DNA from: Rhizobium sophorae
GTDB taxonomy: Bacteria > Pseudomonadota > Alphaproteobacteria > Rhizobiales > Rhizobiaceae
DNA length: 62,057 nucleotides
Assembly: GCF_013087515.1 (NCBI RefSeq)
Contig: NZ_JABFCN010000004.1
Location: 1 to 62,057, forward strand
Reading direction: 5' to 3'
The notes beneath the pieces are model-generated. The model did no database searches. It had not been told where the DNA came from and worked only from the letters and a program-made list of their open reading frames with translations. Position 1 is the stretch's first letter. Each line of letters opens with the position of its first letter. The position numbers and the translations under genes are program-made. Of this stretch, positions 1 through 62,057 are shown piece by piece.

Positions 1-61
1 AATGCGGCTGATCCCCTACCCTTCAAACGCCCATGTTGCACTTGGTGTAGATTCTCCAACC

Positions 62-102
62 GCAAAGTTGAAGTGTCCTGTTTCTGCAAAGTTGGAATGT
101 CA
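62..102. repeat. 24-bp-period direct repeats, probable IS terminal repeats
   Basis: Two copies of a 17-base motif beginning GCAAAGTTG lie at 62-78 and 86-102, 24 bases apart and just upstream of a transposase remnant. Closely spaced short terminal repeats are typical of transposase binding sites at IS ends. I infer that this is the surviving left end of the element whose damaged gene follows at 152. Confidence 0.45.
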
Positions 103-151
103 CTCTCCCCGCGTTTGATGACGGTGGAGATTGCGGATGGGACTGATAGCG

Positions 152-590
152 ATGAGCGAGCGTGATCTACAGCGGATCGAGATTCTATCGAAAGTGATTG
201 CCGGCCGGATGACGATGGTGTCGGCGGCACATGTGCTTGAACCGAGTACGCGCCAAGTACGTCGTCTGCTGGAGCGGATCAGCACTGGTGGTGCGGCGTC
301 GATCCGGCACAAGGCGGATCGGCCGACCGTCGAACAACCGGATCAGCGATGGTGTTCGGGATTATGCGGTGACGCTGGTTCGCGAACGCTATCTGGATTT
401 CGGTCCGACGCTGGCGCGCGAGAAGCTGATCGAACTGCATCATATCTCGGTCGCCAAGGAGACACTGCGTCAATGGATGACGGAGGCCGGCATCTGGGTC
501 TCGCGACGCGAGCGTAAGAAGCGGGCTTTCCAACCACGCGGCCGGCGCGACTGTTTCGGTGAACTCATCCAGATCGACGGCTCGGTGCCC
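152..590 (+). pseudogene. Truncated, frameshifted IS transposase (ISNCY-like)
   Basis: The product begins MSERDLQRIE and carries an N-terminal helix-turn-helix (STRQVRRLLERI) like that of ISNCY-type transposases. The frame is broken near 316, where one extra G in the run AAGGCGGATC moves the reading frame. The continuation (IGRPSNNRISDGVRDY, then the GELIQIDGS motif that opens the DDE catalytic domain) is in the next frame. Similarity stops shortly after IQIDGS at about 583, so the catalytic core is missing. The remnant abuts the end of the sugar ABC operon on the opposite strand. It cannot encode an active transposase. The family assignment is from memory of the motif pattern. Confidence 0.75.
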
Positions 591-663
591 CTCACCCGCC
601 CAGAGCTAAAAACGAACTATTTCAACGGCGCAAGGTCACGACACGCATGCCCCATGCACGGAC

Positions 664-1689
664 TTAATCCTGATTGGCAACCACAGGCAAACTGCCTTCG
701 TTGGAAAGACGGGTATCGGTCTGCCGGGCGGCCGAGACAAGGCGGCGCTTCGCGCGGATCGCGTGCCATTGTTGGTCGATCAGGACGCCGATGAGGATCA
801 CGCCACCCATGACCGCGAAATTCAACGACGAGGGGATACCAAGGAGATTCACGAGATTCTGCAACTCCTGGAGCAGGACCGTGCCCAGCACGACGCCGAC
901 GATCGATCCCTCGCCGCCGCGGAGCGAAAAACCGCCGAGTACGGCAGCGGCAATTGCGTAGAGTTCGTAGAACTGACCATGGCTCGCCGGCGAGATCGAG
1001 CGTGTGTACATGGCGAAATAAATCGCCGAAAGCGCCGTCAGCAGCCCGCAGATGACATAGGCCGACATGACCATGCGGCCGGTACGGATACCGGAATAGC
1101 GGGCCGCCTCCTCGTTCTTCCCGATCGCGTAAAGATAACGCCCGAAAACAGAGCGATGCAGCATGATCCACATGACCACGGCAATGATGACGAGTGCGAT
1201 GAAGGTGTTGGGAACGCCGTAAAACCGTCCAGCGGTCAGGAATTCGAGGTCAGGGAAATTTTGGCCGAAGGCAAAACCGGCTGTTCCGTCAGCCGTATAG
1301 AAGCGCGCTGCCCCACGATAAATCAGGAGGCCGCAGAGGGTGACGACGAAGGGCTGCAGGTTGAGCCGGGTGATCAGCCAGCCGTGGACCGCGCCAATGA
1401 CCGCGCCGAGAGCGAGAATGAGCGGCAGCGCCAGCATCCAGGACATATCCTGGACCGCGATGAAATCGACGAAGAGCACGCCGAGAAGCGCTACAAGCGA
1501 ACCCACGGAAAGCTCGATACCGCCTGTGATGATGACAAAGGCCTGGCCGATCGACAGGATTCCGAACAGGCCGATCAGGTTGGCAGTGTTGGCCAGGTTG
1601 ATCGGCAGCAGGAAGCGCGGATTGATGATGGCGACGACGATGCCGACGACAACGATCAAAAGCAGCAGTCCGAGATCTTTTTTGATCAT
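664..1689 (-). CDS. Sugar ABC transporter permease (RbsC type)
   Basis: A 341-residue polytopic inner-membrane protein of the ribose/galactose/xylose permease family. It is hydrophobic from residue 5 onward, with about ten membrane segments. The family hallmark GGIELSVGS sits after the second segment, and the loop containing GKNEEAARYSGI is the usual coupling region to the ATPase. It lies 42 bases downstream of the double ATPase gene and is the last gene of a binding protein-ATPase-permease operon. It would form the channel for a periplasmically bound sugar. The C-terminal tail after the last membrane segment is hydrophilic and about 30 residues long. The substrate cannot be told from sequence alone. 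Confidence 0.93.
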   Translation of the reverse strand: MIKKDLGLLLLIVVVGIVVAIINPRFLLPINLANTANLIGLFGILSIGQAFVIITGGIELSVGSLVALLGVLFVDFIAVQDMSWMLALPLILALGAVIGAVHGWLITRLNLQPFVVTLCGLLIYRGAARFYTADGTAGFAFGQNFPDLEFLTAGRFYGVPNTFIALVIIAVVMWIMLHRSVFGRYLYAIGKNEEAARYSGIRTGRMVMSAYVICGLLTALSAIYFAMYTRSISPASHGQFYELYAIAAAVLGGFSLRGGEGSIVGVVLGTVLLQELQNLVNLLGIPSSLNFAVMGGVILIGVLIDQQWHAIRAKRRLVSAARQTDTRLSNEGSLPVVANQD

Positions 1690-1731
1690 TCGAGATCCAT
1701 CCCCGATACTTATTTGTATTGGCCGCAGCCG

Positions 1732-3273
1732 CTATTTTACCCTTTTGCCGACAGCAAGCAAAAGGACGCTTTCCTGGCTGATTTCGTCCTCTTCCAATAT
1801 GCCGGCGATCTGGCCCTCGTGCATGACGGCGATGCGGTCGGAAACGCCGATCACCTCTTCCATGTCGCTGGAGATCATCAGGATCGCCACTCCGGCATCG
1901 GCAAGCGCTCGCATCAGGCCGTAGATCTCGTTCTTCGCGCCGATATCGATGCCGCGTGTCGGCTCGTCGAAGATCATCACCTTCGGGCTCATCGACAACC
2001 ATTTGGCAAGCACCACCTTCTGCTGGTTGCCGCCGGACAGAGTGCCGGTTCGCGTCGAAACGGAAGGCGCCTTGATACCAAGGCGAAGACGCTGCTTTTC
2101 GGCCGCCGCCCTCTCCCGCTCGGCAGCAAGCATGAAGCGCCTGGAGAGTTTGGGGAGATCGGCAAGGCTTATGTTCTGGGCGATCGGGAAATCAAGAAGA
2201 ATGCCGTTGCGCTTGCGATCCTCCGGGACCAGGAAAATGCCGCGAGCGACGGCGTCCCGGGCAGTGTTGACCGCAATTTGCCGCCCGTCCTGCAGAATGG
2301 CTCCGCCGTAGCTCCGGTCGATGCCGAAGAGGACTTTTGCAAGCTCGGTGCGGCCCGACCCGACGAGCCCTGCAAGCCCCATGATTTCGCCATACCGGAT
2401 TTCCAGATCAACGGGACGGCCGGGATAGGCCTCGGTGCGCACGCCGCTTGCCTTCAGCGCAACCGAGCCGGGCGAGCGCTGCGGTTTTGCGGTCCGGGCC
2501 GCAAGCACCCGGCCGATCATCAGCTTGACCATCTGGTCGTGGCCGATGTCTTTCTTGGCGAGCGTGCCCACAAGCGTGCCGTCGCGCAGGACTACGACGC
2601 GGTCTGCGACGCGCTCAACCTCGTGGAGGCGATGCGAGATGAAAATGACACTGATGCCATCGGCTTTCAGCGATTTGATAATGCTCAGGAGCCGCTCGGT
2701 TTCGGCCAGCGGCAGGCTGGACGTGGGTTCGTCGAAGATGACGAGTCTGGCGTTGATGGACAGCGCCTTGGCGATTTCCACCATCTGCTGCTCGGCAAGG
2801 GAAAGCGATGCCACGGGTGTGTCGGCGGAAAAATGAGCCCCTACCCGCTTCAAGAGCGGCTTCACCATGTCTCGCAGCCGATTGCGATCGACGAGCTTGA
2901 GAGGTCCGGCCTTCAGCGGCTCGCGGCCCAGGAAGATATTGGCAGCAACGTCAAGATTCTCAAAGAGATTGAGTTCTTGGTGTACGAACGCGATGCCGGA
3001 TGCGATGCTCGATTCCACAGTGAGGAAACGAAGCTCTGCGCCGTCGAGCAGAATCGTGCCTCGGTCGGGTGCGATCACGCCGCCGAGAATCTTCATCAGC
3101 GTCGATTTTCCAGCCCCGTTCTCGCCGACGAGGCCGATGACCTCGCCCGGTATGATGTCGATCGACAGGCCCTCAAGCGCAACGACGCCCGGATAGGTCT
3201 TGCCAACGCCGGAAAGCGAAAGGAATGGCGTTGCAAGCGCGTCCGGTGACGGGATGTCGGAGCTGTGGTTCAT
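1732..3273 (-). CDS. Sugar ABC transporter double ATP-binding protein (RbsA type)
   Basis: A 513-residue cytoplasmic ATPase with two fused nucleotide-binding domains, the normal architecture for ribose-type importers. The first domain has Walker A GENGAGKS (about residues 50-57), signature LSLAEQQM and Walker B LVIFDEPTSSL. The second has a degenerate Walker A (GLVGSGRTE) but a good signature (LSGGNQQK) and Walker B (VMIFDEPTRGID), as in RbsA/XylG proteins. I chose the ATG at 3273 over a TTG at 3330 because the alignable part begins shortly after it and an AGG lies just upstream. It sits between the binding-protein and permease genes and powers import. Confidence 0.93.
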   Translation of the reverse strand: MNHSSDIPSPDALATPFLSLSGVGKTYPGVVALEGLSIDIIPGEVIGLVGENGAGKSTLMKILGGVIAPDRGTILLDGAELRFLTVESSIASGIAFVHQELNLFENLDVAANIFLGREPLKAGPLKLVDRNRLRDMVKPLLKRVGAHFSADTPVASLSLAEQQMVEIAKALSINARLVIFDEPTSSLPLAETERLLSIIKSLKADGISVIFISHRLHEVERVADRVVVLRDGTLVGTLAKKDIGHDQMVKLMIGRVLAARTAKPQRSPGSVALKASGVRTEAYPGRPVDLEIRYGEIMGLAGLVGSGRTELAKVLFGIDRSYGGAILQDGRQIAVNTARDAVARGIFLVPEDRKRNGILLDFPIAQNISLADLPKLSRRFMLAAERERAAAEKQRLRLGIKAPSVSTRTGTLSGGNQQKVVLAKWLSMSPKVMIFDEPTRGIDIGAKNEIYGLMRALADAGVAILMISSDMEEVIGVSDRIAVMHEGQIAGILEEDEISQESVLLLAVGKRVK

Positions 3274-3351
3274 CGCCTGTCCATGGCTGCCAATACTGTC
3301 GGCATGAGACGCCTTTCGCGGCGGCGGCAAGTGCCCCGCCGCGAAGGAAGA

Positions 3352-4314
3352 TTATTTTCCAGACATGGCCTTCAGACTGGCGGCATATTTGTCAACGTCA
3401 TCCTTGCCGATGATCACCGTCGGGATGATGATCAAGCCGTTGCTGGGAACGCCGGATTTGTCGCCCTTGAGGTAGGCCGCCATCAGCTTCATGCCCTGAT
3501 AGGCCCATTCGAACGGCTGTTGCACGACGGTCGCTGCGACGGTGCCTTCCTTGACGCCGCCGAGCGTGATCGGATCGTCATCAAAGCCGACGACGGTGAT
3601 CTGGCCGAGTTTGCCGGCGTCGCGCAACGCCTCATAGATGCGCGGCGTATTGTAGGAGTAGAAACCGACCATGCAGGTGACGTCGGGGCTGGCCACCAGC
3701 GCGTCCTCGACGTTCTTCTTTGCGCGCGTCTGGTCGATATCGTCGCCGCGTACATCTGTCAGCTCGATCTTCGTGCCCTTCAGGCCGTCCTTCATGCCCT
3801 GGATGCGTTCCTTGGCATTGTCGGCGCCGAGCAGGCCGACGAAACCGATGCATTTGCCGCCGTCCGGCATCGCTTTCTTGGCGATTTCGGCGGCCTGCAT
3901 GCCGGCGTCGATATTCGATGAGCCGATATAGGCGACGCGGTTGGTCTGCGGCGCGTCACTATCTGTGGTGAAAAGAGCAGTCTGCGAGCCGATCTTGTTC
4001 AAGCCGTCCGTCTGGGTCTTGGGATCGACTGCGGAAACCATGATCCCCTTGACGCCGGCACTGACCAAGTCTTCCATAAGCCGCTGCTGAACGGCGACAG
4101 ATGCCTGCTCAGGGTACTTCAGCTCCATCTGGTAGTCGGGCATCTCGCCCTGCGCCTTCTTCACGCCCGCCTCTGCAGCTTTCCAGAAGTCGGATGCGCC
4201 GTTGACGACGAATGCAAGTGTCGGTTTGTCGGCAGCATGCGATACGGCAATCGGCGCCGCGCTCAACATCAACCCGGCGAAGAACAAGGCAGCATTGCGT
4301 TTCAGCTGTTTCAT
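3352..4314 (-). CDS. Periplasmic sugar-binding protein (RbsB/type-I family)
   Basis: A 320-residue exported binding protein of the Peripla_BP_4 (ribose) family. The N terminus is a classical signal peptide with lysines/arginine, a hydrophobic core and an AXA-type site (SHA, cleavage after about residue 27). The mature part starts KPTLAFVVNGASDFWK, typical of the first strand and helix of this fold, and contains DSDAPQTNR and VVGFDDDP, which correspond to ligand-contact regions. A strong ribosome site (GGGAGG, six bases upstream) supports the start at 4314. It is first in the operon with the ATPase and permease. A divergent LacI regulator lies upstream, so expression is probably induced by the transported sugar. 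Confidence 0.93.
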   Translation of the reverse strand: MKQLKRNAALFFAGLMLSAAPIAVSHAADKPTLAFVVNGASDFWKAAEAGVKKAQGEMPDYQMELKYPEQASVAVQQRLMEDLVSAGVKGIMVSAVDPKTQTDGLNKIGSQTALFTTDSDAPQTNRVAYIGSSNIDAGMQAAEIAKKAMPDGGKCIGFVGLLGADNAKERIQGMKDGLKGTKIELTDVRGDDIDQTRAKKNVEDALVASPDVTCMVGFYSYNTPRIYEALRDAGKLGQITVVGFDDDPITLGGVKEGTVAATVVQQPFEWAYQGMKLMAAYLKGDKSGVPSNGLIIIPTVIIGKDDVDKYAASLKAMSGK

Positions 4315-4479
4315 AATACACCTCCCGAGGGGCCGCAGTTCACGGGCCCGTTTCCGATTTACGGCCGGCCGGATGCGCGCCCCCTCCTAGGGCCGTCGCA
4401 AAGCGACGAGTGGCATAGGTTCCGATCGCTCCTTGACGGTATACAAGAAATTTAATTAGTAAATAGTATTATCAATGCA

Positions 4480-4496
4480 GATCAAAACATTTGATC
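4480..4496. promoter_or_regulatory. Perfect palindrome GATCAAA-ACA-TTTGATC, candidate operator
   Basis: A perfect 7-3-7 inverted repeat lies in the 348-base divergent intergenic region between the binding-protein gene and the LacI gene. The surrounding sequence is A/T-rich and probably holds both promoters. It could be bound by the LacI-family product of 4663-5751, but the symmetry has a three-base spacer and lacks the central CG usual for LacI sites, so another regulator is possible. Confidence 0.4.
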
Positions 4497-4569
4497 GCGT
4501 AGGACTAAGGACGGCAATTTTGTACTGGCAATGGCCAATAACTGCAAGTGTTGCAGCAATTCACGCAAT

Positions 4570-4583
4570 TGCCAGCGCTTTCA
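4570..4583. promoter_or_regulatory. LacI-family-like operator TGCCAGCGCTTTCA
   Basis: This 14-mer fits the general LacI/CcpA-type pattern TGNNANCGNTNNCA with the central CG. It lies about 80 bases upstream of the LacI start at 4663 and about 250 bases upstream of the divergent transport operon. It is the better of the two operator candidates for the adjacent regulator. Confidence 0.4.
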
Positions 4584-4662
4584 GATAGATGCTAATATCA
4601 ATTATCTAATACGACGATCAATCCACCCTACCCTATTATCCCGAGAGAGACAGTTTCCACGA

Positions 4663-5751
4663 ATGCGAAAACCCAAGACCCAAAATAAACCTGCGCGCGT
4701 GACGATGATGGACATCGCCGCGGCGGCTGGCTGCTCGCAGGCGGCCGTCTCCTTCGTCCTCAATAACACGCCCGGCACCCGTATCTCACAACAGACGCGC
4801 GATCGCGTATGGGAGGCGGCGCGCGCGCTCGGCTACATGGAGAAGACCTATGCGACGAAGGCCTCTTATTCGGGACTGGACAACGTCATCGGTTTCGCCG
4901 TCGATCAGCTCGCCACCAGCCCGGAAGCGATCGTTGCGATCGAAGGCGCGCGGCAAGCCTCCTGGAACGCCGGCAATGTCCTTCTGGTAACCCAGACGCT
5001 CAGTGATCCCGTCATGGAGCCGAAGGCAATCGAGGCGTTGACGAACGGAGGCATATCGGCGCTCATCTATATGACAATCTATACCCGACAGGTGGAGCTT
5101 CCTTCCTATGTCCGCAAGCTCAACATCCCGACGGTCCTGCTGAACTGTTATACGGCGGACCATGCCTTTCCCGCCGTGGTGCCGAGCGAAATCGCTGGAG
5201 GGCAGAGCTCCACCCGGCATCTGATCATGCACGGACACCATCGTATCGCGACGATCACCGGCGAAATCTGGATGCAGGCGGCGCAGGACCGGCTGACGGG
5301 ATATCGCCGCGCGCTGGCGACCGCCGATATACCCTTCGATCCGGAATTGGTCATTGAGGGCGACTGGTCGGCCGGTGCCGGCTATGCCTCCACGATGAAA
5401 CTGCTTGCTCTGAAAGAGCCGCCCACCGCGATCTTCTGCCAGAACGACCGCACCGCCATCGGGTGCTATGAAGCGCTCAAGGATGCAGGGCTTCGCATTC
5501 CCCAGGACATGTCGGTGGTGGGTTATGACGACGAAGAAATTTCACGACATCTCGTACCCCCGCTGACGACGTCGGTCCTTCCACATCTTGCCATGGGGCA
5601 ATGGGCGATCGAACATCTCAACCCGGAAAGTACATCCGGCAAGCGCTATCCCATTGCGAAGCTCGAATGCTCGCTGGTTAAGCGTCATTCCGTCGCCACG
5701 CCGCGGGCCGAGGCGCGGCAGATCCTCGATGGCGCATATACCTCGCCATAG
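4663..5751 (+). CDS. LacI-family transcriptional regulator
   Basis: A 362-residue repressor-type regulator. An N-terminal LacI helix-turn-helix (VTMMDIAAAAGCSQAAVSFV) and hinge helix (RVWEAARALGY) are followed by a periplasmic-binding-protein-like sensor domain with the expected AIFCQNDRTAIGCYEAL and SVVGYDDEE motifs. The start at 4663 (MRKPK) is preferred over an in-frame ATG at 4531 because the family normally begins about ten residues before the helix-turn-helix and a purine-rich GAGAGAGA lies upstream. It is divergent from the ribose-type ABC operon and is its likely local regulator. The inducing sugar is unknown. Confidence 0.92.
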   Translation: MRKPKTQNKPARVTMMDIAAAAGCSQAAVSFVLNNTPGTRISQQTRDRVWEAARALGYMEKTYATKASYSGLDNVIGFAVDQLATSPEAIVAIEGARQASWNAGNVLLVTQTLSDPVMEPKAIEALTNGGISALIYMTIYTRQVELPSYVRKLNIPTVLLNCYTADHAFPAVVPSEIAGGQSSTRHLIMHGHHRIATITGEIWMQAAQDRLTGYRRALATADIPFDPELVIEGDWSAGAGYASTMKLLALKEPPTAIFCQNDRTAIGCYEALKDAGLRIPQDMSVVGYDDEEISRHLVPPLTTSVLPHLAMGQWAIEHLNPESTSGKRYPIAKLECSLVKRHSVATPRAEARQILDGAYTSP

Positions 5752-6009
5752 AACTTAGGTTCGCGCGGGACGGAACGCCGGCGGCTGGCTCGGAAACCGT
5801 GACCGGCGACACTGGATGAGGCGGTCGAAATCGCTTAGCGGGCGATGGAACGGGCAGAGTGTGCGTTGTCGATAGGTTGCGAACGGGTTGCCCCCTGCCC
5901 CTGCCTCGTCACTGACTACTCAACCGATCTCAAATATTCTCAACCATAGATACAATCTACGCAGAGGCGACGTTGACGACGTGTAGATTTAGAGCTAGCT
6001 CTGTCGTCC

Positions 6010-6066
6010 ATGAAAATCGCAATGGTTCTCGTAGTGGTGATATCGCGCATGGGCAAGACGGTCTGA
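6010..6066 (+). CDS. ilv attenuation leader peptide
   Basis: An 18-residue reading frame, MKIAMVLVVVISRMGKTV, ends 100 bases before the acetolactate synthase start. Eight of its 18 residues are Val, Ile or Leu, with a run of seven consecutive branched-chain residues (VLVVVI and flanks: V, L, V, V, V, I within seven codons). A typical intrinsic terminator follows 34 bases later. This is the classical arrangement for ribosome-mediated attenuation: starvation for charged tRNA-Val/Leu/Ile stalls the ribosome in the leader and prevents terminator formation. Attenuation of ilv genes by branched-chain-rich leaders is established in proteobacteria; the assignment here is by reading the codons. Confidence 0.8.
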   Translation: MKIAMVLVVVISRMGKTV

Positions 6067-6100
6067 TCGTCCGGCAATAGCCACCCATGCGCCGAAAACA

Positions 6101-6123
6101 GGTCCCTGACGGGGCCTTTTTTT
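6101..6123 (+). terminator. Attenuator terminator hairpin of the ilv leader
   Basis: GGTCCC (6101-6106) pairs with GGGGCC (6111-6116), with one G-U pair and a TGAC loop, followed by seven T residues (6117-6123). It lies between the leader peptide and the acetolactate synthase gene, so it is a conditional terminator. A second, longer pairing (GACGGGGC at 6109-6116 with GCCCCGTC at 6126-6133) overlaps its 3' arm. Confidence 0.8.
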
Positions 6124-6166
6124 ATGCCCCGTCGCTCCATCACCTCACTCACGACGGAACGCAGAT

Positions 6167-7873
6167 ATGACCGGCGAGACAGCCAACTCTACCCTCAACA
6201 ACCCTTCTGATCGTCGCATGAACGGCGGCGAGATCGTTCTGCAAGCGCTGCACGACAACGGTGTCGAGCACATCTTCGGTTATCCCGGCGCAGCGGTGCT
6301 GCCAATCTACGACAAAATCTTCCAACAGGAGGACGTCAAACATTTCCTGGTGCGCCATGAGCAAGGTGCCGGACACGCCGCCGAAGGCTATGCCCGCTCA
6401 ACGGGAAAAGTTGGCGTCATGCTGGTGACATCGGGACCAGGCGTTACAAATGCGGTCACGGCGCTGCAGGATGCCCTTATGGACTCCGTTCCGCTCGTCT
6501 GCCTCGCCGGCCAGGTGCCGACAAGTCTGATCGGCACGGACGCTTTTCAGGAATGCGATACGGTCGGCATTACCCGCCCCTGCACAAAGCACAATTTCCT
6601 GGTCAAACACATCGACGATCTGGCCAAAACGATCCATCTGGCTTTCCGGATCGCGGCGGCCGGTCGACCCGGTCCTGTTCTCGTCGACATGCCGAAGGAC
6701 GTGCTCTTCGCCAGCGGGACATACGTCTCACCTGACAAGGTACCTCCGCTGCCGAGCTACCAGCCGGCAATACAAGGCGATCGAAACGCGATCCGAGCGG
6801 CGGTCGCATCGATGGCCGAAGCCCGGCGCCCCATCATCTATGCCGGCAGCGGCATCATCAATTCGGGACCTGAGGCGTCGCGATTTTTGCGTGAGTTCGT
6901 CGACCTCACCGGCTTTCCCGTAACGTCCACCGTCATGGGACTTGGAGCCTATCCCGCCAGCGGGCCGAACTGGCTGCGAGTCGCCGGACAGGACGGATCG
7001 CATGAAGCCAATATGGCAATTGGCGAGTGCGATCTGATGGTCGCCATCGGCGCACGGTTTGACGATCTTGCGATCTCGCGCATCCATGAGTTTTCGCCTC
7101 ACTCGAAGAAAATCCAGATCGATATCGATGCCTCGTCGATCAACAAACGCGTTCCCGTCGATATCGGTATTCAAGGCGACGCCGCGCATGTGCTGGCGGG
7201 TATGCTGCATGCCTGGCGGTCACTTTCCACCATGCCCGCCCAGAAGCGATTGCGGGCGTGGTGGACACAGATCGACTATTGGCGAGCCCACCATTCGTTT
7301 TCCTACGAGCGGCTGGACCATGCCATCATGCCGCAACATGCCCTGGAGCGCCTGCATGCGCTGACAAAGCGGCACGACCCCATCATCGCCACGGAGATCG
7401 GTCAGCAGATGTGGGTGGCGCAGTTCTTCGGGTTCGACAAACCCAATCGCTGGATTACCTCAGGGGGACTGGGGACCATGGGTTTCGGTCTTCCTGCCGC
7501 GCTGGGGGCGCAGATCGCAAATCCCGGCCGCCTTGTCATCGATATTGCCGGCGACGCGTCGGTGCAAACGACGATGAAGGAGCTGTCGACGGCGATACAG
7601 CATCAAGCGCCGATCAAGATCTTCGTCTTGAGCGATGAGCATCCGGGCATGGCGCGAGAATCGGAACAAGTGCCGGATGGCAACGGTCGATCGCGCTCCT
7701 ATTCGGCCTCACTGCCCGATTTCGCGAAGCTCGCGGAAGCCTACGGCGCCATCGGCCTTCGTTGCGAGAGCCCCAGCGAACTCGATGCCAGGATCGAGGA
7801 GATGATCGACGCGGACCGGCCGGTGCTCCTCGACTGCCGGGTTGCAAGGCTCGCCGACGCCCATCCGCAGTGA
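6167..7873 (+). CDS. Acetolactate synthase large-subunit paralogue (diverged)
   Basis: A 568-residue thiamine-diphosphate enzyme of the acetohydroxyacid synthase family, which condenses pyruvate with pyruvate or 2-oxobutyrate in Val/Leu/Ile synthesis. The first half is canonical: FGYPGAAVLPIYD, the catalytic glutamate in VRHEQGAGHAAEGYARS, TSGPGVTNAV and DAFQECDTVGITRPCTKHN. The ThDP/Mg motif begins GDASVQTTMKEL. The expected NN near its end and the following GMVRQWQ are replaced by SD and GMARESEQ, and the C terminus is short. No small regulatory subunit gene follows. The start at 6167 has a GGAA upstream. The upstream attenuator supports a branched-chain role, but the divergence near the active site suggests altered acceptor specificity or weak activity. 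Confidence 0.85.
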   Translation: MTGETANSTLNNPSDRRMNGGEIVLQALHDNGVEHIFGYPGAAVLPIYDKIFQQEDVKHFLVRHEQGAGHAAEGYARSTGKVGVMLVTSGPGVTNAVTALQDALMDSVPLVCLAGQVPTSLIGTDAFQECDTVGITRPCTKHNFLVKHIDDLAKTIHLAFRIAAAGRPGPVLVDMPKDVLFASGTYVSPDKVPPLPSYQPAIQGDRNAIRAAVASMAEARRPIIYAGSGIINSGPEASRFLREFVDLTGFPVTSTVMGLGAYPASGPNWLRVAGQDGSHEANMAIGECDLMVAIGARFDDLAISRIHEFSPHSKKIQIDIDASSINKRVPVDIGIQGDAAHVLAGMLHAWRSLSTMPAQKRLRAWWTQIDYWRAHHSFSYERLDHAIMPQHALERLHALTKRHDPIIATEIGQQMWVAQFFGFDKPNRWITSGGLGTMGFGLPAALGAQIANPGRLVIDIAGDASVQTTMKELSTAIQHQAPIKIFVLSDEHPGMARESEQVPDGNGRSRSYSASLPDFAKLAEAYGAIGLRCESPSELDARIEEMIDADRPVLLDCRVARLADAHPQ

Positions 7874-8070
7874 CGGTCGATGACCGAACACCCCAAAAGC
7901 AAGCCGTGCGATCCTGCAGCCCACAGATCACCGTTCTCAAGCTGCCGAAGCTGTCGCCAGATCGCCGCTTGTTTAGTGCTTGCGGGCCCGCGGCAGCAGG
8001 TTCATGCTTATCCCCTGTCTGAGGCCTGCTGGTTGCGGCTGAAATAGCCGTACATCGGGGGTTTCGTGAG

Positions 8071-11000
8071 ATGCGTCCGATGGAGTGCAGCGGCTGCGGG
8101 TTCGATGTTCAGAGCGGTTTTGCTTTCTGTCCGCGATGCGGCGCAAGGCAACCGATATTGTGCGCCACCTGCGGCTATCCTTGTCAGCCCGATTTTGCCT
8201 TCTGCCCCCAATGTGGCGCGCCGATTTCCGGCAAAGTCCAACCCGCAACGAAGCCGAAGATTGAGGCACTACCTCAATCGGAGGGCGATGCCGACCGGCG
8301 GCCGGTGACTGTGCTCTTTGCCGATCTCTGCGGCTTCACGACGCTGAGCGAACAGATCGATCCTGAAGTCATGCGGGTGCTGCAGAACGAATTGTTCGAA
8401 GAGATGACCCAGGCCGTCGAAGCCTATGGCGGCTTCGTCGACAAGTTCGTCGGCGATGCGCTGCTGGCGCTGTTCGGCGCGCCGGTCGCCCATGAGGACG
8501 ATCCGGTCCGGGCGCTGGGTGCCGCACTCGATATGATCGGTCGGGCGACGCAGGTCGGCGAGCGCTGGCACGCACGCGCGGGCGTGCCGCTGCGTCTGCA
8601 TATCGGTATCAATAGCGGCCCTGTCGTCACCGGCGGCTTCGGCGCGGTCAGTACAAAATCCTATTCGGTGACCGGCGATACGGTGAACACTGCCCAACGC
8701 CTGCAATCCATGGCCGGCGAAAACGATATCCTTGTCGGGCCGCTGACCTATCGCCTCACCCGCCATGCCTTTGCCTTCGACAATCTCGGCGCGCAGACGT
8801 TGCGCGGCAAAAGCGGAAACGTCCTTGTCCATCGGCTGACAGGGGTGTCGGAAGCGCCGCATACGGCACGCGGGCTCGAAAGCCTCGGCCTTCAGGCACC
8901 GATGATCGGACGGGATACGGAGTTGTCGCGGTTGCTGACATGCCTCGACCTTGCCTGCGGCGGCGCAGCACAGCTTGTCCGCCTGATCGGCGAAGCGGGC
9001 ATCGGCAAGTCGCGGCTGGTCAACGAATTCGTTGCAATTGCCGGCAGTGCTGCCCGTTTCCACGGCCTCGCCATCCGCAAAGCGACCTGCTCTCCGCTCG
9101 GCGAACAATCCTATGGCACGCTCGGCGCGGTCGTGCGCAGCGCCTACGTCATCGGTGAGCGGGATGATCTCGACAGGGCGCGGCAATTGCTGGCAACGGG
9201 GTTCCGCGCGCTCGATCTGACGCAGGAGGAGGTCGAGGGGCTTCTGCCGCTCTTTCTGCATGTCCTCGGCCTCGGCGATCCCGATGGCGCGTTGCGGCAC
9301 ATCGAGCCGGAGCAGTTGCGGCGGCAGATCTTTTATGGCGTCCGCACCGTTTTCGAGCGGCGGCTGGCGCAAGGTCCTCTGCTGCTTGTGATCGAGGATC
9401 TGCATTGGGCGGACGCCGCCTCGCTGGAAGTGCTTCGCTTCATGATGGACCGGCTGGAGCGCAGCCGGTTGATGCTGCTTGCGGTTTACCGGCCGACATC
9501 GCAGACCGACCCACTGGACTCCAATCGTGTCAGCGTCACCGTGCAGCGTCTTGCCCCACTCTTTGCGGCCGACGGGCAGAAGCTGCTTGCTGCGTTTTTT
9601 GGCGAGGATCATGGCAAGTTGCCGGTCACGATGCGCAAACACATCCTCGACCGCGCCGGCGGCAATCCGCTTTTCATCGAAGAAATCCTTCGGGCACTGA
9701 TCGACATGGGCACGTTGCACAATGACGGCCAGCGCTGGCATGTCGCAGCGGAAGACACGGATGTCGATATACCGGTGAACCTGCAAGCCCTGTTGCTTGC
9801 CCGCGTCGATCGTCTGCCGCAGGAGATCAGACGCTTGGCGCAGGAGGCGGCGGTGGTCGGCCCGAAGTTCGATACCGCCCTGCTCCGCACCGTCGCCACA
9901 GACCCGGCCGCCATCGATGCTGCATTGGATCATCTCTGCGATGCCAATATCATCGAGGAATTGCGCGGGCCTGATGCTGGGCAATCGCCGGGCTATCGCT
10001 TCAGCCAGACGCTGATGCACGACGTCATCTACCACAATCTCTTGCTGCAACGGCGCATGGAGCTTCATCAACGGATCGGCCGGGTTCTGGAACGTCAATA
10101 TGGCGCAGCGCCCGACCGGCCCGAGCATCTGGCGCAGCTCGGCCATCACTTCAGCCTGACCACCGAAAAGGCCAAGGGGGCCACCTATCTGATGGCGGCG
10201 GGCGATCTGGCGCGCAAAACCTACGCCAATGACGATGCGATGCGCCTCTATCGTCAGGCCCTTGCGGCCTTCGCAAACGAGGCGGAGGTGACACCAGAGC
10301 AACTCGCGCTGCTGGAGCGTCTTGCCGATCTCTGCGGTCCCGCCGGCCTCCGCGACGCTGCCTTGAACCATTACCAGCGAGCGCTTGCGGTCCACCGCAA
10401 CAACAACCCTATCGCCGCAGCGCGGATATTGCGCAAGGTCGGCCGTTTGCATCTCGATGCAGGACGCCGCGATCAAGCGGAGACACATTTGACCGAAGCC
10501 GAAGCGATAATCGCAGCGATCGATGCGCCGGTCGAACGTGCACATGTTCTGCAGGAGCGCGGCCATCTGGCTTTCCGCATGGGGGATCAGGCCGCTGCCG
10601 CCGAGTGGGCGACGCAGGCGCTGCAATGCCTGCAAACGCTGGCGATCGACGGAACGACGGAGGCCGGACGGGAGACAGCGCGAGCGATGGCGGAGGCGCT
10701 GAACACCAAGGGTGCGGCCTTTGCGCGGCTCGGACGTCGCCGCGAGGCCGTGCAGGAAGTGGAGCGCAGCCTCTCGGTCGCCGAAAAGGCCGATCTGCAA
10801 AGTGCTGCCTGTCGCGCCTATTCCAATCTCGGGGTTCTCTACACGATTGTCGATCCGGCCAACGCCATCAAGATCTGCCGGCGCGGACTGGAGCTTGCGA
10901 CCCGTATCGGCGATCTCGGCTTCCAGGCGCGGCTTCTCGCCAACCTCGCAGTTGCCTGCTGCACCTTCACCGATCGCTGTGCCGCCGAGGGTGTGCCGGC

Positions 11001-11319
11001 TGCGGAAAGAGCCGTCGAAATCGACCGGGCGCTCGATCAGCGCGACCATCTCTCCGTGCCGCTGATCGTGCTGGGCCAAATTCATCAATGCCACGGGCAG
11101 CCGAAGCTAGCCCGTAAGTATTACGAGGAAGCCCTTGAGGTCGCAAAGGAAATTGACGAGCCGCAACTGCTCTTTCCGTGCTATGATGGCTTGGCGACAC
11201 TCAGCCTCGAGCATGACGACATGGACGAGGCAGAACGGTATTTCACGCTGGCCCAGGATGTGTGCACCCGCCACAACCTCGATCCTGGCACGCTCGTCGT
11301 CCTGCCGTTTCTCGACTGA
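8071..11319 (+). CDS. Zinc-ribbon / class III cyclase / AAA-type ATPase / TPR signalling protein
   Basis: A 1082-residue multidomain protein. Two four-cysteine zinc ribbons open it (Cys6/9/20/23 and Cys31/34/45/48). A class III nucleotide cyclase domain follows (about 70-260) with metal-site sequences LFADLCGFTTLS and FVGDALLALFG and the SVTGDTVNTAQRL segment, so the catalytic residues look intact. Next comes a STAND/AAA ATPase (Walker A GEAGIGKS, Walker B LLLVIEDLHWAD). The last 450 residues are helical TPR-like repeats. Such proteins are common in rhizobia and are predicted cytoplasmic cAMP/cGMP-producing or regulatory ATPases. Its ligand is unknown. A second ATG at 8080 is an alternative start. 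It is not obviously in an operon with the redoxin 72 bases downstream. Confidence 0.85.
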   Translation: MRPMECSGCGFDVQSGFAFCPRCGARQPILCATCGYPCQPDFAFCPQCGAPISGKVQPATKPKIEALPQSEGDADRRPVTVLFADLCGFTTLSEQIDPEVMRVLQNELFEEMTQAVEAYGGFVDKFVGDALLALFGAPVAHEDDPVRALGAALDMIGRATQVGERWHARAGVPLRLHIGINSGPVVTGGFGAVSTKSYSVTGDTVNTAQRLQSMAGENDILVGPLTYRLTRHAFAFDNLGAQTLRGKSGNVLVHRLTGVSEAPHTARGLESLGLQAPMIGRDTELSRLLTCLDLACGGAAQLVRLIGEAGIGKSRLVNEFVAIAGSAARFHGLAIRKATCSPLGEQSYGTLGAVVRSAYVIGERDDLDRARQLLATGFRALDLTQEEVEGLLPLFLHVLGLGDPDGALRHIEPEQLRRQIFYGVRTVFERRLAQGPLLLVIEDLHWADAASLEVLRFMMDRLERSRLMLLAVYRPTSQTDPLDSNRVSVTVQRLAPLFAADGQKLLAAFFGEDHGKLPVTMRKHILDRAGGNPLFIEEILRALIDMGTLHNDGQRWHVAAEDTDVDIPVNLQALLLARVDRLPQEIRRLAQEAAVVGPKFDTALLRTVATDPAAIDAALDHLCDANIIEELRGPDAGQSPGYRFSQTLMHDVIYHNLLLQRRMELHQRIGRVLERQYGAAPDRPEHLAQLGHHFSLTTEKAKGATYLMAAGDLARKTYANDDAMRLYRQALAAFANEAEVTPEQLALLERLADLCGPAGLRDAALNHYQRALAVHRNNNPIAAARILRKVGRLHLDAGRRDQAETHLTEAEAIIAAIDAPVERAHVLQERGHLAFRMGDQAAAAEWATQALQCLQTLAIDGTTEAGRETARAMAEALNTKGAAFARLGRRREAVQEVERSLSVAEKADLQSAACRAYSNLGVLYTIVDPANAIKICRRGLELATRIGDLGFQARLLANLAVACCTFTDRCAAEGVPAAERAVEIDRALDQRDHLSVPLIVLGQIHQCHGQPKLARKYYEEALEVAKEIDEPQLLFPCYDGLATLSLEHDDMDEAERYFTLAQDVCTRHNLDPGTLVVLPFLD

Positions 11320-11391
11320 CTGTCCCCGTTCAACAACCGCAGGAGATCGATTAGGCAAATCGATTCAAAAGCATAAAGGGAGGAACGAAAC

Positions 11392-12072
11392 ATGCAGGAG
11401 AACCACGCCGCAAGACCATTGCAGCCGGGAGATCGCGCGCCGAACGTGGTGCTGGACGCAATCACCCGCCAGGGCAAGGTCGCCATCGACGATTTTCGCG
11501 GCCAGAAACCGGTGCTTGTCGGCTTGTTCCGCGGACTGCATTGCCCGTTCTGTCGCCGCCAGATTGCCGCCATGGCCGAACTCACCGATGCCTTGCAGGA
11601 GAAAGGCATCGACAGCCTGACCGTGGTCAACACTCCGATCGACCGCGCTCGCCTCTATTTCCGCTACCATCCGCTTCCCAATCTGCTGGCGGCCTCGGAC
11701 CCAGAACGAGTATCGCACAGAGCCTTCGGCCTGCCGAACCTTCAATTCACCGAAGACGAGAATGACTGGCCGCACAAAATGAGTATGAATGCGGTGACTT
11801 CGATGCGCATCGACATGCCGGACGAGCTTCCAGCGCCCATGGACCTGATGGCGGCGGTGGAATTTCTCGACAAGGCGGACGGCTATGAATTTACCGAGGA
11901 CGACAAGCAGATGATCGCCACCGGCCACGGCCAACTTGTCGGCGAATTCCTGCTCGATCGGGATGGAATCGTGCGCTGGTGTTTCACGGAAGTCGAGGAG
12001 GATGGCCGCCATATGTTCGGCGGTCCCGCCCCCCGGGAAGTGATGTCGGCAGCGTCGGACATGGCTGTTTGA
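11392..12072 (+). CDS. Redoxin / AhpC-TSA-like thiol protein
   Basis: A 226-residue protein with a thioredoxin-fold redoxin domain (LQPGDRAPNVVLDA ... RGLHCPFCRRQ). The CPFC motif (Cys51, Cys54) is a thioredoxin-like dithiol rather than the single peroxidatic Cys of typical peroxiredoxins. A strong ribosome site (GGGAGG) precedes the ATG. The region after residue 120 contains WPHKMSMNAV and a terminal redox-fold strand (GEFLLDRDGIVRW). It probably reduces peroxides or disulfides in the cytoplasm; there is no signal peptide. The substrate is not predictable. Confidence 0.8.
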   Translation: MQENHAARPLQPGDRAPNVVLDAITRQGKVAIDDFRGQKPVLVGLFRGLHCPFCRRQIAAMAELTDALQEKGIDSLTVVNTPIDRARLYFRYHPLPNLLAASDPERVSHRAFGLPNLQFTEDENDWPHKMSMNAVTSMRIDMPDELPAPMDLMAAVEFLDKADGYEFTEDDKQMIATGHGQLVGEFLLDRDGIVRWCFTEVEEDGRHMFGGPAPREVMSAASDMAV

Positions 12073-12086
12073 AGCAAATGATCTTT

Positions 12087-12126
12087 AAAGCGCGTTGCAT
12101 CGAATCGGATTCATGCGACGCGCTTT
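12087..12126. repeat. Dispersed-type palindromic hairpin
   Basis: Arms AAAGCGCGTTGCAT (12087-12100) and ATGCGACGCGCTTT (12113-12126) pair at 13 of 14 positions around a 12-base loop. From memory, hairpins of this sequence recur in rhizobial intergenic regions. It lies 15 bases after the redoxin stop, so it may also act as a transcript end. Confidence 0.6.
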
Positions 12127-12238
12127 CCATGAGACGAACTACCCGTTCGGCGTTCGCACCCAGTCGTCTTGCCTCAAGGAACAAATCTCGCATGGCGATG
12201 TTGTCACTATGATAAGCATAGGACCATGGGAGGAACTC

Positions 12239-12580
12239 ATGCGGAAATCTCTTCAGTTCGTACTGGTCGGCTTGGCTGCGATAAGCGGCTTGACGATTTC
12301 GCCGACGATCGCAGCAGCGCAAGACTTGGAGCTGCGGCTCGGCCCCGGTGGCGTCGGCGTTTACGACCGCAATCGCGACCGTGACCCATATGACGGGTAT
12401 GATCGGCGCCGACCGCGCGGATGCGACCCGGATGATGCTCTCGATATCGCACGCAGCGAAGGACTTCGCAGGGCGCAGATCGTACGCATGTCTCCCCGCA
12501 GTATTGTTGTGCAGGGGATGACGCGCCGTGGACCGGAACGAATGACCTTCGCAAACCGGCGCGGCTGCCCGGAATTCTGA
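12239..12580 (+). CDS. Small exported basic protein of unknown function
   Basis: A 113-residue protein with a clear signal peptide (MRKSLQFVLVGLAAISGLTI, processing near AAAQD). The mature part has an acidic/basic Tyr-Asp-Arg stretch (YDRNRDRDPYDGYDRRRPRG) and a C-terminal domain with two cysteines (RGCDPDDALDIARSEGLRR and RRGCPEF) that could form a disulfide in the periplasm. The ATG at 12239 is chosen because GGGAGGAAC lies at the right distance and an in-frame ATG at 12095 would bury the signal peptide. Small PepSY-like or antifreeze-annotated proteins of this shape are common in rhizobia, but no function is assigned. Confidence 0.75.
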   Translation: MRKSLQFVLVGLAAISGLTISPTIAAAQDLELRLGPGGVGVYDRNRDRDPYDGYDRRRPRGCDPDDALDIARSEGLRRAQIVRMSPRSIVVQGMTRRGPERMTFANRRGCPEF

Positions 12581-12749
12581 CCGCAGCGAGAGCAAATGAG
12601 GTGGACAGCCGGGCCTTCGAGATCGAGAAATGCGGCGGCGAGCCTTGTTTTCAAACCGGCGGAACCTTTGGCCACCCTGAACATTGCTGCCCATGCAGCG
12701 CACTGCTTTGGGTCGCGTGCACCCTTTGAGCACCATAGGAGGATTCATC

Positions 12750-13283
12750 ATGATGAGCGGTCAATTGAAGGCGCTTCTCGCCGTCCTTGCCGTTGCCGGC
12801 TATCAGAACAGAGACAAGATCGGGGAGCTCCTACGGGGCATTCAGAACCCTCAGCAGGCTGGCGCGGGAAACCAGCAGCCCGGGGGGCTTGGGGGCCTTC
12901 TTGGCGGACTGAGCGGTTCGGGTGGGCTCGGCGGCCTTCTCGGCGGGCTGACATCCGGCAGCATCGTCAGCGGCGGTCTCGGCGACCTGCTGAAGACGTT
13001 TCAGCAGAATGGTCACGGTGACAAGGCGGAGTCGTGGGTAAAGCCCGGTCCGAATGCGGCCATCGATGACGGCCAGCTCGCGGAAGCACTGGGACCGGAG
13101 GTTCTCAACGAGATCGCTGCCAATACCGGCCTTTCGCATCAAGAGATCCTTGGGCGACTGAAGCGCGATCTTCCCAAAGCGGTCGACGACCTCACACCAA
13201 ACGGAAAACTGCCCTCCGCCGAAGAGGATTTTTTATCTTCCGCGAGCCAATCAACAACCTCCGCGCGGCCCGACACTATCTAA
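12750..13283 (+). CDS. YidB-like (DUF937) protein
   Basis: A 177-residue protein. A short hydrophobic N-terminal segment (LKALLAVLAVAGYQNRDKIGELL) is followed by a Gly/Leu-rich low-complexity linker with repeated GGLGGLLGGL units (about residues 45-90). A conserved C-terminal domain follows (ESWVKPGPNAAIDDGQLAEALGPEVL ... HQEILGRLKRDLPKAVDDLTPNG), diagnostic of the YidB/DUF937 family. AGGAGG seven bases upstream fixes the start among two adjacent ATGs. The function of YidB is not established. It is convergent with the regulator gene at 13313. Confidence 0.85.
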   Translation: MMSGQLKALLAVLAVAGYQNRDKIGELLRGIQNPQQAGAGNQQPGGLGGLLGGLSGSGGLGGLLGGLTSGSIVSGGLGDLLKTFQQNGHGDKAESWVKPGPNAAIDDGQLAEALGPEVLNEIAANTGLSHQEILGRLKRDLPKAVDDLTPNGKLPSAEEDFLSSASQSTTSARPDTI

Positions 13284-13312
13284 CCTCCGGCCGTCTATGA
13301 GGCGCACCAACA

Positions 13313-14821
13313 TCACTCCGGAAGTCCCGCCTTGCGGTAGCCGTCAACGAAATGCTCAAGCGTTCGAGCGTCGCGGAATGGCTCGGTCGCCGCCCAATGG
13401 CGGGTTGAAAAATTCGGGTTGGCGACGAGGAAGAGTTCGGCCTCGGCGCGCGCTTTGTCGAGCCGGCCGAGTTGGGCAAGACTTGCCGCCAGGAAACGGC
13501 GTGAGCTCGTGCGGTAGGTTTCGTCCATGCGCAGAGTCTCGACAGCGGCTTCGTACTCACCGGCGGCATATTGCGCCTGGCCGAGCGTCAGATAGTACCA
13601 GCTTGCCGGAAACGGGTTCAGGCGGAAGGCCTTGGCGATATGCTCGAGGCCCTCCCCGACCCGCCCGGCGAGGACCGCGATGTCGGATAGGGCAGCAAAG
13701 GTGTCGGCCTCGTTCGCGTCGAGCTCGATCGCCTTGGCGAATTCCGCATCCGCCTCGGCGAAGCTGCGCTCATAGGCAAGCAGGTAAGCCAGGACCCAGC
13801 GGCATCCTGCATCGTTGGGATCGATCGCGACAGCCTTGCGCGCCAGTTGCAGAGCAATCCTGCGGGCGGGTCCCGTCGGTCCGCCGGAATGCACCTCTCC
13901 CATCCAATGGTTCATGGCAAGCCAGCGATACGCCTCGGCATAGTCGGGATCGAGCGAAATCGCGCGCGTCAGCATCAGATGCGCTTCCCGCGCCGCCTGC
14001 GGCGTGTCATCCATCAGCCTGCGCGCCCGTACGCAGAGATCGTAAGCCTCGATATTTTGGGGCCGATTGCGTGGCGGCGGTGCGCGCAGCCGGCCGAGCA
14101 GCGCCTCAACGATCTTGCCAGTCACCTCGTCCTGAACGGCAAAGATATCGTTCAGGCTGCGATCGAAGCGCTCCGCCCATAGATGATCGCCACTTGCCGC
14201 ATCGACCAGTTGGGCGTTGATGCGCACGCGCGCCTCGACGCGTCTTGCGCTGCCCAGCAGCAGGTAGCGCACGCCGAGTTCCTCGGCGATCTCCCGCACA
14301 TCCATCGCCTTGCCCTTGTAGGCGAAGGCCGAGTTGCGGGCGATGACGAACAGACCCGGCATCCTGGAGAGGTCGGTGATCAGGTCTTCGGTCAGCCCGT
14401 CCGCGAAGGATTCCTGCTGGGGATCGTAGCTGATATTCACGAAGGGCAGCACTGATATCGATGGTTTGTCGGGCAGCGGCAAGGGTTTTCGCTTCACGCC
14501 GCCCAACTGGTTGACGGCGCCTGTGAAGCGGTAGCCGATGCGCGGAACCGTGGAGATCCATTCACCGCCGTCGGCGGCCGGACCAAGCAGCTTGCGCAGT
14601 TGCGCGATCTGGACGGTGAGATTGCCCTCCTCGACGGCCCTGCCCGGCCACGCCGCGTCCATCAACTCGGCCTTCCCCAAGATTTCGCCGGGTCGTTCGA
14701 CGAGTGCTGCAAGCAGTTTGACCCCGCGATGGCCGACTGCGACGGGATCATCGTTCCGAAGGAGAGTTCCCGCCACCGGATCAAGCACGAACGGACCAAA
14801 GGCAAAGCGCGATCCCTGCAT
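13313..14821 (-). CDS. Winged-helix (OmpR/CadC-type) regulator with TPR repeats
   Basis: A 502-residue regulator. The N-terminal 100 residues are an OmpR/CadC-type winged helix (FGPFVLDPVAGTLLRNDDPV ... LTVQIAQLRKLLG ... ISTVPRIGYRFTG). After a proline-rich linker comes a TolB-N/cyclase-associated segment (PSISVLPFVNISYDPQQESFADGLTEDLITDLSR), then several TPR repeats to the C terminus (for example AISLDPDYAEAYRWLAMNHW and KAIELDANEADTFAALSDIAV). There is no membrane segment, so it is probably a cytoplasmic DNA-binding protein. The start at 14821 has AGGA eight bases upstream; the ATG at 14830 is close behind and an upstream extension to 15073 is unlikely. The target is unknown; it is divergent from plsY. 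Confidence 0.85.
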   Translation of the reverse strand: MQGSRFAFGPFVLDPVAGTLLRNDDPVAVGHRGVKLLAALVERPGEILGKAELMDAAWPGRAVEEGNLTVQIAQLRKLLGPAADGGEWISTVPRIGYRFTGAVNQLGGVKRKPLPLPDKPSISVLPFVNISYDPQQESFADGLTEDLITDLSRMPGLFVIARNSAFAYKGKAMDVREIAEELGVRYLLLGSARRVEARVRINAQLVDAASGDHLWAERFDRSLNDIFAVQDEVTGKIVEALLGRLRAPPPRNRPQNIEAYDLCVRARRLMDDTPQAAREAHLMLTRAISLDPDYAEAYRWLAMNHWMGEVHSGGPTGPARRIALQLARKAVAIDPNDAGCRWVLAYLLAYERSFAEADAEFAKAIELDANEADTFAALSDIAVLAGRVGEGLEHIAKAFRLNPFPASWYYLTLGQAQYAAGEYEAAVETLRMDETYRTSSRRFLAASLAQLGRLDKARAEAELFLVANPNFSTRHWAATEPFRDARTLEHFVDGYRKAGLPE

Positions 14822-14959
14822 GAGGCGCATCCTAGAGTCTTTAAAGCTTAGATGGAACTGTTCGTCCGCTTGGGCCGCGTGGCATCGAGGACGCGAGCAG
14901 TGTAAATGGCTGAGGCGGTGACGACCAAATGATGACTGCCTGAAAATAGAGTGACTCCC

Positions 14960-15619
14960 ATGGTTTTCTGGATAGCGGGTGCGGTTGGATTGGCGATCGC
15001 TTATCTCCTCGGCTCCACACCCTCGGGCTATCTGGCAGGCAAACTGCTCAAGGGTATCGATATCCGGGAGCATGGCTCCAAATCCACCGGAGCAACGAAC
15101 GTATTGCGAACGCTCGGCAAATGGCCTGCATTGGTGGTGCTTCTGGTCGATGTCCTGAAAGGTGTGGGAGCAGTTGTCTTTGCCCGCTGGTTTTACCCTT
15201 TGTTCTCGACAGTCTCACCGGGCACGCCACCGACAGCGCTTGATCCGCAAAGCTTAGAGCCTTGGGCTGTTTGCCTGGCGGGACTTGCCGTGTTGTTAGG
15301 GCATGGCCGTTCGGTCTGGCTCAATTTTACGGGAGGCAAGTCGGTTGCCACGGGGCTCGGCGTGTTGCTGGCGATGTCATGGCCCGTAGGTCTAGGTGCC
15401 GCGATGGTTTTTGGCGTTGCGCTGGCGGCCTTCCGGATTGTTTCCCTGAGTTCGATGCTGGCGGCGTTGACGGCCATCGCTCTCGTCTGCGGCTTGGAAC
15501 AACCGCTGCCCTATCGACTGCTGGTGATCGCAGGCGGCATTTACGTGATTGCCCGCCATCGCACCAACATTCGGCGGCTACTGGCCGGGACGGAGCCTCG
15601 TCTGGGCAAGGTCGCCTAG
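14960..15619 (+). CDS. plsY: Glycerol-3-phosphate acyltransferase PlsY
   Basis: A 219-residue membrane protein that acylates glycerol 3-phosphate from acyl phosphate in phospholipid synthesis. The three PlsY motifs are present: LLGSTPSGYL with HGSKSTGATNVLR, GHGRSVWLNFTGGKSVATGLG, and the ARHRTNIRRLLAGTE C-terminal loop. It has about six membrane segments. A GTG at 14951 is an alternative start. Its wording (STGATNVLRTLGK, LLVDVLKG, NFTGGKSVAT) reminds me more of cyanobacterial PlsY than of the usual proteobacterial form. It stands alone between two minus-strand genes, outside a lipid operon, so a second, acquired copy is possible. Confidence 0.88.
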   Translation: MVFWIAGAVGLAIAYLLGSTPSGYLAGKLLKGIDIREHGSKSTGATNVLRTLGKWPALVVLLVDVLKGVGAVVFARWFYPLFSTVSPGTPPTALDPQSLEPWAVCLAGLAVLLGHGRSVWLNFTGGKSVATGLGVLLAMSWPVGLGAAMVFGVALAAFRIVSLSSMLAALTAIALVCGLEQPLPYRLLVIAGGIYVIARHRTNIRRLLAGTEPRLGKVA

Positions 15620-15671
15620 AAGCGAAAACGCACCGCACCATGCACTGCTTGCTGCCAGAGGAAGCAGCGTT

Positions 15672-16583
15672 TCAATCTTGCCGGACGATGGCGCCGACCG
15701 CATTGACCAGAAGGCGCGCGGCGGTCAGGGCCGACAGGCCGTCAATGTCGGCAGGAGGATAGAGCTCGACAAGGTCGAATCCTGCGATTCTGGCCCGCCT
15801 GCCGAGGCCCGCGATCAGGTCGATCACCTCAGTGTAGGTGAGGCCGCCGGGCGTACGCGCCGCCACGCCCGGCATGATGCTGGGATCAAGGCTGTCGCAG
15901 TCGATGGTGACGACGACCCGCGCTCCTGCCGGAATATGCCGGAGAGCTGCTTCGGCCCCCTCGGCATGAATCTCTCGGGCGGTTACAAAGCGGCTGCCGT
16001 AGGCCCGCGCCGCTTCGATGTCGGCGAGGCGTGCGCTACCGACGCTGCGGAGGCCGACCTGGACCATGCCGGCGACATGCGGCATCTCGCTCGCCCGACG
16101 CATCGGGCTCGAATAGCCGTGGCGCTCGCCATGCACCTCGTCGCGCCAGTCGATATGGGCGTCGATCTGCAGGATCCAGACCGGCCCGTGATCCGCAAAG
16201 CCGGCGAGGAAGGGAATGGTCACGGAACAATCGCCGCCGACTAGGATCGGTACGGCGGTCATTGACAGGAGATCGCGCGTCTTCGCCTCGATTCGGGCTC
16301 GGTTGCCGGCATTGTCATGCAGGGTGGTTGGGATGTCGCCGGCGTCGATGCAGGAGACCGGCTTGCCACCGAACAGCGGGCCGCCGAGATCGAAATCCCA
16401 GTGCCCGACGAGCCCGGCATCGTCCTGGCTCGCAGCGCGGATGACATCAGCGGCCAGAGCGTAGCCGCTGCTGTCCTTACCGGGATAGGTGCTGCCGTGA
16501 GCGGCTGCGAAGATCACCGCACGGGGCAAACGCCCATCGGCGAGACGCTCGGGAAGGCCGAGAAAGGAAAGTGAGGCGGTCAT
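15672..16583 (-). CDS. Arginase/agmatinase-family hydrolase with altered metal motif
   Basis: A 303-residue member of the ureohydrolase family, which hydrolyses guanidino compounds to urea using two Mn ions. Family motifs are in order: VGGDCSVTIP, IDAHIDWRDEV, HGYSSPMRRA and the pair TIDCDSLDPSIMPG. The first metal-ligand motif normally reads GGDHS; here the His is Cys. The other ligands (DAHID and DCDSLD) are intact. The start at 16583 is chosen because CAGGAA lies just upstream and the family fold starts nearby. It lies divergent from an MFS transporter (16800), which could handle its substrate or product. Substrate candidates are agmatine or guanidino acids. Confidence 0.85.
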   Translation of the reverse strand: MTASLSFLGLPERLADGRLPRAVIFAAAHGSTYPGKDSSGYALAADVIRAASQDDAGLVGHWDFDLGGPLFGGKPVSCIDAGDIPTTLHDNAGNRARIEAKTRDLLSMTAVPILVGGDCSVTIPFLAGFADHGPVWILQIDAHIDWRDEVHGERHGYSSPMRRASEMPHVAGMVQVGLRSVGSARLADIEAARAYGSRFVTAREIHAEGAEAALRHIPAGARVVVTIDCDSLDPSIMPGVAARTPGGLTYTEVIDLIAGLGRRARIAGFDLVELYPPADIDGLSALTAARLLVNAVGAIVRQD

Positions 16584-16799
16584 TTCCTGAAGGTCCTGAT
16601 GATGTCCGGCTGAAATTGCGGTGGCGATGGCTTGCAGTCGAGGCAAATTCGATGCTGACCTGTTTAGTCCCTTTGGACGTCTTTGAGAACTTTTTGGGAA
16701 AACTTAAGTACGACGCTCCCCGCCTCCTGCAGAATTCATCCTCTTTGACATTGAGGCTCCCCGGCCCCTCAAACCAGCCGGTCTTGCGAGGACATCTGC

Positions 16800-17966
16800 A
16801 TGACTGCCGAAAGCATCACATCAGCGCGAGCGGAGCGGATCCCATGGGCCGCGATGGCGGGTATTATCGCCACCGTCACGGTATTCGCCGTGGCACAGGG
16901 GCTGACTTATCCGCTGCTCAGCTTCATCCTGGAGCGGCAGGGAACGACATCGAGCCTGATCGGATTGTCGGCGGCGATGACGCCGCTCGGTTTCATTCTA
17001 TCCGCACTCTTCATTCCGGCGCTTTCGCGGCGCGTGGGTGGGGCCCGGCTGGCGATCCTGTGTTCGATCCTCGCCGCCCTCACCCTGATTGCGATCGCCT
17101 GGGCTGAGGACGTGTGGGCCTGGATGCCGCTGCGCTTCCTGCTCGGCGTCTTCGCCAATCCGCTTTACGTGATCAGCGAGACCTGGCTGATCACGATCAC
17201 GCCGGCGCCGCGCCGGGGCCGGATCATGGGACTCTATTCGTCGATCGTTTCGGGCGGCTTCGCCATCGGCCCGCTGTCGCTCTGGCTCACCGGCACGGAG
17301 GGTTGGCCACCCTTCATGATCGGTGTTGCGGCCTTCCTCCTCTGCGGCCTGATCGTGCTTGCGGTCGTCCCACGCCTGCCCGGCATGCCTGATGAAGGCG
17401 AGGCTACATCGGTGGGCCGCTTCTTCGCGCTGGCACCGCTGCTGTTGTTTGCGGTTTTCACCGCTGCCGCCTTCGAGCAAATCCTGCTTTCCCTATTCGC
17501 GGTCTATGGCGCAGTATTCGGCAGCGCCGAGGAGCGCATCGCTTCGCTCATCACCTGTTTCATCGCCGGCAATGCCGTGCTGCAGATTTTGCTCGGGCGC
17601 TTGGCCGAACGGTTCGGCTCGACGCGGATCATGCTCTTCTGCGTCCTGGCTTGCCTCGCCGGTTGCCTGCTGCTGCCGTCGGCCTTCACCACGTGGCTCA
17701 TCTGGCCGCTCATCTTCGGCTGGGGTGGGGTCTCGTTCGGGATCTACACCCTGTCGCTGATCCAACTCGGCGAGCGTTTCACCGGTCAGGCCCTGATCGC
17801 CGGTAACGCGGCCTTCGCCTTGGTATGGGGCATCGGTGGCATCGTCGGCTCGCCGGCGACAGGACTGGCGATGCAACTGATCGGACATCGGGGTCTGCCA
17901 TTATCCCTTGGCCTCCTCAGCTGCGCGCTGGCGGTGTTTCTGATGGCCAGGAGATGGCGGGGCTGA
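16800..17966 (+). CDS. MFS transporter (YcaD-like)
   Basis: A 388-residue twelve-segment major facilitator. It has the cytoplasmic loop motif between segments 2 and 3 (LSRRVGGARLAI), the PLRFLLGVFANPLYVISETWL segment typical of the YcaD/UMF family, a central hydrophilic loop (PRLPGMPDEGEATSVGRF) and the repeat motif in the second half (LGRLAERFGSTRIM). A GAGGA precedes the ATG. It is divergent from the arginase-family gene and followed, 116 bases later, by a MarR regulator. The substrate is unknown; export of small hydrophilic or toxic molecules is the usual inference. Confidence 0.9.
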   Translation: MTAESITSARAERIPWAAMAGIIATVTVFAVAQGLTYPLLSFILERQGTTSSLIGLSAAMTPLGFILSALFIPALSRRVGGARLAILCSILAALTLIAIAWAEDVWAWMPLRFLLGVFANPLYVISETWLITITPAPRRGRIMGLYSSIVSGGFAIGPLSLWLTGTEGWPPFMIGVAAFLLCGLIVLAVVPRLPGMPDEGEATSVGRFFALAPLLLFAVFTAAAFEQILLSLFAVYGAVFGSAEERIASLITCFIAGNAVLQILLGRLAERFGSTRIMLFCVLACLAGCLLLPSAFTTWLIWPLIFGWGGVSFGIYTLSLIQLGERFTGQALIAGNAAFALVWGIGGIVGSPATGLAMQLIGHRGLPLSLGLLSCALAVFLMARRWRG

Positions 17967-18041
17967 TCGAAGCACTTGCTCGTGCCGCCCTGCCCTGGCC
18001 TCATCTGCCGATCACCTTGGCAGAAGAATTGCCATTTAATC

Positions 18042-18061
18042 TATAACACGTTATATAACAC
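18042..18061. promoter_or_regulatory. Overlapping palindromes, candidate MarR operator
   Basis: TATAAC-AC-GTTATA (18042-18055) is a perfect 6-2-6 inverted repeat. It overlaps the perfect ten-base palindrome GTTATATAAC (18050-18059). Read another way, the box TATAACAC occurs twice, 12 bases apart. The cluster lies about 22 bases upstream of the MarR start and would overlap its promoter, the usual position for MarR autoregulation. Confidence 0.5.
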
Positions 18062-18082
18062 CCAATACAAATGGAGATCGGC

Positions 18083-18574
18083 ATGATCGAGGATGTGGTC
18101 CGGACGCTCGGGTTTCTGTGCATGGGCAGCCGGCTGCGGCGCATCGGAGAAAGGCTGCAGGCCGATACGCAGCAGGTCATCGATGAGGCGGGCCTTGGCA
18201 TTCAAGCCGGCCAATATCCATTCCTTGCAGCGATCGACCGAGCCGGGCCACTGACGATCGGCGAACTTGCGCAGGCGGTGGGTATCACCCAGCCCGGCGC
18301 AACGCGCACCATCGGCCAGCTTCTCGAACTCGGTTACGTCGACATGCAGCCGGCCCCGGATGATCAGCGTCGCAGACTGGTCTCGCTGACCGACAAGGGA
18401 CAGGACCTCGTCGATCATTCGAAAAAGGTGATCTGGCCGCGCATCGCCGCCGCCGTTGCCGATCTCTGCGGCGATCTCGACGGGCCGATCCTCGAACAGC
18501 TCGCGGCCATCGAGGACGGGCTTGCGGCAGTACCGCTTGCGCGCCGCAACGCCGGCAAGGAGGAAAACTCATGA
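18083..18574 (+). CDS. MarR-family transcriptional regulator
   Basis: A 163-residue winged-helix regulator. The DNA-binding core is GPLTIGELAQAVGITQPGATRTIGQLLELGYVDMQ, followed by the wing (PDDQRRRLVSLTDKGQDLV) characteristic of MarR proteins. GGAG sits eight bases before the ATG at 18083; an in-frame ATG at 18071 lacks a site. It overlaps the next gene by four bases (ATGA), so the two are translated together. The palindromes upstream are likely its own operator. The ligand is unknown; the linked acetyltransferase may detoxify it. Confidence 0.9.
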   Translation: MIEDVVRTLGFLCMGSRLRRIGERLQADTQQVIDEAGLGIQAGQYPFLAAIDRAGPLTIGELAQAVGITQPGATRTIGQLLELGYVDMQPAPDDQRRRLVSLTDKGQDLVDHSKKVIWPRIAAAVADLCGDLDGPILEQLAAIEDGLAAVPLARRNAGKEENS

Positions 18575-19251
18575 CCCATATCCTCGACCGGCCGATCTGG
18601 AGCGCATTGGAGACCGCGCATGCCGGTCTTGCCGAAGGCGGCAAGTCCGCGCGGCGATACCCACCTTCCATCGTTCCTTTCGCGGCGTCAGCCGACGATA
18701 CGCCGGAGAGCCTCGACGCCCTGGAGAAACTGCCGGTATCGGAGGAGAGCATGATTCTCGTCGAATCCGGGCCGATCGCCATTCCACCGGGTCTTGCCGT
18801 CGTCGCGGAAGCATCAGTGGTCCAGATGGTTGCCGAGCGGCCCCACGAAAGAATTTCCGATCCCCGCATAGAGCCGCTGACGGAGTCCGATGCCGTCGGC
18901 ATGCTGGCATTGGCGACACTGACCAAACCCGGGCCGTTCACGTTGCGAGCCCAAAGCCTCGGTAGCTTCTGGGGGATCAAGAGCGAAGGCCGCCTGGTGG
19001 CGATGGCCGGGCAACGGATGCGGCAGACAGGCTTCATCGAGCTCAGCGGGCTTTGCACCCATCCCGATGTCCAGGGACGCGGCCTCGGCACTCTGCTCTT
19101 CCGCTTCGTTGCCGGCGAAATCGCATCGAGCGGCGACACAGCCTATCTGCACGCCTATGCGGCGAACACATCAGCCATTTCGCTCTACAAGACACATGGC
19201 TTTGCGCTTCGCGCGGAGATGAACATGCGCGTGGTCAAGCGCCGTTCCTGA
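18571..19251 (+). CDS. GNAT-family N-acetyltransferase
   Basis: A 226-residue protein whose C-terminal half is a GNAT domain. The acetyl-CoA binding motif A is GLCTHPDVQGRGLGTLLFRFV (Q/RxxGxG/A pattern) and motif B is LHAYAANTSAISLYKTHGF. The first 90 residues are a less conserved N-terminal domain. The start overlaps the MarR stop (ATGA), marking a two-gene operon. It would transfer an acetyl group from acetyl-CoA to an unknown small molecule or protein in the cytoplasm. Confidence 0.88.
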   Translation: MTHILDRPIWSALETAHAGLAEGGKSARRYPPSIVPFAASADDTPESLDALEKLPVSEESMILVESGPIAIPPGLAVVAEASVVQMVAERPHERISDPRIEPLTESDAVGMLALATLTKPGPFTLRAQSLGSFWGIKSEGRLVAMAGQRMRQTGFIELSGLCTHPDVQGRGLGTLLFRFVAGEIASSGDTAYLHAYAANTSAISLYKTHGFALRAEMNMRVVKRRS

Positions 19252-19265
19252 GCCGTGCCCACGAC

Positions 19266-22112
19266 CTATCGCACCGCCGGCGGCAGCACTTCGAATTTCC
19301 AGAATTTTTCCGGGCTGAAATAAGTCGTGGCAAACGCGCGGATATCTGCGGCGGCGACCCTGTCGTAGCCGCTGAGATTGTCGCGTATCCGGTCTAAACC
19401 ACGCGAATCCGTCTGAGCGCCGCGCAGATATTCAATCCAATATTCGTTACCCTGCTGCTGATGCTTCAGTGTCTCGATAATTGGCTCCCGGGCGCGCGCA
19501 AGTTCGTCCGGGGAGACATCATGCGACCGCAGATCCTTGGCGATGTCGTCGACGAGTGCGTAGAAGCGCACGACCTTTGCCGGGTCTGTCTCGACGTAGA
19601 AATATGCGTAGCCGTAGCCAGGGACTTCACTTGACAGGTCAGCATCGCCCTCCAGCACATAGCTTGCTCCTTCTGCGATGCGAAACTGGTCGATCAACCT
19701 GTTTTGGAAAATCTGGGTGGCGAGATTGGCGGTGAAGGACCGCGGCAGGTCGGACAGCAAATCGCCAATCGGAACCCCTACCGCGGCGGCGGCGCTATCC
19801 GCCCTGCCCTTATGGGCCTCCACAACGGGCTTCTCGTTCGTCGCCGGAAAACGCACGTCGTTCCGATCGTCGTTCGACGTCGTCTCCGGGCGCGATGGCA
19901 AGGCGCCAAAGGTTTCAGCTGTCAGCCGGATCGCGTCGTCCACCGTCACGTCGCCGACGATGGTAATATCGATCGAGCCGTTGGAGACCATGGGCCGGAA
20001 CAGCGCCTCGAAATCCTCTGGATGAGCGGCCGACAACTGCGCGCGATCGGGGAAGGTCCAGCGCGGATCGCCCAAATGCACGAGACTTGGGAAATCGCGG
20101 CTGACAATGCCGCCGGGCGTCGCCTCATACTGATCGAGACCGCTCAAATAGGCTTGCTGCACACGTTTGAACGCCTCGGGGCGATAGGCGGGATCGGAGG
20201 TGTATGCGGACATGAGCTGCAGTTGCGTCGCAAGATCTACAGTCCTTGTACGACCATCGAACCTGAAGGAGCTGTCGCCTACCGAAAAATCGATGCTGAC
20301 GATGTTGGCCGTCAGCGCTTTCTGGATATCCTGGTAATCCATAGCCTTCACGCCGGACAGCACGACGGCCGGAGATGCCCAGATCGGGGCGGAACGGTCA
20401 TGCGGCAGGTCCAGCCGACCGCCGCCGATATCTTCGCGTACCAGCACTTCGTTGGCACGCAGCTTGGTTGGCTTGACGGTCAGCCGCACGCCATTGGAAA
20501 AGCGCACCATCGTCAAGCCGAGATCGTCGACGGCGCGGCGTTCGACCACAGCGCCAGGCGCGCCGAAATGGGCGTAGGGCCAGGCGACGTCAGCTGCACG
20601 GGATAGTGCCGAGACGGCAACGGCATTTGACGCATCGTAGACTTGCCGAACCGCGTCGACTCCGCCCTCAGGTGATTGGGCCGTTTGTAACACGACCTGC
20701 GGACCGTTACCGGAGAAGGCACGCTGCAGGGCCTGATTGACCTCGGCCGCCGTGACGCCGTTCGTCATCGTCTCGAACAGCGAGAGGTCTTCGCTAGGCG
20801 AGGTGAAGACTTGGTCGTCATCGACGCTGCTCGTCAGCATGGAAGCGACGTCGGTGGTCGTACGCGTCGCGGATCCGGCCGCAGCAGCCTGCAGGGCCGA
20901 GCGATAGTCGAGGATTTCGCGATCGATCTCCGCCTGCGTAGCGCCGAACTCCTGGATACGACGCTGTTCCTGGTCAATGGCCGTGAGCGCCGCCTGCCAT
21001 TTGTCCGGCTCGGAGTTCGCCGCGATCAGGACGACATGAGCCGAATCGAGGAGGTCCTGAGAGCCGATGCCCGCACTGATGAATGGAGCATCCGCCTTGC
21101 CGGCGATGGTGCTCACCCGGCGATTGAGCACCATGAGACCGAGATTTTCAATAAGCTCAGCGCGGCGCTTGGCGAAGGTGTCGGGCGCGGCGTCATAGAG
21201 ACGCGTCCAGGCGACCTGTACGCTCGTCATGCCGCCGGGAACAACGATGAGTTCGGCGCTTTCGCCTTTCGTCACCAGCGTGCCGAGATCCGGTTTTGTC
21301 GGCGCCGGATCGACGCCCTTCCAATCGCCGAAGCGCTGCCGGATTTCCGTTTCCATGGCGGCGGGGTCGATATCGCCCACCACCATCAGCGTTGCCCGAT
21401 CGGGTCGGTAATTGGTCCGGTAATAATCACGGACGAGGGCCACAGGCGCATTGCTGATGATGTCGGCTTTACCGATCGGCGCCCGCATGGTCGCGCGCTT
21501 GCCGGCGAGCAGCGAATTCATAATTTCGAGAGCCGCGCGATACTGCGGCGTGTCGCGCAACCGCTCTTCCGACAGGATGACGCCGCGTTCGCGATCGAAG
21601 GCGCCGGCATCGAGGGTCAGCTCGCTCGCCGTTTCTCGCATCAGCATCAGGCCCGTCGAAACCGTGTCTGCATCGACCTCGGGCAGGTCAAGCGCATAGA
21701 CAGTCTCGTCATAAGAGGTATGGGCGTTGGTGTCCGGCCCAAAGGCCAAGCCCTTGCGCTGCAAGATACGGATCATCTCCCCTTCGGCGACATGTGTCGA
21801 ACCCTTGAAGGCCATGTGCTCGAGAACATGCGCCAGACCCTGCTGGTTGTCGTTTTCGTCGAGCGAACCGGAGCCAATGCGAAAGCGGATCGCTGCCTGT
21901 CCGGGCGGAGTGACATTGCGCATGATCGCAAATCGCATGCCGTTGGCGAGCATGCCGAAACGCACATGGGGGTCGGCTTGGATGTCGCTTTGCGTTTGTG
22001 GCCAGGGCACGGACGGGCTGTCCGCATAGGCTGGCGACGTGAAGTTTGCGACGAGGGAGACCGTCGCGAGAAACCACCACACCGTGGAGCATTCCATTTT
22101 TTTGTGAGACAT
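19266..22112 (-). CDS. M16-family zinc peptidase (pitrilysin-like), exported
   Basis: A 948-residue protein with a signal peptide (processing near AYA, residue 30) and two M16 halves, as in the long insulinase-like periplasmic peptidases. The inverted zinc motif HxxEH is at His95-Glu98-His99 (HVLEHMAF), with the downstream acidic ligand expected in the following helix. The second half (from about residue 500) is the inactive structural partner with R/Y-type residues near the C terminus (FRIAEGASYVLEGDADLSS). It is expected to degrade peptides in the periplasm. It converges on the GNAT gene and its promoter faces the LacI gene at 22350. Confidence 0.9.
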   Translation of the reverse strand: MSHKKMECSTVWWFLATVSLVANFTSPAYADSPSVPWPQTQSDIQADPHVRFGMLANGMRFAIMRNVTPPGQAAIRFRIGSGSLDENDNQQGLAHVLEHMAFKGSTHVAEGEMIRILQRKGLAFGPDTNAHTSYDETVYALDLPEVDADTVSTGLMLMRETASELTLDAGAFDRERGVILSEERLRDTPQYRAALEIMNSLLAGKRATMRAPIGKADIISNAPVALVRDYYRTNYRPDRATLMVVGDIDPAAMETEIRQRFGDWKGVDPAPTKPDLGTLVTKGESAELIVVPGGMTSVQVAWTRLYDAAPDTFAKRRAELIENLGLMVLNRRVSTIAGKADAPFISAGIGSQDLLDSAHVVLIAANSEPDKWQAALTAIDQEQRRIQEFGATQAEIDREILDYRSALQAAAAGSATRTTTDVASMLTSSVDDDQVFTSPSEDLSLFETMTNGVTAAEVNQALQRAFSGNGPQVVLQTAQSPEGGVDAVRQVYDASNAVAVSALSRAADVAWPYAHFGAPGAVVERRAVDDLGLTMVRFSNGVRLTVKPTKLRANEVLVREDIGGGRLDLPHDRSAPIWASPAVVLSGVKAMDYQDIQKALTANIVSIDFSVGDSSFRFDGRTRTVDLATQLQLMSAYTSDPAYRPEAFKRVQQAYLSGLDQYEATPGGIVSRDFPSLVHLGDPRWTFPDRAQLSAAHPEDFEALFRPMVSNGSIDITIVGDVTVDDAIRLTAETFGALPSRPETTSNDDRNDVRFPATNEKPVVEAHKGRADSAAAAVGVPIGDLLSDLPRSFTANLATQIFQNRLIDQFRIAEGASYVLEGDADLSSEVPGYGYAYFYVETDPAKVVRFYALVDDIAKDLRSHDVSPDELARAREPIIETLKHQQQGNEYWIEYLRGAQTDSRGLDRIRDNLSGYDRVAAADIRAFATTYFSPEKFWKFEVLPPAVR

Positions 22113-22232
22113 TCTTGTCCAGGTGATGAGAATGAAGGGGCAGATGGCGTCATCTGACTATTCCACAGGTTGCATTTCCCATCAACTTCCATGTGTGTAA
22201 TAAATAATAAGTAGATAACTCGGCCTTGGAAC

Positions 22233-22275
22233 AGGATCTCGTCCGAAAACCGCTCACACTTTTCGGCATCATGCT
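22233..22275. repeat. Rhizobial dispersed repeat with hairpin CCGAAAA-N10-TTTTCGG
   Basis: CCGAAAA (22243-22249) and TTTTCGG (22260-22266) form an inverted repeat inside a block reading GATCTCGTCCGAAAACCGCT. From memory this block recurs between rhizobial genes. It lies in the 237-base divergent region between the M16 and LacI genes and is probably not an operator. Confidence 0.5.
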
Positions 22276-22349
22276 CTGGGTGTCAGACCGTTGTCATCGA
22301 ACCCGCCTAAGGGATTGCGCCTCGATGCTGTCACTAGGAGGCGTTTTCG

Positions 22350-23330
22350 ATGACGACATTGGAGCAGGTCGCGTTCCGGGCAGGATGCTCGCTGGCGACC
22401 GCGAGCAGGGTTCTCAACCGCAACGGACCGGCCAGCGACCTGATGGTGCGCAAGGTGCGCCGTGCGGCCGCCGAACTCGGCTATCGCCCGGCCGGCTCGT
22501 CCGCCGGCCGGCTCGGACGCAGACCTGTGGTCGGCGTGCTGATCCCGAGCATCACCAATCCGGTCTTTGCCTCGTCACTGTCGAGCATCCAGAACCGCAT
22601 GCTGGTGGCCGGCCATGGCGTCTTGATCGCCCAGTCGAATTACGATCCGGCGCGCGAGGCCGATGCCGTCGCAGCACTTTTGAACGACCGGCCGACCGGG
22701 CTGATCCTCACCGTCTGCGATCCATCCACCAGCAAGGCGCTGCTTGCGAAGCTGCCGCCGACCGTGCTGCTCAACAACCTGCCGACGGTGCAGTTTCCGG
22801 CGGCCGTCACTGCCGACAATCGCGGCGCAGGCCGCGGGATCACGACATTCCTGATCGGCATGGGCCATCGCCGCATTCTGTTTCTTTCCGGCAATTTCGC
22901 CGCCTCCGACCGCGCCCACCTTCGCTACCGCGGTTATCTCGACGCTATGGCCGAGAACGGGCTGACACCCCTCGATGCGGTGCAGATCCCGTTCGTCAAC
23001 GGCTATGACCAGCTCGATCTTGGTGTCGCGATGACTTCGCTTGCGCCGACGGCGATCATCGCCTCCAACGATCTCCTGGCGCTCGGCGTCATCGCCGCGC
23101 TGAAGCGGGAGGGGCTTTCCGTGCCTAGGGATGTTTCGGTCGCCGGCTTCGACGGCATTGCGATCGGCCGGCTGATCGACCCACCGCTGACGACCATCGA
23201 AATGCCGGATGCCAGCATGGGGGCAACGGCCGCCTCGTTGCTTCTCGACATGGCGGAGAATGCTGCCCCTGCCCGCCATCTCGATGTCGGCTATACGCTT
23301 CGCCGCGGCGGCACCGTGCGCGCCATCTGA
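22350..23330 (+). CDS. LacI-family transcriptional regulator
   Basis: A 326-residue regulator. The helix-turn-helix (TTLEQVAFRAGCSLATASRVLN) and hinge (VRRAAAELGYRP) open the protein. The sensor domain shows VVGVLIPSITNPVFASSLSSIQ, the operator-coupled TAIIASNDLLALGVIAALK and VSVAGFDG. A strong AGGAGG precedes the ATG. It converges on the ugp-type ABC operon (28475 to 23402) and is the obvious candidate regulator of it, although its own site near that operon's promoter was not identified. Confidence 0.92.
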   Translation: MTTLEQVAFRAGCSLATASRVLNRNGPASDLMVRKVRRAAAELGYRPAGSSAGRLGRRPVVGVLIPSITNPVFASSLSSIQNRMLVAGHGVLIAQSNYDPAREADAVAALLNDRPTGLILTVCDPSTSKALLAKLPPTVLLNNLPTVQFPAAVTADNRGAGRGITTFLIGMGHRRILFLSGNFAASDRAHLRYRGYLDAMAENGLTPLDAVQIPFVNGYDQLDLGVAMTSLAPTAIIASNDLLALGVIAALKREGLSVPRDVSVAGFDGIAIGRLIDPPLTTIEMPDASMGATAASLLLDMAENAAPARHLDVGYTLRRGGTVRAI

Positions 23331-23345
23331 CGCTTGCGAAACAAG

Positions 23346-23376
23346 AGGGCCGCCACGTGCTCGGCGTGGCGGCCCT
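23346..23376. terminator. Bidirectional hairpin between convergent genes
   Basis: A perfect 12-base-pair stem (AGGGCCGCCACG at 23346-23357, CGTGGCGGCCCT at 23365-23376) with a seven-base loop lies between the LacI stop and the end of the ABC operon. There is no long T tract on either side, but the position between convergent genes fits a shared terminator. Confidence 0.6.
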
Positions 23377-23401
23377 GCCCTGTTCCCGATCGGGAAGCCG
23401 A

Positions 23402-24667
23402 TCAGCTGCGCGGCAGCATGCCCTCGACATCGGCGGCTGCGTCGTCGAGCGCTTCCTTCGGCTCGGCCGACTGGTCGACGATGCGCGAGAGGTTGTCGAC
23501 GATCGTCTGCGTGACCTTGACGCCGTTCGAGCCTGGGAAGGCATACCAGGGGATCATCACCGGCATCTGGCTAAGGCCTGCCTGAAACAGCGGGTTCTGC
23601 TTGTAGAAATCGCCGAGATAATCGGCCGACTTCGCCGCGAGCTCGTTGTTCGGGACATAACCGGTACCGGGCACGACGACGGAAGCGCCATAAGGGCCGG
23701 CGGCGAATTTGGCGAACTTCCAGGCGGCATCCTGCTTGGCGGCGTCATGCGTCAGGATGACGACGGCGTTGCCGCCGGTCGGCAGACGGCCATTCACCGG
23801 ATCGATCAACGGGATCTTGGCGGTGCGCAGATCGAACTTGTTGCCGACATTCTTGATCGTGTTGCGCAGCGCGCCGGTTGTCTGGAACTCGAAACCGACC
23901 TTGCCGGCTGCGAAAGCCTGTTCACCGGCGGCCTTGGTGAACACAGGCATGCCGCCCTCGGTGACCAGGCGATGCAGGACCTCGACGGCCTTCTGACCTT
24001 CCGGGCCGTTGAAGGCAACCTTGCTTTCGTCGTCGCTCAGCATCTTGCCGCCGGCGCCGAAGAGCAGTGCCGAAAACATCCAGTCGTCGCCCTGCCAGCG
24101 GTAATCGATGCCGTCGACGCCGTTGCCGAGCGCCTTGATCTTGCCGCCGAGCGCGATGACCTCATCCCAGGTCTTCGGCGGATTGTCGGGATCGCCGCCG
24201 GCCGCCTTCACGAGATCGGCATTGTAATACATGATCGGGTTGGAGGTCGCGAAAGCCAGGCCCACCTGCTTGCCCTTGACCTGGGCAAGCTTGAGGATCG
24301 TGTCGGAGAAGCCCTGCTCGGCCATGTTGCCGTCCTTTTGGACGAGCGGGCCGAGATCGACGGCGACGTCACGTTCGTCGAGCATGCGCAGGCGGTTGAG
24401 GCCGATGAAGGTGATATCGGGCATCTCGCTGGTGCCGACCTGGCGAAGGATCGTCTGGATGCCTTCTTCATAGGTGGCCGAGGGGCTGGCGAACTGGATT
24501 TTGATATCGGGGTTTTCTTCCATGAATTTCTTCGAGATCGTGTCCATCACGTCCTTGAAGAAGCCCGGCATCGGGTAGTGAACCGTCAGCGTCGTCTCGG
24601 CATGCGCCGGAAGCGCGATTGCCATCGAGACGGCCGCTGCGGCGAGAATCTGGGTGATATGTTTCAT
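23402..24667 (-). CDS. ABC transporter substrate-binding protein (UgpB/MalE type)
   Basis: A 421-residue periplasmic binding protein of family 1. The signal peptide is MKHITQILAAAAVSMAIALP with processing at AHA (residue 23). The mature part shows the usual family features: NPIMYYNADLVKAAGGDPDNPPKTWDEV and GGNAVVILTHDAAKQDAAWKFAKF. AGGAGA precedes the ATG at 24667; an upstream open frame continues on but lacks a start signal. It is the last gene of the operon. With a phosphoesterase at the operon head, the ligand may be a sugar or polyol phosphodiester like glycerophosphocholine, but the sequence alone does not prove this. Confidence 0.9.
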   Translation of the reverse strand: MKHITQILAAAAVSMAIALPAHAETTLTVHYPMPGFFKDVMDTISKKFMEENPDIKIQFASPSATYEEGIQTILRQVGTSEMPDITFIGLNRLRMLDERDVAVDLGPLVQKDGNMAEQGFSDTILKLAQVKGKQVGLAFATSNPIMYYNADLVKAAGGDPDNPPKTWDEVIALGGKIKALGNGVDGIDYRWQGDDWMFSALLFGAGGKMLSDDESKVAFNGPEGQKAVEVLHRLVTEGGMPVFTKAAGEQAFAAGKVGFEFQTTGALRNTIKNVGNKFDLRTAKIPLIDPVNGRLPTGGNAVVILTHDAAKQDAAWKFAKFAAGPYGASVVVPGTGYVPNNELAAKSADYLGDFYKQNPLFQAGLSQMPVMIPWYAFPGSNGVKVTQTIVDNLSRIVDQSAEPKEALDDAAADVEGMLPRS

Positions 24668-24693
24668 CGCTCGTTCTCCTGGGTTGAAACCGG

Positions 24694-25530
24694 TCAGCCT
24701 TTGAGACCGGTCATGGTGATGCCCTCGACGAAACGCTTCTGAGCAAGCAGGAAGGCGATGACGAGGGGAAGGGTAATGATGAGGGTCGCCGCCATCAGCG
24801 CGCCGTAGTCGTCGCCGGCCTCGGCGGCGCGGAAATACATCAGGCCAAGCGGCGGCGTGGCGTAGTCCTGCTTGCTGATGACAATCAGCGGCCAGTAGAG
24901 ATCGTTCCAATGGGCGACGATAGAGAAGATGGCGAAGGCGGTGACCGCCGGCCAGGCATTCGGCACGATGACGCGGGCGACGATGCCCAACTCCGACATG
25001 CCGTCGAGACGCGCGGCATGGATGAGATCGTCCGGCATGGCGCGAAAGAACTGCAGGAACATGAAGATCGCGAAGACCGAAATGGTGAAGGGCGCGACAA
25101 GGGCGGCATAGCTGTTGAGCAGCGCGGCGCGGTCGAAGGCGACATAGAGTGGCAACGCGGTCGCATGGATCGGTACCAGAAGGCCAAGCATGACAAGCAC
25201 CATCATGAAGCGGGCGGCGCCGAAGCGCAGCTTCGCCATGGCATAGGCGCAAGGGATCGCCACCAGCACCTGGAAGAAGAAGATCAGCCCGCAGACGACG
25301 ACGCCGTTCCACAACAGCTGCGCCATCGGCACTCGGCTCAAGGCCTTGGCGAAATTTTCGGCATAGGTGAAGTGCGCCGGGATCAACGACAGCGACGAGG
25401 TGAAGATGTCACTTTGGGCCTTGCCTGCCGTCGAGATCATGAAGACATAGGGCGACAGGAAGATGATCGCGCCTAAGGAAAGCAAGGTGAGACGGATGAT
25501 CCTGCCGAGGGAAATAGCGCTCGTCATCAT
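24694..25530 (-). CDS. ABC transporter permease (UgpE/MalG type)
   Basis: A 278-residue inner-membrane permease with six membrane segments. The EAA-type coupling loop is DDLIHAARLDGMSELGIVARVIVPNAWPAV, and the C terminus is the conserved FVEGITMTGLKG. Its ATG overlaps the stop of the preceding permease gene (ATGATGA), indicating translational coupling. It pairs with the product of 25527-26450 to make the heterodimeric channel. Confidence 0.92.
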   Translation of the reverse strand: MMTSAISLGRIIRLTLLSLGAIIFLSPYVFMISTAGKAQSDIFTSSLSLIPAHFTYAENFAKALSRVPMAQLLWNGVVVCGLIFFFQVLVAIPCAYAMAKLRFGAARFMMVLVMLGLLVPIHATALPLYVAFDRAALLNSYAALVAPFTISVFAIFMFLQFFRAMPDDLIHAARLDGMSELGIVARVIVPNAWPAVTAFAIFSIVAHWNDLYWPLIVISKQDYATPPLGLMYFRAAEAGDDYGALMAATLIITLPLVIAFLLAQKRFVEGITMTGLKG

Positions 25531-26450
25531 GTGTAATGCACCCGGCGATCGAGAATGCGGTACTGCAGGAACATCAGCACCACCAGGATCAGGAGAAAGA
25601 CAACGGTCATCGCCGAGGCGTAACCGACGCGCAGATAAACGAAGCCCTCCTGGTAGATGGTAAAGAGCAGTACCTCCGACGCCTTGTTCGGGCCGCCCTC
25701 GGTCAGCGTTTTGACCGTCTCGAAGACCTTGACCGCGTTGGTGATGCTGATGGTGATGACGAAGAGCGTCGTCGGCCCGAGCATCGGCCAGGTCACCAGC
25801 AAGAAGCGGTCGAGGGAGGATCTGGCGCCATCCACCTCCGCTGCCGCGTAAAGCTCGCGCGGGATCGCCGTCAGGCCGGCGAGGAACAGCACCATGTTGA
25901 AGCCGGCCGATTGCCAGACGCCGATGATCGAGAGGCTGTAGAGCACCGTGCCGGAGCTGCCGAGCCAGTTCGGGCCTGGAAGCCCGACGAGGGCCAGCAG
26001 CGCGTTGAGCGGGCCGATTGTGGGGTGGAACATATATTGCCAGACGGTCGCCATGGCGACGATCAGCGAAGCGACCGGCAGGAAATAGGCGGTGCGGAAG
26101 AAGCTGCGCGCCTTGGTCTCGCTCTCGATCAGCATGGCGATGCCAAGGCCGAGAAGGATCGAGACCGGTGCGACGAGCGCCGTGTACACCGTCGTATTCC
26201 ACAGCGACTTGCGAAACGTCCGGTCGGTGATCAGGTGCGCGTAATTCTCGAAGCCGACGAAACGGAACTTGCCGTAGCCCAGTTCGAAATCGGTGAATCC
26301 GAGCACGATGACTGATACAACCGGCAAAAGCACGAAGAGGAACAGAAGGATCATAGCCGGCATCACCAGCATCCAGGCGATGCGGGCCTCGCTGCGCCGG
26401 TGCGCAACGGCGGCATCGTGCGGTACAACCATGGAGACGACGCTAGCCAT
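25527..26450 (-). CDS. ABC transporter permease (UgpA/MalF type)
   Basis: A 307-residue permease with six membrane segments and the coupling loop IPRELYAAAEVDGARSSLDRFLLVTWPML. The end of the protein (LMFLQYRILDRRVHYT) is typical for UgpA-like proteins. The start at 26450 (MASVVSMVV) is preferred: it is preceded by GAGAGGG and overlaps the end of the ATPase gene by eight bases, whereas the longer frame to 26558 would overlap the ATPase by over 100 bases. Confidence 0.9.
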   Translation of the reverse strand: MASVVSMVVPHDAAVAHRRSEARIAWMLVMPAMILLFLFVLLPVVSVIVLGFTDFELGYGKFRFVGFENYAHLITDRTFRKSLWNTTVYTALVAPVSILLGLGIAMLIESETKARSFFRTAYFLPVASLIVAMATVWQYMFHPTIGPLNALLALVGLPGPNWLGSSGTVLYSLSIIGVWQSAGFNMVLFLAGLTAIPRELYAAAEVDGARSSLDRFLLVTWPMLGPTTLFVITISITNAVKVFETVKTLTEGGPNKASEVLLFTIYQEGFVYLRVGYASAMTVVFLLILVVLMFLQYRILDRRVHYT

Positions 26451-27648
26451 GCGCCCTCTCCCGCTGGCCATCGCTATTAGCGAGCCCAGCATCGGCAGCG
26501 CCGAGCCCGGCATCACCAGCAGCAACGCCGCCGGGCAGCCGGCTGCCGTCCTCGGCAAAGATCAGCGTGCGGCCGGGCGAAAGCCGCAACCCGACCGGAT
26601 CGCCGGCCACAAGGCCGGAGGCTTCGGCCGGTTGAACCTTGGCAACGATCGTCTCGCCGATCGCCTCGAGCCGGCAATGGAGGATGACTTCGGAGCCCAG
26701 GAATTCGACGCGTTCGATCCGGGCGGCAAGGCCGTCATGCCGATTCTTGGACAGAAAGACGAATTCGGGGCGAATGCCGATCGTGACCGGCATCTTTCTG
26801 TCGGGTGCATTTTCAAGCGCCAGGCGCAGGCCGCCGCAGAGAATGACGCCGCCTTCGGCAAAGGCCGGCAGCAGATTGATGCGCGGCTGGCCGATGAAGC
26901 GGGCGACCTCGATATGGGCGGGATCATCGTAGATGACCTCGGGGCTGGCGATCTGCAGCAACTTTCCGCCCATCATCACGGCGACCCGGTCGGCCATGGA
27001 CAGCGCTTCCGCCTGGTCGTGGGTGACATAGAGCGTCGGCACGCCGGCGCGGCGATGCAGGTCGACGATCTCGCCGCGGGCGTGGACGCGCAGATTGGCG
27101 TCGAGATTGGAGAGCGGTTCGTCCATCAGGAAGATGCTCGGCTGGCGCACCATGGCGCGGGCAAGCGCCACGCGCTGACGCTGGCCGCCCGACATCTGGC
27201 CGGGCTTGCGGTCGAGCAGGTGGTCGATCTTCAGCGATGTCGCCATATCCCTGACGTCGCGGGCGATCGCCCTGCGGGTGGCGCGCTGGCCCGGCGTCAG
27301 CGACCCAATGAAGGGCAGCCGCTGCATTCTCGACAGCCGGCGCATCGCCAAGGGCACGGCGATGTTCTCAGAGGCAGTCAGATGCGGATAAAGCGCGTAG
27401 GACTGAAAGACCATGGCGATGTTGCGGTCGGCGGCGGCAACGCCCGACATATCCAGCCCGCCGATCAGGATCTCGCCTTGGTCGGCGTGGTCGAGGCCGG
27501 CAAGGACGCGCAACAGCGTGCTCTTGCCACAGCCGGAAGGGCCGACAAGCGCGATGAATTCACCGGCGGCGACATCCAGGCTGACGCCACCAAGGATCTG
27601 GTTGCCGCCGAACGCCTTGGTGATGCCGCGAAGCGAGAGCGCGCTCAT
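26443..27648 (-). CDS. ABC transporter ATP-binding protein (UgpC/MalK type)
   Basis: A 401-residue cytoplasmic ATPase. Walker A is GPSGCGKST (about residue 37), the Q-loop VFQSYALYPHLT, the signature MSGGQRQRVALARA, Walker B IFLMDEPLSNLDA and the switch His THDQAEAL. After residue 240 comes the TOBE/MalK regulatory domain. An insertion with basic residues (RRLSRMQRLPFIGSLTPGQRATRRA) lies between the Q-loop and the signature. Its ATG overlaps the phosphoesterase stop by four bases. It energises uptake through the two permeases downstream. Confidence 0.93.
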   Translation of the reverse strand: MSALSLRGITKAFGGNQILGGVSLDVAAGEFIALVGPSGCGKSTLLRVLAGLDHADQGEILIGGLDMSGVAAADRNIAMVFQSYALYPHLTASENIAVPLAMRRLSRMQRLPFIGSLTPGQRATRRAIARDVRDMATSLKIDHLLDRKPGQMSGGQRQRVALARAMVRQPSIFLMDEPLSNLDANLRVHARGEIVDLHRRAGVPTLYVTHDQAEALSMADRVAVMMGGKLLQIASPEVIYDDPAHIEVARFIGQPRINLLPAFAEGGVILCGGLRLALENAPDRKMPVTIGIRPEFVFLSKNRHDGLAARIERVEFLGSEVILHCRLEAIGETIVAKVQPAEASGLVAGDPVGLRLSPGRTLIFAEDGSRLPGGVAAGDAGLGAADAGLANSDGQRERAHG

Positions 27649-28475
27649 TCGACGGGTTCCCGCTGCTTGACCGCCTGGGGGTAGACCTCGTGCACGACAT
27701 CGTCGAGCACATGCGCGGTCATGCCGGGAACGGCGACGATCGTGCTTTTGACCGATGCCTCGAACTCATGGACGACGGCGCCGATCAGGCGATCGCCAGG
27801 CATCTCGCGCTCCATCTTGTCGATGATGAAGGCGGCCGACGGACCCCATGTCAGCTGGGTATTGTCGAAGCGACCCTGCCAGGCCCAGTGGAGATGGCCG
27901 CTCGCAAACAGCGCCACGTCATGGGCTGATATCAGATCATAAAGCCGGCGGCGCTGAACCGGACGAACGCTCCAATAGCCGGTATCGCCTTCATCGGGTG
28001 CATCGACGAATAGCGGCTTGTGCGCGAACAGCGCCACACGCCGCCCTGCCCTGTCGGACAGCACCTGGTCGAGCCATTCGAACTGCGCCTCCTCCTCGTC
28101 ATCCTCATGGCCGAGAAGCAATGAGTTCAACCCGATGAAGCGCCAGGCACCGGCATCTTCCAGCCAGCGGTCGTCGCCGGCAAGGCTGCGCCAGCGGGAC
28201 AACCGCTCGGCATTGACGGGCTGGTCCGATCCCTTGAGGTGGCCGACATCGTGATTGCCGGGGACGATCAGCATCGGGATCGACACCTGACGCATCAGAT
28301 CCAAGGAAAAGGTGATGTCGTCACCATTGTCGGCGCCGTCGACGGTGAGATCGCCGGTATGCACGATCAGGTCCGCGCCGGTCTCTTCGATCCAGCTCAG
28401 AAGCGGCGCCCAGTTGCCGTTGAAATGCGGCTTGCCGGGGCTGAAATGGGTGTCGGTGATCTGAATGATTTTCAT
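27645..28475 (-). CDS. Calcineurin-like metallophosphoesterase in an ABC operon
   Basis: A 276-residue binuclear metal phosphoesterase of the CpdA/GpdQ type. All five metal motifs are present: DTHF (Asp8, His10), HTGDLTVDG, PGNHDVGH, HKPLF and SGHLHW. It has no signal peptide, so it acts in the cytoplasm. It is the first gene of the ABC operon (ATGA overlap with the ATPase), implying that the imported substrate is a phosphodiester or phosphomonoester that it hydrolyses, by analogy with ugp operons that carry a glycerophosphodiesterase. Confidence 0.88.
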   Translation of the reverse strand: MKIIQITDTHFSPGKPHFNGNWAPLLSWIEETGADLIVHTGDLTVDGADNGDDITFSLDLMRQVSIPMLIVPGNHDVGHLKGSDQPVNAERLSRWRSLAGDDRWLEDAGAWRFIGLNSLLLGHEDDEEEAQFEWLDQVLSDRAGRRVALFAHKPLFVDAPDEGDTGYWSVRPVQRRRLYDLISAHDVALFASGHLHWAWQGRFDNTQLTWGPSAAFIIDKMEREMPGDRLIGAVVHEFEASVKSTIVAVPGMTAHVLDDVVHEVYPQAVKQREPVE

Positions 28476-28691
28476 GGGGCGCGTCTCCGAGACGTCGGCA
28501 GCGCCTCACCGGCGCTCCTTCTCGGGCCCTCTCTAGAAGGCTCCCATGTCAATCACATAGCTGAAGTTTTCAGCTGTTTTTCAGTTCTGTCATTAATCTG
28601 TCATGTTGATGAAGACGGGCTGCCGGAACTGGACAGCCTTCACCTGTATTTGGAATTAAGAATACGCGGGCTCTGTAACATTGCGTTGCAA

Positions 28692-29096
<405 letters not shown>

Positions 29097-29381
29097 CTAT
29101 ATTCATGCACCTCAACGGCCTTCAGGTCTCGGAGTTCCACGGCAATGCCACTTCCACTGAAGAGAAGCGGTGAGGCTGATCCGGGCGACCGAGCGGATGC
29201 TGGCGTCGATGTCCTCGCCATCAATCATCCATTAAATGTCACCCTTTCGCGAGTGACCGGATCGAATGCCGTCGCGCCCCTCGCTCCTAAGTTTTATGGT
29301 TAATTTATTAATAATTCCGGATTTATAAAAGGAACCGGACGCGCTTTCCAAATGTTGATGCTCCGCCTGGAGGAACCCCCG

Positions 29382-29570
29382 ATGATCCTGAAAATCCTTG
29401 CCCCCAAGATCGACGCCGATTGCCATGAAACCGGCACCTGGCCCGACGGAATTTTCGCCGAAAACCGGATCGACCTTTCTGCTCGCCGCGACGGTCGTCG
29501 TCGCTCGCCGCACGAGCGCGACTACGGCAATGACAGGAAAGTGGAAAATCTGCCGCTCGGGTTTGTCTGA
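29382..29570 (+). CDS. Possible small basic protein
   Basis: A 62-codon frame (MILKILAPKIDADCHETGTW and onward, rich in Arg and Asp) has GGAGG about nine bases before the ATG. There is no family I recognise and no membrane segment. It sits in a gap between two minus-strand genes. The ribosome site is the only positive evidence, so it may be spurious. The 290 bases upstream of it (29088-29381) hold no other gene. Confidence 0.3.
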   Translation: MILKILAPKIDADCHETGTWPDGIFAENRIDLSARRDGRRRSPHERDYGNDRKVENLPLGFV

Positions 29571-29589
29571 CCGTTCCGGGCGTGGCGCA

Positions 29590-31962
29590 TCACAGCCTGC
29601 GAAAGACCAGAACGCCTGATGCCGGCAACACGGCATTCAGCACTCCCGCCGTTGCTCTGATTCTTCCGCCGCCGTTACCGACGTTCCAGCCGCCATATAG
29701 GTGAGCGTCGGTATTGAAGATCTCCTCCCAGAGATCATCCCCCAGACGTTCGCTGTGCAGCTGATAGCCGTGTTCGAAGGGAGCGTCGTTCAGCGACCCC
29801 ACAACAAGGAAATCCTCGCCGTCATTCCATCGATGAAAGGCGATCACCCGATTTTCGTCGTGAACCAGGGGAATGGCGATGTTGCGCGAGCGAATGGCAT
29901 CCTGATGGATGCTGAGCGCGATCAGATCGCGATAACAGCTGAGCATCCCTGCGCCGCTGCCTTCCGCTTCGCCGAGAATATTCTCCCGGTTCTCGAGGAA
30001 ATCATTGTAGCGATAGGGCTTCTGGGCGCCGATTTCCTCGCCCATGAAAAACATCGGCGTGCCGGCCGATAGCAGCGTCATCGCCGCCGCAAACCGGGAT
30101 CTCGCCTCAGCCCACGCCCTTGTCTCACCGACGATCGGCGCGAAATTGACGGCGATAACGGCGGTTCGCGCCGATCCTTCACGATTGCCGCAATCGTCAT
30201 GCGACTGGCTATAGACCACCTTGGATCGCGCGCTCGTCTGCAATGCGCCGGCAAGAGACGACATGGTCAGCGCCCGCTTGTCCCCGAAGCCGGCATTCTT
30301 CAACAGCTGCGCCTGCGCGCCGCCGTGATATTCGACGAGGTTGTGATGAAAATCGCCGTACCAGGTCGCATCGAAGCCGAGCCCGTCGCCGGTCAGGCTC
30401 GGCTCGGTCATCGCCGACCAGTCCGAATAGTCCTCGGCCGTGAGGAAAAGCTGCGGCTTGATCAGCCGCATCGTGCGGGTCCATTGCTTCAGGAATTTGG
30501 TGCCGAAGGCTGCGGCCCGATCGGCGCGTCGGCCGTCGGCATGCAGAACCGGATATTGATGGATCGAACTTGTCTGATCGAGCCGGAAACCATCGATATG
30601 GCAGACGGAGACGAGGAATGCCGCGCTGGAGATGAAAAGCTGGCGCACCGCTTCCTCATCGAAGCGAGGCGCCCATCCCGTGGAGATGTTGTCGATGTAG
30701 CCGCCTGTCGGATCGGCGTAATCGCCGGGGCGTCCCTCATACCAATAATAGATATTCCGGGTGTGATCGGTGGAATCATAGGCCCATTGCGCCCGTTCGC
30801 CGTCCGGGTCGAAGTGATTGTAACAAACATCGAGGATGACGGCGATGCCGCGCTGGTGGCAGATCTTGACGAACATCTTCAGCCGGTCGGTGCCGCCAGC
30901 CCCCTGGTCGGCGGCAAAGAAATGCGACGTGCCGTAACCCCAGTTGGCCCGCGTCTCGAATTCCGCAATCGGCAGCAGTTCCACTGCGTTGACGCCGAGT
31001 GCCGAAAGATGCTCGATGAAGGCGATGGCATCATCAAGCGTGCCGGGCGCGGCCTTGCCGAAACCGAGCGCGCCGACGTGCAGTTCGTAGATCACCAGAT
31101 CCTCGAGCCGCTCCGGAAGTGTTCGACCTCCAACGAATTCGTCAGCCCAGAACGTCTCGGCGGCAACCTCCTGCCCGGATGGAAGTACGACCCGCTTCGG
31201 ATCGCAGACGACCGAGCAGCTTTGCGGTCCGTCCAATGCGGCTGGCGATCCGTGATAGATCGCTCCATCCGGATCGAAGTCTCCCGCGCCGATCTGCATG
31301 AGGGACCAGATATCAGTGCGGTAGGCGAGAGATCCATCATCCCTGGTGATGCGGTACATATAGGGCGTGCCGACCATGCTGTCGAAATCGGAAAGGTCGT
31401 GGTCCTCGCCGGTTTCAACGCTCCAGAATCCATCAACGGTCCTGCGCATCCCGATGGTTGCGACCGTTCCGGTGCCGTCGTCGGCGACGTAGCCGATGGC
31501 GGGATCGGCGAGGACGAGCAAGACATCTCGGGCATTCGGCGCCCAGACCGAAAAGCGAATGCCGTCGACACTGTTGCGCCTCTCAACCCGGTTCGCCCCC
31601 AGACGCCCGATCCATGTCAGATAATAGGTCTGCGCCGCTATCCCCTGCTGGAGATCGAAGGAGCGTTCGCGACGCGTCGAGGCCTCGTCGTCCAATTCGG
31701 CGGCGATCGCCCACAGGCTTGAAGCGCCGGGTCGATCGAGTTCGATCCCCCAGCGAAAATGCGTACCGATCTCGTCATCGGGAAAAGAAACCCTGGCGAC
31801 GAAGACATCATAACCATCCTCGTCGCGAGAGCGCTGCATCGGAACAGATGTCCACTCGTTCGAAGGACGGCCCTGCTCGTCCCAACTGCCGCGAAGACGG
31901 ACATTGTCGAACACCGTCGACGGCAAGCCGCTGCGAAACCGGAATTGAACATTAACGGTCAT
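29590..31962 (-). CDS. GH13 alpha-amylase-family glycoside hydrolase
   Basis: A 790-residue enzyme. The N-terminal 280 residues are beta-sandwich domains, including a CBM48-like part (GIRFSVWAPNARDVLLVLAD). The catalytic barrel follows: YELHVGALGF, VILDVCYNHF (region I), DGFRLDQTSS (region II, nucleophile Asp), LTAEDYSDW (region III, acid/base Glu) and SHDDCGN (region IV). This pattern is that of the branching-enzyme/trehalohydrolase/GlgX side of GH13. A strong GGAGG precedes the ATG. It probably cleaves or rearranges alpha-glucans in the cytoplasm, as no signal peptide is visible. The exact specificity is not predictable. Confidence 0.85.
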   Translation of the reverse strand: MTVNVQFRFRSGLPSTVFDNVRLRGSWDEQGRPSNEWTSVPMQRSRDEDGYDVFVARVSFPDDEIGTHFRWGIELDRPGASSLWAIAAELDDEASTRRERSFDLQQGIAAQTYYLTWIGRLGANRVERRNSVDGIRFSVWAPNARDVLLVLADPAIGYVADDGTGTVATIGMRRTVDGFWSVETGEDHDLSDFDSMVGTPYMYRITRDDGSLAYRTDIWSLMQIGAGDFDPDGAIYHGSPAALDGPQSCSVVCDPKRVVLPSGQEVAAETFWADEFVGGRTLPERLEDLVIYELHVGALGFGKAAPGTLDDAIAFIEHLSALGVNAVELLPIAEFETRANWGYGTSHFFAADQGAGGTDRLKMFVKICHQRGIAVILDVCYNHFDPDGERAQWAYDSTDHTRNIYYWYEGRPGDYADPTGGYIDNISTGWAPRFDEEAVRQLFISSAAFLVSVCHIDGFRLDQTSSIHQYPVLHADGRRADRAAAFGTKFLKQWTRTMRLIKPQLFLTAEDYSDWSAMTEPSLTGDGLGFDATWYGDFHHNLVEYHGGAQAQLLKNAGFGDKRALTMSSLAGALQTSARSKVVYSQSHDDCGNREGSARTAVIAVNFAPIVGETRAWAEARSRFAAAMTLLSAGTPMFFMGEEIGAQKPYRYNDFLENRENILGEAEGSGAGMLSCYRDLIALSIHQDAIRSRNIAIPLVHDENRVIAFHRWNDGEDFLVVGSLNDAPFEHGYQLHSERLGDDLWEEIFNTDAHLYGGWNVGNGGGRIRATAGVLNAVLPASGVLVFRRL

Positions 31963-32225
31963 CGGATCCTCCGGGCCATGTTGGACTTCGCCAGATTCTG
32001 CCTATGCGTCTGTTTCACTGGGTCATGATCGGCCGGCTGGGCGCAAAAATGCAAGCACAGGTTCGGCATTAAAAACCGATCCGGCGCGGGGCCACATTCA
32101 GGACAATTTATCATGGTTAACGGGCAGCACTGCACGGCCCTCCTCGTGTATTAAATCGAATTGGCATCAGAAATGTGAAGAATAAATTCCCATCGCCAAT
32201 TCCCTCATAAACTGGGAGAAAAACT

Positions 32226-34088
32226 TTGGCTCAAGCCGTTCGAATAAACGATATTATTCGTTCCTTTGGAATTGACACGCATATCGACTACACCGACGGA
32301 AAATATTCCAATGTCGGAGAAGTTGTTAAGGCTCTCGACTATCTTGGCCTTGATACAGTTCGCGATCACGCCCCCAACTCCGCCTCCGACCCCAACGGCC
32401 AAACGCATCTCGGCGATGCCGCGGAAGCCGGCGTGCAATTCGTTTTCAGCGCCCAGCGTGAAGTCGACCCCGCCACTGTCGCCCAGCGGCTGCATGCCTT
32501 CGTGCAAGCCCATCCCGGATCGGTCGTCGGTATCGAAGGTCCGAACGAAGTCAACAACTGGCCGGTCAGCTATCATGGCCTTAGCGGCCAGGCTGCGGCG
32601 CTCGCCTATCAGAAAGACCTCTCTGCCGCCGTCAACGCCGATCCCTTGCTGAAAAATATCCCGGTCCTCGGCTTTACCGGATATACGGTCGCTTCCGCCT
32701 CCGACTACACGACGATCCATACCTATGCGAAGGATGGCGACCAGCCATATTCATGGCTTTCCCGGGAAGCCGGCGTTCAGCGCGCTGCCGATCCGGGCAA
32801 GCCGCTGGCGATCACCGAGACCGGATACCACACCTCGCTCACCGCCGACACCAATGGCGGGTGGGAAGGAGTCAGTGAGGCGACGCAGGCAAAGCTCCTG
32901 CTCAATACGCTGATGGACGGCGCCGCACTCGGCTCGAAACAGACCTTCATCTACGAGCTGCTGGACGCCTATTCCGATCCGCAGGGCGCCAATCAAGAAA
33001 AGCATTTCGGCCTTTTTCGTCTCGACTATTCGGCCAAGCCGGCGGCGACGGCGATCCACAATCTGACCGAAATCCTTGCCGACGACGGCGCTGCGAAGGC
33101 GAGCTTCAGCGCGGGAACCCTCAATTATTCGATTGACGGTCTGCCGTCCTCGGCCCGCAGCTTGCTCACGGAAAAATCGGACGGAAGCTACCAGATCATC
33201 ATCTGGAACGAGCCCGATATCTGGAACCAGACCACCGACACGGCCATTCAGGCCGCGACGACAGCCGTCAAAGTCAATCTCGGCGCCTCCTTCGGCTCCG
33301 TTAAGGTCTTCGACCCCGTGACCGGAACGACGGCGATCAAAAGCCTCAGCAACGTGTCGTCCCTGACGCTCGATGTCCTCGACCATCCCGTTATCATCGA
33401 CATAGAACGCGGCAGTACCAGCACGCCGCCGAGCACCAATCATCTCTATGGCGGCACCGGCAACGATACCTTCACCGTGACTAATGCGAATCAAATCGTC
33501 GACGAAAGCCGGGGCGGCGGAACGGATACCGTCAAGGCTTCGATCTCCTTCAGCCTCGCGGACACGGCGCATGCGATCGGAACGATCGAAAACCTCACCT
33601 TGACCGGGACGGCCAATCTCAGCGCGACAGGCAACAATACGGCCAACGTTCTCACCGGCAACGACGGAAACAATTTTCTCAACGGCGGGAAAGGGAACGA
33701 TCGATTGGTCGGCGCACTCGGCAATGACAAGCTGATGGGCAAGACCGGTGCTGACGTTCTCACGGGCGGAGGTGGAGGCGATTCCTTCGTCTTCGATGTG
33801 AAGCCCAGCAATACGAGCGTCGACAAGATCGTCGATTTCTCTTCAGCCGCAGGCGATAAGCTGGTGTTCGACGATGCGATTTTCACCGGGCTCAAACCAT
33901 CGAGCTTTTCGGCCGAGAATTTCGTCCTGGGAACGAAGGCGTTCGAGGCTGATGACAAGCTGATCTACGATCAGGCCAGCGGCATTTTATCCTATGATGC
34001 GGATGGAAACGCAGCAGGCGGGGCAATCCATGTCGCCGATCTCGACAATTCCGCCGCACTTCACTTCAAAGATCTCTTGCTTGTCTGA
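32226..34088 (+). CDS. Secreted RTX-tailed clan GH-A glycosidase
   Basis: A 620-residue protein starting at TTG (GGGAG seven bases upstream). The N-terminal 400 residues resemble a clan GH-A barrel (GH39/GH5-like): the acid/base Asn107-Glu108 in GIEGPNEVNNW and the probable nucleophile Glu198 in AITETGYH. The C terminus (about 405-540) has RTX nonapeptide repeats (LYGGTGNDTF, LTGNDGNNFLNGGKGNDRLV) that bind calcium outside the cell, then a beta-rich terminal secretion region. There is no N-terminal signal peptide, as expected for type I secretion. No transporter genes are adjacent. It may act on surface or plant polysaccharide; the substrate is unknown. Confidence 0.82.
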   Translation: MAQAVRINDIIRSFGIDTHIDYTDGKYSNVGEVVKALDYLGLDTVRDHAPNSASDPNGQTHLGDAAEAGVQFVFSAQREVDPATVAQRLHAFVQAHPGSVVGIEGPNEVNNWPVSYHGLSGQAAALAYQKDLSAAVNADPLLKNIPVLGFTGYTVASASDYTTIHTYAKDGDQPYSWLSREAGVQRAADPGKPLAITETGYHTSLTADTNGGWEGVSEATQAKLLLNTLMDGAALGSKQTFIYELLDAYSDPQGANQEKHFGLFRLDYSAKPAATAIHNLTEILADDGAAKASFSAGTLNYSIDGLPSSARSLLTEKSDGSYQIIIWNEPDIWNQTTDTAIQAATTAVKVNLGASFGSVKVFDPVTGTTAIKSLSNVSSLTLDVLDHPVIIDIERGSTSTPPSTNHLYGGTGNDTFTVTNANQIVDESRGGGTDTVKASISFSLADTAHAIGTIENLTLTGTANLSATGNNTANVLTGNDGNNFLNGGKGNDRLVGALGNDKLMGKTGADVLTGGGGGDSFVFDVKPSNTSVDKIVDFSSAAGDKLVFDDAIFTGLKPSSFSAENFVLGTKAFEADDKLIYDQASGILSYDADGNAAGGAIHVADLDNSAALHFKDLLLV

Positions 34089-34219
34089 GCCGGTCGGTCC
34101 GTCGCCTTTCAGGCGGCGGACCGACAGCGTCACGGGCCGACGTGTCTCCTCCTCTTGCCGGAGCCGGAATCCCGGCCACATTCTCCGTTGACGCCACCCG
34201 TGCAGGTCAGGAGAAGCCT

Positions 34220-34522
34220 TTGCCCTGGATCGCCTATATCGTCCATTTCATCGCCGCGGCATTTCTGACCAATGGCATCCCGCATTTCGTCGCCGGGGTC
34301 AGCGGCCGGCGCTTCCGTATTCCCTTCGCGCAAGGCGCAAAGCTCGGCTCGCCGACAGCCAATGTCATCTGGGGCTGGGCGAATTTCCTCATCGCCTTCC
34401 TGCTCTTTGCCAATATCGGGCCGCTCTATATCGGCACGCCGGGTGACACGATCTTCGTGGCAGCGGGCATGCTCGTTGCCGGCATCCTGCTTGCCCGTAT
34501 TTTCGAGGGCGACGCGATCTAA
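34220..34522 (+). CDS. Small integral membrane protein
   Basis: A 100-residue protein with three hydrophobic segments (IAYIVHFIAAAFLTNGIPHF, ANFLIAFLLFANI and FVAAGMLVAGILLARI) and a central basic loop (GVSGRRFRIPFAQGAK). I chose the TTG at 34220 because AGGAGA lies five bases upstream; a GTG at 34142 would add a hydrophilic 26-residue extension without a ribosome site. No family function is known to me. It precedes the HxlR-fabF pair by 77 bases. Confidence 0.65.
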   Translation: MPWIAYIVHFIAAAFLTNGIPHFVAGVSGRRFRIPFAQGAKLGSPTANVIWGWANFLIAFLLFANIGPLYIGTPGDTIFVAAGMLVAGILLARIFEGDAI

Positions 34523-34525
34523 AAC

Positions 34526-34556
34526 ATATCGCGCAAAAGTGTGCGGCGGTTTTTGA
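34526..34556. repeat. Rhizobial dispersed repeat fragment
   Basis: The stretch CGCGCAAAAGTGTGCGGCGG plus T-rich tail directly after the membrane-protein stop resembles, from memory, one arm of a common rhizobial intergenic repeat. Only part of that repeat is present. Confidence 0.35.
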
Positions 34557-34562
34557 AGTAAC

Positions 34563-34589
34563 TTGCATGATGATAGTCACTGCTATAAT
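34563..34589 (+). promoter_or_regulatory. Possible promoter TTGCAT-N15-TATAAT of the HxlR gene
   Basis: A perfect TATAAT (34584-34589) lies 15 bases after TTGCAT. Transcription would begin about 34596, only a few bases before the ATG at 34600, which has no ribosome site. The transcript could therefore be nearly leaderless. The short spacer makes this uncertain. Confidence 0.35.
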
Positions 34590-34599
34590 GACATCAGCC

Positions 34600-35106
34600 A
34601 TGCAGCGAACGAGCTTCAGCGATTTCAAATGTCCGGCGGCGCGCGCACTCGACAGCGTCGGCGACTGGTGGAGCATGCTGATCCTGCGCGACGCCTTCCA
34701 GGGGCTTTCGCGCTTCGACGAATTCCAGAAAAGCCTCGGCGTGGCGCCGAATATCCTGACGCGGCGGCTCAAACATCTGACGGAAAAAGGGCTGTTCGAA
34801 CGGCGGCTCTACCATCAGCGCCCTGCCCGCTACGAATATCGGCTGACGGACAAGGGCCGTGACTTCTTTCCTGTTCTGATGACGCTGTTTTCCTGGGGAA
34901 GCCGGCACATCCCGGAAGAGGATCTCGCCTTTCTCTTGGGCGATGCCGCTTCCGGCAAAAAGCGCGAGACGATGCTGGTCGATGCGCGGACCGGCGAAGA
35001 AGTGACCCCCGAAAACACCAGCCTGCTTGCAGGTCCCGCCGCCGACGACGAGGTGCACGAACGGATCGCCCGTATGCGCGCCTGGTATCTCGGCATCGAC
35101 GGATAG
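34600..35106 (+). CDS. HxlR-family transcriptional regulator
   Basis: A 168-residue winged-helix regulator. The HxlR signature is clear: CPAARALDSVGDWWSMLILRDAF (Cys near the N terminus), then RFDEFQKSLGVAPNILTRRLKHLTEKGLFERRLY and the wing RYEYRLTDKGRDFFPVL. The C-terminal 60 residues are an extension with GEEVTPENTSL. The ATG at 34600 fits the family length best. It ends 13 bases before the fabF-like gene, so the two probably form an operon. The effector is unknown. Confidence 0.88.
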   Translation: MQRTSFSDFKCPAARALDSVGDWWSMLILRDAFQGLSRFDEFQKSLGVAPNILTRRLKHLTEKGLFERRLYHQRPARYEYRLTDKGRDFFPVLMTLFSWGSRHIPEEDLAFLLGDAASGKKRETMLVDARTGEEVTPENTSLLAGPAADDEVHERIARMRAWYLGIDG

Positions 35107-35119
35107 AGAGGAAAATACA

Positions 35120-36385
35120 ATGGATCGCATCGTTGTCACCGGCATGGGACTTGTCTCGCCACTCGGCACCGGCGTCGAGCCTGCCTGGAAGCGCCTTCTC
35201 GGTGGCGGTTCGGGGCTGAGGGTGCTGGCGGAGGATATCGTCGGCGAACTCTCGGCCAAGGTCGGCGGCATAGTTCCCGGTATCGCGGAAGATGCAGAGG
35301 CTGGTTTCGATCCAGACCGTTACATCACGCCGAAGGACCAGAAGAAGATGGACCGCTTCATCCACTTCGCCATGGCGGCGACGGAGGAAGCGGTGAGGCA
35401 GGCCGGCTGGGTGCCCGTTGATGAAGGCAAGCGCGAGCGCACGGCAACGATCATCGCGTCGGGCGTCGGCGGCTTCCCGGCGATCGCCGAAGCGGTGCGG
35501 ATCGGCGAAACGCGAGGCGTGCGGCGGCTGTCGCCCTTCACCGTGCCCTCCTTCCTCGTCAATCTCGCCGCCGGCCAGGTCAGCATCCGCTACGGCTTCA
35601 AGGGGCCGCTCGGGGCTCCGGTGACGGCGTGTGCGGCCAGCGTCCAGGCAATCGGCGATGCGGCGCGGCTGATCCGCTCCGGCGAAGCGGATGTGGCGAT
35701 CTGCGGTGGTGCCGAGGCCTGCATCGACAAGGTGAGCCTCGGCGGCTTTGCCGCTGCGCGGGCGCTTTCCACCGGCTTCAACGAAACGCCGGAACTTGCG
35801 TCACGGCCCTTCGACACTGCCCGCGACGGTTTCGTCATGGGCGAAGGCGCCGGTATCCTAGTCATCGAAACGCTGGAGCACGCGCTTGCCCGCGGCGCCA
35901 CACCGCTCGCCGAACTCGTCGGCTACGGCACGGCTGCAGACGCCTACCACATGACCTCAGGCCCCGAAGACGGCGACGGGGCGCGCCGGGCGATGGAGGC
36001 GGCACTCAGGCAGGCGAAGATCACGGCTTCGGAGGTCAGGCATCTGAACGCGCATGCGACCTCGACACCGGTCGGTGACAGAGGCGAGATCGCGGCGATC
36101 GGCACGGTCTTCGGCCGCAATGGCGGTATTGCCATCAGCGCAACGAAATCGGCGACCGGCCACCTGCTCGGGGCGGCCGGCGGGCTGGAGGCGATCTTCA
36201 CCATCCTTGCGCTACGCGACCAGATCGCGCCGCCGACCCGCAACCTCGATGAGGCCGATCCCGCCGCCGACGGCATCGATATCGTCGGCAAGACGGCGCG
36301 GCCGCTCACCATGGATTATGCCATCACCAACGGTTTCGGCTTCGGCGGGGTGAATGCCAGCGCCCTGTTCCGCCGCTGGTCGTAA
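35120..36385 (+). CDS. 3-oxoacyl-ACP synthase II (FabF family)
   Basis: A 421-residue condensing enzyme that extends acyl-ACP with malonyl-ACP. The catalytic triad is intact: Cys171 in VTACAASVQAIG, His in LNAHATSTPVGD, and Lys/His in SATKSATGHLLGAAGG. It has the normal FabF length. AGAGGAAA precedes the ATG at 35120. Because it is linked to an HxlR regulator rather than to acpP/fabG, it is more likely a specialised paralogue, for instance for an unusual fatty acid or polyketide, than the housekeeping FabF. Confidence 0.88.
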   Translation: MDRIVVTGMGLVSPLGTGVEPAWKRLLGGGSGLRVLAEDIVGELSAKVGGIVPGIAEDAEAGFDPDRYITPKDQKKMDRFIHFAMAATEEAVRQAGWVPVDEGKRERTATIIASGVGGFPAIAEAVRIGETRGVRRLSPFTVPSFLVNLAAGQVSIRYGFKGPLGAPVTACAASVQAIGDAARLIRSGEADVAICGGAEACIDKVSLGGFAAARALSTGFNETPELASRPFDTARDGFVMGEGAGILVIETLEHALARGATPLAELVGYGTAADAYHMTSGPEDGDGARRAMEAALRQAKITASEVRHLNAHATSTPVGDRGEIAAIGTVFGRNGGIAISATKSATGHLLGAAGGLEAIFTILALRDQIAPPTRNLDEADPAADGIDIVGKTARPLTMDYAITNGFGFGGVNASALFRRWS

Positions 36386-36465
36386 AGTCCACTTTCCTTG
36401 CGCTGAAAATCGCCTACACTTCTGCTCTATCGGCGATCCTTTCCCGATAGAGCCGGAGATACCCC

Positions 36466-36894
36466 ATGCGCGCCTTCTTCGCAGTTCTTATTCTGTGTAC
36501 AGCGTCCTTTTTCTCTCCTGTCTCGGCCCGCGCCGAAGATCCGATCGACACGACGCGGACGATGATCGAGGACCAGATCAAGGCCTTCCTCAAGGACGAT
36601 GCCGAGACCGCCTATTCCTTCGCCGCCCCTGGCATCAAGGCGATGTATCCCGACAAGAACCTGTTCTTCGCCATGGTGAAGAAGAGCTACGAGCCGGTCT
36701 ATCACCCCGGCAATTACGCCTTCGGCCGCAGCCGCTCGATCGACGACGGCGCGCTGATCTATCACGAGGTGCTGATTTCAGGCCGGGACGGCAAGGACTG
36801 GACGGCAATCTACCAGATCACCCGCCAGCCGGACGGCAGCTATCGGATCAACGGCGTGCAGATCATGCCGGATGCCGATAGCAAGGGCATATGA
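36466..36894 (+). CDS. Exported DUF4864 protein
   Basis: A 142-residue protein with a signal peptide (MRAFFAVLILCTASFFSPVS, processing near ARA-ED). The mature domain (MIEDQIKAFLKDDAETAYSFAAPGIKAMYPD ... YQITRQPDGSYRINGVQI) matches the DUF4864 pattern, an NTF2/SnoaL-like fold. GGAG precedes the ATG. It lies 80 bases after fabF and converges on tgt. Its function is unknown. Confidence 0.8.
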   Translation: MRAFFAVLILCTASFFSPVSARAEDPIDTTRTMIEDQIKAFLKDDAETAYSFAAPGIKAMYPDKNLFFAMVKKSYEPVYHPGNYAFGRSRSIDDGALIYHEVLISGRDGKDWTAIYQITRQPDGSYRINGVQIMPDADSKGI

Positions 36895-36925
36895 TTCCGC
36901 TCTGATCAAACTTCGTCTGATTGGA

Positions 36926-38056
36926 TCAAACGGGTTCGAGATCGCCCCTCGCCCATTCCTCCTGCGTTTCCGCCATGAAATCGGCAAAGCGGCCTTCGGC
37001 GATCGCCTTACGGATGCCCTGCATCAGTTCCTGGTAATAGGCGAGATTGTTCCAGGAGAGAAGCATGCCGCCGAGCGCCTCGTTGGAGCGGACGAGATGG
37101 TGCAGGTAGGCGCGTGAATAGTCGCGCGAGGCCGGGCAGTTCGACTGTTCGTCGAGCGGGCGCATATCCTCGGCATGGCGGGCATTGCGGATATTGACCT
37201 TGCCGCGGCGGGTAAAGGCCAGGCCATGGCGGCCGGAACGGGTCGGCATGACGCAGTCGAACATGTCGATGCCGCGGGCGACCGATTTCAGGATATCGTC
37301 AGGCGTGCCGACGCCCATGAGGTAACGCGGCTTTTCCAGAGGAAGTACCGGCAGCGTCGTTTCCAGCATCTGCAGCATGACATCCTGCGGCTCGCCGACG
37401 GCAAGGCCGCCGATCGCATAACCCTTGAGGTCGAGCTGGCTCAACGCCTCGGCCGAACGGATGCGCAGCGCCGGAATGTCGCCGCCCTGGACGATGCCGA
37501 ACATCGCCTTGCCGGGCTGCTCGCCGAAAGCGACCCTGCAGCGCTCGGCCCAGCGCAGCGACATTTCCATGGCGCGCTCGATCTCCTTCGGCTCGGCCGG
37601 CAGCGCCACGCATTCATCGAGCTGCATCTGGATGTCGGAGCCGAGCAGCCCCTGGATTTCGATGGAGCGCTCCGGCGACATATGGTGCAGGCTGCCGTCG
37701 ACATGCGACTTGAAGGTGACGCCCTGCTCGTCGAGCTTGCGCAGACCGGACAGCGACATGACCTGGAAGCCACCGGAATCGGTCAGGATCGGGTGCTCCC
37801 AGCGAATGAGCTTATGCAGGCCACCGAGACGGGCGACGCGCTCGGCCGTCGGGCGCAGCATCAGGTGATAGGTATTGCCGAGGATGATGTCGGCGCCTGT
37901 CTCGCGCACCTGGTCGAGATACATCGCCTTGACCGTACCGACAGTGCCGACCGGCATGAAGGCCGGCGTGCGGATCTCGCCGCGCGGCATGGAAACCTGG
38001 CCTAGACGGGCGCCGGCATCGGTCTTCTTCAGGGTGAATTGGAAGTTGTCTGTCAT
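36926..38056 (-). CDS. tgt: Queuine tRNA-ribosyltransferase
   Basis: A 376-residue enzyme exchanging guanine-34 of GUN-anticodon tRNAs for preQ1. Catalytic motifs are present: [17 protein letters not shown] (acid/base Asp), [11 protein letters not shown] and [13 protein letters not shown] (nucleophile Asp). The C-terminal zinc site normally has three cysteines (CxCxxC) and a His before SRAYLHHL; here the segment reads [17 protein letters not shown], so only one of the three cysteines remains. The ATG overlaps the queA stop by four bases, placing both genes of queuosine synthesis in one operon. Confidence 0.95.
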
Positions 38057-39138
38057 TTGTCTTTCCGGAAAAGAAGGCTCGCGTCGCCGTAAGAGTAGAA
38101 GCGGTAGCCCGTCGAAATGGCGTGTTTATAAGCCGCGTGCATGGTCTCGAAGCCGGCAAAGGCCGAGACCAGCATGAACAGCGTCGAGCGCGGCAGGTGG
38201 AAATTGGTCATCAGCATATCGACCGCCTTGAAGCGGTAGCCAGGCGTGATGAAGATGCCGGTAGCGCCGGCCCAGGGTTTGATCTCTCCGCTTTCCCCGG
38301 CGGCACTCTCGATGAGCCGCAACGAGGTCGTGCCGACACAGACGATGCGCCCGCCTCTTTCCCGCACGGCATTCAGCCGGGCGGCGATCTCGTCGCTGAC
38401 ATAGCCGCTTTCCAGATGCATCCTGTGATCGTCGGTATCGTCGGCCTTGACCGGCAGGAAGGTGCCGGCACCGACATGCAACGTGACGAAATGGCGTTCG
38501 ATGCCGGCTTTGTCGAGCGCCTCGAACAGGCCCGGCGTGAAATGCAGGCCGGCGGTGGGGGCCGCAACGGCGCCCTCCTCGCGGGCATAGATCGTCTGGT
38601 AATCCGCGCGGTCGCGCTCGTCCTCGGGGCGCTTGGCGGCGATATAGGGCGGCAGCGGGATATGGCCGACGGCGGCGATCGCCTCGTCGAGCGCAGGACC
38701 TGAGAGATCAAACAGCAGCGTTACCTCGCCGGCCTCGCCCTTTTCCTCCACGGTGGCATCGAGCGAGCCGAGGAAGCAGCTTTCGCCGGAATGGCCGAAG
38801 GCGATGCGGTCGCCCTGTTTGATGCGCTTGCCGGGCTTGGCGAAGGCCTTCCAACGGCTGGGGCCGGTGCGCATGTGCAGCGTTGCCGACACCTGCTGGC
38901 CGCCGGCGCCGTCGCGATGGCGGATGCCCTCGAGCTGGGCGGGAATGACCTTGGTATCGTTGAAGACCAGCGCATCGCCCGCTTGCAGGAAGGACGGCAG
39001 GTCGCCGACCCTGTGATCCGAAAGACTGTTTGCCGCATTCGGATCGACGACGAGCAGGCGCGCACTGTCGCGCGGCTCGGCGGGCCGCAACGCGATGCGT
39101 TCATCGGGCAGATCGAAATCGAAAAGGTCTACGCGCAT
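38053..39138 (-). CDS. queA: S-adenosylmethionine:tRNA ribosyltransferase-isomerase
   Basis: A 361-residue enzyme that transfers the ribosyl part of AdoMet to preQ1-tRNA, giving epoxyqueuosine. Family hallmarks are [70 protein letters not shown] and [19 protein letters not shown]. It has the normal length. It is upstream of and coupled to tgt, and separated from the cyclophilin gene upstream by a hairpin (39156-39193). Confidence 0.96.
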
Positions 39139-39155
39139 CAGGGCACTTTCAAAGC

Positions 39156-39193
39156 GAAACCCGCCCTCGCGCAGTCACGCAAGGGCGGGTTTC
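39156..39193 (-). terminator. Hairpin after the cytoplasmic cyclophilin gene
   Basis: A perfect 12-base-pair stem, GAAACCCGCCCT (39156-39167) with AGGGCGGGTTTC (39182-39193), lies 15 bases after the cyclophilin stop and 17 bases before the queA start. There is no T tract, but a 12-base-pair GC-rich stem here suggests that the cyclophilin transcript ends before queA. Confidence 0.55.
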
Positions 39194-39207
39194 AGCAGAA
39201 ATCACAA

Positions 39208-39717
39208 TCAGACGTCGGCGGCAACCCGCATGGAGACGATCGAGTCCGGATCGGAAACCGGCTCGCCGCGCTTGATCTTGTCGACGTTGTCCATGCCTTC
39301 GATGACCTGGCCCCAGACGGAATACTGCTTGTTCAGCCAGGGCGCGTCGGTAAAGCAGATGAAGAACTGCGAATTGGCCGAGTTCGGGTTCTGCGAACGG
39401 GCCATCGAGCAGGTGCCGCGCGTATGCGTGGTCGCAGAGAATTCGGCCTTCAGATCCGGCTTCGAGGAGCCGCCCATGCCGGCGCGGCCGGGATTGAAGG
39501 TTTCCGAGCCCTTCTTACCGAATTCGACATCGCCCGTCTGGGCCATGAAATCCTGGATGACGCGGTGGAAAACGACGCCGTCATAGGCCTTCTCGCGAGC
39601 GAGTTCCTTGATGCGGGCGACATGCTCCGGGGCGACCTGCGGCAAAAGCTGAATGACAACCTTACCTTTGGTGGTTTCCAGAATGACGGTGTTTTCGGGA
39701 TCCTTGATCTCGGCCAT
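39208..39717 (-). CDS. ppiB: Peptidyl-prolyl cis-trans isomerase (cytoplasmic cyclophilin)
   Basis: A 169-residue cyclophilin without a signal peptide. The active-site residues lie in VVFHRVIQDFMAQTGD, MARSQNPNSANSQFFICF and the NKQYSVWGQVIEGMDNVDKI segment. It catalyses proline isomerisation in protein folding. GAGGAAAAG precedes the ATG. It is 29 bases downstream of a second, exported cyclophilin gene of similar sequence, a tandem duplication in which one copy is cytoplasmic and one periplasmic. Confidence 0.93.
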   Translation of the reverse strand: MAEIKDPENTVILETTKGKVVIQLLPQVAPEHVARIKELAREKAYDGVVFHRVIQDFMAQTGDVEFGKKGSETFNPGRAGMGGSSKPDLKAEFSATTHTRGTCSMARSQNPNSANSQFFICFTDAPWLNKQYSVWGQVIEGMDNVDKIKRGEPVSDPDSIVSMRVAADV

Positions 39718-39746
39718 TGTCTTTTCCTCTCGTTTTCTCTCGTAAC

Positions 39747-40319
39747 TTACTTCTTGCCCAGGGTGACCTTGATCATCCGGTCGGGACTTTTGACTTCGCC
39801 GTTCTGGCCTTCGCCGCGCTTGATCTTGTCGACGTTCTCCATGCCGGAGACGACCTTGCCGACGACGGTGTACTGGCCGTTCAGGAACGAGCCTTCGGCG
39901 AACATGATGAAGAACTGCGAATTGGCGGAATTCGGATCCTGCGAGCGAGCCATGCCGACCGTGCCGCGCACGAACGGGGTCTTGGAGAATTCTGCCGGGA
40001 TGTCAGGCATATCCGAGGAGCCGGTGCCGGCAAGGCTCGCATCGAAGCCCTTTTCCATGTTGCCGAATTTGACGTCGCCGGTCTGAGCCATGAAGCCGTC
40101 GATGACGCGGTGGAAGGCGACGTTATCGTATTCGCCCTTCTTGGCCAGCGCCTCGATCTGGGCGACATGCTTCGGCGCCACCTCAGGCATGAGCTGGATG
40201 ACGACCGGGCCGTTCTTCAGCTCGATTGTGAGATAATGATCGGCCGACTGGGCGAAAGCATCCCCCGCGAAGGAGGCGAGATACAACACGCCGGCAAATG
40301 CGAGATAAAAGAGTTTCAT
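39747..40319 (-). CDS. ppiA: Peptidyl-prolyl cis-trans isomerase (periplasmic cyclophilin)
   Basis: A 190-residue cyclophilin with a signal peptide (MKLFYLAFAGVLYLASFAGD, processing near AFA-QS). The isomerase core is FHRVIDGFMAQTGDVKFGN and MARSQDPNSANSQFFIMF. A GGAG lies seven bases before the ATG. It assists folding in the periplasm. It lies 58 bases downstream of coaD and just before its cytoplasmic paralogue. Confidence 0.92.
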   Translation of the reverse strand: MKLFYLAFAGVLYLASFAGDAFAQSADHYLTIELKNGPVVIQLMPEVAPKHVAQIEALAKKGEYDNVAFHRVIDGFMAQTGDVKFGNMEKGFDASLAGTGSSDMPDIPAEFSKTPFVRGTVGMARSQDPNSANSQFFIMFAEGSFLNGQYTVVGKVVSGMENVDKIKRGEGQNGEVKSPDRMIKVTLGKK

Positions 40320-40377
40320 ATGAGCTCCATTGCGGCGGGGTCCGCCTGGTCTTTGCGCTTGCTAGTCTTTGTTCTGA

Positions 40378-40872
40378 CTAGTTTGGGCGCTTGGATGTGA
40401 GGGCTTGCAAGACGGCGGCAGGCACGAAAGCGCTGACATCGCCGCCCATGGCGGCGATCTGGCGGACCAATGTGGCGGTAATGGGCCGCGAGGCCGTGCC
40501 CGCCGGCAAAAAGATGGTCTGGATATCGGGCGCCATCGTCCGGTTCATGCCGGCCATCTGCATTTCGTAATCGAGATCGGTGCCGTCGCGTAGACCGCGG
40601 ATCAACAGCGTGGCGCCATGGATGCGGGCGGCATCGACGACCAGATTGTCGAAGGAGACGACGGTGATGTCGCCGGTCTTACCAGGCAGCGCTTCAGCCA
40701 GAGAACGGCGGATCAGCTCGGCCCTCTCTTCGAAGGAGAAGAGCGGCGCCTTGCCGGGATGGATGCCGATCGCGACGATCACCTTTTCGGCGACGTTGAG
40801 AGCCTGGACCAGAACATCCACATGCCCATTGGTGATCGGGTCGAAGGACCCCGGATAGAAAGCTGTCGTCAT
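40378..40872 (-). CDS. coaD: Phosphopantetheine adenylyltransferase
   Basis: A 164-residue nucleotidyltransferase that makes dephospho-CoA from ATP and 4'-phosphopantetheine. The nucleotide-binding motif is [18 protein letters not shown] (T/HxGH type), with [17 protein letters not shown] and the C-terminal SSTLVR-equivalent [21 protein letters not shown]. The ATG at 40872 gives the usual length; an 11-residue upstream extension is not conserved in the family. It probably shares a transcript with the cyclophilin genes downstream. Confidence 0.95.
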
Positions 40873-41112
40873 TGGCCCGACCGTTGGTTTGACGCCTTTT
40901 GTCACGGATGCCGCCTTCCCGCAAGTGATTTGCCCAGCTCCGGCCAGAGCACCGCGCGTCTTTTCAGACGCGTAAAGGACGTTATGCGCCGGGCGGTTAA
41001 ACGGCGGATGAATGGCCCGTTCAAGACCGTTTCAGACAGGATCTGCTTAACTCCGATCATCAAAGCAGCCGATGCCATTCCGGCATCCGGCACTCCCCGA
41101 AAGACCAGGTCC

Positions 41113-41295
41113 ATGCTGATCGTACTCGTTGCACTTGCCATCGTTTCCTCTCTCGCTGCCGAGATGGCCTATGGCTATTTCGCCGATCGATACGAGATGA
41201 GCTGGGTGCGGCCGGAGCTTGCCGAGCATGCGGCGATCGTGCGCGCTCAGGGCCGGCTGTGCGAAAAACGAGCTTCGAATCTGAATGCCAGATGA
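41113..41295 (+). CDS. Possible 60-residue membrane-anchored protein
   Basis: A frame of 60 residues starts with a strong hydrophobic helix (MLIVLVALAIVSSLAAEMAY) and ends in a basic tail. AGG lies five bases before the ATG. There is no recognisable family. It sits in the gap between coaD and gyrA, next to two other tiny membrane-protein genes on the same strand, which slightly raises its likelihood. The rest of 40873-41112 holds no gene I can support and should contain the coaD promoter. Confidence 0.35.
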   Translation: MLIVLVALAIVSSLAAEMAYGYFADRYEMSWVRPELAEHAAIVRAQGRLCEKRASNLNAR

Positions 41296-41417
41296 ACGAG
41301 ACATTCAAGGTCGCTTCAGATCGGCATTGGTAAACACCCGATCAACATCCGGCGGAACCATTTATAGACGGATGCGTTCATTCAACCGATACATAGAGCG
41401 GCGCGGAAGGATTAAAA

Positions 41418-41573
41418 ATGCCCGGCAAGATTACGATGATTAACGTGCTCTGGATGGTAATGGTCACGGGCATGCTGACCGCAACTGTCGCTCTCTATGA
41501 TCAGAAGGTCGATACGTCCAAGGTTTATGGTCCCTATGCTTCGGCCCGGACGGCCGTGCTGGGCCAGTACTGA
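41418..41573 (+). CDS. 51-residue single-span membrane protein
   Basis: The frame reads MPGKITMINVLWMVMVTGML, continuing through TATVALYDQK to the stop at 41571. It has one hydrophobic helix (about residues 8-27) and a soluble C-terminal half with several Tyr residues. AAGGA lies eight bases before the ATG. It is followed by another small frame 38 bases later and then by a strong terminator, which supports a two-gene transcript. The function is unknown. Confidence 0.55.
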   Translation: MPGKITMINVLWMVMVTGMLTATVALYDQKVDTSKVYGPYASARTAVLGQY

Positions 41574-41611
41574 GGGGCGAGAACGCACAACTCCCCAGGA
41601 AAGGAATGCCT

Positions 41612-41746
41612 ATGTTCACGATCTTGACAGTGCTCACCGCCCTTATCAGCGTCATGTTCATCGTGTCTGTGGCCTCGACGATTTCAGCGCTCCGGCGCGA
41701 AGGCGAAGAGGTGAAGGCTCTGAACGAAAAACATAGAGCATTCTGA
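41612..41746 (+). CDS. 44-residue single-span membrane protein
   Basis: The frame starts MFTILTVLTALISVMFIVSV, one transmembrane helix, followed by a charged helix (ALRREGEEVKALNEKHRAF). AAAGGA lies seven bases upstream of the ATG, and a 10-base-pair intrinsic terminator begins 61 bases after the stop. Size, ribosome site and terminator make it a credible gene, although it matches no family I know. Confidence 0.55.
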   Translation: MFTILTVLTALISVMFIVSVASTISALRREGEEVKALNEKHRAF

Positions 41747-41807
41747 CGTTCCTTTCTCTCCTCTTCCCACCCTTGAGCGGAACCCTTCCGTCGCCAGGGC
41801 TATTTAA

Positions 41808-41838
41808 AGCCGGATGCACCCAGCGTCCGGCTTTTTTC
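41808..41838 (+). terminator. Intrinsic terminator
   Basis: Arms AGCCGGATGC (41808-41817) and GCGTCCGGCT (41823-41832) form a 10-base-pair stem with one G-U pair and a five-base loop, followed by a run of six T residues. It ends the transcript of the two tiny membrane-protein genes. Confidence 0.85.
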
Positions 41839-41874
41839 TTTGGTGTCGTCCTGAACCATCATCCATCTGAAAAG

Positions 41875-41898
41875 AAAAAGGGCGGCTCGAAGCCGCCC
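41875..41898 (-). terminator. gyrA intrinsic terminator
   Basis: On the minus strand the sequence forms an eight-base-pair stem, GGGCGGCT with AGCCGCCC around a three-base loop (plus-strand positions 41880-41898), followed by five T residues. It begins 11 bases after the gyrA stop. Confidence 0.85.
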
Positions 41899-41909
41899 CG
41901 TTCATTTGA

Positions 41910-44747
<2,838 letters not shown>

Positions 44748-44983
44748 AACAGATCACGATCTCTTCTAGAATCACTTGAAGATTTATAGCGGAAAGCCTG
44801 TTCCCGCGCCAATTTCACAGCGCGTTTTGAACAGGCTTTTGCGGCTTAAAGAGGGTAAAACATGTGAGTGGCGCCGCCGGACCCGACAAATCCGCCGCAG
44901 TCCACCGCGGGATATTTGCCAAATCGGAATCCCCGCTTCACAATCATAAAAACCACGCACTCATATGGGGTTCCGGAGAGCCG

Positions 44984-45631
44984 ATGGCAAGCGCCGACCA
45001 ATTGATCAACGCCTTCACGACGCTTCTCGTCACCATCGATCCGCCGGGGCTCGCACCGATTTTTCTGGGCCTGACGACAGGCATGAGCCGCAGTGAGCGC
45101 ACGCAGGTGGCGCTGCGTGGCTCGACCATCGCCTTCATCATCCTCGCCGTCTTCGCGCTGTTCGGCGCCGGCGTGCTCAGCGTACTCGGGATCTCGATCG
45201 GCGCCTTCCGTATCGCCGGCGGGCTGCTGCTCTTCTGGATCGCCTTCGAGATGGTGTTCGAGAAGCGCCAGGACCGCAAGGAGAAGGCCACGGAGGTGGC
45301 GATCACCAAGGATCATATCGAGAATATCGCCGTCTTTCCCCTCGCCTTGCCGCTGATTGCCGGCCCGGGCGCGATCTCGGCGACGATCCTGCTTGCCGGT
45401 ACGCTGGCGACCTCCGTCGGAAAGGCGCAGCTGATCGGCGTCCTTGCCGCCAATCTGTTGCTGACCTTCCTCATGCTGCTCGTCGCCGAAAGGCTGGACC
45501 GTTTCCTCGGCGTCACCGGCCGGGCCATCCTGACACGCCTCCTCGGCGTCATCCTCGCCGCCCTTGCCGCCCAATTCGTCGTCGACGGCGCGAAATCGGC
45601 GCTCAATCTCATCAGCGCGACGCCGCACTGA
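44984..45631 (+). CDS. MarC-family integral membrane protein
   Basis: A 215-residue inner-membrane protein with six hydrophobic segments. Family features are ITTLLVTIDPPGLAPIFLGL-like residues at the N terminus, RIAGGLLLFWIAFEMVFEKR, NIAVFPLALPLIAGPGAISATI and a C-terminal LLGVILAALAAQFVVDGAKSAL. GGAGA precedes the ATG at 44984; a longer frame to 44864 has no ribosome site. MarC proteins have no proven function (the antibiotic-resistance link was withdrawn). It is the last conserved core gene before the accessory island. Confidence 0.9.
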   Translation: MASADQLINAFTTLLVTIDPPGLAPIFLGLTTGMSRSERTQVALRGSTIAFIILAVFALFGAGVLSVLGISIGAFRIAGGLLLFWIAFEMVFEKRQDRKEKATEVAITKDHIENIAVFPLALPLIAGPGAISATILLAGTLATSVGKAQLIGVLAANLLLTFLMLLVAERLDRFLGVTGRAILTRLLGVILAALAAQFVVDGAKSALNLISATPH

Positions 45632-45954
45632 ATGGCGGCATCTGCCGCGAAATCAAAGAAAAAGAGCATTACGCCATCCAAGGCATCATGCTCTCTCACG
45701 TCTTTCACAAAGCCAGAAAAGGCTACCGATCAGAATGGTAATAGGGAGTTCATTTGTAAACTGAGAGAGAGAAAGATCGGTATTTCAGAAGCTTATCTTC
45801 CTTCAATTTGCCCCGATGTGACATCTTGTAAATTTGTGTCCGATTTTGGGGGATTTTTCGGCTTTTAGTTTACAAAAATGAACGGCGACTGAAAAAGCCC
45901 CTTGGATTGGGCGGCAAACGGCATAGGGCCTGGTTGCACTTGACGAGCGACCAG
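45632..45954. other. Gene-poor junction between core chromosome and island
   Basis: This 323-base stretch follows the MarC stop directly. It holds a hairpin (AGAGCAT at 45663-45669 with ATGCTCT at 45688-45694) that may end the marC transcript, then an A/T-rich segment, then the end of the minus-strand operon. A 78-codon plus-strand frame starting at 45632 has no family resemblance and I do not call it. No tRNA or obvious attachment-site duplication was seen. Confidence 0.5.
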
Positions 45955-46977
45955 TCAGGCGGAAATCAGTTCCGCATACTCCGTCATCGGGCCGATATCG
46001 AGAAACTCCGGCTGCAGTGCTGACCGCGGTCGGCGGGTCGCCCGGAGTACGATGCGAACTTCCCGCTGGTAGGAGTAGCCGAAGTGCTTCGACATTTCGT
46101 GCACCTTCACCTTTGTGTAGTCCCGGTACGGGTCGAAGTAGGTTACCGGGCCATAGTCAGGTTCCCAATCGGCCCATCGCGCCAGGAAGCTGGAGATAAT
46201 ACGCTGCGCAAAGAAGTCCGGGTTTCTTATCACGAGCGCGGCGTCAGAGCCGAAGTCAGTAGGCATCCGATAGTAGATGTGATCGCACAGGCTGAACAGA
46301 AAGTAGTCTGGCGCTATGATCGGCATGACGATGTCGTCGTCACCGAAGACGACGCGGTGCCCTTGGAAGTCGATGTGATGGATGCCCTTTAGTCGCTCCC
46401 GAAACGTCGGGATGTAAAAGGTCCGATGGATCTCGTCGTCCTTGATGGCTGCGTTGTGCGAACCGTCGTTGTAGTAGCTTGCCGGACAGATTCTCAGGTG
46501 TCCCGTCCGCAGCATCGGCTCGAGGAACTCCCTACGGCCGTATTTCACGACGAACGACGAGGTCGGCGCCGAAAATCCAGCGAACATCCTCACACCGATC
46601 GGCTCCCCGTTCTCGAAGTATGCAAGCAGCGGCTTTCTGGCTTCGCCTATCACATCAGTGGGGATGCCGATCCGCGTAGCATACTCCTCGAGCAGATGCG
46701 TGTAGGTGACCATGAAGCCGTTGGACGAGCCAACAGGAAGGAGCCCGATTTGACCAATGCCTGTCAATTCCATCGCATTGATAAAGACGTCGCGGAACCG
46801 CTGGGCGACGCGTTCGTCAGGTGCCCCGATGAGATATGGAAACGAGAGGTATTCCTGCCGCCAGAACTCGTGACGGCGCAGGCTTCCTCCATTCGATTTC
46901 GCCTGAGCCGCATAAGCCTCGAACCGTTCTTCCACCTGATTGAGGCGATCGCGTAGAACATCGACGGAAACGGTCAA
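45955..46977 (-). CDS. DUF2971-like protein, last gene of the TIR/SLOG/RelA operon
   Basis: A 340-residue protein starting at TTG (46977), five bases after the stop of the alarmone-synthetase gene and preceded by GGGGG, so it is probably translationally coupled. The middle and end (FLEPMLRTGHLRICPASYYNDGSHN ... DDEIHRTFYIP ... HFGYSYQREVRIVLRAT) resemble DUF2971 proteins, whose function is unknown and which are often found in defence islands. The first 130 residues are a separate helical region. There is no signal peptide or membrane helix. Its co-transcription suggests a role in the same system, as accessory, immunity or effector factor. The family assignment is tentative. Confidence 0.6.
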   Translation of the reverse strand: MTVSVDVLRDRLNQVEERFEAYAAQAKSNGGSLRRHEFWRQEYLSFPYLIGAPDERVAQRFRDVFINAMELTGIGQIGLLPVGSSNGFMVTYTHLLEEYATRIGIPTDVIGEARKPLLAYFENGEPIGVRMFAGFSAPTSSFVVKYGRREFLEPMLRTGHLRICPASYYNDGSHNAAIKDDEIHRTFYIPTFRERLKGIHHIDFQGHRVVFGDDDIVMPIIAPDYFLFSLCDHIYYRMPTDFGSDAALVIRNPDFFAQRIISSFLARWADWEPDYGPVTYFDPYRDYTKVKVHEMSKHFGYSYQREVRIVLRATRRPRSALQPEFLDIGPMTEYAELISA

Positions 46978-46979
46978 GA

Positions 46980-49900
46980 TCAGCCCCCTTCTCGGTTGCC
47001 ATCCGCGTCGTCGTCGAGATTGTCGAACTCGAGCTTGCGGAGGGCGCTTTGCGCATCGGCCCGTCTCTTTTCTGATTGGATGCGTCGATCGATATCCGCG
47101 ATCTGCCGTCGCGCAAATCCGGAGATGCGCACGTCGCCATCCTCCAGCCACGGCTCGATAAGTGCCTTCTTCATTCTGAGGCTTTCGACGAATCCGAACT
47201 CCCCATGGACGACGCCGGTGTTCTCGAGACTTCTGGAAACGCCGGCTCTCACCCCCTCGTCGTCCGGGAGTTTAAGAAGGAGAGCCTTCAGAACCGAGTG
47301 CGTCGAGGTTTCTCCGTGATAGTTCTGCATAACGCTAAGGATGAACTTCGCGTCCTTGACCGTTCCGGCATCAATGAGGGCGACGAGCGCGGCTGCAAAT
47401 TCTGGCGGGCATCCGGAGAAGATCGAGGCAAGCACGCGACCGCCGCGATAACCAAACAACGAGGAGTCCTCCTCGAACCAACCGCGGGCTTTCGCCACCG
47501 CCAAGCGGGCGTCCGAGGATAGAGACGCGGCAAGAAGCTGGAACCGATGGGGCACGGCTTCGTAGCGGACGTCGTCGCCACCCTCGCTTGGATGTTGGAG
47601 GCGACGACCAAGGAAGTCCCAAACCAGCTCCAAGTAGGGTTCCGCGACGAAGGAAAGAATTCGCTCGCCATTCCAGGGAATTTCCGGGAATTCGACAAGA
47701 CTCTCAAGGATTAGGCTTGCGTCAATGGCTTCGAAGGTCTCGAAGAACGGTGTCTTTTCTGGCAGCCACGCCAGATTGATCCAACGTGCATCTTTGACAG
47801 CGATTAGATGGCGGAGTGCGGGGCGCACCAGCTCGTCGTTCGAGGGAACGTTTTCTGGATAATTTCGCATGGCGAAGAGCAGACACTCCGCGATTGCATG
47901 CCGGTCATCGTCTTCGATCGCCCGGTTCAGTAGGACCTTCAAAGTTTCCGGATCGTTGGGCGACGATCCGCGCCAATGGACCGCGATCGATAGCAGATGA
48001 CCGGGCCTTGCGAGGAACTCGTCTAGCGATTGTTTATACGCCGCGTGATCGCCGCTTTTGATGAGGCCGTTCAGAAAGCCCGGCAGAAAACGCAAAAGAT
48101 CGTCGTTGCCGTTGGCAAGCAGGAACTTTGCGACCGAAGGCTGGTTCTCCGAAAGCTTCACGATGAACTGCCCGAGCTTCGGGAAAGTCGCCATGTCGTC
48201 CGACCTGGTAGCGGCGCAGCGTTCCAAGAACTCCAGCCAGGTAGAGCGGGAGAGATCGTCGACCTCGTCGAGAAAAGCCTCGATCTGGCTGTCTCGGTAC
48301 GCGTCCACTTTCGCGTGGTCGAACCCCCGGTCTTCCCACTGCTGTGGCATGACGCCTTCGAAACCAACCAGGATTTTGTACCGAACGAAGGTCTGGTCCG
48401 TGTTGAATCTGTCGCGCAAAGCGAGAATCGCTTCCGCGAGCTGGGATGCTTGATGAAGACAACCCATCGCAGCGCCCTTGGTTCCCAGCAGCTCCGTCGT
48501 TCGGTAGTACGCGTAAAGCGCGTTGTGCTCGATCGTCTCGCGCAGCTCGTACGAAATCTGTTCAGCGCGGCTGGTATAGAAGCTAATGATCGCTGCGTGG
48601 TCGATCAGCACCTGGCGAAGGAAGTCGCCGCTCGGTCCGCTGCGGGAAGCGGTTCTCGTCGCATTGTCCAGAGCATGGAATACCAGTCGCCGCTCGCGGT
48701 CGTCGACTGCGGTCTCGAACAACTCGAAAAGCGCTGTCATCGCCGTCTGCCGGAGTTCGTATACCGTTGCAACCGGCACCTCTCCAGCTTGCCAGGAGAC
48801 GGCGTCCGCGCTCCATTCCGTACCGGTGGCTTCCGCGTCGAGCAGTTCCTTCCATGTCTCGACGATCAATGGGCGAGTTTCGGTAGAACAGTCTTTCTGT
48901 CGCTTGATCAGCTTCGCTAGCCGGCGCTGTACGTCCGGTCCGACCTGTTCCCAAACCTGAAGATTGTACTGGGCCAGATGTCCGACGGCATCGAGGATCT
49001 TCGTTCGAATCCTTTCCTCGGCCTCGCCCACGAATATCCTCTGAAGTGCTAGATAGACCTCTTCGACCGCGGTGTAGCGATACCGATCGATCACCTCAAC
49101 GACCTTCTCTGCAATCTCCTCGGCCGCGTGACCGTCAAAGGTTGAGAACGGCGTCTCGATCGGCTTCGTAGTCGTCGCTCTCGCGGCTTCAACCGCGCCT
49201 ACCAGAACCTCGACAACCTCGGGAAATACGGAGGGCACATCGTCGTATAGAGGTAGGAGGTCGTCGGAAAGCGACGATACGAGATCGAAGCGCTCGTTGT
49301 TGTCGGCGGCAGCCTTCAAGGATTCGAGAAGGTTCTGATCGAAGAGCTGTTTGCCCGCGACAAGGCGCTCGTAGTCCTGCTGCACACGCTGGAATTCATA
49401 TCCCGCGGGCATGAGGTACCTGTCCATGATACGGTCGAAACGCTTCCTGATCTGATCAAGCGCCTCGTTGCCAAATCCTTCCCGGTCATCGATCTTGTAG
49501 ATGATATCGTGAGAGGTCTCCGCCCAGGCGTGGATTAGGATCGTCTGGATCTGTATTTCGCAACGGAGACCGGCAAAGTCGCGGTACTCTGGCAGTACGG
49601 CGCGCGCTTCATTCAATGACACGGTATAGTGGACGGCCTGATATCGGACTTGTCCGTTTTCCTCTACTGGATGATGGATCTTCGTTGCATCGCGGTCGAC
49701 GTCGAAGTTGTCGAACACGATGCTTGAGTTCAGGAACCGGTCGACGTCGTTATTCGTATAGAAGATGATGCGCACGCCGGCGAGATCGCGACGGACCACT
49801 GCGACGTCCGCGTCCAGATTTCCGGTTTCCTGCATTCGTTTATGAAGACTCTCGGGAGTCTTGGCGCGCGCTTGTATCGATTGCGGCTTGGGAAGATCGC

Positions 49901-49997
49901 CCGCAGCGGCGATCGAGCGCTCGAGCAGATGGGCCACAGTGTCTGCGAAGGCCTGGTAGACAGCGAAGTAGAAGCGCTCGTAGTCTTGGAGGTTCAT
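46980..49997 (-). CDS. RelA/SpoT-type alarmone synthetase fused to a large helical region
   Basis: A 1005-residue protein. Residues 1-200 form a RelA/SpoT synthetase domain with the key motifs in order: ARAKTPESLHKRM (RxKxxxS), DLAGVRIIFY (metal Asp71), RYQAVHYTV (Tyr119, His123) and CEIQIQTILIHAWAETSHD (Glu148). All look catalytically intact. There is no HD hydrolase domain, TGS or ACT domain. Residues 200-1000 are mostly helical, perhaps HEAT-like repeats. It would make (p)ppGpp or a related pyrophosphorylated nucleotide from ATP, which is toxic without a hydrolase. It is fifth in an operon with three TIR proteins and a SLOG protein, so I infer a regulated growth-arrest effector; the helical part may be the sensor or inhibitory region. 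Confidence 0.85.
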   Translation of the reverse strand: MNLQDYERFYFAVYQAFADTVAHLLERSIAAAGDLPKPQSIQARAKTPESLHKRMQETGNLDADVAVVRRDLAGVRIIFYTNNDVDRFLNSSIVFDNFDVDRDATKIHHPVEENGQVRYQAVHYTVSLNEARAVLPEYRDFAGLRCEIQIQTILIHAWAETSHDIIYKIDDREGFGNEALDQIRKRFDRIMDRYLMPAGYEFQRVQQDYERLVAGKQLFDQNLLESLKAAADNNERFDLVSSLSDDLLPLYDDVPSVFPEVVEVLVGAVEAARATTTKPIETPFSTFDGHAAEEIAEKVVEVIDRYRYTAVEEVYLALQRIFVGEAEERIRTKILDAVGHLAQYNLQVWEQVGPDVQRRLAKLIKRQKDCSTETRPLIVETWKELLDAEATGTEWSADAVSWQAGEVPVATVYELRQTAMTALFELFETAVDDRERRLVFHALDNATRTASRSGPSGDFLRQVLIDHAAIISFYTSRAEQISYELRETIEHNALYAYYRTTELLGTKGAAMGCLHQASQLAEAILALRDRFNTDQTFVRYKILVGFEGVMPQQWEDRGFDHAKVDAYRDSQIEAFLDEVDDLSRSTWLEFLERCAATRSDDMATFPKLGQFIVKLSENQPSVAKFLLANGNDDLLRFLPGFLNGLIKSGDHAAYKQSLDEFLARPGHLLSIAVHWRGSSPNDPETLKVLLNRAIEDDDRHAIAECLLFAMRNYPENVPSNDELVRPALRHLIAVKDARWINLAWLPEKTPFFETFEAIDASLILESLVEFPEIPWNGERILSFVAEPYLELVWDFLGRRLQHPSEGGDDVRYEAVPHRFQLLAASLSSDARLAVAKARGWFEEDSSLFGYRGGRVLASIFSGCPPEFAAALVALIDAGTVKDAKFILSVMQNYHGETSTHSVLKALLLKLPDDEGVRAGVSRSLENTGVVHGEFGFVESLRMKKALIEPWLEDGDVRISGFARRQIADIDRRIQSEKRRADAQSALRKLEFDNLDDDADGNREGG

Positions 49998-50049
49998 CGA
50001 GTGGAGCTTTTTTCAGCTACGAACATATCTATTTCTGCGCGACCCGTGT

Positions 50050-50700
50050 CTAGTTGTTGCGCCGCCAGTACCGATCCTCCGCCGTCGCAGGCTGTTCCTC
50101 CGGAACGCGATACCGCTCCTCCTTAACGGAAATGTCGAGGTGCTCGTGGAAGAGCGCGACGTAGTCTCGGTTGAGTTCGAAATCCGAGGAGACGTCGCCC
50201 ATGATTTTGGCGACTTCCAAGGAAGCACCGCCCGTCGAAGTGACGGGGATAACCTTCGCGTCCGGCTGCAGCTTTTTGAACATCTCGTACTCGGCAACGA
50301 TGCCGCCCATTCCGCCGATGAATACGGCGGCCTTGAACTGAGTCTCGGTGAACATGCGTTCGCGCATCAGGCTCAGACTCGCGTCCCGGTCCCCTCCGAG
50401 GTTTGCGGTGAACACGACGTTGTGAAAGCGCTTGTTATCTTCCGGGAATTCGTCCTTGAACACTTCAGATTGATACAGTGTGACCCATTCGCCGTAGTCG
50501 ACGCTCATGTCCTCGGACATTACAAGGATCATCGGGGTAATAGCTGGATGCCCGCCCCAGACCAGCGGCCGCCGTCCCAAGGTGACATAGGCAAGTGCCG
50601 AGACTGCGGAGGTGATCGCAACGGTGTCTGCTGTTTCCGCGTAGGCAGGGCCGCGCTTAGGGTCAGGAACTCCTGCCGATAGGAAGATAGCTTCAGCCAT
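50050..50700 (-). CDS. Stand-alone SLOG-superfamily ligand-sensor protein
   Basis: A 216-residue Rossmann-like protein. The sequence IFLSAGVPDPKRGPAYAETADT, the strand-loop LVWGGHPAITPMI (about 46-58) and the second glycine loop FIGGMGGIVAEYEMF (about 127-141) are the hallmarks of the SLOG family, whose members bind nucleotide-derived signals, as in the Thoeris protein ThsA. No effector domain is fused to it. The ATG lies two bases after the stop of the preceding TIR gene. In this operon it is the natural candidate to bind a signal made by the TIR proteins and pass it on to the downstream synthetase. The family assignment is by motif; the role is inference. Confidence 0.75.
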   Translation of the reverse strand: MAEAIFLSAGVPDPKRGPAYAETADTVAITSAVSALAYVTLGRRPLVWGGHPAITPMILVMSEDMSVDYGEWVTLYQSEVFKDEFPEDNKRFHNVVFTANLGGDRDASLSLMRERMFTETQFKAAVFIGGMGGIVAEYEMFKKLQPDAKVIPVTSTGGASLEVAKIMGDVSSDFELNRDYVALFHEHLDISVKEERYRVPEEQPATAEDRYWRRNN

Positions 50701-50702
50701 GA

Positions 50703-51863
50703 TCAATCGTCCATCCCTGCCAAGGCCCAGCCGGCCTCCGATACCCGGATCGCCTTCACCGCCTTGATCTGCTCGTCCAACCACGCGAGATGCTGAATCC
50801 AAGTATCACGAATTCCTACGTGATCGTAAACCAGAATCGGGGTCTCCCCCTGATTGGCCTTTCTGGCCTTGGTGGCGACATCGTTCAGGGTCTCGGCAGA
50901 AGGAATCCCAACGATCGGATAGGCCCAGACCAACCGTTCGTTCAGCAGGCGCACGGCGATCGCTCGATGAGCCCCAATCGCCTCGATCGACGCTCCGATC
51001 TTCTCGACGTCGGCCCTGAGCTTTCCGGTTATCGACATGTACCGCGCCGCGATGCTCATGCTTCGCAGTCGTTCCACACGCAAAACAATGGATTCGGCGG
51101 TAGCATCTGCGATCGGGCCGTCCTGCCCAAGAAGCTCTTCCGGATCGAGGTAGACCGTCTCGGACATATCCGTCAGTCGGGTCGGGGTGTGCTCGGGCCA
51201 TATAACGCGAATGACCTGAATTTCCTTCGCTCGAGCTCGGCCAATCTCCTGGCGTGTCCATCGGCTTTCGAAGTAGGTCGGTGTGTCGAGCATGACCACC
51301 ACGTCGGAATCAACGAGGCGATGCCAGAGCACGTCTTGAAACGGGTCACCGGGGCGAATGTCATGCGTGTCTAGGAAGACGTCGAAGCCGCGCGAATTGA
51401 GAAGATCGTGGAGCTGCAAGGCGGCCGCCCGCGACTCCGTTCGTCGGTAGCTAACGAACACTCGGCGCTGCGGACGCAAAAGCCCTACGCACTCCAGCAC
51501 GGCGGAGGACAATTCGGTCAGATTGGCATCGTCGGGCCGACGCTTGAGACCATTAGCAAACTGCAGGGGCTTCGGGATTAGGGCGCCAAAGTCTTCCGTA
51601 TGTCCAACGGTCGGGATTATCGGCATGCTGGCGGCGACCAGTTCCTGCGCCTCAGCGAGATCGGGATGTCCCGCACTTCCGAAATATATCGCTGCGAACG
51701 CATTGCGCCGGTCGCGGCCACCGACGGACTGGCCATCGTGGATCAGAACACCCTCTCCGACCGACAGATCGAAGTCGGCGATCATCTCTCCGATGGTTGT
51801 GGCGAGCCTGGCACGTTCTTCACCAGTCGGCTGCCCTAATATCGCTAGTTCGTAGAGGCTCAT
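50703..51863 (-). CDS. TIR-domain protein with N- and C-terminal extra domains
   Basis: A 386-residue protein. A TIR domain occupies about residues 133-235 (RRVFVSYRRTESRAAALQLH ... GFDVFLDTHDIRPGD ... VVVMLDTPTYFESRWTRQEIG) with the expected catalytic glutamate, Glu206, of TIR NADases. Residues 1-130 are a separate alpha/beta domain (YELAILGQPTGEERARLATTI ... IYFGSAGHPDLAEAQELV). Residues 260-386 form another predicted Rossmann-like region (RLVWAYPIVGIPSAETLNDV ... TPILVYDHVGIRDTWIQHL). The ATG overlaps the preceding stop by four bases. It may make or sense an NAD-derived signal; the flanking domains are unlike Thoeris ThsB and are unassigned. Confidence 0.8.
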   Translation of the reverse strand: MSLYELAILGQPTGEERARLATTIGEMIADFDLSVGEGVLIHDGQSVGGRDRRNAFAAIYFGSAGHPDLAEAQELVAASMPIIPTVGHTEDFGALIPKPLQFANGLKRRPDDANLTELSSAVLECVGLLRPQRRVFVSYRRTESRAAALQLHDLLNSRGFDVFLDTHDIRPGDPFQDVLWHRLVDSDVVVMLDTPTYFESRWTRQEIGRARAKEIQVIRVIWPEHTPTRLTDMSETVYLDPEELLGQDGPIADATAESIVLRVERLRSMSIAARYMSITGKLRADVEKIGASIEAIGAHRAIAVRLLNERLVWAYPIVGIPSAETLNDVATKARKANQGETPILVYDHVGIRDTWIQHLAWLDEQIKAVKAIRVSEAGWALAGMDD

Positions 51864-52462
51864 CGGCTGACAAGCCCTGCGGCTGTCTCGATCCAGCCGC
51901 CGATGTTCTTGTGACCGTTCTGCTGCGCATAGTCGTAGCTTAGGCAATGCTGCGAGAGCTGCACGACGGTAGTGGACGTCGGCGGGTCGAACCAGAGGTC
52001 GCCTTTACGGATCGCAAGTGTGTAGTCGGCGTATTTCACCCACTTGTCGTCCTTCCATTCCGCGAGATAGATCCCTGCGTCGGTCTTGTAGACGCCCATC
52101 TGTGCAAGGGGGTCCGCACCCTTCGTCGAAGTGTTGCCGTTCTTATCCTTGACACCATGGACATGCACGGTGAGTAGGCCGTTGCCCTTGATAACGCTCC
52201 GCGCGATCTCGTAGCGTACCCATCGCCGCTGCCAAGTGTTCGTTCCGGTAAGGACGCAGGTCACCGAAGTATTCTCGAGTCCTTTCCGAAGAAAGCTCTT
52301 CAGCGTGTCGTCGTTCTCGCGCTTCGACGCTTCGAAGACGCTGCTGTCGAAGAAGCCGACGTCGATCTGATCTGCGGGTGCGACCACCCAGGAATTGCGG
52401 GCGATCCACGCGCGCCAGACATCTGGAGTGTAATGAAAGGAAAAAAATGTTCGTCGCGCCAT
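51860..52462 (-). CDS. ThsB-type TIR protein (DUF1863/TIR-like)
   Basis: A 200-residue protein. The start MARRTFFSFHYTPDVWRAWI and the block SVTCVLTGTNTWQRRWVRYEI are diagnostic of the DUF1863 TIR-like family that includes Thoeris ThsB. The catalytic glutamate of this family is probably Glu85 (RRWVRYEI). ThsB proteins detect phage and convert NAD to a cyclic ADP-ribose isomer that activates ThsA. No ThsA (SIR2 plus SLOG) is encoded here. GGAAAG lies upstream of the ATG; the gene is 52 bases after the previous TIR gene and overlaps the next by four bases. Confidence 0.85.
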   Translation of the reverse strand: MARRTFFSFHYTPDVWRAWIARNSWVVAPADQIDVGFFDSSVFEASKRENDDTLKSFLRKGLENTSVTCVLTGTNTWQRRWVRYEIARSVIKGNGLLTVHVHGVKDKNGNTSTKGADPLAQMGVYKTDAGIYLAEWKDDKWVKYADYTLAIRKGDLWFDPPTSTTVVQLSQHCLSYDYAQQNGHKNIGGWIETAAGLVSR

Positions 52463-52514
52463 CGGCTACTTTCCATTTCCAAAGTTGACAATCACGGCGA
52501 TTGAAGCGAACCCG

Positions 52515-53030
52515 TCAAGGCACCTGGTTTCCGCTCAAGCGATGTCCATTTCCGGCTGCGTCGAAGTGGCCGATACCCCCTGACTGCGTGTCATTGAGAT
52601 GACGGTAGAGCTGTAGGTACTCGTTTCCGTGGGTGACGCCGCGGCTGTCCCTAGTTTGAATGACCAGGATTCGGTTCAAATCCTTCACGCCGTCGGCGTA
52701 ACCGATCTCCCAAGGGCACCAGCGGCTAGCCATCGAGTTTTGGGTGGCGAGGAAGAAAAACATCTCCAGGTCGCGAATTTTTCCCTGGATCTTCTCGGCG
52801 GTCCGGCGATCAGGACGCTCGGGCATCGTATGGTCCTCCCAGTCGATGTAGACCTCCCAGCCCTTTCGATGGAGATAACCCTGCAGACCCTTTGCGAGAT
52901 CGGCGTCCACATGGCTGTGGCATAGGAAGGCGGTTCGCTTGTTTTCCCTCCTCCCGTCGCTCGCGGATTTTCTGACAGTTGAATAGCTTGCTGAACTTCG
53001 TATGTCGCTCTGATCAATCGCCATTGCCAT
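52515..53030 (-). CDS. TIR-domain protein, first gene of the six-gene operon
   Basis: A 171-residue protein: a 30-residue basic leader, then a TIR_2-type domain (KRTAFLCHSHVDADLAKGLQGYL ... GWEVYIDWEDHTMP ... FFFLATQNSMASRWCPWEIGYADG). Glu108 in RWCPWEIG is the expected NADase glutamate. GGAGG lies five bases before the ATG. It heads the minus-strand operon, with its promoter in the 550-base gap shared with the divergent MazG operon. Multiple TIR genes with one signal receiver are known in Thoeris loci, where each TIR recognises different phages; the same logic may apply here. Confidence 0.85.
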   Translation of the reverse strand: MAMAIDQSDIRSSASYSTVRKSASDGRRENKRTAFLCHSHVDADLAKGLQGYLHRKGWEVYIDWEDHTMPERPDRRTAEKIQGKIRDLEMFFFLATQNSMASRWCPWEIGYADGVKDLNRILVIQTRDSRGVTHGNEYLQLYRHLNDTQSGGIGHFDAAGNGHRLSGNQVP

Positions 53031-53580
53031 TCACCCCTCCAAGTGGAGTGTTATTTGCCTGATTCTCAACCGCTAATCGAGTCCAGGACTGCGATCTCGG
53101 AGCCGACGCCGCGCCTCGGCCTAATCACTCGGAAAAAAGTGGTCACGGTCTGCGTCCGGATGACGGCGGCAGCAGCGCCGGGAGTGCACCGGGGCGAGCG
53201 CCAAGGCAGAACGACCAAGGAGTTGCGCGTCGCCGCGGTGAAGCCGAGCGCACGCGCTGCGGGCCGGAACAGCCTGCTTATCGTCCATCCAACCCGAAGC
53301 TGCACCCCCTCGATGAATTAGCCTAGCCATAAGTAGATTCATTTCTTTTAGGAAGGCAGAACGCTGCGATATGCGCGGAGGTAATCGCGAAAGATCGGGA
53401 TTATGTCGCGTATACTCTTTGGGCTACACGCTGCTCGGGAGGTGAAAGACGAAGGACCTGGAGCTGGCATCCGTGACAGATTTCAGCACTGCAAACGTCA
53501 TGACTGTGGACCAATTCGCGCCTGGAGCTTGAAGACGAAGGGGACTCAGTGTCTTCTGCAGACAACTTGCAGGAGAATTC
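53031..53580. other. Divergent intergenic region of two island operons
   Basis: These 550 bases separate the TIR operon (minus) from the MazG-like operon (plus) and must hold both promoters. A TATACT at 53411-53416 is a possible plus-strand -10 element but has no convincing -35. Frames of 70-93 codons on both strands (for example 53043-53321) have no family resemblance or ribosome site and are not called. Confidence 0.4.
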
Positions 53581-53946
53581 ATGTCAGGGAACTCATTTCA
53601 GGAACGGGTCTGGCAATGGATCGCTGCATGCTTCCCGCCCCAGGCCCATGCGGATGTAAAGGAGCGGACACACCGCTTTCTTGAGGAAGCACTGGAGCTT
53701 GCCCAGGCGAACGGATGCTCCAGGCAGGATGCGCAGGATCTCGTCGACTACGTTTATGGCCGCGCGCCGGGAGAGCTCGCCCAGGAGACCGGCGGCACGC
53801 TCGTGACGCTGGCTGCGCTCTGCAACGCGAACGGCATAGACATGGAGGAGGCAGGGCAGCGCGAACTGGATCGGAACTGGGCCAGAATCGACAGGATTCG
53901 GGCGAAGCAGGCCGCCAGGCCACAAGGTTCGGCACTGCCGCAATGA
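53581..53946 (+). CDS. MazG-like NTP pyrophosphohydrolase
   Basis: A 121-residue all-alpha protein. The motif TGGTLVTLAALCNANGIDMEEAGQRELDRNW and the upstream EEALELAQANG carry the acidic EExxE-like and ELxD signatures of the MazG/dUTPase-like superfamily, which hydrolyse (d)NTPs to monophosphates. AGGAGA precedes the ATG. It overlaps the next gene by four bases (ATGA) and begins a three-gene operon. It may limit a nucleotide pool; a link to the nearby nucleotide-modification genes is speculation. Confidence 0.75.
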   Translation: MSGNSFQERVWQWIAACFPPQAHADVKERTHRFLEEALELAQANGCSRQDAQDLVDYVYGRAPGELAQETGGTLVTLAALCNANGIDMEEAGQRELDRNWARIDRIRAKQAARPQGSALPQ

Positions 53947-54347
53947 AGTTTCATCCCGCTCAGCAGCGTGCACAAGCCTCAAGGCTCATTGTCAAAGTCG
54001 CGGACAGTAGCGAGAATCGTATGCAGATTTCCTACGATACCGCAGACCTGAAGCGATGCTGTCAGAAGCGCGAGGTAGCCGAAGAACGCTTCGGTCGGAC
54101 CTACGCCGACCGCCTGGTTTCGGAAATCGCGGACGCCGAGGCATTCGACTACGTCGACGAGTGGCACCAGATTCTTGGGGGTAACGTGACGACCTTTGCT
54201 GACAATTCCTTTCAAGTGGTGATCGGTTCGAGCTACATGGCGACCTTCGTCAGCGTGGACGAGAACGCAGCCTTCGACGTGAATGGACGGATCGTCTGGG
54301 CGAGTGTTGAATACATTAAGTTGATGTCCATATCGGAAGTACAATGA
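53943..54347 (+). CDS. HigB-like putative toxin
   Basis: A 134-residue protein. After a 25-residue N-terminal extension the sequence MQISYDTADLKRCCQKREVAEERFG, the following helix (LVSEIADAEAFDYVDEW) and the final beta strand region resemble RelE/HigB-type mRNA interferases. Its product is small and the gene overlaps the next gene by four bases; that gene encodes an HTH protein of the HigA type, the expected antitoxin partner. I infer a toxin-antitoxin pair. The match is by overall pattern, not by a strict motif. Confidence 0.5.
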   Translation: MKFHPAQQRAQASRLIVKVADSSENRMQISYDTADLKRCCQKREVAEERFGRTYADRLVSEIADAEAFDYVDEWHQILGGNVTTFADNSFQVVIGSSYMATFVSVDENAAFDVNGRIVWASVEYIKLMSISEVQ

Positions 54348-55444
54348 TCGAAGAGCACGCAACAGCGAATTGGTTTTCGAAGCCAGGCGACTCGATACGG
54401 GCGATCATGCAGCGCCGCGAGATCGGCGCGCACGATCTCGCGCAGTGCTTCCGTGACGGCATCGAGACGGTTAGGACACTGCTCGACGGATCGCGCCGTA
54501 TCGACGAAGAGACCGCGAACACTCTGTCCGAGGCGCTGGGCGCATCACCGAAGTTCTGGCTGAAGCGTCAAGAAAATTTCGAAGCGGCCGTCCATCGCGC
54601 GGTCATCCAGATTCAAGAAAGTGGGCTCGAGGACGTCCTGCTGCGCCTCCCTGCGCCTGGACGCAAAGCCGGCGGGAGACTGTCGGCCGAGAGGCGCATT
54701 GAAGAAATCCGTAAGCGGCTTGTGTTCTATAATGTTCCGAACGCGGAATCATGGACCGCTCGTTACGGCCGGCTCGTCGGTGAGACCGACTACCGGACGT
54801 CGAAAACCTTCGTTGCGAAGGAAGACGCCACGCTGCTGTGGCTGAGACGCGGCGAGCTCGAGGCCGACATGGTCCAGACGCGGGTCTGGAATGCGGGAAA
54901 CCTTCTGGATCGGCTCGAGGCGATCCGAAAGCTTTCGATGATCAGGCATCCCGAGGCTTTCCTGCCGAAGCTTCGCACCCTGTGTGCCGAGGCTGGGGTG
55001 GCCCTCGTCATCGTCAAGGCGCCCGAAGGGTGTCGGGCAAGCGGCGCGATCAGGATGGTCGACCCCGACAAAGCCATGCTTCTTCTCAGCTTCAGGTACA
55101 AACGAGATGACCAGTTCTGGTTCACCGTTTTTCATGAAATGGGACATCTCGTCCTCCATAAGGCGGACACGTTCGTCGATGACGACGCCGTTCCTAGCGA
55201 CGCCGACCGGGAACAGGAGGCCAACGAGTTCGCGGCCGAATGTATCATCCCACCGCTGAGGGAATCAGAGTTCGAGCGGGTTCCTCCGAAAAGGGACGAC
55301 ATCCTTCGGTTCAGCGTGTCGATCGGCATCGGCGCGGGCCTCACGGTCGGGCAGATGCAGCATCGCGGAATGCTAGGACCGGACAAGCTGAACTACCTGA
55401 AGAGAACTTGGGATTGGGCTCAGATCAACCCGGTCCGGGTCTAG
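54344..55444 (+). CDS. HTH regulator with ImmA/IrrE-type metallopeptidase domain
   Basis: A 366-residue protein. Residues 15-75 are a HigA/XRE-like helix-turn-helix (GDSIRAIMQRREIGAHDLAQC ... GASPKFWLKRQENFE). The C-terminal half is an ImmA/IrrE peptidase with the zinc motif His264-Glu265-x-x-His268 (FHEMGHLVLHK) and the downstream glutamate in REQEANEFAAECIIP. Such fused proteins act as antitoxins or phage-repressor-cleaving regulators. It overlaps the HigB-like gene (ATGA). It converges on the gene ending at 55441 with a four-base overlap of their 3' ends. Confidence 0.85.
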   Translation: MIEEHATANWFSKPGDSIRAIMQRREIGAHDLAQCFRDGIETVRTLLDGSRRIDEETANTLSEALGASPKFWLKRQENFEAAVHRAVIQIQESGLEDVLLRLPAPGRKAGGRLSAERRIEEIRKRLVFYNVPNAESWTARYGRLVGETDYRTSKTFVAKEDATLLWLRRGELEADMVQTRVWNAGNLLDRLEAIRKLSMIRHPEAFLPKLRTLCAEAGVALVIVKAPEGCRASGAIRMVDPDKAMLLLSFRYKRDDQFWFTVFHEMGHLVLHKADTFVDDDAVPSDADREQEANEFAAECIIPPLRESEFERVPPKRDDILRFSVSIGIGAGLTVGQMQHRGMLGPDKLNYLKRTWDWAQINPVRV

Positions 55445-56358
55445 CCCTTGTAGTGGACGAAGGACGAAGGACTTTTCTGCCAGTTGCAGAGCGCGTCCTC
55501 CATAACCGCCATTCCGACGTGGAGGCTGGCGTCCAGCTCGTCGAGCCAGCTCTGTAGCTGAGTTTCGATCGCGACGCCCTGAACCGAACCCGTGAAAAGC
55601 AGTCGCGCTCCGGACGCCGGCCCGGTCGCTCCTTTCAGATACGCCGAACCCGCCTCGATCGGGGCAATTCCGTATCGGCCGATCATTGCCAAGTAGTCGA
55701 ACTTCGCCAGTCGACCGAACGTCGAAACCTTCATGCTCCGATACAGCGCGTCGAATATCTGCGTGGGATCGTTCCCCGTCTGCTGGACCATGTTGGCGAA
55801 GAACGACCGATGGCCGTCTTCACCGATCCATGCGAGATAGCTATTCAGAACGCTGCCGAAATTGCGGTTTGAATCCGGACGAAGGCTTTCGTACTTTCGA
55901 TGGTTACCGAACTTTCCGCCGACGTTTGTCCAGTTCTCTGCAAGCCACGCTATCATTTGGTCGGGATCCGAGCTCACAGTCACCCAATCCCATGTGCCTT
56001 GCCCCAGCCGGCCATAGACTTGCGTGAGACGGAGCCAACCAGTCGATGCCGGCCGGGCGAAATGGGTCATGAGGAAGACCAGCCAGGCGGCCTCCTCGAC
56101 GTCGCCATTCTGGAGATGGTACGCCACCGCCCGCTCCGGATCGAAGGCGCCCGAATTCGGATCGGCCTTGGCGGCGCCGATGTGCTTTTCCTGGACCCGG
56201 CGATAGTAATCCTCGCGCCGCAGGCTGGCGACGAACTGCATCGCCAGAGTGCTGCGGCTATCGTCATCTGCTACGCCTGGCAGGTCGCGAACGGTCTGGG
56301 AATGCGTTTGGAGCGCCTGCCGGATCTCGTCCCATCTACCGGTTCTTGTCGGCCACAT
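55441..56358 (-). CDS. Putative alpha-glutamyl/putrescinyl-thymine pyrophosphorylase clade 3-like protein
   Basis: A 305-residue protein. From memory, segments such as GKFGNHRKYESL, STFGRLAKFDYLAMIGRYGI and GSAYLKGATGPASGARLLF match the aGPT-PPlase clade 3 family, which has a DNA-glycosylase-like fold and was proposed to work in DNA base hypermodification. The ATG at 56358 has GGAG upstream and overlaps the thymidylate-synthase-like gene by 23 bases, so they are co-expressed; an ATG at 56391 is an alternative. I infer that the two proteins make or attach a modified pyrimidine. The family call is moderate and the function unproven. Confidence 0.5.
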   Translation of the reverse strand: MWPTRTGRWDEIRQALQTHSQTVRDLPGVADDDSRSTLAMQFVASLRREDYYRRVQEKHIGAAKADPNSGAFDPERAVAYHLQNGDVEEAAWLVFLMTHFARPASTGWLRLTQVYGRLGQGTWDWVTVSSDPDQMIAWLAENWTNVGGKFGNHRKYESLRPDSNRNFGSVLNSYLAWIGEDGHRSFFANMVQQTGNDPTQIFDALYRSMKVSTFGRLAKFDYLAMIGRYGIAPIEAGSAYLKGATGPASGARLLFTGSVQGVAIETQLQSWLDELDASLHVGMAVMEDALCNWQKSPSSFVHYKG

Positions 56359-57355
56359 CGCAATCTTCTCCAGAAGTCTTTTTGCCTGCATTTCTTATCA
56401 GTCGAATCTTGCGGCGCCGTTCAAGAAAGGTCCGGTAAACCTCGTGGTGGAATTCGCCCTTAAGTGCGTCGAGATCTTCGAAACCTGGCGCGTCCTCCTT
56501 CTTCGTCGCCCAAAACACCTGCAGCAGCCGCACGATATCAGCCCAGTACGGGTCGTCGAACACCTTCACGGCTTCAATCGTGATTCCGCTCCGCAGTTCG
56601 GCTTCCGCGTCCATCAGGCGGCCGGTCAGCGGAAACGGATCGCCGCCCGGCATCGGCGGCATCTCAATCGTCTTTTGATGGCCCTCGTGAATGTAGCGCT
56701 TCATCGCCTCCATGGACTCATCATAGACGTGCATACTCGCCGCGTAGTGGAGATAGTTCCCGAGTTCGACGCCCAGCCGCGAAGCCATCATTTCCTGTAG
56801 CATGGTGAAGCAGAACACGTCGTGCGGGAGTCCTTTGTAAGCGTCGTTTGAGCGCATCGTCACGGACATGTGGAGCCGTCCTTCTCGGATCAAAAACTGT
56901 AGCGCCGTCGTGCAGGGTATCTCCTTGTGGTAAACATCATTGTCCGCGGCGTCGTAGAGTTGGATTACAGCCCGCTTGGACGGCTGGTTCTTTCGCAACA
57001 GGGCAGTGACGTTCTCCAACTGGTTGATGCTACCGCGCATGGCGTGGATCCTCGGGCCGTAGGCGCCGGCGAGGACACCATTCTCCGCGTCATCGGCGTA
57101 GTCCGGAATGTAAGCCTTAATAAAATCGAGCGTGTTGAGACCGGCGAGGTACCATAGAAGCTCGCCGAGCGCACTGAAAGGCTTGCCTCGGTCCTGGGAT
57201 CGGCTGATCCGTGCTCGCGGATTGGTAATCCGGAAGAAGACGCCAAGCTTCTCCTTCATGTCGCCGCGGGTTCCTGTGTTCACGGCTCCTTCGGCATCGA
57301 GCGCTTTGTACAGCTCGATCATGATCTCATCTATGCCCTCGCCCTCAAGCAACAT
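56336..57355 (-). CDS. Thymidylate-synthase-superfamily protein, possibly dCMP-type
   Basis: A 339-residue protein. The catalytic Cys148 lies in EIPCTTALQFLI, the phosphate/nucleotide site in MRSNDAYKG (Arg168, Asp171), and the His/Tyr pair in MHVYDE (His209, Tyr211). The position equivalent to E. coli Asn177, which selects dUMP, is Asp179 (GLPHDVF); dCMP hydroxymethylases carry Asp here. It has no dihydrofolate-reductase partner nearby and is longer than ThyA. GGAG precedes the ATG. With the overlapping pyrophosphorylase-like gene it suggests pyrimidine-nucleotide modification. Loss of the normal PCH motif (PCT here) is also atypical. Confidence 0.8.
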   Translation of the reverse strand: MLLEGEGIDEIMIELYKALDAEGAVNTGTRGDMKEKLGVFFRITNPRARISRSQDRGKPFSALGELLWYLAGLNTLDFIKAYIPDYADDAENGVLAGAYGPRIHAMRGSINQLENVTALLRKNQPSKRAVIQLYDAADNDVYHKEIPCTTALQFLIREGRLHMSVTMRSNDAYKGLPHDVFCFTMLQEMMASRLGVELGNYLHYAASMHVYDESMEAMKRYIHEGHQKTIEMPPMPGGDPFPLTGRLMDAEAELRSGITIEAVKVFDDPYWADIVRLLQVFWATKKEDAPGFEDLDALKGEFHHEVYRTFLERRRKIRLIRNAGKKTSGEDCDVADKNR

Positions 57356-57625
57356 TCAGCGCTCCGAATCTTAGCAGGATCGCATCTTATGCGATGCACC
57401 GTTGAATGGAACTGCTACCTTAGCTTGTTCGGGCCTTTTGTATCGTTCGACGGGGTGCCTTCTCGTGCGAGGCAGTGCCAGGCGAAGTCATGTCATTAAG
57501 CCGAAGCGGACAGATCTTCCCGCGTTGCGCCCCCCCAGGGATTCGAAGCACTGCGGCGGACTGATCTGATCCGCCACAGCACCGTCAATGAAGCGGATCG
57601 CCGAAATCGTTTACATAGATCGATT

Positions 57626-59494
57626 TCATGCCTTCAGAACTGACTCACGCCGCAATTCCAATTTCCGGTCGACGACGAGTTCCGCAGCCATCCTCATCAA
57701 CTGAGCCTTCTCCCTGCTCAGGATTTCCTTCGCCGCTCGATATTCACGCGCCAGGATCGAGCTGATTTCCGCATGAGCTTCGGTCGGCGCTATGAACAAG
57801 GCGTCGATCTTGTTCCTGTCTGCATGGAATCGAAGGCTCTTGCCCATCCCGTAGGATAGCACCAGTTTCGTCGCGATCTGGGTGGCGGTGTCGAGGTCCG
57901 AGCCCGCTATGCCGGCGCCGCCGATCGAGCGAGATCCTTGGACGACTTCCTCCGCAGCCATCCCGGCGAGCGAGATACGAATCCTTGCAAGCAACGTCGC
58001 TTCGGTAGGCAGGATCTCCTCTGTCATATGGTAGTGAGTCCTTCCTCCCTCCTGCATGTCTGGTCCCTCTCCCAGGACGCTATCCTCCAGCTCGACGACA
58101 ATTTCATGGGCCAGCTTGCTAGCAAGGGCGACAAGCGCGTGACCGCATTCATGAACCGCCATCCTAAGAACGATGGATTCAGGCAGTTGCCTTCTGACAG
58201 GAAGGCTGGCCCTCACGTCGTCGAGGGTCGGTGCCCGCCCGTTGCTTCGCGCGGTCCGCTTTGCTCTCCGGGCAAGCTTCCGAAGATCGGCCGGCGTCGC
58301 AGCTCGGAGGCGGTCGGTGACCTTACGGATTTGCGCGACATCGATCCCGTTGGATAGATGATGTCGGAGGATTGCCGCTCGCTCTTCCTCGTTGGGAGGG
58401 TCGATATGGACATGTTCCTCCAATCGTCCAGATCGAAGGACGGCGGGGTCGACGTCCTCCAGGCGGTTCGTGGCACCGATGAGGATCACGCCCTTCATGT
58501 CGACGAGCCCGTCGGTCAGTTCCAGAAAGCAGTTCACCACGTTGGATTCATAATAGGCATTCTTCCCTCCTGAACCTCGTCGTCCTATTCCATCCAGTTC
58601 GTCAACGAAGAGAATGGCGCATCCCTTGGAGCGCGCCTCCGCAAAGGATCCCCTCATCGCCTTGAGCATGTCCCCGAGATGTCCCTCCCCGCTGCCCTGC
58701 CATGCCGCGACCGACGTCGCGACGAGAGGAACTCCTAGCTCCGCGGCCAAAGCCTCAGCAAAAAGGGTTTTGCCGACCCCCGGAGGACCGATGAGGACGG
58801 CGCCATGATCAACGTCACTCCACTCCAAAGCGTTGGCGTTCCAATCTTTCAAATCGCGTTTCAGTGCAGTCACCCAAGGCCAAGCCGAAGCGAAGCCCGG
58901 CAAGTCACTGAGTTTCTGCCTCGAGGTTAGATTAATCCTTGCCTGTAGTGCCTCTGCGAGTTCATCGCTGGAAAACGATTGGCGCCCGGCGAAGGATTCG
59001 ACGACTCCGAGATCCGCCTGGGAAAGTCTCCAGACGAGATCGGTAGGGAGCGAAGAAAGGCCGGCGAGACGTCGCCCCGCAGCAATCTGACGTGGGGTCG
59101 GGTTCGAGGCATAGACGATGACGTCCGCGGCCTGCCGTACCGATGGAGGGACGATGTCGAACGAAGTAGAAAGGATGATCAACTGGTGATGAGCACCCAG
59201 GGTATCGACCCAGCCGGGCCCCAATTTCCTGGTGGACGGTTCCAGAACCCGGACAGTGCGTCGCGACGCGTCATTGTGAAAGAGCGCCCGTCGATCTCCC
59301 CGCATTAGGAGTTCGGCGGCCTTCACATATCGATTGATCCATCTGGCATCTACGATGACGATGATGATCCCGCGGGTGTTTCCCCTGAACTGACCGAACG
59401 GGCGCAATGTCGCCCGCAGTGAGCTGTGAGCAAGAAAATAGCCGAGGTTACGGCGGAGTTCTTTGAAAGCGGCACGCGACATATGATGTTTCAT
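57626..59494 (-). CDS. Soluble FtsH-like AAA ATPase with M41 metallopeptidase domain
   Basis: A 622-residue protein. The AAA module has Walker A GPPGVGKT (236-243), Walker B CAILFVDELDGIGRR and the second-region motif GATNRLEDVDPAVLRSGR. The peptidase has the zinc motif His448-Glu449-x-x-His452 (VHECGHALV) and a downstream aspartate in GSDLDTATQIATKLV. There is no transmembrane segment, unlike FtsH, so it is probably cytosolic. The first 220 residues are an unrelated N-terminal domain. AGGAGG lies eight bases before the ATG, which overlaps the stop of the DUF6634-like gene. It may be an ATP-driven protease acting on a protein delivered by its small partner. Confidence 0.85.
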   Translation of the reverse strand: MKHHMSRAAFKELRRNLGYFLAHSSLRATLRPFGQFRGNTRGIIIVIVDARWINRYVKAAELLMRGDRRALFHNDASRRTVRVLEPSTRKLGPGWVDTLGAHHQLIILSTSFDIVPPSVRQAADVIVYASNPTPRQIAAGRRLAGLSSLPTDLVWRLSQADLGVVESFAGRQSFSSDELAEALQARINLTSRQKLSDLPGFASAWPWVTALKRDLKDWNANALEWSDVDHGAVLIGPPGVGKTLFAEALAAELGVPLVATSVAAWQGSGEGHLGDMLKAMRGSFAEARSKGCAILFVDELDGIGRRGSGGKNAYYESNVVNCFLELTDGLVDMKGVILIGATNRLEDVDPAVLRSGRLEEHVHIDPPNEEERAAILRHHLSNGIDVAQIRKVTDRLRAATPADLRKLARRAKRTARSNGRAPTLDDVRASLPVRRQLPESIVLRMAVHECGHALVALASKLAHEIVVELEDSVLGEGPDMQEGGRTHYHMTEEILPTEATLLARIRISLAGMAAEEVVQGSRSIGGAGIAGSDLDTATQIATKLVLSYGMGKSLRFHADRNKIDALFIAPTEAHAEISSILAREYRAAKEILSREKAQLMRMAAELVVDRKLELRRESVLKA

Positions 59495-59883
59495 GCGTCG
59501 AGCCTCCTGTCCAGCGACGCGTTCGCCAGTCGGTACCACCGGTTCAGCGTTCTGACGAAAGACTGTCCGTCTTCTTCGAAATAAGCGAAGACTTCGCTTG
59601 TCAGGATGACGTCGCCGTCATGCAGGACGGGATGTCCGAAAACGATTCCTTCCAGGCAGGGCGCCTCTCTTGCGGACCAGCGGAATCGCTCGAGCGATGG
59701 CAGATCCTCACCAAGGTCACTTGCTCGAAGGTTATTTGCCTTCAAGCGCCGAAGGTCGTCGGCCAGGCTCTCCAGTCCGTCGATGTCCGCCAGCAGTCTT
59801 GCGTGCATGATTCGATTTTCCATTAAAAGGCGTTGCGAAAGGATTCGTGACCGCATCCGAATGGAAGCCGTGTGCTTCTTCAT
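59491..59883 (-). CDS. DUF6634-like small protein, partner of the AAA/M41 protein
   Basis: A 130-residue protein. The first half is helical and basic (RSRILSQRLLMENRIMHARLL ... LESLADDLRRLK). The second half has the pattern LEGIVFGHPVLHDGDVILTSEV ... RTLNRWYRL that I associate with DUF6634, a rhizobial family of unknown function. GAGG precedes the ATG and the gene overlaps the AAA/M41 gene by four bases. Its role may be to regulate or deliver substrates to the ATPase. The family name is from memory. Confidence 0.6.
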   Translation of the reverse strand: MKKHTASIRMRSRILSQRLLMENRIMHARLLADIDGLESLADDLRRLKANNLRASDLGEDLPSLERFRWSAREAPCLEGIVFGHPVLHDGDVILTSEVFAYFEEDGQSFVRTLNRWYRLANASLDRRLDA

Positions 59884-59982
59884 GGACGCCTCAGGCTTCC
59901 GTTGTGACGCCCATCGTATCCGGCGTCAAGATCCTGCACCTGCCGAATTGCCCGCCGCAGGCATCCATGCGAATGAATCCTT

Positions 59983-60273
59983 ATGAAGGTACCACCAGCG
60001 ATCGTTTTCAGCCTTGCGAGAGAGTTCTTGGGACTGACCCAGCAGGACGTCGAAGTTCATTCCCGGATTTCACGATCAAGCATCCAACGGATAGAGCAAG
60101 GTAGGCACCGCCTCCTCGACACAGTCATCAGATTGCAAGAGTTCTATGAAGGGAGAGGTATCGTCTTCCTTCAGCCGGTAGACGGGCGCGGATGGGGATT
60201 GGTGAACAACAACCTCATCACCTTGGAAGTTCAACTCGATAAACATCCATCAGCCGACGGTCGAAATTCATAG
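59983..60273 (+). CDS. XRE-family helix-turn-helix protein
   Basis: A 96-residue protein. The helix-turn-helix is FSLAREFLGLTQQDVEVHSRISRSSIQRIE, followed by a short beta tail. It is divergent from the DUF6634/AAA-M41 pair (99-base gap between the starts), the usual layout for a regulator of the neighbouring operon. It binds DNA and has no fused toxin domain. Confidence 0.8.
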   Translation: MKVPPAIVFSLAREFLGLTQQDVEVHSRISRSSIQRIEQGRHRLLDTVIRLQEFYEGRGIVFLQPVDGRGWGLVNNNLITLEVQLDKHPSADGRNS

Positions 60274-61005
60274 CTCGGTATCTCGATATCGCGAAAAATT
60301 GTCACGACACGCAGTATCCCTCGCACACAATGGCAGTCGCGTAACGATGTGGAATGCGAGCGGAGCTCGCATACATCCTCCCATCCCGCGCTTCAGCCTG
60401 CCATGTCGGAGATCGATGTCAACGGCGCTCGGGCAAGCCCTCGACCGTCCTTCGGCCCTCCGGGTGACTTCGATCTCCGAGATGGCCTCCGAGGCTTATC
60501 GGGACGGGGAACATCGTTTCCGCCTAACGGCGGGTTCGACCCCTCCTGGGGATCGAACAGGGAACGGATGGACAAGACCGTAGAATACCCATGTCAGGCT
60601 TCGGTGGACCCGCGATTTTTTGTGCATCCCCATGCCTTCGTCGGGGTCCCTACAGAACGACGACCTACTCTTGTTAGCCAACAAGTGGGCTCTCTGAACA
60701 CAGGACCAATGTAAGCGCTTATCGCTGTGACAGAGATGGCAGCAATCCGCCAATAGGAGACGTTCGCAACAAGTAGTCTTTTGGCCAACTTGGGGCCGGA
60801 AGACTGGAGACAGATAGCTGAAAGCTGCCGTTTGGGTTCCGACTCCAAAGCGGTCGCTCGCAGGAGCGTCGCCTACTACGGAAGTGATCGTATTGCCTCC
60901 TCGAAAGCACGCTGCCAGCCTCATAGGGTCCGCAGTTTTGGTTGAGGTGTTGAAGAATTATTGACCTCTGGTAAGGTGAACGCTGGAGTTGAGGAGACAA
61001 CGCCT
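60274..61005. other. Long intergenic region without a supported gene
   Basis: About 730 bases with frames of up to 142 codons on both strands, none with a ribosome site or recognisable domain. It contains the long inverted repeat listed at 60403-60483. The sequence looks like a mix of partial repeats, which fits a recombination junction inside the island. Confidence 0.5.
60403..60483. repeat. Long inverted repeat around a 50-base loop
   Basis: ATGTCGGAGATCGATGTCAA (60403-60422) is matched as an inverted repeat by GTGACTTCGATCTCCGAGAT (about 60464-60483), with a perfect 11-base core TCGGAGATCGA / TCGATCTCCGA at 60406-60416 and 60470-60480. The loop is GC-rich. It could be a structured RNA, a mobile-element end or a folded junction. 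I cannot tell which. Confidence 0.5.
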
Positions 61006-61713
61006 ATGTTGCCTGTCCAATATCGAATGATTAATCAGATTAACGATAGAAAATTCGAGGTAACTGGAGTTGGCGCTTGGTATCCCGATGGATCTTCGTC
61101 AACTAGCGTGAACATTTCAGATCTGCCCAAAGATTGGTGTGGTACTCTGCTTCCTTGTATCTGCTCTGGACCACGCGAGGGCGCCATTAAGATGGACGGT
61201 GGCGCTGACGGTGCGCACGGGTTAATAAATTACGCTCCATATGGGTACCATACAGATCCGGGGACATTGCGACGTTCTACTCTATGGGATGACAGCGGGC
61301 AAATCATCGCGCGGGTATCGGCTACCGGACTCTATAGGAAGACGTCCCGATCCTTGGACTATCAAATCGATGTCGAGACTGAGACTAAAGCTGGATCCAT
61401 TATCTCAGAGCTCAGTAGTGTTGATTCTTATAGTTTTACTGTCCTCCCAAAGGGAAGAGGGCGCGCGCAGGTACTAACCCATTTTACCCTTTCAACTGGC
61501 TATGGTCGTAAGGCGCACGGTGCGGCAATCATATCCTACAAGTTTATTAGATCACGCGCCGCAATTCCCGACATAATCATGGGTAGAAATCAGATCAGAG
61601 TTCACCAAATAGGAAATAATATTCAATGGCTTATAATGCAGGCAACGGAATTCCAATCGGAACTTGGCCTAACTAATCCCACTATAAAGCCATATGACAA
61701 GGCAAAGCGGTAA
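61006..61713 (+). CDS. Hypothetical protein, less GC-rich than its surroundings
   Basis: A 235-residue protein beginning MLPVQYRMINQIND. The composition is polar with several Ser/Thr/Asn-rich strands (GAWYPDGSSSTSVNISDLPK), no signal peptide or membrane segment, and two cysteines close together (WCGTLLPCICSG). GAGGAG lies upstream of the ATG at 61006. I recognise no family. Its codon use is visibly richer in A/T than that of neighbouring genes, a sign of acquisition. It stands alone between the long repeat region and the remnant at the window end. Confidence 0.65.
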   Translation: MLPVQYRMINQINDRKFEVTGVGAWYPDGSSSTSVNISDLPKDWCGTLLPCICSGPREGAIKMDGGADGAHGLINYAPYGYHTDPGTLRRSTLWDDSGQIIARVSATGLYRKTSRSLDYQIDVETETKAGSIISELSSVDSYSFTVLPKGRGRAQVLTHFTLSTGYGRKAHGAAIISYKFIRSRAAIPDIIMGRNQIRVHQIGNNIQWLIMQATEFQSELGLTNPTIKPYDKAKR

Positions 61714-61898
61714 TGTAGCGGACATCTGACGCGCCCGAGGGGGCAACCGCGAATCCGCCCGTCCGCTTGCGCTCTACAATGACCGCTTTGGGCCGGAAGC
61801 CGTCCATGGCTCAAATGCGCTAGAAGCCGCACGGCATGGGCGTGCTGGTCTAGGGCTCCTGCGCCTAATACATGGCCCACGTGGATCGGCTCGCTCGA

Positions 61899-62001
61899 TC
61901 ACGACTCAAAGAAGACGAACCGATTGGGGTATACTTCGGTCTTCCCATCGCAAGTAATCGTAATGTGATAGATATCGGCGTCCCTGATCGTTACGGTCTG
62001 T
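61899..62001 (-). pseudogene. C-terminal fragment of an unidentified gene, possibly interrupted by an IS
   Basis: Read on the minus strand, the bases before the stop at 61899 give a well-behaved protein tail (TVTIRDADIYHITITCDGKT, then EVYPNRFVFFES). The frame runs unbroken to the window end, but the upstream part (through 62057) is made of the repeats listed next, which resemble an IS terminus. Either a gene was cut by an IS, leaving only this tail, or the whole is one coding region continuing outside the window. Confidence 0.35.
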
Positions 62002-62057
62002 TGTTTTCCACGCGGAACTGAGCCGGTTTTTCCACCGAGAAGTGAGCCACCTCTGAG
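62002..62057. mobile_element. Probable IS21-type terminal repeats at the window end
   Basis: Two 23-base copies starting TTTTCCAC (62004-62026 and 62028-62050) are about three-quarters identical and 24 bases apart. A leading TG at 62002 and the multiple terminal repeats fit the ends of IS21-family elements, in which each end carries two or more transposase boxes. The transposase gene itself would lie beyond the window. The sequence wording also matches, from memory, ends of rhizobial IS21 relatives. Confidence 0.45.

What the first reader, a model, noticed from the sequence alone, without database searches (positions are those of the whole stretch)
45955..53030. Six-gene TIR-TIR-TIR-SLOG-RelA/SpoT-DUF2971 operon: candidate new nucleotide-signalling defence system
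Seen: six minus-strand genes, with overlaps or gaps of at most 52 bases, encode a TIR_2 protein, a ThsB/DUF1863-type TIR protein, a third TIR with extra domains, a stand-alone SLOG protein, a 1005-residue protein with an intact RelA/SpoT synthetase domain, and a DUF2971-like protein. Known: in Thoeris, ThsB TIR proteins make a cyclic ADP-ribose isomer that binds the SLOG domain of ThsA and activates its SIR2 NADase. Inference: here the SLOG receiver is separate, no SIR2 is present, and the lethal output may be a (p)ppGpp-type nucleotide made by the synthetase. I know of no named system with this gene set.
Basis: partly seen in the sequence, partly recalled or inferred. Interest (0 to 1): 0.95.

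Follow-up and report, generated by a model that had tools for sequence, protein, structure and literature searches.

The report
Known phage defence beside unrelated genes
This is not a new six-gene system: it holds a four-gene cassette matching an already named phage-defence type (type III Thoeris), predicted to signal with NAD-derived molecules, lying beside two genes that were not found next to it at any other locus examined, one of which is likely a separate, uncatalogued immune-type enzyme.

Summary
The six minus-strand genes are real and tightly packed; TIR, SLOG and RelA/SpoT domains are confirmed. They are not one new system. NCBIfam names the SLOG protein ThcA (260 bits, cut-off 110) and the third TIR protein ThcB4 (476.9 bits, cut-off 220) of type III Thoeris. 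With the two smaller TIR genes they form a cassette that recurs without the other two genes; L102 has the identical four-gene order. The 1005-residue RelA/SpoT protein is a separate gene: 0 of 67 other loci with relatives carry ThcA, ThcB4, the small TIRs or the sixth gene, 0 of 22 ThcA loci carry it, and in samples of 394 family genomes only this genome has both. The sixth protein is not DUF2971 by Pfam (0 of 51 relatives) and stands apart too (0 of 3 loci). Chromosomal homology with 8 of 8 sibling genomes stops at or before 45738, so this is an island. The lead worth keeping is the RelA/SpoT protein: its helical solenoid recurs with a PIN_12 gene, an added hydrolase domain, or a STAND-like front.

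The parts
52515..53030 (-). TIR1, 171 aa TIR_2 protein; accessory (ThcB-type) TIR of the type III Thoeris cassette
   Evidence: Pfam TIR_2 43.6 bits; PADLOC ThsB PDLC00419 211 bits; E108 in 13 of 13 aligned sequences; TIR1-like gene in 12 of 18 ThcA loci, some matches weak
51860..52462 (-). TIR2, 200 aa ThsB/DUF1863-type TIR, predicted cyclic-ADP-ribose-type signal maker
   Evidence: Pfam ThsB_TIR 84.2 bits; PADLOC ThsB 187.9 bits; solved relatives ThsB1 9b7d E 8.8e-38 and 6lhy 8.9e-38; E85 in 18 of 18 aligned sequences; TIR2-like gene in 15 of 18 ThcA loci
50703..51863 (-). TIR3 = ThcB4, 386 aa, TIR domain with N- and C-terminal extensions
   Evidence: NCBIfam NF058526 Thoeris_type3_ThcB4 476.9 bits, cut-off 220; E206 in 18 of 19 aligned sequences; next to ThcA in 21 of 22 loci; start
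50050..50700 (-). ThcA, 216 aa stand-alone SLOG (LD_cluster3)
   Evidence: NCBIfam NF058525 Thoeris_type3_ThcA 260 bits, cut-off 110; Pfam LD_cluster3 248.1 bits; GGMxG...E motif (G129 G130 M131 G133 E137) in at least 97% of 120 listed relatives
46980..49997 (-). RelA/SpoT synthetase head (about residues 1-215) plus alpha-helical solenoid (about 223-991); separate gene, not part of the Thoeris cassette
   Evidence: Pfam RelA_SpoT 50 bits, cut-off 27; model pLDDT 88.1; Foldseek 6fgj small alarmone synthetase TM 0.59 by target length, and HEAT/ARM proteins; 0 of 67 relatives' loci carry cassette genes
45955..46977 (-).
   Evidence: 296 relatives, no Pfam family in 51 sequences apart from chance matches at E 0.3 and weaker; model pLDDT 89.7, no PDB match at E <= 0.001; 0 of 3 relatives' loci carry RelA/SpoT, TIR or SLOG genes
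45739..62057 (.). strain-specific island downstream of gyrA (41910-44747) and marC (44864-45631), running to the contig end
   Evidence: blastn: homology with 8 of 8 sibling loci ends at 45738 (5), 45695 (2) or 45629 (1)

Best explanation
The six genes are a four-gene type III Thoeris cassette (three TIR proteins and the stand-alone SLOG protein ThcA) lying next to two genes of separate families, and the cassette would likely stop phage-infected cells through an NAD-derived signal made by its small TIR proteins. Proposed steps, all inferred: phage infection activates TIR1 and/or TIR2; they turn NAD+ into an ADP-ribose-type signal (TIR2 is a ThsB1 relative); ThcA binds the signal with its SLOG pocket; signal-bound ThcA switches on its inseparable neighbour ThcB4, whose TIR domain then depletes NAD+. 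Shown here: family membership of ThcA and ThcB4, retained TIR glutamates, the fixed ThcB4-ThcA pair with variable extra TIRs, and the lack of any link to the RelA/SpoT gene. The RelA/SpoT-solenoid protein is a separate gene: an intact (p)ppGpp-synthetase-type head on a solenoid that, in relatives, is also found with other partner domains; it is likely an independent sensor-toxin of the CapRel kind in working, not in family.
For: ThcA and ThcB4 equivalogs well over cut-off, and in 4 of 4 relatives of each. ThcB4 next to ThcA in 21 of 22 loci, the exception being an 80-aa ThcA fragment (L081); RelA/SpoT 0 of 22, sixth gene 0 of 22. L102 has TIR1-TIR2-ThcB4-ThcA in the same order and nothing co-directional behind ThcA within 1.6 kb. 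L101 is 82.8% identical over window 50060-51877, so DNA similarity ends at the ThcA end. The best plasmid DNA match covers window 52462-50090 (TIR2 to ThcA) and stops there; no record of 32 covers 80% of the six genes (15 of 32 records shown). RelA/SpoT: 0 of 67 loci with cassette genes and no conserved neighbour in 65 loci by all-against-all BLAST. Co-occurrence: ThcA 6 of 394, RelA/SpoT 2 of 394 family genomes, both only here; 0 of 4 of those ThcA genomes has RelA/SpoT. TIR2-ThsB1; TIR glutamates 13/13, 18/18, 18/19.
Against: In this genome the six genes are head-to-tail with gaps of at most 52 bp and could be one transcript; no terminator stands out between ThcA and the RelA/SpoT gene. Loci examined are 22 ThcA (15 of 29 plasmid records plus 7 genome loci, some cut by contig ends) and 67 RelA/SpoT (37 of the 65 genome-contig loci reach 19 kb), so a rare shared arrangement could be missed; the nearest RelA/SpoT relatives (66-68% identity, P0001-P0003) are metagenomic and their surroundings could not be read. 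Which protein kills is a guess: the ThcA name and its conserved GGMxG...E motif would also fit ThcA as the effector. No primary paper on type III Thoeris was found in the library, so its mechanism was not checked against print.
Confidence: 0.8

Rival explanations
1. All six genes work as one system: TIR-made signal binds ThcA, and the RelA/SpoT protein makes the lethal nucleotide.
For: Order, strand and gaps of at most 52 bp; intact synthetase core.
Against: 0 of 67 RelA/SpoT loci and 0 of 22 ThcA loci show the pairing; both genes together only in this genome among samples of 394; complete four-gene cassette without it in L102.
Confidence: 0.06
2. Within the cassette ThcA, not ThcB4, is the executioner: a LOG-like nucleotide hydrolase switched on by the TIR signal.
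For: ThcA bears a conserved glycine-rich GGMxG...E motif (19 of 19 and at least 97% of 120) that recalls the LOG hydrolase motif (recalled, not tested); the A letter follows ThsA, the effector of other Thoeris types (convention recalled).
Against: ThcB4 keeps its TIR glutamate in 18 of 19 and never leaves ThcA's side in complete loci, which an effector that works alone would not need.
Confidence: 0.35
3. The RelA/SpoT-solenoid gene and the 340-residue gene form their own two-gene system.
For: Only 2 bp apart here, likely translationally coupled.
Against: Sixth-gene relatives in 0 of 67 RelA/SpoT loci, RelA/SpoT relatives in 0 of 3 sixth-gene loci.
Confidence: 0.08
4. The RelA/SpoT-solenoid protein is an ordinary alarmone regulator with no immune role.
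For: It has a normal synthetase core, and no phage-defence library names it above a meaningful score. The genome's other RelA_SpoT gene (C8, 756-aa frame) would cover housekeeping, which leaves this one free for any role.
Against: Patchy and mobile (2 of 394 family genomes); its solenoid is shared with a PIN_12 gene pair, a hydrolase fusion and a STAND-like protein; its neighbours match more PADLOC families than a control set (96 against 25; crude).
Confidence: 0.2

Closest known systems
Type III Thoeris (NCBIfam NF058525 ThcA, NF058526 ThcB4)
   Same: Both defining proteins score over twice the curated cut-off; ThcB4 directly upstream of ThcA; extra TIR genes beside them.
   Different: No difference found in the cassette. 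It merely has two further genes downstream in this genome.
Type I Thoeris (ThsA SIR2-SLOG + ThsB)
   Same: TIR2 is close in sequence to ThsB1; a SLOG domain is the presumed signal receiver.
   Different: SLOG stands alone, no SIR2 in any of the six proteins.
Type II Thoeris (TM-macro ThsA + ThsB)
   Same: TIR proteins next to a presumed ADP-ribose-type receiver.
   Different: No macro domain in any of the six proteins.
CapRel / toxSAS (fused RelA/SpoT toxin-antitoxins)
   Same: One ORF with an N-terminal RelA/SpoT synthetase head and a C-terminal region that could sense and hold it off (CapRel passages seen in PMC9712102).
   Different: The C-terminal part is a long alpha-helical solenoid of about 770 residues; relation to the CapRel antitoxin domain was not found, activity unknown.
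Olokun OloA
   Same: Weak PADLOC match of the solenoid (23.9 bits, E 5.5e-6; 28 bits in the PIN_12 partner of L076).
   Different: Far below a family-level score; no OloB model matched the PIN_12 proteins.

Membership tests
Type III Thoeris | ThcA over the curated cut-off | tested here: met
   260 bits, cut-off 110
Type III Thoeris | ThcB4 over the curated cut-off | tested here: met
   476.9 bits, cut-off 220
Type III Thoeris | ThcB4 and ThcA adjacent, with further TIR genes | tested here: met
   2-bp gap, two more TIR genes upstream; same pair in 21 of 22 loci
Type III Thoeris | phage defence and NAD-derived signal | not testable with these tools
   needs phage challenge and mass spectrometry
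Type I Thoeris | ThsA with SIR2 and SLOG | tested here: not met
   no SIR2 match in the six proteins
Type II Thoeris | ThsA with macro domain | tested here: not met
   no macro match in the six proteins
One six-gene system | RelA/SpoT and sixth gene co-conserved with the TIR/SLOG genes | tested here: not met
   0 of 67, 0 of 22, 0 of 3 loci
RelA/SpoT synthetase | PF04607 over cut-off with catalytic residues | tested here: met
   50 bits, cut-off 27; D71 and E147 in 69 of 69; small alarmone synthetases are the best solved relatives
toxSAS / CapRel | toxic or tRNA-pyrophosphorylating activity held off by a C-terminal antitoxin region | not testable with these tools
   the C-terminal region is a solenoid in the model; activity needs a bench assay
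DUF2971 | Pfam match over cut-off | tested here: not met
   none for the protein, none for 51 sequences at E up to 10
ADP-ribosyltransferase fold (sixth protein) | structural match | tested here: inconclusive
Olokun | OloA with OloB partner | tested here: inconclusive
   OloA 23.9 bits only

The most novel reading that the evidence does not exclude
The RelA/SpoT-solenoid protein founds an uncatalogued family of immune proteins in which one conserved helical solenoid senses infection and is paired with interchangeable killing partners: a RelA/SpoT head here, RelA/SpoT plus a poly-gamma-glutamate-hydrolase tail in other rhizobia, a PIN_12 nuclease as a separate upstream gene in Legionella and Pseudanabaena plasmids, and an EAD10/STAND-like ATPase front in a cyanobacterial plasmid.
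Probability: 0.45. Interest if true: 0.62.

Novelty: new member of a known kind. Interest (0 to 1): 0.35.

Why it matters
It shows how a defence island can mimic an operon: a complete, named cassette ends at ThcA, and the two genes behind it are separate arrivals. For type III Thoeris it adds a clear four-gene example and the observation that ThcB4-ThcA is the fixed pair while the other TIRs vary. The RelA/SpoT-solenoid protein, if it is a sensor-toxin with exchangeable partners, would widen the set of phage-triggered alarmone-synthetase toxins well beyond the small toxSAS proteins and is directly testable as a single gene.

Tried and rejected
Rejected: a nameless system (named by NCBIfam); RelA/SpoT as Thoeris output; DUF2971; phage or prophage origin of the genes (viral contigs gave no relative of ThcA or of the RelA/SpoT protein; phages only one partial synthetase match).

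Led nowhere: Foldseek and VIA-align on the sixth protein (low scores, two ART-fold rows only a hint; other folds not excluded); promoter/terminator scan; paper searches for ThcA, ThcB and type III Thoeris, which gave one paper with the phrase 'Thoeris type III' (PMC12390725, one passage seen: phage gene TadIII said to protect from it). A 2015 comparative study of SLOG and nucleotide systems, recalled, is not held. Passages, not whole papers, were seen of PMC12948488, PMC13232231, PMC12847820, PMC11204291 and PMC9712102. The other search listings were seen as listings only.

Weak controls told: the PADLOC neighbour count (96 families for 145 ORFs from 37 of 65 loci; 25 families for 139 ORFs of 15 arbitrary stretches) counts models, not proteins; 17 of the 25 control models are type I methyltransferases, one protein each, probably the same one; the control comes from this order and class and is not matched by taxon. 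Rows not used: 14 of 29 ThcA plasmid records were not fetched, several of them near-identical to fetched ones; only the first 120 hits of each protein search are listed by the tool.
Full report
What is there. Window 45955-53030 carries six minus-strand genes. In transcription order they are TIR1 (171 aa), TIR2 (200 aa), TIR3 (386 aa from ATG 51863), a SLOG protein (216 aa from ATG 50700), a 1005-aa RelA/SpoT protein and a 340-aa protein (TTG 46977). Gaps are 52, -4, 2, 52 and 2 bp. Pfam confirms TIR, SLOG (LD_cluster3) and RelA_SpoT. It does not support DUF2971 for the last protein: no match up to E 0.1 and none in 51 sequences at E up to 10.

The TIR/SLOG part has a name. NCBIfam release 20 calls the SLOG protein Thoeris_type3_ThcA (260 bits, cut-off 110) and TIR3 Thoeris_type3_ThcB4 (476.9 bits, cut-off 220). 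Four ThcA and four ThcB4 relatives from L072, L074, L090 and L102 also exceed the cut-offs. TIR1 and TIR2 have no NCBIfam name of their own, but PADLOC files both, and TIR3, as ThsB, and TIR2's best solved relatives are ThsB1 (9b7d, E 8.8e-38) and 6lhy. The glutamates that would be catalytic in TIR NADases (role recalled) are kept: TIR1 E108 13 of 13, TIR2 E85 18 of 18, ThcB4 E206 18 of 19 aligned sequences.

The cassette is four genes long. I collected 22 ThcA loci: 15 of the 29 plasmid records (L068-L074, L084-L091) and seven genome loci (L079-L081, L101-L104). Flanks are about 6-9 kb, shorter where contigs or plasmids end. In the first 18, ThcB4 is present in 17 (the exception, L081, holds only an 80-aa ThcA fragment), TIR2-like genes in 15 and TIR1-like genes in 12, while RelA/SpoT and the sixth gene are in 0. 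In the other four, ThcB4 is in 4, RelA/SpoT and the sixth gene in 0. L102 has TIR1-TIR2-ThcB4-ThcA in the window's order, then a gene on the other strand. L101 is 82.8% identical to window 50060-51877, so similarity runs to the ThcA end and no further. Of 32 plasmid records with DNA similarity to the six-gene stretch none covers 80% of it; the best covers window 52462-50090, TIR2 to ThcA (15 of 32 shown).

The RelA/SpoT gene is a separate one. A scan of one genome per species gave 65 loci with relatives; with two plasmid loci that makes 67. None carries ThcA, ThcB4, TIR1, TIR2 or the sixth gene at E 1e-3 by profile. No other protein family recurs beside it in more than 5 of 65 loci. Many of these loci are cut by contig ends; 37 of 65 reach 19 kb. 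Among samples of 394 family genomes ThcA occurs in 6 (one a fragment) and the RelA/SpoT protein in 2; only this genome has both, and the four other ThcA genomes asked lack it. In the genus sample it is in 2 of 100, one a 33% partial match. The sixth gene likewise stands apart in 3 of 3 loci with relatives (L100, L129, L130).

The island. The window is a whole contig. DNA similarity to eight sibling genomes of the genus ends at 45738 in five, 45695 in two and 45629 in one, just past marC, and does not resume in the flanks fetched (about 9-17 kb). So 45739-62057 is an island of this strain, and its genes can have been brought together by chance or by selection for defence. That accounts for the operon look.

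How the cassette most likely works (inferred). Small TIRs sense phage and make an ADP-ribose-type signal from NAD+, ThcA's SLOG fold binds it, and the fixed partner ThcB4 executes by TIR NADase activity. The fixed pair is shown; the signal, receiver and executioner steps are not. ThcA itself as executioner is the main alternative (GGMxG...E motif in at least 97% of 120 relatives). For comparison, passages in PMC12847820 describe signals of type I, II and IV Thoeris; nothing on the working of type III was found in the library, only a mention of a phage counter-protein (PMC12390725).

What the RelA/SpoT protein likely is. The model (pLDDT 88.1, pTM 0.68) has a synthetase head and a helical solenoid from about residue 223 to 991. 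Foldseek finds small alarmone synthetase 6fgj for the head (TM 0.59 by target length) and HEAT/ARM proteins for the rest, with low TM-scores. Core residues are invariant in 69 of 69, but where S. aureus synthetase has EIQIRT (alignment) this family has Q in 57 and H in 12 of 69, never R, which may mean another substrate. The solenoid is shared: residues 306-991 match an 802-aa protein of a Pseudanabaena plasmid (25% identity, E 4e-61), and a related one in Legionella adelaidensis. Both follow a PIN_12 gene by 2 bp (53.7 and 89.5 bits, cut-off 32). L014, L024 and L077 add a C-terminal poly-gamma-glutamate hydrolase domain (166.7, 172 and 153 bits across the three, cut-off 22). A 1206-aa Aulosira protein ends in a stretch like residues 792-964 (23% identity, E 3e-8) behind EAD10 and AAA/STAND matches that all lie below Pfam's cut-offs. 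Such partner exchange, patchy occurrence and neighbours rich in PADLOC families (96 models against 25 in a crude control) suggest an immune role. It resembles CapRel in layout only (passages of PMC9712102). PADLOC gives just weak matches, PDC-S33 36 bits over the head and OloA 23.9 bits, and NCBIfam 20.2 bits against a cut-off of 320.

Verdict. The gene list is right apart from the DUF2971 label and start codons; the six-gene system is not. The core is a member of a catalogued system. The RelA/SpoT-solenoid family is the part I would follow up.

Noticed in passing
window 55441-57355 (-): An alpha-glutamyl/putrescinyl-thymine pyrophosphorylase clade 3 protein (PF18746 397.7 bits, also ADDT 248.5 bits) overlaps a thymidylate-synthase-family gene (87.3 bits): a possible thymine-hypermodification pair in a bacterial island.
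   Followed up: partly
window 54344-55441 (+) with small ORFs at 53581 and 53937: M78-peptidase protein with a HigA-like start; PADLOC PD-Lambda-2_B 77 bits. The companion ORFs were not identified.
   Followed up: partly
window 57626-59539 (-): AAA ATPase fused to an M41 peptidase, FtsH-like, matching IetA models up to 75.8 bits.
   Followed up: no
L074, L086, L089 (and L087 4100-5716): Type III Thoeris clusters of Enterobacter, Cupriavidus and Pantoea plasmids enclose a gene annotated as CBASS cGAMP-activated phospholipase; L087 (Serratia) has an unannotated gene of the same length there. A possible extra effector of this branch.
   Followed up: no
L085 2630-5523, L086 7845-10738: Beside ThcB4-ThcA in Beijerinckia and Cupriavidus lies the same four-gene set: TIR, hypothetical, NTP pyrophosphohydrolase-family, uracil-DNA glycosylase.
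   Followed up: no
window 46980-49997, residue 151: The synthetase motif EIQIRT reads EIQ(I/V)(Q/H)T in this family: Q in 57, H in 12, R in 0 of 69.
   Followed up: partly
L075 3658-7079, L076 3616-7067: PIN_12 gene followed after 2 bp by a gene for a protein homologous to the RelA/SpoT protein's solenoid.
   Followed up: partly
L131 1682-5302: 1206-aa protein with weak EAD10 and AAA/STAND matches in front and a C-terminal stretch like the solenoid's end.
   Followed up: partly
own genome G000, contigs C48, C49, C59 and C34: Twelve TIR_2 matches in this genome, 11 over the cut-off, nine of the twelve on C48 and C59.
   Followed up: no
G187:C10:58968-59165 (L081): An 80-aa ThcA remnant (85% identity over the last third) in a genome of the same genus, with no TIR gene nearby by profile.
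   Followed up: no
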